Origin: Alphaproteobacteria bacterium
GTDB taxonomy: Bacteria > Pseudomonadota > Alphaproteobacteria > JAPULJ01
DNA length: 34,976 nucleotides
Direction: 5' to 3'
NCBI GenBank assembly: GCA_027295145.1
Contig: JAPULJ010000232.1
Coordinates: 1 to 34,976, forward strand
Shown one piece after another: positions 1 through 34,976 of this stretch. The stretch's first letter is position 1. Each line of letters starts with the position of its first letter. The position numbers were made by a program, and so were the translations under genes. The notes under the pieces are model-generated. The model was not told the DNA's origin. It made no database searches and was given only the letters and a program-made list of their open reading frames with translations.

Positions 1-1
1 C

Positions 2-100
2 GCCGGCGATGTAATGGCCAAGGATATGATGAGCGAAGACGCCGCCGAAGGCATCAACGCCTTCGTCGAGAAACGCAAACCGGTGTGGCGGGACCGGTAG
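2..100 (+). CDS. C-terminal end of an enoyl-CoA hydratase/isomerase-like protein (5' truncated by window)
   Basis: Open frame from the window edge: ...AGDVMAKDMMSEDAAEGINAFVEKRKPVWRDR*. The 'EDAAEGINAFVEKRKPVWRDR' tail is typical of crotonase-family C-termini. Confidence 0.6.
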   Translation, partial: AGDVMAKDMMSEDAAEGINAFVEKRKPVWRDR

Positions 101-130
101 AGAAATCGGGTCGCCACAGGTGATAATTAT

Positions 131-1852
131 TTGTCTGCCGAACAGGAGAACATAGTCCAAACCGAACCGGTGCAACGTGTTAGAATCGTTGCCATTACCC
201 ATGCTGCGAGACCGCGCGCGCCGCAGAAAGCGATTGACTCCACGCCGACGCCCGATGCCGACACAAGCGATGCAAGTGCCAGCGGAGTCGCAACCGCTGC
301 CTCCGAGGAGATCAACTTTCAAAAAGCGCTGAGTCTCCATCTGCGCGGCGAGCTTGCTGGCGCGGAGGCGGTCTATCGCGAGCTGATCCGCAGGAATCCA
401 AACAATCCCGATTACCAACACCTACTCGGGCTTGCTCTGCATCAAACAGGCCGGCGGAAGGATGCCGAAGCCCGTCTGCGCAAGGCTGTGGAAATTCAGC
501 CTGGCGCCGCCGAATTCCACAATTCTCTGGGTGCTGTGCTCATTACCATGGAGCGTAACGATGAGGCATCGGCGGCATTCGAATCCGCCCTCAAGATCGA
601 ACCCGGCCTCAGCGACGCACATTACAATCTGGGTTACATAGATCACTCAATGGGGCGGTTGCGTGAAGCTCTCGGGCGCTATAAGCACGCGCTCGACTGC
701 AATCCCTTCCATGTGCCCGCGACAATCAATTGGGGCGGCATTCTGATGGACCAGGATCGTCCGAACGAGGCTGGCTTAATGTTTCAGCGGGCGCTTCAAC
801 ACGAACCGAGTTCTCTGCCCGCATTAAGAAGCCTTGCCCGTGTTTACAGGGCCAAAGGCAGTCTGGAAGCATCGGCAAACCTCCTTCGGCAAGCGATCGA
901 GATCGCGCCGGACGATGCAAATGCCCATTCGGAATTGGCCTTAACACTCCTTCTCAACGGAATTTATAAACAAGGCTTCGAGGAGTACGAATGGCGCGCG
1001 CGCGAGTCCGGGACCTCGTCTCGGTATTTCACGCAGGCTCTGTGGGACGGCAAGAATTTTGACGGCAAGACCGTCCTCCTGCACGGCGTTCAGGATCCGG
1101 CCGAAGCCATCCAATTTGTTCGCTATGCCGGCTTGGTCGCGACCAGAGGTGGACGTGTCGTTCTCGAATGCGCGCCTGCACTCAAGCGTCTGTTTGAGAC
1201 AGTGCCGGGCATTGCCGAAGTAGTAGCGACGGGCGAAGCTTTCACTGACTTCGACTTGCATTTCCCGATCGAATCCCTTCCACGGCTCTTCGGCACGACC
1301 CCGGAGACAATCCCATCGGCTATCCCCTATCTATCGGCGCCCAATGGGCGGGCGTTACCGTTCCAACCGGTAGCCAACACAAAATTCCAGATCGGCGTTG
1401 TATGGCGTTGTCGCTCATCTTCATCGAACCGCGGCGCGAAGAATTTTCCTCTCGCTTACCTGCTTGAGCTTGCTACACGCCCGGGGATAACACTTGTCAG
1501 CCTGCAAATCGGCGCGACCTCGGAAGAGCAAGAACTGCTCGCGGAACACAGCATCACCCACATCGGCGAGCGTCTCGGAGACTACGCCGATACGGCGGCG
1601 GCGATAACCAAACTTGATTTGGTTATTTCGGTGGAGTCACCCGAAGCTCACCTCGCCGGTGCACTAGCGCATCCCGTCTGGCTTCTCCTGGGCGCCGCAG
1701 CGGACTGGCGGTGGCCAGAGGAAGCACGTAGCAGCCCGTGGTATCCGGCGATGCGGGTGTTCCGCCAAGACCAAGCGGGCGATTGGTCCGGCGTCGCGCG
1801 CTTGCTGCCGGAGGCGATTGCGGCCGGTCCAAGTGTTTCGCCGACGCGCTAA
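131..1852 (+). CDS. TPR-repeat protein with C-terminal glycosyltransferase-9/41-like domain
   Basis: 573 aa, TTG start with AGGTGA upstream. Repeated TPR units (e.g. NPDYQHLLGLALHQTGRRKDAEARLRKAVEIQPG) and a C-terminal 'VISVESPEAHLAGALAHPVWLLL...SPWYPAMRVFRQ' segment. Confidence 0.8.
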   Translation: MSAEQENIVQTEPVQRVRIVAITHAARPRAPQKAIDSTPTPDADTSDASASGVATAASEEINFQKALSLHLRGELAGAEAVYRELIRRNPNNPDYQHLLGLALHQTGRRKDAEARLRKAVEIQPGAAEFHNSLGAVLITMERNDEASAAFESALKIEPGLSDAHYNLGYIDHSMGRLREALGRYKHALDCNPFHVPATINWGGILMDQDRPNEAGLMFQRALQHEPSSLPALRSLARVYRAKGSLEASANLLRQAIEIAPDDANAHSELALTLLLNGIYKQGFEEYEWRARESGTSSRYFTQALWDGKNFDGKTVLLHGVQDPAEAIQFVRYAGLVATRGGRVVLECAPALKRLFETVPGIAEVVATGEAFTDFDLHFPIESLPRLFGTTPETIPSAIPYLSAPNGRALPFQPVANTKFQIGVVWRCRSSSSNRGAKNFPLAYLLELATRPGITLVSLQIGATSEEQELLAEHSITHIGERLGDYADTAAAITKLDLVISVESPEAHLAGALAHPVWLLLGAAADWRWPEEARSSPWYPAMRVFRQDQAGDWSGVARLLPEAIAAGPSVSPTR

Positions 1853-1927
1853 TCTAATGAAGGGCTTCGATAACCCTACAACCAACGGCTCTTGCCAAAT
1901 CCAGGCGTAGACGGCAAATTTGCATCC

Positions 1928-2407
1928 ATGAACCACAATATCTACAGCGACGATCGCCTTCGCGGCATCTTCGATAAGGTCCGGACCATCGCGATGGTCG
2001 GCGCCAGTCCCAATTGGAACCGGCCGAGCTATTTTGTGATGAAGTATCTACAGCTCAAGGGTTTTCGCGTTATCCCGGTCAATCCAAGGGCGGCAGGTGA
2101 AATCGTGCTCGGCGAGAAAGTCCATAGCAGCCTCGACCAGGTTCCCGATGCGATTGACATGGTTGATGTTTTCCGCTCCTCCAAAGAAGCGCTCGGCATC
2201 ACCGAGCAGGCGATCGCCAAGGGCGCAAAGGTGATTTGGATGCAGATCGGCATCAGCAATAATAAAGCCGCGAATTTAGCTGAGAAAGCTGGCCTCGTTG
2301 TCGTCATGAACCGATGCCCCAAGATCGAATATTCGCGCCTCAACGGCGAGCTTAGCTGGGGTGGATTCAACTCGGGCATCATCTCGAGCAAGCGCAGAAG
2401 GATCTAA
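1928..2407 (+). CDS. CoA-binding domain protein (YccU-like)
   Basis: ATG at 1928 within ORF 1892-2407. 'TIAMVGASPNWNRPSYFVMKYLQLKGFRVIPVNP' Rossmann-type CoA-binding motif. Confidence 0.85.
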   Translation: MNHNIYSDDRLRGIFDKVRTIAMVGASPNWNRPSYFVMKYLQLKGFRVIPVNPRAAGEIVLGEKVHSSLDQVPDAIDMVDVFRSSKEALGITEQAIAKGAKVIWMQIGISNNKAANLAEKAGLVVVMNRCPKIEYSRLNGELSWGGFNSGIISSKRRRI

Positions 2408-2413
2408 CCATCC

Positions 2414-3724
2414 ATGTCCAAGAGCGATGTCCCGGGCATCGAGACGATTGCCGTGCATGCCGGTGCGAGCCCAGATCCAACCACCGGCGCCCGCAGCACT
2501 CCGATCTTCCAGACCGCCTCCTACGTCTTCGAGGACGCGGACGAAGCAGCTTCTTTGTTCAACCTTCAAAAGCCCGGATTTCTGTATTCGCGCTTGACCA
2601 ATCCCACAGTTTCCGTTCTCGAAGAACGGGTGGCTGCGTTGGAAGGCGGTCGCGGCGCCATCGCCACCGCCTCGGGCCATGCCGCTCAAATCCTGGCTTT
2701 ATTTCCGCTGATGCAGCCGGGCTGCGAGATCGTCGCCTCGAAAATGCTCTACGGCGGATCCCTGAATCAAATGGGCCACAGCTACAAAAAGTTCGGCTGG
2801 GAGACCATATTCGTCGATCCTGACAAGCCCACGAACTTCGCCGATTCCATCACTGACAATACGCGCGCGATTTTTGTCGAGAACCTGGCGAACCCCGGCG
2901 GCGTCGTTGTCGATATCGAGGCTGTCGCCAAGATTGCTCGTAAAGCCGATGTGCCACTTATCGTCGACAATACGATGGCCACACCATTCCTTTCGCGCCC
3001 CTTCGAATGGGGCGCCGATATCATAGTCCATTCGACCACTAAGTTTCTCTCCGGTAACGGTTCTTCAATCGGCGGGATCGTTGTCGATTCGGGCCAATTC
3101 GATTGGTTCAAGAATGCTGAGAAATGGCCGAGCCTGACTGAGCCAGCGCCCGAGTACCACGGTTTGCGTTTCGCAGAGACCTTCGGCGATCTCGCCTATA
3201 CGATCTATGGCCATGTTGTCGGTTTGCGCGACCTTGGGGCCTGCCAACAACCCTTCAACGCCTGGATTACCCTGCAAGGCATTGAGACCCTGACCTTACG
3301 TATGGAGCGCCATTGCGCCAACGCGCTGGAAGTCGCCCGGTTTCTTGAATCCCATCCCCTGGTTGAATGGGTATCCTACGCTGGGCTCGATTCGAGTCCC
3401 TACCGAGCGCTCGCCAAGAAGTTCCTGCCGGCGGGCGCCGGCGCCGTCTTTACCTTCGGCGTGAAGGGCGGGTTCGACGTCGGCGTGAGGGTCGTCGAAT
3501 CAGTCGAGATCATCAGCCACCTTGCCAATATCGGCGACACCAAATCCTTGATTATCCATCCGGCATCGACCGTCTACCGCCAACTCTCCGAGAAGCAGCA
3601 GATTGCCGCCGGTGCCGGCCCCGACGTCATCAGATTGTCTATCGGGATCGAGACCGCAGCCGATATCATCGCCGACCTCGATCAGGCACTTCACGCCGCC
3701 GCCACGAGCGCGGCTGCCGAATAG
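2414..3724 (+). CDS. metY: O-acetylhomoserine (thiol)-lyase / O-acetylhomoserine aminocarboxypropyltransferase, PLP-dependent
   Basis: 436 aa. 'ETIAVHAGASPDPTTGARSTPIFQTASYVFED', PLP-lysine region 'DIIVHSTTKFLSGNGSSIGG'. Starts 6 bp after the upstream CDS. Confidence 0.9.
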   Translation: MSKSDVPGIETIAVHAGASPDPTTGARSTPIFQTASYVFEDADEAASLFNLQKPGFLYSRLTNPTVSVLEERVAALEGGRGAIATASGHAAQILALFPLMQPGCEIVASKMLYGGSLNQMGHSYKKFGWETIFVDPDKPTNFADSITDNTRAIFVENLANPGGVVVDIEAVAKIARKADVPLIVDNTMATPFLSRPFEWGADIIVHSTTKFLSGNGSSIGGIVVDSGQFDWFKNAEKWPSLTEPAPEYHGLRFAETFGDLAYTIYGHVVGLRDLGACQQPFNAWITLQGIETLTLRMERHCANALEVARFLESHPLVEWVSYAGLDSSPYRALAKKFLPAGAGAVFTFGVKGGFDVGVRVVESVEIISHLANIGDTKSLIIHPASTVYRQLSEKQQIAAGAGPDVIRLSIGIETAADIIADLDQALHAAATSAAAE

Positions 3725-3739
3725 GGCCTACAGATACTC

Positions 3740-4114
3740 CTATACTCCGATCAGATTGCCGTCGGGGTGGCGAAAATAGATCGATTGCATAGAGCCAACA
3801 GCGCCAATCCGTTCGACCGGACCTTCAATCAGTTCGATCTTCTCGGATTGCAGCGTAGCTACCGCTTGCACAAACGAGCCGTCGAGCACCAAGCAAAGAT
3901 CGGCTGATCCAGGGGTTGGCCTTGCCGCTTTGGGTTCGAATTCCGCACCGGCCTTGTGCAGATTGATCTTTTGGTCACCGAAGTGAAGCGCCATGCGTTC
4001 CCCGGCAAACCGCTTGATCTCCATCCCCAAGACACGTTCATAAAACGTACAAATCTCACCAATGTCCCGAACTGTAAAAATCAGATGGTCGAGCCGGGCG
4101 ATACGCACGGTCAC
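3740..4114 (-). CDS. VOC (glyoxalase/bleomycin-resistance) family protein
   Basis: GTG start at 4114 (VTVRIARLDHLIFTVRDIGEICTFYERVLGMEIKRF...YFRHPDGNLIGV). Overlaps the upstream MFS stop by 1 bp (TAGTG). ORF track extends upstream to 4222. Confidence 0.8.
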   Translation of the reverse strand: MTVRIARLDHLIFTVRDIGEICTFYERVLGMEIKRFAGERMALHFGDQKINLHKAGAEFEPKAARPTPGSADLCLVLDGSFVQAVATLQSEKIELIEGPVERIGAVGSMQSIYFRHPDGNLIGV

Positions 4115-5382
4115 TATTCGGCCGGGCTTGCGATCGGCATTTCGCCGCTGGTCTCGCGGGGCAACAGAAATGCCGCCGCCAAACACAGCGCCGCCGATCC
4201 GGCCAGCGCAACGAACACCCAATAGAACCCTCCAGAAGCCTGGTACACCGAAGAAACAAGCATCAGACCAAGCGGCGCGGATCCGAAGGCAAGAACAAAC
4301 TTTATGCCAAAGGCGAGCCCGTGATGCCTCGCCGGTGCGTAGCGTGCAAGCAGCATATTCTCCGCCGGCAAGGCACTGGTGCTGAACATCACCATCATCA
4401 TCGAAACCACAACAAGAGGCAATCCAGTGAAGCTCGCTGCCAGATACAGCAAGGGGATCTGAAAAAGGAAGGCGCCAAGATAGACATTTTTCAGCGGATA
4501 CTTATCAGCCAGGATCCCGCCGACAAGCTGCATGAGACCAGCGACGCCATAGACCAGCGCGACATAGAGACCGACCCCAAACGCGCCCTCGCCAGCGAGA
4601 TCGCTGATTCGCCCCGAAAACATTTTCGGCAACGCTGTCTGTGTCGACTGGAAGATAATGGCGCTGGCAAACATGGTCAGCAGCAATATGGCGAATACAC
4701 GCAGCCTGTCCTTTCGGCTGACCGTATCCGGTGATCCCGCTTTCGCCTTCGTTTCGACAATCAAGCCTTTGCGCACGCATACCCAAAGCGCGACCCCGGT
4801 CAGGACTGAAATAACGCCGGGAACGACAAAAGCCGCGCGCCAATCTATGAGATCGATCAGTCCGCTGGCGACTACCGCCGCTGCGGCGACGCCGGCACTG
4901 CCGAATATACCGTTGATTCCAAGCACTTTGCCGCGATTGGCGCCGGTGTTGCGGATGAGCCAAGCGATGCCAACAGGATGATAGATCGCCGCGAACAGCC
5001 CCACCCCCGTCAGCCCGATCGTCAAGACAACTGGACCTTGCGCCAAACCGCAGATGATCGCGGATCCGCCCATGCCGATAAAGAATACGACCATCATCCC
5101 GCGAGCGTTCCACCGGTCACCGAGCCAACCAGCCGGCAACGCCGCAATACCAACGAGCAGCGCCCCCGGCATCCATAGCTCTATCATCTCATGGTACGGA
5201 CGCCCCCATTCAGCTTCGAGGGCAAGCACGATGACGAAATAGAAAGCCGTGAATAGGTGAATATAGGTGTGCCCAACACACGAGAAGATGAACGAATATC
5301 GGGCTGAACTTGTGGGCATGATACGTGGCATTCGTGCGCGAAAAGGTCCGACCATCGTGCCATCGCCGTTGCCGCCGCTCAA
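4114..5382 (-). CDS. MFS transporter (fosmidomycin-resistance-like)
   Basis: About 400 aa polytopic protein; 'GIAALPAGWLGDRWNARGMMVVFFIGMGGSAII' MFS loop 2-3 motif. Start uncertain; a downstream ATG is possible. Confidence 0.85.
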   Translation of the reverse strand: MSGGNGDGTMVGPFRARMPRIMPTSSARYSFIFSCVGHTYIHLFTAFYFVIVLALEAEWGRPYHEMIELWMPGALLVGIAALPAGWLGDRWNARGMMVVFFIGMGGSAIICGLAQGPVVLTIGLTGVGLFAAIYHPVGIAWLIRNTGANRGKVLGINGIFGSAGVAAAAVVASGLIDLIDWRAAFVVPGVISVLTGVALWVCVRKGLIVETKAKAGSPDTVSRKDRLRVFAILLLTMFASAIIFQSTQTALPKMFSGRISDLAGEGAFGVGLYVALVYGVAGLMQLVGGILADKYPLKNVYLGAFLFQIPLLYLAASFTGLPLVVVSMMMVMFSTSALPAENMLLARYAPARHHGLAFGIKFVLAFGSAPLGLMLVSSVYQASGGFYWVFVALAGSAALCLAAAFLLPRETSGEMPIASPAE

Positions 5383-5478
5383 GTCAGAACAGCCATGCAG
5401 CCACGACGTATGAGAGGTTCCGTCAATGCAATTTGTTAATCTAAGAATGCCGGATTACCGTCTAAATAACTATTTTTA

Positions 5479-5494
5479 TTAACTTTTCGTTAAC
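5479..5494. promoter_or_regulatory. CtrA-like full-site motif TTAA-N7-TTAAC
   Basis: TTAACTTTTCGTTAAC in an AT-rich intergenic patch between the MFS gene (-) and a small + strand ORF. Confidence 0.4.
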
Positions 5495-5559
5495 CAATAT
5501 TCACGGTTTTGCCTGATTTATGCCGCCCAACGTCCACAATCCGAAACCATATTGGAGGT

Positions 5560-5751
5560 ATGCAGAACGGCACAAGACACTGTTATGCCGACCCGAAGAC
5601 ACGGCCACTGGAGTTGGAGCCTCGCTTCGACACTGACCGAGTTGTCTGGGACGCGCACTACCGCCGCCGGGTAATCGACCAGTTACGGAATTGGCATCAG
5701 CGTCAACCTCCCGCCAAGCAGTCGAGTGGCCCCTCCGCGAGTGCCGCTTGA
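5560..5751 (+). CDS. small hypothetical protein
   Basis: ATG within ORF 5509-5751, preceded by GGAGGT (very short spacing). MQNGTRHCYADPKTRPLELEPRFDTDRVVWDAHYRRRVIDQLRNWHQRQ... Confidence 0.35.
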   Translation: MQNGTRHCYADPKTRPLELEPRFDTDRVVWDAHYRRRVIDQLRNWHQRQPPAKQSSGPSASAA

Positions 5752-5761
5752 AGCTGCGGGC

Positions 5762-6076
5762 TCAGTCAGTTTCCAATCGGATCCAATCCAGAAAATCAGG
5801 GTTTCCGCCTTCAATCGACAGAGCAACCACGCAAGGGCAGGCGTAAGAGTGAGCCTGCTTTACCCGCTCGACCACACGATCGACGAGCGCTTCAGTGGTC
5901 TTGACGATCAGCGCCGCCTCCTCTTCCTCCTGCAACTTTCCCTCCCACCAGTAGATTGAACCGATCCGACCGAGCAAATTGGCACAAGCCGCCAAACGCT
6001 CCTCAACCAGCATACGCCCGATTTTAGCCGCCTCCTCCACCGAAGCGGCTGTGATATATATTAGTCTCTTATTCAT
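5762..6076 (-). CDS. cutA: CutA1 family divalent-cation tolerance protein
   Basis: 104 aa from ATG at 6076: MNKRLIYITAASVEEAAKIGRMLVEERLAACANLLGRIGSIYWWEGKLQEEEEAALIVKTT... is a characteristic CutA sequence. Confidence 0.92.
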   Translation of the reverse strand: MNKRLIYITAASVEEAAKIGRMLVEERLAACANLLGRIGSIYWWEGKLQEEEEAALIVKTTEALVDRVVERVKQAHSYACPCVVALSIEGGNPDFLDWIRLETD

Positions 6077-6167
6077 GCTCGGCTCCCGCCTGCACGCGCC
6101 GGGTTGGCGCGCCGGGCATCCTATCCTAGGATGAGCGCGCGCGCATGTGGGAGGAGGAATATCAGGC

Positions 6168-6485
6168 ATGAGCGGGAACAAATCCGTGCTGGCGGATGAG
6201 CAGTCACATAGGAGGGCGACGCCGGCACAACAGGCATGGTTGCGGCGCGGTTTGGTACAACCTGGGGGTAAGTTGCCACTGTTCGATGAGAACGGCAGGC
6301 GGGTACCCAACTCAACGATTCGCCGCTGTCTTGATGCAGGCTGGGCCGAGCCTCTATTTTCCAATCCCATCAAACCGGACTGGCTGGTCTGCAAGATCAC
6401 TGACGCTGGGCGGGCGCTTCTAACCGAAACCGAATCGGGTAGATCGAATCTGAAATGGCCAAGTATTGTGCGAGCGACTGAATAG
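6168..6485 (+). CDS. hypothetical protein
   Basis: ATG at 6168 (MSGNKSVLADEQSHRRATPAQQAWLRRGLVQPGGKLPLFDENGRRVPNSTIRRCLDAGWAEPLFSNPIKPDWLVCKITDAGRALL), upstream GGGAGGAGGAA. The C-terminal part resembles a winged-helix-like 'kITdaGRalL' segment. Confidence 0.6.
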   Translation: MSGNKSVLADEQSHRRATPAQQAWLRRGLVQPGGKLPLFDENGRRVPNSTIRRCLDAGWAEPLFSNPIKPDWLVCKITDAGRALLTETESGRSNLKWPSIVRATE

Positions 6486-6853
6486 CGACAATCGGAGTGG
6501 TCGATACGTCGATCGATCCTGCGGTAAACTCTCGCGCCAATCGATTGGCAATTATCGGCACGAGCGACGGGTCTTCGGCCGGTCCGCTATTTGAGCCTCG
6601 TTTCCCCTGAAAAACACCTAAAATGCTAACCTGTCATACCTTATCTGATGCGTGGAATAATTTGGCGGTGCCCAAACCAGCGTGCGTCGAGGTCGGAGAT
6701 CGATACCCGACGCCCTCTACGGCAAGACCGTCTATTTGATCGCGGATGCCCCGGAGTTGAAGATGACGGTAAAGGAAACCGGAGATAATCGAACTACGAC
6801 GGCCCGCGCCTTGGTAGACTGCGCCACAGAACGAAATGCCAAGGAGAAAAGAC

Positions 6854-7645
6854 GTGATCGTCGAGCAGATCTGGACCGCCAACGCCTACCGAAATTTCAA
6901 TTATATTGTCGCCTGCGCAGAGACTGGCGAGGCACTTGCCATCGACCCGCTCGATCACCAGAAGTGTCTTGCCCGCGCGAAAGAGAAGGGCTGGGAAATC
7001 CGCTTTGTGCTAAATACCCACGAGCACGGCGATCATACTGGCGGCAACGATGAGGTGATCGCCGCGACAGGCGCGAAACTCTTGGCTCACGCCAATGCCA
7101 AGGACAAGATCCCTGGGATCGACCGTGGACTGGCGGCGGGCGACGTGATCGAGGTGGGGCGCACGGTCGAGCTTGAGGCGCTCGATACGCCGGGCCATAC
7201 GATGAGCCACGTCTGCCTGCTGTCGCATACCGAGCAGCCTGCGCTATTCTGCGGCGACACGCTGTTTAACGCCGGCGCCGGCAACTGTCACGGGGGCGGC
7301 CACCCGGTCGAGCTTTACAACACTTTCGCTAGCCAACTTGCGCGCCTCGGCGACGACACCCTCATCTACCCGGGACATGACTACATTGCTAACAACCTCA
7401 AGTTCACGCTCGACCGCGAGCCCGACAACGCACGCGCCAAAACGCTCCTCGACGAGGTTGAGGATCAGGATCCTGACCGCGCGCTCATCTCGACGCTCGG
7501 CCTGGAGAAAGAAATCAACGCATTTTTCCGGTTACACGAGCCGACCGTTATCGCGCGGCTCAAGGACGCCTTCCCCGACCTTGCCGACGAACCCGATCCT
7601 GAAACGCTTTTCGTCAAACTTAGGGAGCTTAGAAACAGCTGGTAG
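6854..7645 (+). CDS. gloB: hydroxyacylglutathione hydrolase-like metallo-beta-lactamase fold protein (glyoxalase II)
   Basis: GTG start with AAGGAG SD. 'LNTHEHGDHTGGN' metal motif, 'LDTPGHTMSHVC', 'FCGDTLFNAGAGNC', 'YPGHDYIANNLKF'. Confidence 0.85.
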   Translation: MIVEQIWTANAYRNFNYIVACAETGEALAIDPLDHQKCLARAKEKGWEIRFVLNTHEHGDHTGGNDEVIAATGAKLLAHANAKDKIPGIDRGLAAGDVIEVGRTVELEALDTPGHTMSHVCLLSHTEQPALFCGDTLFNAGAGNCHGGGHPVELYNTFASQLARLGDDTLIYPGHDYIANNLKFTLDREPDNARAKTLLDEVEDQDPDRALISTLGLEKEINAFFRLHEPTVIARLKDAFPDLADEPDPETLFVKLRELRNSW

Positions 7646-7686
7646 TAGATCGAAGGATACAATTTCACGCGTACACTAGTGTGCGG

Positions 7687-7716
7687 CCAATTTTGGAGAT
7701 TGCCATCCAAAATTGG
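7687..7716. repeat. Perfect 10-bp inverted repeat (CCAATTTTGG-N10-CCAAAATTGG) between convergent genes
   Basis: Read directly; no T-run follows. Lies between gloB (+) and livM (-). Confidence 0.7.
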
Positions 7717-7785
7717 ACTTAACTCCGGGCTACCGATCTAGTACCGGCCATTTCGTGACACAGTCGACTAATCCTAAGGCCAATC

Positions 7786-8853
7786 TTATGCCAACCCCTC
7801 CTCGTCAGGAGATAACCCGTCAGACTTTGTCTTATCGAACTCACCGAACCTGACCCGGCGTTGGACCGGAAAAAAACGTAGATCGAACCGATCGGAGATC
7901 ATGCCCCATATACCCTTGGGCGCCTTCAGCATGAGGACGACCGCAATCAGACCGAGAACGATGAGGTACCACGAGCCATAGTCGGCCAACAGCCCCCGCA
8001 ATAGGAAATAAATCAACGCGCCAATGATCGGCCCCTCGATTGTGCCAATGCCGCCGATGACGACGACGAAGAACATGATTGCGGTCCAGTCGATAGTAAA
8101 AGCGGCGTCGGGTGAGATGCGCAGCTTAGTGACGAAGATGAGCCCGCCGGCGAGCCCACAGCCAAAGGCCGAGGCGATGTAAACGCCCCATTTTACTCGC
8201 TGGACTCGTACGCCAAGGCTTTCCGACGCCGGCTCACTGTCGCGCACGGCGGTGAGCGCCAGCCCGTAGCGCGAGCGCAGCAGAAGATAGACCAATACGA
8301 TTGAACCGGCGCCGATCGCCACCGCAATCCAAAGCGTGATCGATTCGCGCCAGAACCTGGGGATCCCCTTGACCGCACTGGTGATTGACACGCCGGACCC
8401 GCCGCCCAGCCAGGATGTATTTGCGAGTAGCAAGCGGAACACTTCGGCGACGACCCAGGTGCCAATGGCGAAATAGGCGCCACGCAGCCGGAACACGATG
8501 GCCGCGGTGGGAATTGCAACCAACGCCGCAACCAGCCCGCCGAGCAGGACCGCGACGAAGACGTTTACACCAGCGTGTAAGGAAAAGACGACGAGGGCGT
8601 AGGCGCCTATACCGATAAACCCTTGCTGACCCACCGAGACGAGCCCGCCATATCCGGCCAGCAGGTTCCACATTTGGGCCAGTGCAAGGACATAGAGAAA
8701 CTCCGTCATCGTCCGAAGATCGGCGCGTCCCGCCCACCAGGGCATCGTGATCAGCCCGACAAGGATGATCAGGAAGACGACCGCGCCGATGCGGCTGGCG
8801 CCCGTGCTGCGCGTGATCGCCAGGGATTTGGTTGCGGTATTCGTCGTCGCCAT
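7786..8853 (-). CDS. Branched-chain amino acid-type ABC transporter permease (LivM family)
   Basis: Start MATTNTATKSLAITRSTGASRIG at 8853. 'LLAGYGGLVSVGQQGFIGIGAYALVVF' and 'VVIGGIGTIEGPIIGALIYFLL' LivM signatures. Confidence 0.9.
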   Translation of the reverse strand: MATTNTATKSLAITRSTGASRIGAVVFLIILVGLITMPWWAGRADLRTMTEFLYVLALAQMWNLLAGYGGLVSVGQQGFIGIGAYALVVFSLHAGVNVFVAVLLGGLVAALVAIPTAAIVFRLRGAYFAIGTWVVAEVFRLLLANTSWLGGGSGVSITSAVKGIPRFWRESITLWIAVAIGAGSIVLVYLLLRSRYGLALTAVRDSEPASESLGVRVQRVKWGVYIASAFGCGLAGGLIFVTKLRISPDAAFTIDWTAIMFFVVVIGGIGTIEGPIIGALIYFLLRGLLADYGSWYLIVLGLIAVVLMLKAPKGIWGMISDRFDLRFFPVQRRVRFGEFDKTKSDGLSPDEEGLA

Positions 8854-8864
8854 GAGGCAGCCCC

Positions 8865-9737
8865 CTATCGATCCCGAGTCCGCGGGAACAGCCCATTCGG
8901 CCGAACGACGAGCACCGCGAGGAAGGTCAGGTGTCCGGCAAGGACGCCCCAACCGGGATCGAACTTGGAGCCGATGACCTGGGCGACGCCGAGGATCATG
9001 CCGCCGGCGAGCGTGCCCCAAAGCGAGCCGAGACCACCGATGATTACCGCTTCGAATGCATAAAGCAGACGGCCGGGGCCGACACTAGGATCGAAATTGG
9101 TGCGGATCGCCAGATAGACGCCGGCGATGGCGACAACGCCGAGAGCTAACGCCATAGCTAGAGCATAGAGGTGGCGATCGTTGATGCCCATGAGCCGGGC
9201 TGTGGTCTGGTCGTCTGAGACTGCCCTGAAGGCCCGCCCCACCATGGTCCTAGTGAAAATTAGCTGGATCCCGCCAATCACCGTGATCGCCGTGACCATG
9301 ACAATGAGGGGGTAGACTCCAACCGCTATATTGCCGCCGATTGCGATGCTGGCAGTCTCCACCCATCCCGCATTGAGGCCGCGGGAGTCGGCAGAGAAGA
9401 TCTCAAGCAACAAGTTCTGGATGATGATCGAAAGCCCAAAGGTGACGAGCAGCGGCGGCAGAATGTCGTCGCCCAGGGTCCGATTTAAGACCAGTCGCTG
9501 CAGGATATAGCCGAGGATCGCCATTATCGGAACCACCGCAATGAGTGCCCAAAACGGATTGACGCCGAGCGGCTCGACGATCGCCAGACCCAGAAATGCG
9601 GCAAGAATGATAAAGTCGCCATGGGCGATGTTGACGAGCCGCATGATGCCGAAAGCAAGCGATAGTCCCGTTGCGAACAACGTGTAAAGTCCGCCCAGAA
9701 GGAGGCCTTGAACGATGGTATTGATCCACTCAACCAT
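8865..9737 (-). CDS. Branched-chain amino acid-type ABC transporter permease (LivH family)
   Basis: MVEWINTIVQGLLLGGLYTLFATGLSLAFGIMRLVNIAHGDFIILAAF... is the classical LivH N-terminus. Confidence 0.92.
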   Translation of the reverse strand: MVEWINTIVQGLLLGGLYTLFATGLSLAFGIMRLVNIAHGDFIILAAFLGLAIVEPLGVNPFWALIAVVPIMAILGYILQRLVLNRTLGDDILPPLLVTFGLSIIIQNLLLEIFSADSRGLNAGWVETASIAIGGNIAVGVYPLIVMVTAITVIGGIQLIFTRTMVGRAFRAVSDDQTTARLMGINDRHLYALAMALALGVVAIAGVYLAIRTNFDPSVGPGRLLYAFEAVIIGGLGSLWGTLAGGMILGVAQVIGSKFDPGWGVLAGHLTFLAVLVVRPNGLFPRTRDR

Positions 9738-9740
9738 GGA

Positions 9741-10439
9741 TCAAACGCCGAAATAGGCGGCCGCGATCTGCTCGCGGGTGAGTAATTCGGGCTTGCTTTC
9801 CAAAGAGACTCGACCCTCCTGGAAGCAATAGATTCGGTCGGCCACCTTCATCGCCTGTCCTATGTCTTGTTCCACCACCAATACAGAGGCGCCTTCGGCC
9901 ATGATGCCCGGCAGCGCATCGTAGATACCCTTGATGACGACCGGGGCGAGGCCGAGCGATATCTCGTCGCATAGGATCAGCCGGGGATTCGACATGAGCG
10001 CGCGGCCGATCGCCGCCATCTGCTGCTCGCCACCCGACAACGCAGTGCTTGGAATGTTGCGCCGTTCGCCGAGCACCGGAAAAAGGTCGTAGATGCGTTC
10101 GAGCATCCACGGGCCGTTGCGTCCGGAGTATCCGCCTAGCAGCAGGTTCTCCTCAACGCTCAGGCTGGGAAACAACTGTCGCCCTTCGGGGACCATGGCG
10201 AGACCCTTGCCCACGATTTCGTAGGCCGGCAGGCTGCCAATCGGCTCGTCATCGAATATGACGGCCTCGGGCGGCGCCGGAAGCAACCCGGTGATAGCTT
10301 TCAGGAAGGTCGACTTGCCGGCCCCGTTGGAGCCGATAACGGCGACGGCCTCTCCTTCGGCGATCTCAAAATCAATACCGAAAAGTGCCTGGAAATCGCC
10401 ATAGAAGGCTTTGAGGTCCGTGACCATGAGGAGGCTCAT
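9741..10439 (-). CDS. ABC transporter ATP-binding protein (LivF family)
   Basis: Walker A GSNGAGKST, signature LSGGEQQMAAIGRALM, 'LILCDEISLGLAPVV'. Confidence 0.92.
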   Translation of the reverse strand: MSLLMVTDLKAFYGDFQALFGIDFEIAEGEAVAVIGSNGAGKSTFLKAITGLLPAPPEAVIFDDEPIGSLPAYEIVGKGLAMVPEGRQLFPSLSVEENLLLGGYSGRNGPWMLERIYDLFPVLGERRNIPSTALSGGEQQMAAIGRALMSNPRLILCDEISLGLAPVVIKGIYDALPGIMAEGASVLVVEQDIGQAMKVADRIYCFQEGRVSLESKPELLTREQIAAAYFGV

Positions 10440-11161
10440 TCGACACCGATTCCCATGTAGACTTCCTGTACTTCCGGGCTAGCCATAACCTTTGCCGGGT
10501 CACCTTGCGTGAGGAGCTTGCCGAAATTGATGGCGAGTAGCCGGTCAACGACGGCAAGAAGCGCGTGGACGATGTGTTCGACCCAGATGATCGAGACGCC
10601 CTCACCCCGGATTTCCTGAATGGTCTCGATAAGATCTTCGACCTCGTGCTCCGAGAGCCCGCCGGCGATCTCGTCGAGCAGTAGAAGCCGCGGGCCGGTG
10701 GCTAGGGCGCGCGCCAGTTCCAGGCGCTTGCGATCGAGCAGTGTCAGGCCGCCGGCCAATGTGTTCGCCTTCTCGATCAGGCCGGCGCGATCGAGAACAG
10801 AGAGCGCGACTGCGGTGCCCTCGCTCACCGAGCGGCCTTCGCCGAAAGCAGCGCCGACCAGCACGTTCTCGAAGACGGTCATGCCGACGAATGGATGGGG
10901 GATCTGGTAGGAGCGCCCGATGCCAGCCCGGCAGCGAATGGACGGCGCCAGGCGGGTGATGCTCTTGCCGTCGAAGACGACGCGGCCGGCGTCCGGGCGG
11001 ATGTCGCCTGTGATCAGGTTGAACAGCGTCGTCTTGCCGGCACCGTTCGGCCCTATCACCCCGAGCGCCTCGCCGGATTCGAGCTTCAAGGACAGATCGT
11101 CGATTACCTTGAGAGAGCCGTAGCTCTTAGAGACGTTTTCGACCCTGAGCAACTCTGCCAT
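10436..11161 (-). CDS. ABC transporter ATP-binding protein (LivG family)
   Basis: Start [25 protein letters not shown] at 11161. Walker [10 protein letters not shown]; '[19 protein letters not shown]'. Overlaps the livF-like gene by 4 bp. Confidence 0.92.
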
Positions 11162-11248
11162 CGTTATCCCTCGGGAAGGCCGGCGACCCGCGCGCGGATC
11201 GCCGGTCAATCCAAGGCCTAGTGGATAGTATTCAAACTATCGTGCCCG

Positions 11249-12553
11249 CTAGGAGATTGCTTCCATCTTGCCTTGAAGAGGGATATTGGGGGCGGCCTTG
11301 TTGGTAACCACGACGAGATCGTACTTGTACTTGCCGCCGCGGCGCCACTGGCCACCGACGAGGGGCGTCTTGGAGACATTCTTGAAGGGGCCCTTGCCAC
11401 CCCATTTGACCGAGCCGACAACGGTATTGAGATTTGTCGCCTTGAGCGCATCCCGAACCGATGCGGACTTGCCGAGATCTTTCGTCCGCCTCAACGTGTC
11501 GGCCGCCACCTCGAACAACGCGTGGGCGAAGCCGATCGTCTGGGTCCACTGCCTGCCCGTCGATTTCTCGAAAACTGCTGCGAGTTCCGCCGCCGACTGG
11601 CCGGAAAGCGACGATTTGAACGGGTGCTTAGGCGTCCACCAAACTTCGGACGAAAGCCCGTGTCCTGCGTTGCCAAGCGCCTCAACGGCGACCGGGTACA
11701 GAATCGCCTTGCCAATGCTCGCCGCCTTGGGCCGAAAACCCTGCTGCTTAGCTTGCGTCCAGAAGGTGGTGAAATCGGGCGGAATTGGCACCCCGGTGAC
11801 TATCTCAACGCCCGCCTTCTTGAATTGGATGATCTGAGCGGTGAAGTCGTCGGTCAAGTTCTGGTAACGGCCGGGGTCGATGATCTTGTAACCCAGCTTC
11901 TTGAGCGCCGGCGGGAAACCCAGCTTGGGATGACCCCAGGCGTTGCCGTCGCCGTCGTTCGGCCAGATTGCGCCGACCACCTTGTTGGTCTTGATCGAGC
12001 TCCACATGTCGGTGAAGACGCCGATAATGTCCTCCAGACCCCAAAAGAAGTGGTAGGTCCACTCGAAGCCCGTGTCGGGCTTACCGCCGCGAGTGAAGAA
12101 CCAAGGCTGCCACGGTGCCATAGTTGAGATGCACGGCACCTCGTTCAGCTCGCACTGATCGCCCACGGGATTGGTCGTCTCCGGCGTTGAGGCGACAAGC
12201 ATCAGGTCAATCTCGTCCTTGAGGATCAACTGTGAGGCGACTTCGGCCGCCCGGTTCGGCTTCGACTGGCTGTCCTTGACCAGGATCTCGACCGGATGCT
12301 TGCGCCCGCTGATCGATAAGCCGCCCTTAAGAAACGTTTTCATTTGGCCGATGACAAACTTGTCGGCCTCAGCGAAGGCTGCGAGAGGCCCGGTGCGTGG
12401 CGTGACATATCCGATCTTGATAGTCTTGGGCGCAGCGAAGGCTGGCGCGGCAAAACCCGCGCTAAGTGCCGCCGCGCCGATCGCTGCGGCACCGCCCTTC
12501 TGCAGGAACAAACGGCGTGCGATTTTGCACTTGGTGTTTCTTGCGTCTACCAT
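11249..12553 (-). CDS. ABC transporter substrate-binding protein (LivK-like, Tat-type leader)
   Basis: Leader KIARRLFLQKGGAAAIGAAALSAGFAAPAFA, then 'KTIKIGYVTPRTGPLAAFAEADKFVIGQMK', type-I periplasmic binding fold. Confidence 0.88.
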   Translation of the reverse strand: MVDARNTKCKIARRLFLQKGGAAAIGAAALSAGFAAPAFAAPKTIKIGYVTPRTGPLAAFAEADKFVIGQMKTFLKGGLSISGRKHPVEILVKDSQSKPNRAAEVASQLILKDEIDLMLVASTPETTNPVGDQCELNEVPCISTMAPWQPWFFTRGGKPDTGFEWTYHFFWGLEDIIGVFTDMWSSIKTNKVVGAIWPNDGDGNAWGHPKLGFPPALKKLGYKIIDPGRYQNLTDDFTAQIIQFKKAGVEIVTGVPIPPDFTTFWTQAKQQGFRPKAASIGKAILYPVAVEALGNAGHGLSSEVWWTPKHPFKSSLSGQSAAELAAVFEKSTGRQWTQTIGFAHALFEVAADTLRRTKDLGKSASVRDALKATNLNTVVGSVKWGGKGPFKNVSKTPLVGGQWRRGGKYKYDLVVVTNKAAPNIPLQGKMEAIS

Positions 12554-12682
12554 TTTTGCCTCCTCTGTCCGTCGGCTGTATTCGGCGTCAGTTGCCGGGT
12601 CGGCACTTGAAAAAGGCTTCGCCCAATAACTGACGTATACCGCTTTTCATTGCGGTTTTGCGATTGTTGACGAGCTCCTCGA

Positions 12683-13492
12683 TCACGCGTCGTCTCCATG
12701 GGCTTTGGCGGTGCGAGCGTGCAAGTCTCGTAACACCTCAAGTTCCGCCGCAGTCGGCCGTGCTGTCTCTTTTACAGTGTCGGCGAAGCGAAGCGTCCAG
12801 CCGGTCGCCGCGGCAGCGTCACCGCGTGTGACCCCGGGGTGTAGGCTTACAATTTCGAATTCGCGATCCTCTGGGTCGGGCCGCAGGATTCCAAGGTCGG
12901 TGATTATGGCCAAAGGTCCCTTGCCCTGCGCGTGCAGCCGATCTCGGCTGTCGCCACCTCGGTAGTAGCCGACCGAGGTAATGAAATCGAGTTGCTTTAC
13001 GAAGGCCCGCGGGCTCTGGCGCAGCATGACGTAGACTTCGCCGCTCGAAGTTGCGATCTCAGAGGCGCCGCCACCGCCGGGCAGGCGGACCTTTGGATGG
13101 TCGTAAGAGCCGATGACCGTGGTGTTGATATTGCCGTACCGGTCTATTTGGGCAGCGCCGAGAAATCCGACATCGATACGCCCGCCCTGCAGCCAATAGC
13201 GGAACATCTCCGGCACTGAAACGACGGCGCGAGCCTTCTCCGCGAGCATCCCGTCTCCAATGGACAGCGGCAGGACGTCGGGTTTTGTCGCTACGGTGCC
13301 CGACTCGTAAATCAAGACAACATCGGGTGCGTGGGTGAGTCGTGCCAGATTGGCGGCAGCGCTCGGCAATCCGATGCCCACGAAACACACCGGATTTCCC
13401 TGCAACATGCGCGCCGCTGCGACGGTCATCATTTCGTCGGGGGAATAGTCGAGAGATTCGGTATTTGCCGTGGCCAACGCCGTCTTAGACAT
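12683..13492 (-). CDS. catJ: 3-oxoadipate CoA-transferase beta subunit (CatJ type)
   Basis: MSKTALATANTESLDYSPDEMMTVAAARMLQGNPVCFVGIGLPSAAANLARLTHAPDVVLIYESG...FRYWLQGGRIDVGFLGAAQIDRYGNINTTVIG. Matches the recalled CatJ pattern of glutaconate-CoA-transferase-like 3-oxoadipate transferases. Confidence 0.75.
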   Translation of the reverse strand: MSKTALATANTESLDYSPDEMMTVAAARMLQGNPVCFVGIGLPSAAANLARLTHAPDVVLIYESGTVATKPDVLPLSIGDGMLAEKARAVVSVPEMFRYWLQGGRIDVGFLGAAQIDRYGNINTTVIGSYDHPKVRLPGGGGASEIATSSGEVYVMLRQSPRAFVKQLDFITSVGYYRGGDSRDRLHAQGKGPLAIITDLGILRPDPEDREFEIVSLHPGVTRGDAAAATGWTLRFADTVKETARPTAAELEVLRDLHARTAKAHGDDA

Positions 13493-14342
13493 AGTCGTCC
13501 TCCGCAAGCCGGGCCCAGGTGTCCGACCATTCCGCGACGCCGGTCACGTAGCGCTCAATCCACGATCGGAAAGTGTCGCGATCGCGCGAAATAACGTCCC
13601 AGCGTTTGTAAAAGGCGTTGTGGCGGTCGTAATAACCGTGGGCGTAGGACGGGTGGGCGCCGCGCGGCACCTCGCATACGGCGTCGATGACGAATTCCGG
13701 CAGGACGACCGAATTGAGCCCTACTCCTTCGAGATCTTCAACGATCTCCTCGACCGTTACGATGGCCCTATCGGCGGCGAGCACGACCTCCTTTTGCGCG
13801 CCAACGATGCCCGCGATTTGGACGTTTCCTTGAAGGTCAGCGCGCTGGGCGTGGATTACGGCAACGTCGGGCCGGATCGCCGGTACGCTGGCGAACTCCG
13901 CGCCGGTGAACGGACAGGTAATGCTCTTGATGTTGGGATTGTGGGCCGCGTGGTCGGTGCCGATATAACCGCGGAACACCGCGAAAGGCATGCCCGCCGC
14001 GCCGGCCTCGTAGGCGTTGGCCATGGCGGCATGACTGTGTTCTTCGATCTCCAGTGGCAGGGGCCAGTCGTTTTCCACAGCGTCGCGTAGACGATGCAGC
14101 GAGCCCACGCCTGGATTGCCACCCCAGGAGAAGATGAGCTTCTTTGCGCAACCCATGCCAATAAGCTGGTCGTAGATCAAATCGGGCGTCATGCGGATCA
14201 GCGTCAGATCCGACTTGCCCTGGCGCATAATCTCGTGGCCCGCGGCGTGCGGGATGAGATGCGTGAACCCCTCGAGCGCCACAGAGTCTCCGTCGTGGAT
14301 CATCTCGGCAACCGCCTCGCGAAGGGACATGATCTTGGCCAT
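13485..14342 (-). CDS. catI: 3-oxoadipate CoA-transferase alpha subunit (CatI type)
   Basis: MAKIMSLREAVAEMIHDGDSVALEGFTHLIPHAAGHEIMRQGKSDLTLIRMTPDLIYDQLIGMGCAKKLIFSWGGNPGVGSLHRLRDA... Overlaps the beta-subunit gene by 8 bp. Confidence 0.75.
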   Translation of the reverse strand: MAKIMSLREAVAEMIHDGDSVALEGFTHLIPHAAGHEIMRQGKSDLTLIRMTPDLIYDQLIGMGCAKKLIFSWGGNPGVGSLHRLRDAVENDWPLPLEIEEHSHAAMANAYEAGAAGMPFAVFRGYIGTDHAAHNPNIKSITCPFTGAEFASVPAIRPDVAVIHAQRADLQGNVQIAGIVGAQKEVVLAADRAIVTVEEIVEDLEGVGLNSVVLPEFVIDAVCEVPRGAHPSYAHGYYDRHNAFYKRWDVISRDRDTFRSWIERYVTGVAEWSDTWARLAEDDYV

Positions 14343-14349
14343 GCGGGGC

Positions 14350-15834
14350 CTAACGCTTGTAGTAGGGCGGTATTTGGGCGTCGACGTTGACCCAGACCGA
14401 CTTGGTTTGCGTATATTCGCGCATGGCGTCGAAGCCCATCTCGCGCCCGTAACCCGACGAACGGACGCCGCCGAAGGGTGATCCGGGATTGACCCGCTTG
14501 TAGCAGTTGATCCAGACCATGCCGCTGATCAACTGCGCGGCCACCCTATGGGCGCGCTGCAGATCGCGGGTCCACAATCCTCCGGCTAGCCCGTACTCGG
14601 TGCCGTTTGCGATCTCCATGACCTCCTCCTCATCGCGGAAAGTCGTGACCGAGACAAAGGGCCCGAAGACTTCCTCCTGGCATACCCGGTCGGACGGCTT
14701 GGCGCGTACGACGGTCGGCTCGATATAGCATCCTTTTTCCAATGCGGGATCGTCCGGGAGCTTGCCGCCGGTGAGGATCTCGCCGCCTTCTTCCTTCGCC
14801 ACCTCGCAGTACTTGAGGACACGCTCCTGATGCATCTTCGAGGTGAGTGGCCCCATCTCCGTATTCTCATCGAGGGGGTCACCCAGGCGAATACTTTTGG
14901 CCAGACCGATGAACTTGTCGAGGAACTCGTCGGCAATGGCTTCGTGCAGGATTAGGCGTGAACCGGCGATGCATGCCTGGCCCTGGTTGTGAAAGATTGC
15001 AAAGGCCGAGCCACCGACGGCGGCTGGAATGTTGGCGTCCTCGAAGATAATGTTGGCGCCTTTTCCGCCGAGCTCTAACTGAAGTTTCTTGAGGTTGCCG
15101 GCCGAGCTTTCGACGATCTTTCGCCCGACAGCCGTCGACCCCGTGAAGGCTAGTTTGTGGATGTCGGGATGGTCGGCGAGACGCTGACCCGCTATCGGGC
15201 CATAACCCGGTACGATATTGACGACACCCGGGGGGAAGCCGACCTCGCGCATCAGCTCGGCGATGCGTAAGGTGCTGAGCGGGGTCAGCTCCGCTGGCTT
15301 GAGGACGACACAGTTCCCAGCCGCCAGCGCCGGGCCCATCTTCCAGCTAGTGAACATAAGCGGAAAGTTCCACGGTACGATTTGTCCGACGACTCCGACC
15401 GGCTCGCGCAGGAGATAGTTGAGGAAGCCCTCCTCAACCGGCACCACGGAGCCTTCGAACTTGTCTGCCATGCCGCCGAAATAGCGGTAGGTGACGGCCG
15501 TCCTGGGTACGTCGAGGAAGCGGGTATCGCGCAAGGGATGACCAGTGTCTATGGATTCGAGGCGGGTCAGCTCGTCGGCGTTCGCCTCGACCGCGTCGGC
15601 GAGTTTAAGCAAGAGCCGGCCGCGGTCCATCGCCGCCATACGCCGCCAGGCGGGGAACGCTTCGGCGGCGGCGGTGACGGCCCTGTCAACATCGGCCTCA
15701 CGCGCCTCGGCGACTTCCGTAATTGGCGAGTTGTCGTGCGGATTGAGCACTTCGATAGTGCCGCCCGCATCGCCGTCGACGAACTCACCGCCAATGAACA
15801 GCTTATTCTGGAAGCTTTTAGTTTGGACGTTCAT
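14350..15834 (-). CDS. NAD(P)-dependent aldehyde dehydrogenase, candidate 4-hydroxymuconic semialdehyde dehydrogenase (HapE/PnpD role)
   Basis: ALDH motifs 'LELGGKGANIIFEDAN', 'FHNQGQACIAGSRL', 'EEVFGPFVSV'. Directly downstream of the dioxygenase subunits. Confidence 0.85.
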   Translation of the reverse strand: MNVQTKSFQNKLFIGGEFVDGDAGGTIEVLNPHDNSPITEVAEAREADVDRAVTAAAEAFPAWRRMAAMDRGRLLLKLADAVEANADELTRLESIDTGHPLRDTRFLDVPRTAVTYRYFGGMADKFEGSVVPVEEGFLNYLLREPVGVVGQIVPWNFPLMFTSWKMGPALAAGNCVVLKPAELTPLSTLRIAELMREVGFPPGVVNIVPGYGPIAGQRLADHPDIHKLAFTGSTAVGRKIVESSAGNLKKLQLELGGKGANIIFEDANIPAAVGGSAFAIFHNQGQACIAGSRLILHEAIADEFLDKFIGLAKSIRLGDPLDENTEMGPLTSKMHQERVLKYCEVAKEEGGEILTGGKLPDDPALEKGCYIEPTVVRAKPSDRVCQEEVFGPFVSVTTFRDEEEVMEIANGTEYGLAGGLWTRDLQRAHRVAAQLISGMVWINCYKRVNPGSPFGGVRSSGYGREMGFDAMREYTQTKSVWVNVDAQIPPYYKR

Positions 15835-15899
15835 GGCGTGCGTCTCCAGTGGCGAGGTCCTGCCTCTCTCCCGCTATTCTGCAAGGGATCAACGTCGCC

Positions 15900-16895
15900 C
15901 TAAAAATCGACCGGGTAGGACTTGAGCTTACCGCTGCGGTGCATTTCGACAATGCCCGGATTGGTGTTCTCCCAAACCAGCAGCATGGAACGCTTCTGCG
16001 AAAATCCCTGGTGGCGGATGTCCTCAGGCATCGACGCCACGTCGCCCGCTTTCATGATGACTTTGGCGCGTGGCCTGCCAGTCTCGAAGTCCTCGACTTC
16101 CCACTTGATCTCGTCGGAGAGTTGCACGAACCACTCGACCCTATCGTTGCCGTGCTTGACAGGCAGGATGTACTCCTCCGTCGTCATGCAATAGAGACTG
16201 GTTTTGCATACCGAGGTGATCGACGGGTTCCATGTTACGTCCGACCGCGCCAGGTAGGCGAAAAGATTGGTCGCGCCGATCTCGCTCTCGTAGCCAGGCT
16301 CGACATGGACTTCCGGCTGATCTTGGCTGACATCCTCAAATGCGCGATTGACGGGATAGCCGTTTTCGTCGGTGCGCAGAACGGTGTCGCCCGGCAAACC
16401 GACCATGCGCTTGCACACTTGGCGCTCGCGGTTGATGGCATCCCTATTGTGGCCGTTCTTTTTGCCGAGCCAAGCGGTCCCGGTCTCCTCAGGTGCGGCG
16501 AATGGATCGAAGCCGTCGTTGGTCCAGTCGTCGAGGATTTCCTTGAACGTCGCCAGGATGATCGGCGTCTCGAAGCTCTCCTTCAGGTCAATACCGGCAT
16601 CCTTATATGCCTCGTTGTATGAGCCCGCAAACATCTCGACAGTGCCGTAGAGGTTGTTGGTCCCGAATACGGCGTCGAAATTGATTTGGTTGTAGAAAAA
16701 CTGCCAAGCGACATCACGCATCATCGCGCGGAGAAAGATGTCGGCGGACATGTAGTGTGTCATCGATCCGTTCGCCGATGGCCACTCAATATAGACGAAG
16801 TACTCGTCCCGGCTGAACTTGAAGCTGCCTAGCTCGAACGAACGGTACCCGGTGCGGTTGCTGGCGTTGGATGCTATGACGGCGATCTCGCTCAT
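15900..16895 (-). CDS. hapD: Hydroquinone 1,2-dioxygenase large (beta) subunit, HapD/PnpD-type (often labelled hydroxyquinol 1,2-dioxygenase in databases)
   Basis: ATG at 16895 with GGGAGAGG SD. 'MRDVAWQFFYNQINFDAVFGTNNLYGTVEMFAG...ILPVKHGNDRVEWFVQLSDEI...GDVASMPEDIRHQGFSQKRSMLLVWEN'. Ligand pattern H-x-N-x3-E ... H(+47). Confidence 0.8.
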   Translation of the reverse strand: MSEIAVIASNASNRTGYRSFELGSFKFSRDEYFVYIEWPSANGSMTHYMSADIFLRAMMRDVAWQFFYNQINFDAVFGTNNLYGTVEMFAGSYNEAYKDAGIDLKESFETPIILATFKEILDDWTNDGFDPFAAPEETGTAWLGKKNGHNRDAINRERQVCKRMVGLPGDTVLRTDENGYPVNRAFEDVSQDQPEVHVEPGYESEIGATNLFAYLARSDVTWNPSITSVCKTSLYCMTTEEYILPVKHGNDRVEWFVQLSDEIKWEVEDFETGRPRAKVIMKAGDVASMPEDIRHQGFSQKRSMLLVWENTNPGIVEMHRSGKLKSYPVDF

Positions 16896-16969
16896 CGATC
16901 CTCTCCCGAATTCAAGAGTATGGTCATGTGTTTCGTGAAGCCCGTTTGCGTGGGGGCGCGCTACTTTGG

Positions 16970-17467
16970 TCAGGTCAGGCAGATATCCGCCCATTTCTCC
17001 ACCGTGAACGGACCCTGTATCGTCTGCTGGAGAATAACGCCCAGTTTTCGTGCTCGATACTGATAAACCGAACCTTTGGGCAGTATTGCTTGGTGGCCAC
17101 GTTTGAGCACGACCCAGCCCATTTTCGGCCCACTCGGATCGCCCTCGATCTTGCGAGTTCCTTCGTCCTCTTCGGCGACCACCTCCTCGCCTTCGGCCTT
17201 GTGGAAATGGACCTCGATCTCGCCATCCATGGCCAGAGCGAACTCGTCGTGGGAGCAGGTGAACCAGTCCGACTCGCCCTCGGCCCGCAAAACCTCGATA
17301 ACGTTCTCTAAATTCCGTGCCACGGCTACCTTCTCGTAGGGCGCAGAATTTCCCGCGACCTCGAAGACGTTCGAGAACGTATAGTGCTGGGGTCTGTCGT
17401 TGATGATCTCGATATGGCCCTTCTCGTAATCATCGAGCGAGCCGAATACGGTAACGTAGTCCGACAT
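16970..17467 (-). CDS. hapC: Hydroquinone 1,2-dioxygenase small (alpha) subunit, HapC-type
   Basis: 165 aa. MSDYVTVFGSLDDYEKGHIEIINDRPQHYTFSNVFEVAGNSAPYEKVAVARNLENVIEVLRAEGESDWFTCSHDEFALAMDGEIEVHF... Size and adjacency match the 18 kDa/38 kDa two-subunit enzyme. Confidence 0.8.
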   Translation of the reverse strand: MSDYVTVFGSLDDYEKGHIEIINDRPQHYTFSNVFEVAGNSAPYEKVAVARNLENVIEVLRAEGESDWFTCSHDEFALAMDGEIEVHFHKAEGEEVVAEEDEGTRKIEGDPSGPKMGWVVLKRGHQAILPKGSVYQYRARKLGVILQQTIQGPFTVEKWADICLT

Positions 17468-17514
17468 TCCGCCTATCCTTCCCTGACCGATCCGTTGCTC
17501 AAAGACAAACGGAA

Positions 17515-17543
17515 TTGATTTTGTTCGTATAGCGAACTATAGT
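17515..17543 (+). promoter_or_regulatory. Putative sigma70 promoter of iclR gene: TTGATT-N17-TATAGT
   Basis: -35 at 17515-17520, -10 at 17538-17543; the spacer contains the GTTCG-N5-CGAAC operator. Confidence 0.5.
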
Positions 17544-17556
17544 ACGTTGTACGAAC
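17523..17556. promoter_or_regulatory. Tandem IclR-family operators: GTTCGTATAGCGAAC (17523-17537) and GTACGTTGTACGAAC (17542-17556)
   Basis: Two 15-bp GTTCG-N5-CGAAC-type palindromes (second has one mismatch) with centres 19 bp apart, in the divergent hapC/iclR intergenic region. Confidence 0.7.
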
Positions 17557-17578
17557 ATACTATGAGGTGGCAAAAACG

Positions 17579-18367
17579 ATGTCAACCGACAAAAACGAGC
17601 GTGAGTTTGTGCAGTCCCTGGCCCGCGGCCTCGCCGTGATCCGTTCTTTCGACGAAGACCATGCCGCCATGTCTCTAAGCGAGGTAGCCAATCGGACGGA
17701 CATGACCCGGGCAACAGCACGACGGTTGCTGCATACCTTAGTTGCGCTCGGCTACGCCGATCTCAATGGCAAGCTTTTTACCCTCAAGCCCACGGTGCTC
17801 GACCTCGGCTACGCCTACCTGTCCTCACTCAATCTGTGGCAGATCGCCCATCCAATCATGCAGGAAGTCGTGGAGAAGGTCCACGAATCCTGCTCGGCCT
17901 CAGTGCTCGAGGGACAAGACGTCATATACGTCGCGCGCGTGCCGACGCGGCGCATCTTGTCGATCGGGCTAAGTGTCGGCAGTCATCTTCCGGCGCATGC
18001 AACCTCCATGGGTCGCGTGCTTCTCTCTAGCCTGCCGGACGATGAATTGGAGGAGTTCCTGCGATCCGCAACCTTGAATCGATACACGGAGCGAACTGTG
18101 ACAGACCCTGCACGACTGAGGCGCATCATCGACAAGATCGCCAAAATCGGATGGGCTCTCGTCGACCAGGAATTCGAATTGGGCCTCCGATCGATCGCGG
18201 TGCCCGTCTGGGGGCTCAGCAGCCGACTGATAGCGGCTTTAAACATCAGCACCCACGCGGCACGAATGTCTACCGATCAAATGGTCGAACAACTGTTGCC
18301 TGTTCTACGAGACGCCTCTCGGCAAATCTCGGCGGCCATGGGGGTGAGGCAAAGCAAGCAGGCATAG
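17579..18367 (+). CDS. IclR-family transcriptional regulator (PcaR/PcaU/PobR-like)
   Basis: ATG at 17579 with GAGGTGG SD. 'EFVQSLARGLAVIRSFDEDHAAMSLSEVANRTDMTRATARRLLHTLVALGYADLNGKLFTLKPTVLDLGYAYLSSLNLWQIAHP...VPTRRILSIGLSVGSHLPAHATSMGRVLL'. Confidence 0.9.
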   Translation: MSTDKNEREFVQSLARGLAVIRSFDEDHAAMSLSEVANRTDMTRATARRLLHTLVALGYADLNGKLFTLKPTVLDLGYAYLSSLNLWQIAHPIMQEVVEKVHESCSASVLEGQDVIYVARVPTRRILSIGLSVGSHLPAHATSMGRVLLSSLPDDELEEFLRSATLNRYTERTVTDPARLRRIIDKIAKIGWALVDQEFELGLRSIAVPVWGLSSRLIAALNISTHAARMSTDQMVEQLLPVLRDASRQISAAMGVRQSKQA

Positions 18368-18592
18368 AAGGCATCGACATCTCTATGGTTCCTAGCGCGC
18401 AGGCGTCCCGGAGTGGGGCGTCGACCGGTGATGCAATGTCTTCGAGATCCGCGACTGGAAAATCCGGCTGGTATTCATCTGTTTCGAGCCTGTTCTAAGC
18501 CGGCAAGGATATGGCTCCTTAAAACTGCGCAGGTGGCCTATCGAAAAAATTGCCTGTATCATCGTCGGCGCGACCTCAATGCGACGGCCTCG

Positions 18593-19450
18593 ATGCCTGC
18601 GATGGACATTCCCGCCCATGAGACCGGCGCGTGCCGGTCGGGAAATGTTACACTGCGCTACCGAAAGTTCGGTGCGCCGGGCCGCACGCCCGTGTTGATC
18701 GTCCACGGCCTTTCGTATTTCTCTTACGACTGGATAGGGGTCGGCGATGCGTTGGCCGACGGCCGCGAAGTTGTGGCCCAGGATATGCGCGGGTTCGGCG
18801 ATTCGGACTGGAGCCCAGACGCCGATTACTCGCTCGACACATTCGCCGACGATATTGGTGAGCTCTGCGATCATTTCGGCTGGGCGAATGTGGTACTGGT
18901 GGGTCATTCTATGGGCGGGCGCAACGTGACTTATTTCGCAAGCCGGCGTCCAGATAGAGTCGCCGCCCTGGTGCTGGTCGACTATTCTCCGGTAAACGCG
19001 CCCGAGGGCTCCGAGCGGGTCACAAGGACCGTCGCAGGGGTGCCGAACACCTTCACTTCGGTTGACGAAGCGATTCGATATTTCGGCAAGGATGCCTCGG
19101 ATGACCGCATCCGGGCTCGCATGGAGGCTTATCTCCGCCCGGTCGAGGGCGGCTTCGCGATCAAGCGGGACACCGTGTTTCGCGACCGGTTCCGCAAGGT
19201 GTTGGAGACAGGGGAGCGCCCCAAGCTGCCGGTCGACATGTGGGATGAACTGGCGGCCGTAGCCGCGCCGATCCTAGTTCTGCGCGGCCGGCGTTCGGAC
19301 ATGTTCGCACAAGCGACGGCCTCTCGGGTCAAGTCGTGCAATCCGCGGCTCGGCCTGGTCGAGCTCGACACCGGCCACGATGTCGCGGGCGAAGACCCGG
19401 GCGGCCTGGTCCGCGAGATAACCAATTTCCTTCATCGGGAGGACCGCTGA
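18593..19450 (+). CDS. Alpha/beta hydrolase
   Basis: ATG at 18593 or 18602. 'PVLIVHGLSYFSYDWIG', nucleophile elbow 'LVGHSMGGRNV', late 'DTGHDVAGEDP'. ORF track opens at 18413, but the conserved region begins at about 18600. Confidence 0.85.
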   Translation: MPAMDIPAHETGACRSGNVTLRYRKFGAPGRTPVLIVHGLSYFSYDWIGVGDALADGREVVAQDMRGFGDSDWSPDADYSLDTFADDIGELCDHFGWANVVLVGHSMGGRNVTYFASRRPDRVAALVLVDYSPVNAPEGSERVTRTVAGVPNTFTSVDEAIRYFGKDASDDRIRARMEAYLRPVEGGFAIKRDTVFRDRFRKVLETGERPKLPVDMWDELAAVAAPILVLRGRRSDMFAQATASRVKSCNPRLGLVELDTGHDVAGEDPGGLVREITNFLHREDR

Positions 19451-20052
19451 TGGCTGTGAAAACGGCAAAGGGTTCGACGCTAGATACGCCGATCACGCGC
19501 GGAATTGATCACTTGGCCTTCGCCACGGACGACATGCCGGTGACCATGGAGTTCTATACACGCGTACTGAAGATGCAGCTCGTACATGTGCGCCGGGTGC
19601 CTTACGAGCGTGATCGGGGCCAGCCGCCTTTCGACAACTTGCGCCACTACTTCTTCAGCATGGGAAACGACTCACTGCTCGCCTTCTTCGAATTCCCCAA
19701 GGGGCTCGAACGCCAGAACCGCGATCTCCCCGGTGGTATGCAGCACGTCGCGTTTCACGTCGCCAACGACCGGTTCGAGGCCATGATCGAACACATCAGG
19801 TCGTGCGATGTGGATGTAATCGGCCCGCTCTCGCTGGGGGGGCGCTTCTGGTCCGCCTACCTGTTCGACCCCAACGGCATCCGCCTTGAGCTCACGACCA
19901 TCCGTGAGGCGGGCGAGCCGTCCGCCGTCAGCTCGGTACTGCAGACCGAGGCGGAAGCGCGCGCCGAATTGGAGACGCTGTTCAACGACCCGGACGAGGT
20001 TGCACGCTGGCTCGCCGCCATGCCCCTGATCGAACCCCCGGACAATACTTAA
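19450..20052 (+). CDS. VOC family protein (glyoxalase/extradiol dioxygenase-like)
   Basis: ATG overlaps the hydrolase TGA (TGATG). 'ITRGIDHLAFATDDMPVTMEFYTRVLKM', 'MQHVAFHVANDRF', 'YLFDPNGIRLELTT'. Confidence 0.85.
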   Translation: MAVKTAKGSTLDTPITRGIDHLAFATDDMPVTMEFYTRVLKMQLVHVRRVPYERDRGQPPFDNLRHYFFSMGNDSLLAFFEFPKGLERQNRDLPGGMQHVAFHVANDRFEAMIEHIRSCDVDVIGPLSLGGRFWSAYLFDPNGIRLELTTIREAGEPSAVSSVLQTEAEARAELETLFNDPDEVARWLAAMPLIEPPDNT

Positions 20053-21044
20053 CCACTTCGGGCCTTCGGCCACGGCCGAAGAAGTGTAGCGCCGTTGCCT
20101 TTCAGTATCGCTGTGATATCCGTCGCCGGCAAGCCGGAGGACCGCAGCGCTTCCAGCGTGCGGCCGGTTTCGAATATCGGGCAATCGGTACCGAGAAGAA
20201 CGCGTTCGCGGCCGAATACCTCGGCAGCGAGGGCAATGGCGCGCGGCCCGAAGCTCGCCGTATCAACATAGAGCCGACCGAAGCGGGAAGAAGGAAGCGG
20301 AGCCTCCGGCGTCCGCACTGAACTCACATGATCCATCCGTTCGACCAGGAATGGTATGGCGCCGCCCAGGTTGGCGACCTGGACGGTAAGGCGTGGGTAA
20401 GTCTCCAGGAAATTTGTCATGGCGAGCGTGACCACGACCGAGCTCAGTCGGGCCTGCACGTCGAGCACGATGTGGCGCATATTGTCGTTGTCGCGCTCCA
20501 CTGTGCCAACGCCCGCGCCCGGCATCGGCCCAGGGTGGATGAAGATGTGCGCGGCCATCGCGTCAGCCGTCTCCAGGATCGGCGCCAATGCCTGCGTATG
20601 CGCCAACGTCTGGAAGCCATCGACCGGCAAGATCACGCCTACAAAACCCGGCCGCGCCAGCACGCGCTGAAGTTCGGAGACCGCGGCTGTCGCATCGGCG
20701 AGCGGTATGGTGGCGAAACCGGCAAATCGCCCCGGTTGTCCCGCAATTGTCTCGGCCAGCGCGTCGTTGAATGCGCGCACCAGGGGGGCGGCCTCATCAA
20801 CCGGCAGGCTGTCGATCCCGAAGAGGCCGGGTAGGGACAGGACCTGAGTTTCGACGCCATGCCGGTCCATGAAGGCGAGGCGGCGGTCGATCTCGGTAAG
20901 ATCGAGCCCGACCGGCAAGCTCTCCCGATAAACTTCAAGCCGCTCGCCCTTGGGTCCGGCGACGATCCGCGGTGCGGTCACACGGGCGCGCAGGGCCTCA
21001 GCAAGCGTGGGCGGCAGCCAATGACAGTGCCAGTCGATGCTCAT
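20049..21044 (-). CDS. Amidohydrolase-2 family protein (ACMSD/gamma-resorcylate decarboxylase-like)
   Basis: MSIDWHCHWLPPTLAEAL (HxH metal motif), 'HIFIHPGPMPG', 'VLLGTDCPIFE' (late Asp), 331 aa. Confidence 0.85.
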   Translation of the reverse strand: MSIDWHCHWLPPTLAEALRARVTAPRIVAGPKGERLEVYRESLPVGLDLTEIDRRLAFMDRHGVETQVLSLPGLFGIDSLPVDEAAPLVRAFNDALAETIAGQPGRFAGFATIPLADATAAVSELQRVLARPGFVGVILPVDGFQTLAHTQALAPILETADAMAAHIFIHPGPMPGAGVGTVERDNDNMRHIVLDVQARLSSVVVTLAMTNFLETYPRLTVQVANLGGAIPFLVERMDHVSSVRTPEAPLPSSRFGRLYVDTASFGPRAIALAAEVFGRERVLLGTDCPIFETGRTLEALRSSGLPATDITAILKGNGATLLRPWPKARSG

Positions 21045-21230
21045 TTATTCGCCCCGTGAGGGTATGTGCACGGCGATGCAGCTCGGCGCCTGCCGGAAGA
21101 GAGAGCGTTCGCAGTCGGCGCGGCGTTTGCCGGCCACTGGTTGGTGTGATTTCGTCGGTCATCGCCGAAGCCGCAACCTTTGTAGGTTTACCTTCCAGGA
21201 GGTCGAACAGCCAAGTGGTCTTTTCGAACC

Positions 21231-21260
21231 TTGACGCTGCATACCTCTTTCAACTAAGAT
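21231..21260 (+). promoter_or_regulatory. Putative sigma70 promoter of TRAP operon: TTGACG-N18-TAAGAT
   Basis: -35 at 21231-21236, -10 at 21255-21260, directly upstream of the operators. Confidence 0.5.
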
Positions 21261-21294
21261 GTTCGCATCACGCACTTATGTTCGTTATACGAAC
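21261..21294. promoter_or_regulatory. Tandem IclR-family operators: GTTCGCATCACGCAC (21261-21275) and GTTCGTTATACGAAC (21280-21294)
   Basis: Same 15-bp architecture and same 19-bp centre-to-centre spacing as the hapC/iclR intergenic sites. The perfect palindrome extends to TGTTCGT-TAT-ACGAACA (21279-21295). Confidence 0.7.
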
Positions 21295-21351
21295 AATCGG
21301 AGACTCTTAAATCTTAGAATATCCCGAAGCGTATGAAGGGAGGAGGAACCA

Positions 21352-22455
21352 ATGACGCAACATGGCAGCAATAAACCAAGGGCCGGTGGTGTTGGTCGCC
21401 ATCGATTTCTTTCCGCAGCCGGCGCGATTACATTGGTCGCCAGCGCTGCGGCACTAGCGCTGGTGCCAACGCCGGCGATGGCCAAAACATACGAGCTAAA
21501 AATCGCTCATTTCGTAACGCCCAAGCATTCCTATTCCAAATGGATCGAGAAATGGGCAAAGGAGCTGGAGGCCAAGTCAAAGGGCGAGCTCAAGTTCAAG
21601 ATCTTTCCCGGCGCCCAGCTCGGGCCGCCGCCGAAGTACTACGACATGGTGCGGCGCGGCCAGGTCGACATCACTTGGATCGTGCACGGCTTCACGGCCG
21701 GGCTCTTTCCGCTAACCGAGCTGTCGAACCTTCCCTATTTGGTTGGGAGTGCGGAGATCGGCATTAAAGTACTGAACGACAAGATGCTGAGATCGAAGTA
21801 CCTCGATCGCGAGCATAAGCGTGTGAAGGTGCTGATGCTGTTCACGCACCAGCCGGGCAACATCAACACCGCCAAGCGGCCAGTGCGCACAATCGCCGAC
21901 ATCAAGGGCCTGCGACTGCGCTTTGCTTCGCCAACGATCAGGGATTTCATCGCCGCCCTCGGCGGAACGCCAGTCGGCTTGCCGCCAACGCGGATTTCGG
22001 AGGACATGCAGAAAGGTACTCTCGACGGCGCCTTCATCGATTACGGCGGTGCGGGCATCGCATTCAAGATGGGGCCGGTGACCAAGTACACAACGGAGAT
22101 GTACTCCTACGTGGCCAGCTTCTGCCTGTGCATGAACCAGCGCAGCTTTAACCGGCTGCCGGCTAGTCTTCGCGCCTTGATCGACAAGTCCTTGATCGGT
22201 CGCGAGAAGGAGGTAGGCCACGCCTGGGACAAGCTCGACCCAATCGGCAAGAAAATCATGATGAAGGCCGGCATGACGCCGATCAAGCTTACGCCCGCAG
22301 AGGACAAGAAGTTCCGGGCGATCGGCGCCAAGGTGGCCGAGGCCAAGATTGCCGAGCTGGAGAAGCGGGGCCTGCCGGCGCGCGCCGTTTACAAAATGAT
22401 GAAGGCGCTGGCGGCTAAGCACGCAGCGACTTCGCGGAACTTCTGGGCCAAGTAG
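21352..22455 (+). CDS. dctP: TRAP transporter substrate-binding protein (DctP family)
   Basis: Signal peptide then 'YELKIAHFVTPKHSYSKWIEKWAKELEAKSKGELKFKIFPGAQLGPPPKYYDMVRRGQVDITW'. GGGAGGAGG SD. Confidence 0.9.
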   Translation: MTQHGSNKPRAGGVGRHRFLSAAGAITLVASAAALALVPTPAMAKTYELKIAHFVTPKHSYSKWIEKWAKELEAKSKGELKFKIFPGAQLGPPPKYYDMVRRGQVDITWIVHGFTAGLFPLTELSNLPYLVGSAEIGIKVLNDKMLRSKYLDREHKRVKVLMLFTHQPGNINTAKRPVRTIADIKGLRLRFASPTIRDFIAALGGTPVGLPPTRISEDMQKGTLDGAFIDYGGAGIAFKMGPVTKYTTEMYSYVASFCLCMNQRSFNRLPASLRALIDKSLIGREKEVGHAWDKLDPIGKKIMMKAGMTPIKLTPAEDKKFRAIGAKVAEAKIAELEKRGLPARAVYKMMKALAAKHAATSRNFWAK

Positions 22456-22459
22456 GGCG

Positions 22460-22975
22460 TTGAACGACATGGCGCGCTTAAGGGTGGTGGCATTGCCGTT
22501 TGGTTATGCCGCCGCCCTGGTCCTGGCTTTTATGATGCTGTTCACGGCCACCGCCGTAGTCATGCGCGAGATATTCGATGCGCCGATCCTCGGAGTCATC
22601 GACGTCATGGAGTTGGCGCTGATATTCTGCATCTTCGTCGCCTTGCCGGGCGTGTTTCTGCGTGACGAAAACGTGGTGGTCGACATAATCGACCAAGCGG
22701 TGCCCCCGCGGGTGTGCGCTGCGCTGCGTCTGATCGGTCTGGTACTGACGCTTGGATTCCTCGTGTTGATGATGATCGAGATGATCGAGCCGGCGCTCGA
22801 CAAACTGAACGATCGTGAAGTCACCATGACCTTAAGCATCAACCGTTTCGTCCATTGGGTCCCGATCATCTTCGGCTTCGCCTTGTCGATCGTCGCGACC
22901 TTATGTGTGCTCGCGCATTATCTGCGCCACGGCGTGCCGACGGCACGCCAGAGCGCGGAAAAAACTTCCGAATGA
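22460..22975 (+). CDS. dctQ: TRAP transporter small permease (DctQ)
   Basis: 171 aa, four hydrophobic segments: 'AVVMREIFDAPILGVIDVMELALIFCIFVALPGVFLRDENVVVDII'. TTG start, or ATG at 22469. Confidence 0.85.
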   Translation: MNDMARLRVVALPFGYAAALVLAFMMLFTATAVVMREIFDAPILGVIDVMELALIFCIFVALPGVFLRDENVVVDIIDQAVPPRVCAALRLIGLVLTLGFLVLMMIEMIEPALDKLNDREVTMTLSINRFVHWVPIIFGFALSIVATLCVLAHYLRHGVPTARQSAEKTSE

Positions 22976-23012
22976 TCTGCGGCGAGCGTGCATCTGAAGG
23001 TTGCCCGGACCG

Positions 23013-24314
23013 ATGAGCGACGGGCTGATAGGCATTGCCGCTCTGTTCGGGCTGTTCGGTCTTATTATCCTGCGCGTGCCTGTGGCGATTGCGCTGGGCC
23101 TGGTCGGCTTGTTGGGGTACGCCGCGATCGATGGTTGGGAGCGAGCCCTTATCGCAGCCGGCTCGACTCCATACGATCTTACCGACAAATATTCGCTAAC
23201 CGTTGTTCCGCTGTTCGTGCTGATGGGCGCAGTTGCCTCGCGCTCCGGCATGTCGGCCGAGCTTTACCGGGCCGCAAACGCAATGTTCAGCGGCCTGCGC
23301 GGGGCCCTGGCCATGGCCACCGTCGGCGCTTGCGCGGGTTTTGGTGCGATTTGCGGCTCTTCGCTGGCGACCGCGGCGACCATGACCCGCGTTGCGGTGC
23401 CCGAGATGAGGCGTTGGGGTTATGACGAGCGCATCGCCACGGGGGTGGTCGCGTCGGGTGGGACGCTTGGCGTTCTGATCCCTCCTTCGGTGGTGCTCGT
23501 ATTCTATGCGATCATATCCGAGCAGGGCGTCCCGCAGCTCTTCGCGGCTGCCCTCATACCCGGCTTGATCGGTGCGGTCCTTCATATCGTGGTCATCGCG
23601 GCTATCGCCATTCTGCAACCCGAGCGCATGCCGAAGAGCGCCGTCATGAGCGCGCTGGAGCGCTTACGTGCGCTGGTCGGGCTGTGGAAGATGTTGATCC
23701 TCTTCGGGATCGCGGTAGGCGGCATCTATTCCGGCTATATCAGCCCGACCGAAGCCGCGGCGATCGCCGCTCTGGTCGCCATCATTATCGCGTTCGCAAC
23801 GCGCACCTTGACCGTAAAGCAATTGATGGAAGCATTCCTGGAGACAATCTGGACCACCGGCATGCTGTTCTTCATCATCATCGGCGCGTTCTTTTTCGCC
23901 TACTTTATGGCGTTGACGCAGCTGCCGAACTCGCTCAGCGAATGGGTCCAGGGCCTGCAGGTCGGCCCTTGGGTGGTGATCCTGATGATGATCGTTTTCT
24001 ATATTGTACTAGGCTGTTTTCTCGATGCCATCAGCATGATATTGATCACCGTGCCGGTCTTCCTGCCGCTCGCCTTGAGCATCGGCTTTGATCCGATCTG
24101 GTTTGGCATCCTTGTGCTCGTGGTGGTGGAGGTCGGCATGATCACGCCGCCGGTGGGCCTGAATATATTCGTGATTCGAGCGCAGATGCCAGATATTGCG
24201 CTGAGCGATGTCTATTGGGGCATCGTGCCGTTCCTGGCCGCGGCGGGCGGCCTGATCGCGCTGTTGATGCTGTTCCCTCGGCTCGCGTTGTGGCTGCCGG
24301 AGCTTCTGTACTGA
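23013..24314 (+). CDS. dctM: TRAP transporter large permease (DctM)
   Basis: ATG at 23013. 'GACAGFGAICGSSLATAATMTRVAVPEMRRWGYDERIATGVVASGGTLGVLIPPSVVLVFYAII' is the classical DctM signature. Confidence 0.92.
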   Translation: MSDGLIGIAALFGLFGLIILRVPVAIALGLVGLLGYAAIDGWERALIAAGSTPYDLTDKYSLTVVPLFVLMGAVASRSGMSAELYRAANAMFSGLRGALAMATVGACAGFGAICGSSLATAATMTRVAVPEMRRWGYDERIATGVVASGGTLGVLIPPSVVLVFYAIISEQGVPQLFAAALIPGLIGAVLHIVVIAAIAILQPERMPKSAVMSALERLRALVGLWKMLILFGIAVGGIYSGYISPTEAAAIAALVAIIIAFATRTLTVKQLMEAFLETIWTTGMLFFIIIGAFFFAYFMALTQLPNSLSEWVQGLQVGPWVVILMMIVFYIVLGCFLDAISMILITVPVFLPLALSIGFDPIWFGILVLVVVEVGMITPPVGLNIFVIRAQMPDIALSDVYWGIVPFLAAAGGLIALLMLFPRLALWLPELLY

Positions 24315-24443
24315 GTATCATGCCAAGAATGGCGGGTATACCGCGGCGCCAGATTGGTGGTTGAGCGACCTTGTGCTACCGTCGTAAGCAAACCTAAAAG
24401 ACTCATCTGAGAATTCTCGGATGCAATCAAGGGAGGTAATCGC

Positions 24444-24995
24444 ATGCCGTTTCTGCCATCGATCGCTAAGGAGGACAAAGTTCCCCACGTCCTCGGCAAG
24501 TTCAGCACCGGAACCGGGCGGCCGCTCCTGGATTTTCACCAGAAACTGCTGCGCGGCGAGTCGCCGTTCACCGTTGCGGAGCGCGAGCTGATGGCCGCTT
24601 ATGTCTCGGGCGTCAACGCGTGCCAGTATTGCTACGGGGCGCACACCGCAGTAGCCAAGCAGTTCGATGTGCCCGAATCGTTGATCACCAACCTGTTCAA
24701 CGACTTTGATAATTCGGGCATCGACGACAAAATGAAGCCGGTGCTGCGATACATCCGCAAGCTGACCGAAACTCCAACCAAGATGGTGCAGGCGGATGCG
24801 GACGCGGTCTACGCCGCGGGGTGGGACGAGCGCGCGCTGTACGACGCGGTGCAGGTGTGCTGCCTATATAATTTCATGAACCGATTCGTCGAAGGCCTCG
24901 GCCTAACCGCCATCGCCGAGCACTTCGACATGGAAGGCGAGATGATCAAGAAAGGCGGTTACAACGGCATGCTCGACGCCTTCGGGATCACGTAA
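24444..24995 (+). CDS. AhpD-like / carboxymuconolactone decarboxylase family (peroxidase-related) protein
   Basis: 'LMAAYVSGVNACQYCYGAHTAVAKQFDV' contains the CxxC...H AhpD-type motif. GGGAGG SD. Confidence 0.85.
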   Translation: MPFLPSIAKEDKVPHVLGKFSTGTGRPLLDFHQKLLRGESPFTVAERELMAAYVSGVNACQYCYGAHTAVAKQFDVPESLITNLFNDFDNSGIDDKMKPVLRYIRKLTETPTKMVQADADAVYAAGWDERALYDAVQVCCLYNFMNRFVEGLGLTAIAEHFDMEGEMIKKGGYNGMLDAFGIT

Positions 24996-25070
24996 AGACA
25001 CGTCCACCGAATCTGGGACCGCGCCGAGATTATTTTTCGAGTGCTATCGGGAGGCTTGGCGTCGGGGCGA

Positions 25071-25883
25071 TTATCGGCCCATAAAATTTGCCTTTCGCTT
25101 CTCCTTGAACGCCTCGGTGCCTTCGGCGTAGTCGTCGGTGCGCCGCAGCTTCTCATACGAATGGCCCTCGACTTCGATAGCGACCTTGAGGCTGGAGTCG
25201 TAGGCGGCGTTGAGCACGCGCTTGAGCGATCGAAGTGAGATCGGCGCCATCGCGTTGAGTTGCGCTGCATAGTCCTCAACCAGAGCAGTCAAGCCGTCGG
25301 AATCGGCGGCCACATCGGTCACAAGCCCCCAGGCCATGGCCTGCTCCGCGGGCAATCGCTTGCCAAGCATCACCATGTCCTTGGCCCGGGTCAGGCCGGC
25401 AATACGTACAACGCGCGCACTGCCGCCCGAACCTGGCATCTGCCCGATGGTGATTTCTGGGAGCGCAACCAACGTGTCCTTGGTGGCAAGGCGGAAATCG
25501 CAGGCGAGCGACAATTCGAAGCCGACACCAAAGGCGTATTTCTCGAGCGCGGCAATGACGGGTTTGGAACAGCGTTCCGGCGCGCCGATGTTATCCGCCA
25601 AGTCCGACATTTTGTTCGTGGGGATCTCGGGAAAGCGCTTGACATCGCCGCCCGACGTGAACAATCCGTTGGCGCCGCGAATGACCACGACGCCGACATC
25701 ATCGTCCCGGTCAAACTCCTCGATAATGGCGCGGATCTGCTCGCGTCCCCGAAAGGACACGATGTTGAGCGGCGGCCGGTCGAGAATCAGATATCCAATC
25801 TTTTTATCCGCATCGACTTCGACGCGCAAACCGTCAAGGTCGCGCAAAACTTCAGCGCGCCGTTCGGCGTAGTCTCTTTTCAT
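25071..25883 (-). CDS. hmfE: Enoyl-CoA hydratase/isomerase family protein; candidate HmfE-type (2-oxoglutaroyl-CoA hydrolase)
   Basis: Crotonase motifs 'VVVIRGANGLFTSGGDVKRFPEI', 'KYAFGVGFELSLACDFRLATKDTLVALPEITIGQMPGSGGSARV'. Symbol rests on operon order. Confidence 0.6.
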   Translation of the reverse strand: MKRDYAERRAEVLRDLDGLRVEVDADKKIGYLILDRPPLNIVSFRGREQIRAIIEEFDRDDDVGVVVIRGANGLFTSGGDVKRFPEIPTNKMSDLADNIGAPERCSKPVIAALEKYAFGVGFELSLACDFRLATKDTLVALPEITIGQMPGSGGSARVVRIAGLTRAKDMVMLGKRLPAEQAMAWGLVTDVAADSDGLTALVEDYAAQLNAMAPISLRSLKRVLNAAYDSSLKVAIEVEGHSYEKLRRTDDYAEGTEAFKEKRKANFMGR

Positions 25884-25900
25884 ACCGTTCTCCTTGAGTG

Positions 25901-27460
25901 TTAGAGCGTACTTTCGAAATCGGGCAGCGTTACGTAGGTCCCAGTGCGCAGATGCCGGCGCAGGAGTTTGCCCGAGGCCGATTGCGGAATGGCTTCGACA
26001 AAAACATAAGCCCGGGGTCGTTTGAAGCGGGCGAGGCCACTGTTGAGACAGACTGCATCCAGGGTCTCGGGTCCCGCCTCGGACGATGCCGGTTCGATGA
26101 AAGCCACGACCTTTTGCCCCCAGCGCTCGTCCGGCAAGCCAATGACTGCGGCCTGCTGGACAAGATCACTTTTGTCGAGAACGTCTTCGACTTCCTCGGG
26201 GTAGATGTTTTCGCCCCCTGAAATGATCATGTCGTCTACGCGGCCAATCACATAGAGCTCGCCATCGCCATCGATTTGCCCAAGATCACCGGTGAAGTAC
26301 CAACCGTCGCGGATCGCCTTGGTATCGGCGTCCGGACGTTTCCAGTAGCCCTCGAAGGCCTCGTCGCTGCGCATCGTTGCAATGATCTCCCCCGGCTCAC
26401 CCGGCTGCACCGTGTCGCCTGGCCCTATGCCGCCATCGGGATCAGCGCGGACGATGCGCAGTTCCTGTCCAAAGCCAGCGCGGCCGGCACAGCCCGGCTT
26501 CTGCATCACGTGATCGCAGACCGAGAAAGTGTAGATTTCGCTCGAGCCATAAAAATTGCTGAAGATTTCGGGCTTAAATTTCGCCGCGCACTGCTCGGTC
26601 AAGGCTGTCGTCATCGACATACCCGCGTACGCAATATTCTGCACCGAATTTAGGTCGTGCCGATCGAACTCGGGATGGGAAACCATATCGTGAAACATCG
26701 TCGGAACGAGGAAAAGGGCGGCGATTTCTTCATTCTCAATCGATCGGAATGCGGCTTCGGCGTCGAAAGAAGCCATGCAGACGAACTTGCCGTTAACCAG
26801 CATCGACATCAATAGGGCGCGAATGCCCATGGTGTGGAACAGTGGCATCACGCCCAGTTGGGACTCAAGATAGCGGTAGCGGAGATGCGCAACGCAGGCC
26901 ACTGCTGAAGCGCGTTCGGCGGCTTGGGACCGCGGAACACCTTTGGGCCGGCCGGTTGTGCCCGAGGTATAGAGCATGAGTGAAGTCGCGCGTTCGTCGA
27001 TGCCGGTCGGTCCATCGACAGGTCGCTCAGCGACCAGTTCTTTGAAATGACGACAGCCTTGGGGGGAGTCATCAAGGCAGATCAGCTGTAATGTGTCGAT
27101 CCCCATTTCCCCAATGGCCTGCGTTACGGCCTCGCTAGATAGTTCCTCGAATACGACTGCTTTGGCTTCTGCGTCTTCGAGCACGTAAGCAACTTCCTCG
27201 CCAGTCGCGCGCCAATTGAAGGGTGTGAAAATCACCCCAAGCATCTGGCAAGCCCAGTAGAGCGTCGCGGTCTCGTTGCGGTTGGACAGGACAACAACCA
27301 AATGATCCCCGGCATGCAATTTCATGGCGCGCAAACCTCCGGCGACAGAGCGCACCCTATCGTACCAATCGCCATAATTGAGCCGTAGTGCGCCGTCGAC
27401 GATGGCCGTGGCGCCAGGATCACGCGCCACCGAACAGGCGAAGGTTTCGGCGAGATCCAT
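25901..27460 (-). CDS. hmfD: AMP-dependent acyl-CoA synthetase; candidate 2-furoyl-CoA synthetase
   Basis: 'SLMLYTSGTTGRPKGVPRS', 'YFTGDLGQIDGDGELYVIGRVDDMIISGGENIYPEEVE'. Symbol rests on operon order. Confidence 0.6.
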   Translation of the reverse strand: MDLAETFACSVARDPGATAIVDGALRLNYGDWYDRVRSVAGGLRAMKLHAGDHLVVVLSNRNETATLYWACQMLGVIFTPFNWRATGEEVAYVLEDAEAKAVVFEELSSEAVTQAIGEMGIDTLQLICLDDSPQGCRHFKELVAERPVDGPTGIDERATSLMLYTSGTTGRPKGVPRSQAAERASAVACVAHLRYRYLESQLGVMPLFHTMGIRALLMSMLVNGKFVCMASFDAEAAFRSIENEEIAALFLVPTMFHDMVSHPEFDRHDLNSVQNIAYAGMSMTTALTEQCAAKFKPEIFSNFYGSSEIYTFSVCDHVMQKPGCAGRAGFGQELRIVRADPDGGIGPGDTVQPGEPGEIIATMRSDEAFEGYWKRPDADTKAIRDGWYFTGDLGQIDGDGELYVIGRVDDMIISGGENIYPEEVEDVLDKSDLVQQAAVIGLPDERWGQKVVAFIEPASSEAGPETLDAVCLNSGLARFKRPRAYVFVEAIPQSASGKLLRRHLRTGTYVTLPDFESTL

Positions 27461-27525
27461 GTTTTGCTCAATCTTTCCTAAACATCGGCAATTGCACCAT
27501 GCTGTCGCTAGTCGGGGTCTTGATC

Positions 27526-28014
27526 CTATTTGTCATTGTTGGCCACTTCCAGAATCGCCTGAACGATGCCGTGATAGCCGGTGCAACGGCACAAATGGCC
27601 CGATAGCATTTCGCGAACTTGCCTCTCGGAAGGCCGTGGCGTCTCCTTAAGAAAGCAGGTCGCCGAAATCAAAATACCGGCGGTGCAGAAACCGCATTGA
27701 AGCGCGCCGTGGCGTGAGAACGCCTCCTGAAGAGGAGATAACGTTCCGCCAGGGGCGAGCCCTTCGATCGTTTTTATATCGGCGCCATCGGCCTGCACGG
27801 CGAAGGTCATGCAAGCCCGGGTTGGCCGATCATCCATGAGCACCGTGCAGGCGCCGCAAATGCCGTGCTCACAGCCGACATGGGTGCCGTAGAGGTTGAG
27901 TTGGTGGCGCAGGAAATCGCAAAGCAGAGTGCGGCCCTCGGCCTCGCCCGTGCGGACTTTGCCATTAACGGTAACGCGAACATGCGCCTTCTCGCCCGAT
28001 TTAAGACGCAGCAT
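27526..28014 (-). CDS. hmfC: Molybdenum hydroxylase 2Fe-2S small subunit (CoxS-like); candidate furoyl-CoA dehydrogenase small subunit
   Basis: 'YGTHVGCEHGICGACTVLMDDRPTRACMTFAVQADG' and 'HGALQCGFCTAGILISATCFLKETPRPSERQVREMLSGHLCRCTGY': both [2Fe-2S] motifs. Confidence 0.65.
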   Translation of the reverse strand: MLRLKSGEKAHVRVTVNGKVRTGEAEGRTLLCDFLRHQLNLYGTHVGCEHGICGACTVLMDDRPTRACMTFAVQADGADIKTIEGLAPGGTLSPLQEAFSRHGALQCGFCTAGILISATCFLKETPRPSERQVREMLSGHLCRCTGYHGIVQAILEVANNDK

Positions 28015-28017
28015 ACC

Positions 28018-28878
28018 TTAGCCTCCAACCCCCAACGCCGCGGTGATGACTTTGGCGCCCAACACGCGAACGAGCTGGCGCCGGTAGTCGGCATTGGCCT
28101 GCAAGTCTTCCACGGGATCGACTGCCGCCGATGCGCGCTCTGCGGCGTCGCGTGCCGTCTTAGCGGTTGCAGGTGCCCCAATATATGCGCCGCAATCGGC
28201 GAGCACCGGCCGGTCCTCGACGCCGCCAAATGCTAAGGCAAGCTCGACGATATTACCATTCGCGTCGACGCGCGCGCGGGACGCCGCAGCGGTAATGGCA
28301 AAATCACCATGTCGCTGGGCGATTTCATCGAAGGCGTAGCCGTCGCTTGTTTCGTGCCTTGGCCAAACAAGTGCCGTCACCATTTCGTCAGGCGCCCGCG
28401 CCGTCGTCAGAAGGCCTTGAAAAAAGTCCGCCGAGGAAATCCGGCGCTTCTTTTTTCGCGAGCGGAGCAACACCTCACCGTCCAGAACGAGAAGGCTCAA
28501 CGGGATCTCGGCGCTCGGGTCGGCGTGGGCCACGGAACCTCCCACGGTTCCCCGGCTGCGCGTCTGATAATGCCCGACATGAGGCAATGCCAGAGCGAGC
28601 AGAGGCAGCGCCTCCATCGCAATTTTCGATGCCATGAAGTCAGCCTGGCGGACCAACGCTCCGGTGCGCACGGATGTGTCGCCGATTTCAATGGCCGCGA
28701 GATCCGGCAGCCGGTTGACGTCGATTATGGCGGTCGGCCGAACCAAGCGCATGTTGAGCATGGCGGCCAGCGAAAGTCCGCCGGCCAGAATACAGGCGTC
28801 TTCGCCAAACTCCGCCAAGAGTGCAAGCGCTTCGTCCAGCGTTTTGGGTTGACAGTATTCGAAGGCGACTGGCTTCAC
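28018..28878 (-). CDS. hmfB: Molybdenum hydroxylase FAD-binding medium subunit (CoxM-like); candidate furoyl-CoA dehydrogenase medium subunit
   Basis: 'FEYCQPKTLDEALALLAEFGEDACILAGGLSLAAMLNMRLVRPTAIIDVNRL', 'GHYQTRSRGTVGGSVAHADPSAEIPLSLL'. Confidence 0.65.
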   Translation of the reverse strand: MKPVAFEYCQPKTLDEALALLAEFGEDACILAGGLSLAAMLNMRLVRPTAIIDVNRLPDLAAIEIGDTSVRTGALVRQADFMASKIAMEALPLLALALPHVGHYQTRSRGTVGGSVAHADPSAEIPLSLLVLDGEVLLRSRKKKRRISSADFFQGLLTTARAPDEMVTALVWPRHETSDGYAFDEIAQRHGDFAITAAASRARVDANGNIVELALAFGGVEDRPVLADCGAYIGAPATAKTARDAAERASAAVDPVEDLQANADYRRQLVRVLGAKVITAALGVGG

Positions 28879-31841
28879 GCGTCATCCTTACGCGTGAGCT
28901 TGGCCCATAACCCTTTACGCGCCGGCACCGGCTGCAGGCGCTTGTCGAGCCCCTTGAAGAAGCCGGCGATCAACAGCCGCGCCACCGTGCCAAGCATGCG
29001 CTGACCAACCGCGGCGACCTTGCCGCCAACATCCGCAACGTAGCTGTAGTCAAGTTGGGTTCCCCCTTCCGGCGATCGGGTGAGTGTAACTTGTCCCTCG
29101 CCCGCGCCCCAGCCTAGGGCGCCTTCGGCTTTGCCAACAAGGCGGAGGCTCTCGGGTTCATTTTGATCCCGCAGCTCTATGCGGGCCTTATATACGCTGC
29201 GTATCCCGCCGACGCCGATACGGACGTCGGCGGCGTAGCTGTCTGGCGCAAGCATTTCGAGGCTCTCGCACCCCGGGATGAGTGCGGCCAGCTCTTCGGG
29301 ATCAAGTAGTAGACGCCAGACTGTCTCTGGTGGCGACTCAAGCTCGACGCTGCCAGAGCCGGTCATTGAGTGACGGGCCTTTTTTCCCGGCCCTGGCCGC
29401 ACGCCGGTTCCAGTTTCAGCTTCGGCCACTCGTTTGTACGTGCGGCCGTTAGCTAGATCCCACATTTTGTTGAAAGTGAGCGGCAATTCGATGTCGTCGC
29501 GTCCAAGGGCGTCGGCAACCGCATTGGCGATCACAGTGGGCGTCAGCATGGAGGAGCCATCGCCCATGCCCTTGGAACCGAAGGGGTTCTGCGGCGATGG
29601 CGTGCAGGTCTGGCCGACAGTGATTGGCGGCATTTCAGTTGCAGTCGGGCACAGATAGTCCGCGAAAGTGCCCGATTGAAAGCTGCCTGCGGGATCGTAG
29701 ACCAGCTCCTCGAGCAAAGCTGCACCAAGTCCGTGGGCGAATCCTCCGTGAATCTGGCCCTCGACGATGATCGGGTTGAGGACTGTGCCGATGTCGTGGA
29801 CAGTCACGTACTTTATGACCTTGATTCGCCCGGTCTCTGGATGAATCTCGATCGCTGCTATGTCGCAAATGAATCCGAATGTCACTGAAGATGCGACCCT
29901 ATCTTCTTGGTCGGGCGTATTAAGGACTGTCGGCGAGACGACGGCCGTCTCGTAGATCCCAGGGGTCACGTCTTCTGGAAGGCCGGCGGGATGCCAGTGG
30001 GTGCTGGCGGCAAGACGGCGGACTGAAAGGCCCTTCTCCGGCACACCGACGATTCGCGCTTCGCCGTCGACCAACTCAATATCTTCAGGCGATACTTCAA
30101 GCGCCTCGCCGGCAATCTTTTTGATTTTCTCGGCGACACGACCCACGGCCTGCGAGATCGCCCCAACGACGATCGACGAAAAGCGGTTGGAGTAGTTGCC
30201 CGAGGCCAGAGACCACGCGCTGGTCAGCGTATCTATATCCGTTACGACGTGAACATCGTCGGGGTGGAGCCCTAGAGCATCGGCGACGATCTGCGCCGCG
30301 ACGGTCGCATGACCCTGACCGGCCGGTGTCGAGACGGTACGAACCGTAACCGCACCGGACGGATCAATCGACACGGTGGCGCTGGAGAGGGCCCCGGATC
30401 GGCCCCCTGCTTTCGCGCGTTCTTCCGGTGTCTGTGCAAGCGTGACATAGGCCATATTGGAGCCTGACGGCTCGACGCCGGCCGCCAAACCAATACCGAA
30501 CAACCGCCCTTCGGCGCGGGCAGCGGTGCGTTGCGCTTTAAGTGCATCGTAGTCGGCAAGGCGTAGCGCCTCATCCAAAGCCGCCTCGTAGTCACCAGCG
30601 TCATAGAGCGCGCCAGCCGGCGCCAGATATGGGAAGGCGTCCGCCGGAATGAAATTGCGTCGGCGGATTTCGGCAACATCCATCCCCAACTTCCGAGCGC
30701 CCGCTTCAATAATTCGCTCAAGTGCATAATAATACTGCGGCCCGCCATAACCTCGGTTGAGGCCGACCGGGGTCCGGTTTGTGACCACGAGCTGATTGTC
30801 GATTGCGATATTGCGAACCCGATAGGACCCATTTGACGACGCGTGCATGCGGTAGACCGAGGCTGGCTCCGGCGCGCGCACATAGGCGCCAACGTCGACG
30901 ATGTTGCGAAAACGCAGTCCGGTCAACTCGCCGGTCTTAGTGAAGGCAGCATCCACCTCGTCGGCCCGATCCGCGGCTGCGGACGATGCGACGAGGTGTT
31001 CCAGCCGATCCTCAATCCATTTTAGAGGAGCGCCGATGAGCCGGCTCGCCGCCGCCAGCAGCACGATATAGGGATACATCGCTTGTTTGATTCCGAAGCT
31101 GCCGCCGCTGTTGGGTGCGGTGATCAGGCGGAGCCGGTTGCCCGGTATTTTGAGCGCGCCGCACATCAAAGCGTGCAAAATGAATGGGCCCTGGAAGTTG
31201 GACCAAACAGTGTAGCGCTCAGGCGCTTCCTCGAAATGGGCGATAATCCCGTAAGTCTCGATTGGCGTTGAGGATTGGCGCGGATAGCGCCATTTCAGCG
31301 ACACTACGTGATCGGCTTTGGCGAATGCCGTATCTGGATCGCCGTAGCGAAATGTCCGGTGGTGCACTCGGTTCGAACCGACTTCATCGTGCAACAGCGG
31401 CGCGTTCTCGGCGAGAGCGTCAAGAGGATCGACCACCGCCGGCAACGGCTCGTAGTCTACTGCAATGGCGTCGAGCGCATCCTCGGCTAGATAGCGGTCG
31501 CTCGCCGCAACCAATGCGACCGGCTCGCCGACATATCGTACTTTGTCGACCGCGATTGGGTGGTAGGTGATAGGCACACGTAGAGCGCTCGGGATCGGGT
31601 CGATCACATCGACGATCTGCCTGCCCGTCAAGACGCCGGCAACACCATCCATTGCTTCGGCGGCAGCGGTGTTGATCCCGGTGATCCTTGCGTGGGCGTG
31701 AGGTGAGCGCAGTATGGCGACATGCCGAAGCCCTGCGACCGGCTCCAAGTCGTCGATGAACCGCGCTTGCCCTGTAAGGAGCGCAGGGTCCTCCTTGCGC
31801 GGCAAACGCGCGCCGATCCAGCTTCCTCTGGCCTCCCCCAT
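28875..31841 (-). CDS. hmfA: Molybdopterin-binding large subunit (CoxL-like) with C-terminal CoxG/SRPBCC domain; candidate furoyl-CoA dehydrogenase large subunit
   Basis: 988 aa. 'GARLPRKEDPALLTGQARFIDDL', 'TAPNSGGSFGIKQAMYPYIVLLA', 'NPFGSKGMGDGS', then a C-terminal 'MTGSGSVELESPPETVWRLLLDPEELAALIPGCESLEM...' CoxG-like domain. 4-bp overlap with the medium-subunit gene. Confidence 0.65.
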   Translation of the reverse strand: MGEARGSWIGARLPRKEDPALLTGQARFIDDLEPVAGLRHVAILRSPHAHARITGINTAAAEAMDGVAGVLTGRQIVDVIDPIPSALRVPITYHPIAVDKVRYVGEPVALVAASDRYLAEDALDAIAVDYEPLPAVVDPLDALAENAPLLHDEVGSNRVHHRTFRYGDPDTAFAKADHVVSLKWRYPRQSSTPIETYGIIAHFEEAPERYTVWSNFQGPFILHALMCGALKIPGNRLRLITAPNSGGSFGIKQAMYPYIVLLAAASRLIGAPLKWIEDRLEHLVASSAAADRADEVDAAFTKTGELTGLRFRNIVDVGAYVRAPEPASVYRMHASSNGSYRVRNIAIDNQLVVTNRTPVGLNRGYGGPQYYYALERIIEAGARKLGMDVAEIRRRNFIPADAFPYLAPAGALYDAGDYEAALDEALRLADYDALKAQRTAARAEGRLFGIGLAAGVEPSGSNMAYVTLAQTPEERAKAGGRSGALSSATVSIDPSGAVTVRTVSTPAGQGHATVAAQIVADALGLHPDDVHVVTDIDTLTSAWSLASGNYSNRFSSIVVGAISQAVGRVAEKIKKIAGEALEVSPEDIELVDGEARIVGVPEKGLSVRRLAASTHWHPAGLPEDVTPGIYETAVVSPTVLNTPDQEDRVASSVTFGFICDIAAIEIHPETGRIKVIKYVTVHDIGTVLNPIIVEGQIHGGFAHGLGAALLEELVYDPAGSFQSGTFADYLCPTATEMPPITVGQTCTPSPQNPFGSKGMGDGSSMLTPTVIANAVADALGRDDIELPLTFNKMWDLANGRTYKRVAEAETGTGVRPGPGKKARHSMTGSGSVELESPPETVWRLLLDPEELAALIPGCESLEMLAPDSYAADVRIGVGGIRSVYKARIELRDQNEPESLRLVGKAEGALGWGAGEGQVTLTRSPEGGTQLDYSYVADVGGKVAAVGQRMLGTVARLLIAGFFKGLDKRLQPVPARKGLWAKLTRKDDA

Positions 31842-32037
31842 GGCCGCAAGATGCTATCAACCTCCGCTGCAAGGCAAGAATTTCTGCAATGCAGTCTTTG
31901 AGGTTGAATGCGGGCTTGGTTAGCAGCGACCTGGAACTTCTATTTGCAGCCGATGCTGTCCTCTAACTCGCGATTGGGCAATCTGAATGTTATCATTATA
32001 GGGCGAAATTGGTCGCCTTTGACTTCGACAACACCTT

Positions 32038-32067
32038 TCAACTCAGCCTGCTTGTCAACTCGGCCTG
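32038..32067. repeat. 13-bp imperfect tandem direct repeat TCAACTC(A/G)GCCTG, period 17 bp
   Basis: TCAACTCAGCCTG at 32038-32050 and TCAACTCGGCCTG at 32055-32067 (12/13 identical), spanning the RND stop codon. Confidence 0.6.
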
Positions 32068-34976
32068 TTTGCGCGCGCGAACAGGCCGCGTAAGGCGACG
32101 TAGAAGACCGGTGTGAATATCAGACCGAACAGCGTGACGCCCAACATGCCGAAAAAGACGGTGGTACCAAGGTTCTGCCGCATTTCGGCGCCAGCACCGG
32201 TGGCAATCATCAGCGGTACGACACCCAATATGAAAGAAAATGCGGTCATGAGGATTGCGCGCAACCGCGTACGTGCCGCTTCAACGGCCGCATCGAATCG
32301 GTCTTTACCGTCGCGCTCCGCCTGACGCGCAAATTCCACAATGAGAATTGCGTTCTTCGCTGCCAAACCGACAAGGACAATGAATCCGACTTGAGCAAGA
32401 ATATTCACGTCCATGCCTCGCCACAGCAATCCGCTCACGGCGGTAAGCAGGCACATCGGGACTATCAAGATCACAGCCAAGGGCAATGACCAGCTCTCAT
32501 ATTGGGCAGCCAGAAGGAGAAATACGAAGACCGCCGCTGCGACGAACACCAGCAAGCCCGAATTCCCGGCCAGTTTTTCCTGCAGCGCCATTTCGGTCCA
32601 CTCGAACGAAAACCCGTCAGGAAGGCGCGCGGCTGCCAGCCGTTCCATCGCGGCAATCGCCTCGCCGGAGGAAACGCCAGGCGTAGCGCTGCCTTGGATC
32701 TCTGCGGCGCGAAACAGGTCGTAACGGGGGACACGGTAGGCGCCTGTACGATCGCGGAACGTCGCGACGGACCCGATCGGGACCATCTGGCCCCGATTGT
32801 TGCGGGTTTTCATATTGGCGATCGCGTGCATGTCCTGTCGAAACCGACCATCGGCTTGCGCTGTAACCCGGTAGGTCCGGCCCAAAATATTGAACTCGTT
32901 GACGAACGCCGAGCCGAGATAAATTTCCAATACTTCGAAGACGCGGTCTGCCGGAACACCCAGCATCTCTGCCTTGACGCGATCAATATCGGCGAAGAGT
33001 TTGGGAGTGCGGGTGTTGAACAGCGAGAATACCCGGCGCAATTTGGGATCCCTATTTGCAGCCCGCACGAGATCGACAACCGCAGCTTCGAGCGCCCTGG
33101 CGCCTCGTCCACGTTTGTCCAGTATCATCATTTTGAAGCCGCCGGAATTGCCGATACCACGCACCGGCGGCGGTGCAATGGTGATAATGAACGCGTCCTG
33201 AATTGCGCCCAGCCGTTGGTAATGCATCCCGATGATCTTTTCGAGCGTCAATCCGGCTTTTTGTCGCTCGGCGAAGTTTTTAAGCGTCGCGAAAATGGCG
33301 CCGGCATTTGAGGCGTTGGTAAAAGTTGCGCCATCGAATCCAGTAAATTGAACGGCGTGCGCGACGCCGGGGATCTTGAGAATTTCCGCGGCGGCGCGGC
33401 GCACCACGACGTCGGTCCGGCTGAGCGACGCGCCCGGTGGAAGTTGCACCACGACTATTAGGTAGCCCTGGTCTTGCGCCGGAATGAAGCCTGACGGTGC
33501 GCGCGAAAACTGCCACGCCGTTAATCCGATAAATCCGGCATAGGCGACAAGCGCCACTACCACTAACTTGCCGAGCTTGCGCGTCAAACCACCATAGCCG
33601 GTCGCAAGTCGGTCGAACCCGATGTTGAAACCGCGGAAAAATGCAACGAACGGCCTGGCGATCGGCGAGGGCTGCGCGGCTTCACGGTGCGGCTTGAACA
33701 GGATGGCGCATAAAGCGGGGCTGAGCGTCAGCGATACGAACAGGGAAATCAGCGTTGCAGAAGCGATTGTGACGGCAAACTGCCGGAAGAATTGGCCCGA
33801 AATTCCCGGCACGAACGCGGCCGGAATGAACACCGCGGAAATCACAAGCGTCATTGCAACGAGCGCGCCGCCCACTTCATCCATGGTCTTGTGTGTGGCC
33901 TCTCGCGGGCTCAAGCCTGCACGCAGGTTGCGCTCTACGTTTTCCACCACAACTATCGCGTCATCGACGACGATGCCGATCGCCAGGACCAGGCCGAATA
34001 ACGTCAGATTGTTGAGCGAATAGCCGAACGCGGCGAGCACGGCGAACGTACCGATCAGCGAAATTGGAATGGCGACGATCGGAACGACTGATGCGCGCCA
34101 GGACTGAAGAAACAGGACAACGACGAGAACGACTAGCAACACCGCCTCGAAGATCGTCGTGACGACCGCATCCACCGATTGCTGAATAAATTCGGTGGGG
34201 TTGTAGACGATTTCAAATTTCATGCCGGACGGAAAGGCACGCGCGAGTTCCGCCATCTTATTCTTTATAAGATCCGCCGTTTCGAGTGCGTTCGACCCGG
34301 GCCGCTGGAACAACAGCAACGGTAACGCCTTGCGATGGTCGAGGTAACTAATCGTCGAGTAGTCCTGAGCGCCGAGTTCAACACGTGCAATGTCGCGCAC
34401 GCGCGTGACCCGCCCGCTGGCATCGGCACGGACGACGATATTTGCGAACTGTCGCACCGCTTGGAGGCGGCCCAGCGCTTCAATATTCACCTGGAAGGCA
34501 CCAGGTTTCGGTACCGGCGGCTGGTTGAGCACGCCGGATGCGACCTGGACATTCTGGGCGCGAAGCGCCTTTACTACTTCGCCGGCCGTAAGTCCGCGCG
34601 CAGCGATGCGATCGGGATCCAGCCAGATCCGCATGGCATAGTCACGCGCGCCGATCACCCGAACGTCGCCCACCCCGTCGAGGCGCGATAGCACGTCGCG
34701 AATCTGTAACGTCGCATAGTTTGAGAGGTAGAGCAGATCCCGGCTGTTGTCGGGGGAGCTAATGTGGATCACCATCAGCATGTCGGGCGAGCTCTTACGC
34801 ACCGTCACGCCTATGCGTCTGACTTCCTCCGGTAGGCGGGATTCAGCGATAGCCACTCGATTCTGTACGAGAACTTGCGCAGTATCCAGATCCGTGCCCA
34901 GCGCAAACGTGATCTGTAGCACAAGCTGGCCATCGCCCGTGGCCTGGCTCAACATGTAGAGCATGTTGTCAACGCC
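32055..34976 (-). CDS. RND efflux pump inner-membrane permease (AcrB/HAE1 family), N-terminus beyond the right window edge
   Basis: Frame continues to the window edge as GVDNMLYMLSQATGDGQLVLQITFALGTDLDTAQVLVQNRVAIAESRLPEEVRRIGV. 'GLVLAIGIVVDDAIVVVENVERNL' TM4 motif. Confidence 0.93.
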   Translation of the reverse strand, partial: GVDNMLYMLSQATGDGQLVLQITFALGTDLDTAQVLVQNRVAIAESRLPEEVRRIGVTVRKSSPDMLMVIHISSPDNSRDLLYLSNYATLQIRDVLSRLDGVGDVRVIGARDYAMRIWLDPDRIAARGLTAGEVVKALRAQNVQVASGVLNQPPVPKPGAFQVNIEALGRLQAVRQFANIVVRADASGRVTRVRDIARVELGAQDYSTISYLDHRKALPLLLFQRPGSNALETADLIKNKMAELARAFPSGMKFEIVYNPTEFIQQSVDAVVTTIFEAVLLVVLVVVLFLQSWRASVVPIVAIPISLIGTFAVLAAFGYSLNNLTLFGLVLAIGIVVDDAIVVVENVERNLRAGLSPREATHKTMDEVGGALVAMTLVISAVFIPAAFVPGISGQFFRQFAVTIASATLISLFVSLTLSPALCAILFKPHREAAQPSPIARPFVAFFRGFNIGFDRLATGYGGLTRKLGKLVVVALVAYAGFIGLTAWQFSRAPSGFIPAQDQGYLIVVVQLPPGASLSRTDVVVRRAAAEILKIPGVAHAVQFTGFDGATFTNASNAGAIFATLKNFAERQKAGLTLEKIIGMHYQRLGAIQDAFIITIAPPPVRGIGNSGGFKMMILDKRGRGARALEAAVVDLVRAANRDPKLRRVFSLFNTRTPKLFADIDRVKAEMLGVPADRVFEVLEIYLGSAFVNEFNILGRTYRVTAQADGRFRQDMHAIANMKTRNNRGQMVPIGSVATFRDRTGAYRVPRYDLFRAAEIQGSATPGVSSGEAIAAMERLAAARLPDGFSFEWTEMALQEKLAGNSGLLVFVAAAVFVFLLLAAQYESWSLPLAVILIVPMCLLTAVSGLLWRGMDVNILAQVGFIVLVGLAAKNAILIVEFARQAERDGKDRFDAAVEAARTRLRAILMTAFSFILGVVPLMIATGAGAEMRQNLGTTVFFGMLGVTLFGLIFTPVFYVALRGLFARANRPS

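Follow-up and report, generated by a model that had tools for sequence, protein, structure and literature searches.

PcaR of Pseudomonas putida (box GTTCGATAATCGCAC), a member of the TIGR02431 subfamily, controls the protocatechuate/3-oxoadipate genes of the pca regulon; it represses from boxes that overlap the -10 region or lie past it, and the ligand releases the repression (PMC12455658). The subfamily also has activators and dual regulators, as described in PMC8222616 and PMC12455658. A response to 3-oxoadipate, protocatechuate or 4-hydroxybenzoate is characteristic of the subfamily. PcaU and PobR of Acinetobacter baylyi, known activators from the same IclR subfamily, use GTTCG/CGAAC-type half-sites with an additional repeat, in the form of one palindrome and an external half-site. 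In the survey by Suvorova and Gelfand (2021, PMC8222616), many IclR regulators have tandem sites with a spacing of 18-22 bp, interpreted as binding of a tetramer to one face of the DNA, and GTNCG-N5-6-CGNAC is the consensus of PcaR, PcaU, PobR and others. Among the genes in such regulons are those for DctPQM, Liv-type transporters and CoA-transferases; the main text makes no mention of hydroquinone. Two further systems are among the nearest known: the LysR-type regulators PnpR and PnpM act on pnpCDEFG in Pseudomonas sp. WBC-3, with activation by p-nitrophenol (PMC5603801), and PheR of Sphingobium sp. SHPJ-2, which has the core motif GCAACG, is an IclR-family repressor linking aromatic uptake and catabolism (PMC13273656).

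Here, we analyzed a stretch of 34,976 nucleotides from an alphaproteobacterial assembly (contig JAPULJ010000232.1), referred to as the window. Its IclR regulator shares with PcaR the subfamily, the type of box, the five ligand-contact residues and the position of the box at or after the -10 region, but it is found with a hydroquinone 1,2-dioxygenase, a TRAP transporter and a strict 19-bp tandem. In contrast to the PcaU and PobR sites, the window has two full palindromes just past the -10 region. Spacing, consensus and the tetramer reading agree with the tandem sites of the IclR survey, as does the presence of DctPQM, Liv-type transporter and CoA-transferase genes near the regulator. The likeness to PnpR/PnpM is confined to the ring-cleavage enzyme family (hydroquinone dioxygenase and semialdehyde dehydrogenase), and PheR differs in operator and substrate. 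Tandem IclR operators with 18-22-bp spacing are already known, and the window offers a well-made instance of this established kind of control. Somewhat new, it seems, is that sequence comparison assigns IclR regulators of the PcaR type to the hydroquinone dioxygenase clusters of two phyla and thereby provides these clusters with a likely IclR-type regulator. A literature search of the main text of openly accessible papers returned none stating such control and only regulators of the LysR type.

Results and Discussion

The hydroquinone cluster and the adjoining PcaR-type regulator

The features of the window are compiled in Table 1. Both dioxygenase subunits are homologous to the solved HapCD/PnpCD enzymes. 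Genes 68-78% identical to the aldehyde dehydrogenase come after hapD in relatives, and the two CoA-transferase subunits are 64-68% identical to genes adjoining pcaR in locus L017. Taken together, the cluster reads as a route from hydroquinone via 4-hydroxymuconic semialdehyde, maleylacetate and 3-oxoadipate to the CoA ester of the latter (PMC3727088 and general knowledge). On the 3' side of iclR, an alpha/beta hydrolase gene, a VOC gene, an inverted amidohydrolase gene and dctPQM follow. Elsewhere in the window, the large subunit of a molybdenum hydroxylase (28875-31841) is fused to a C-terminal CoxG-like domain; adjacent genes at 27526-28878 encode the FAD and 2Fe-2S subunits that match it.

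Table 1 Coordinates of promoters, operator sites and genes in the window.
Feature	Position	Strand	Remarks
dctPQM -35, TTGACG	21231-21236	+	promoter pattern search
dctPQM -10, TAAGAT	21255-21260	+	abuts operator directly; spacer N18
hapC promoter, TTGACA-N17-TAGTAT	17557-17585	-	-10 abuts operator; -35 overlaps iclR start codon
iclR promoter, TTGATT-N17-TATAGT	17515-17543	+	one operator site within spacer
TRAP operator site 1, GTTCGCATCACGCAC	21261-21275 (centre 21268)		degenerate, proximal
TRAP operator site 2, GTTCGTTATACGAAC	21280-21294 (centre 21287)		perfect, distal
iclR/hapC operator site, GTTCGTATAGCGAAC	17523-17537 (centre 17530)		perfect, distal for hapC
iclR/hapC operator site, GTACGTTGTACGAAC	17542-17556 (centre 17549)		degenerate, proximal for hapC
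Branched-chain-type ABC transporter	7786-12553	-	adjoins hydroquinone dioxygenase in relatives also (conserved)
Two CoA-transferase subunits, probable 3-oxoadipate CoA-transferase	12683-14342	-	PF01144
Aldehyde dehydrogenase, probable 4-hydroxymuconic semialdehyde dehydrogenase	14350-15834	-	PF00171
Hydroquinone 1,2-dioxygenase large subunit, HapD/PnpD type	15900-16994	-	PF18191; PDB 4zxa/5m21, 2e-135
Hydroquinone 1,2-dioxygenase small subunit, HapC/PnpC type	16970-17467	-	PDB 4zxa/5m21 small subunit, 3e-56
IclR-family regulator, PcaR/PcaU/PobR subfamily	17579-18367	+	TIGR02431, 336.3 bits, cut-off 284.75
Alpha/beta hydrolase and VOC-family gene	18590-20052	+	accompany TRAP genes in relatives
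dctP, TRAP solute-binding protein	21352-22455	+	PF03480, 5e-43
dctQ, TRAP small permease	22460-22975	+	PF04290
dctM, TRAP large permease	23001-24314	+	PF06808; TIGR00786 above cut-off

The IclR regulator named in a first-pass annotation of the window belongs to the PcaR type: its match to TIGR02431 spans the full model (1-248 of 248), and it is the sole protein of the assembly above the cut-off. The five succinate-contacting residues of PcaR (Y, T, S, N and S; PMC12455658) are all conserved, as Y117, T142, S205, N222 and S224. Most relatives retain four or five of them, so that their conservation points to a dicarboxylate-type ligand but does not identify which one. The regulator gene is preceded by its own operator, with GTNCG-N5-6-CGNAC at 17523-17556, 23 bp ahead of the iclR start and between iclR and the divergent hydroquinone 1,2-dioxygenase operon.

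Two promoters with the same operator layout

A second pair of the same palindrome type, GTTCG-N5-CGNAC, lies 3.7 kb away at the dctPQM promoter. The two sites are 19 bp apart from centre to centre in both pairs, a value that recurs in 11 related loci and falls within the 18-22-bp IclR tandem spacing. The first-pass annotation had located both pairs correctly to the base, including their phasing, and its description of one perfect and one degenerate site per pair holds for both. With respect to the direction of transcription (hapC, dctP), it is the degenerate site that adjoins the -10 region at either promoter.

The annotated promoter directly upstream of the TRAP pair, TTGACG-N18-TAAGAT, is present and is the sole sigma-70-like match within 21040-21360, and both sites lie downstream of its -10 region. 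The distance from the -10 region to the start codon is 90 nt at the hapC and 92 nt at the TRAP promoter, and the combination TANNNT-GTTCGN5CGNAC occurs in the assembly only at these two promoters (control, 0). In all 13 promoters compared, TTGAC[AG] is found 21-25 nt ahead of the operator (29 nt in L078), and in the hapC direction of the 11 related loci a -10 region is located at or just ahead of the first base of the operator. A recent origin of the TRAP promoter by copying of the hapC promoter was considered and rejected, as the spacers agree at only 8 of 23 positions, which is near chance; the dissimilarity of the two promoters outside the motif does not indicate a recent duplication.

In the draft assembly (5.42 Mb, 93% complete, 7% contaminated), the pattern GTNCGN5CGNAC-N4-GTNCGN5CGNAC is present at two places, 17523-17556 and 21261-21294, compared to none for the reversed pattern and a chance expectation of about 0.004. 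No match to a slightly stricter form of the pattern was obtained in 384 further genomes of the class. The genome-wide scan proposed in the first-pass annotation thus puts the pair well away from background frequency and bears out the view that the coincidence is unlikely by chance. Single perfect palindromes are not enriched in the assembly (6 versus 9 in the control), so the evidence consists in the pair and its place and not in one palindrome.

The operator in related loci

Hydroquinone dioxygenase was detected in eight of the 384 other genomes sampled. Four of these, all from one genus, have an IclR gene on the same contig (50-51% identical) and a 19-bp tandem operator 19-34 bp ahead of hapC; these operators are one base off the strict pair pattern and were recovered only via the dioxygenase search. 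The other four alphaproteobacterial loci show neither the operator nor a detectable linked IclR gene (the contig of one, G026, ends about 1.6 kb past hapD). Scanning a wider collection of genome contigs with the tandem pattern yielded at least 119 loci, where a rough estimate from composition predicts about 10 chance matches collection-wide. Among the matches listed, a related IclR gene lies within 3 kb of 70 of the 119, and iclR, operator and hapCD occur together in at least seven further loci, six from Actinomycetota and one alphaproteobacterial. An IclR protein scan of the same collection found no relative. This comparative footprinting marks the pair at 17523 as a conserved operator of the PcaR-type regulator. 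A single clade of IclR proteins from hydroquinone loci was considered and rejected, since their tree requires four or more label changes.

A weight matrix was trained on 11 related operators (the four alphaproteobacterial ones and those of the seven further loci), excluding the window. It scored 37.5 for the hydroquinone pair and 37.3 for the TRAP pair, compared to a maximum of 23.8 over 62 million simulated positions. The TRAP pair and the autoregulatory pair therefore match the operators of relatives equally well.

A probable, apparently lineage-specific link to the TRAP transporter

The dctPQM promoter carries an operator that matches the motif of the regulator. Given the matrix score and the shared geometry, it copies the layout of the hydroquinone promoter, and dctPQM and the hydroquinone operon very probably share a regulon. 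The co-control of dctPQM by IclR put forward in the first-pass annotation is to this extent supported by motif, score and geometry; conservation, on the other hand, does not extend to it. The operator is absent at the orthologous TRAP operons of four relatives (G184, G356, G278 and G064), which do carry the hydroquinone operator. Their DctP orthologues are 67-71% identical and are encoded on contigs other than that of the hydroquinone locus, in at least three of the four directly behind a VOC gene. Likewise, a similar TRAP gene was found within 3 kb of none of the 119 tandem matches, among the matches listed. The link between regulator and transporter thus looks lineage-specific. Judged by the arrangement in relatives, hydrolase, VOC and TRAP genes thus constitute a separate module, which in the lineage of the window adjoins the hydroquinone cluster and has the operator. 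If the transporter is tied to hydroquinone catabolism, it would be predicted to import an aromatic compound or a dicarboxylate product of one.

Control of the divergent amidohydrolase from the same operator, raised as a possibility in the first-pass annotation, found no support: the search of 21040-21360 shows no visible minus-strand promoter near the operator, and the amidohydrolase start is about 215 bp off. In relatives (L174-L176), genes for an alpha/beta hydrolase and a PaaK-like CoA ligase are located near the VOC and dctPQM genes, which in L175 diverge from them; together they make up a conserved putative uptake/activation module.

Proposed mechanism and alternative explanations

We consider it likely that the TRAP promoter bears a genuine tandem operator of the regulator at 17579-18367 and that repression at hapC and dctPQM is lifted by a product of the pathway, resulting in joint induction. 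Without inducer, two regulator dimers, forming a tetramer, would occupy the palindromes 19 bp apart on one face of the DNA and cover the transcription start just past the -10 region of the hapC-direction and dctPQM promoters, so that transcription would be blocked. The iclR/hapC pair also overlaps the iclR promoter and would mediate autorepression. The inducer is most likely 3-oxoadipate or a similar dicarboxylate; by analogy with PcaR, repression and derepression by such a product is our best inference. As the same twin site is found at the hydroquinone and transporter promoters, ring cleavage and TRAP uptake would probably be switched on together.

An activating or dual role of the regulator at dctPQM, as known for PcaR and PcaU, has precedent in the activators and dual regulators of the subfamily (PMC8222616; PMC12455658), but we regard it as unlikely: the two sites follow a decent -35/-10 promoter, a location from which PcaR-type boxes repress (PMC12455658), and the -35 element is near consensus at all hapC promoters. 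The pair might also be an IclR-type operator read by a different paralogue of the same organism. Two further proteins reach TIGR02431 scores short of the cut-off (C166, 199 bits; C612, 113 bits), non-identical IclR proteins use the same tandem motif across phyla, and paralogues may be missing from an incomplete draft, as may further targets. The recognition-helix regions of the two proteins, SRSSTFR and PKSAAHR, nevertheless differ strongly from TRATARR in the window regulator, no related operator occurs in the 14.8 kb and 8.0 kb around their genes, and the fit of the TRAP pair to the hydroquinone matrix equals that of the autoregulatory pair, which makes this explanation improbable.

A mere chance match would agree with the background frequency of single palindromes and with the operator-free orthologous TRAP genes. 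It is nonetheless hardly credible, since both pairs found, against the small number expected, fall in one regulatory neighbourhood, the matrix score is far over the simulation, and the -10 region abuts the operator exactly as at hapC. Binding by the window regulator, with repression at both promoters, is the reading that we retain. The shared geometry amounts to a precise promoter grammar, suitable for searches of other genomes. More tentatively, and with chances that we would put slightly short of even, PcaR-type IclR repressors with a fixed grammar (TTGAC[AG], 21-25 nt, and a 19-bp tandem operator abutting the -10 region) might govern hydroquinone 1,2-dioxygenase across Alphaproteobacteria and Actinomycetota, the TRAP module, operator-free elsewhere, having been recruited here by building the same grammar anew, probably after arriving beside the hydroquinone cluster.

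Further targets and other tandem operators

The first-pass annotation had predicted further targets of the regulon, an expectation that the assembly does not support: it contains no other strong pair, and no operator is found in the 261 bases that the contig provides ahead of the likely maleylacetate reductase gene (C212:262-1311), which is 49% identical to the gene that follows aldh in L032. A perfect single site at C563:128-142 was rejected as a third target, having neither a partner site nor a gene start nearby. With three mismatches allowed, one extra place was retrieved, C253:1890-1923 (L015), and the control also gave one match. This weaker, 19-bp-spaced pair has a matrix score of 23.8 (about 0.09 expected per genome) and is located directly behind TTGGAC-N18-TAGGTT and 49 bp ahead of a putative tricarboxylate-type solute-binding protein gene, identified by eye and lacking a Pfam match. 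It is a weaker candidate for a third target.

Part of the 119 tandem matches listed from the wider collection are not operators, namely inverted repeats of the form GTTCGTAGTGCGGAC...GTCCGCACTACGAAC, mostly cyanobacterial (L055, L071, L073, L075, L090, L092, L117, L120, L121, L138 and L154). Such mimicry of the tandem pattern calls for caution in scans based on pattern only. In L017 (8214-8247), a pcaR locus adjoining pcaIJ-type genes, the box GTTCGCTATACGAAC is combined with a half-site CGAAC in the 19-bp register, corresponding to a palindrome with an external repeat. In Bradyrhizobium and relatives (L046, L076, L085, L095, L107, L116 and others), a family of tandem operators adjoins an IclR gene together with genes of a branched-chain-type ABC transporter (LivK 61-65% identical), and the arrangement constitutes another conserved uptake regulon.
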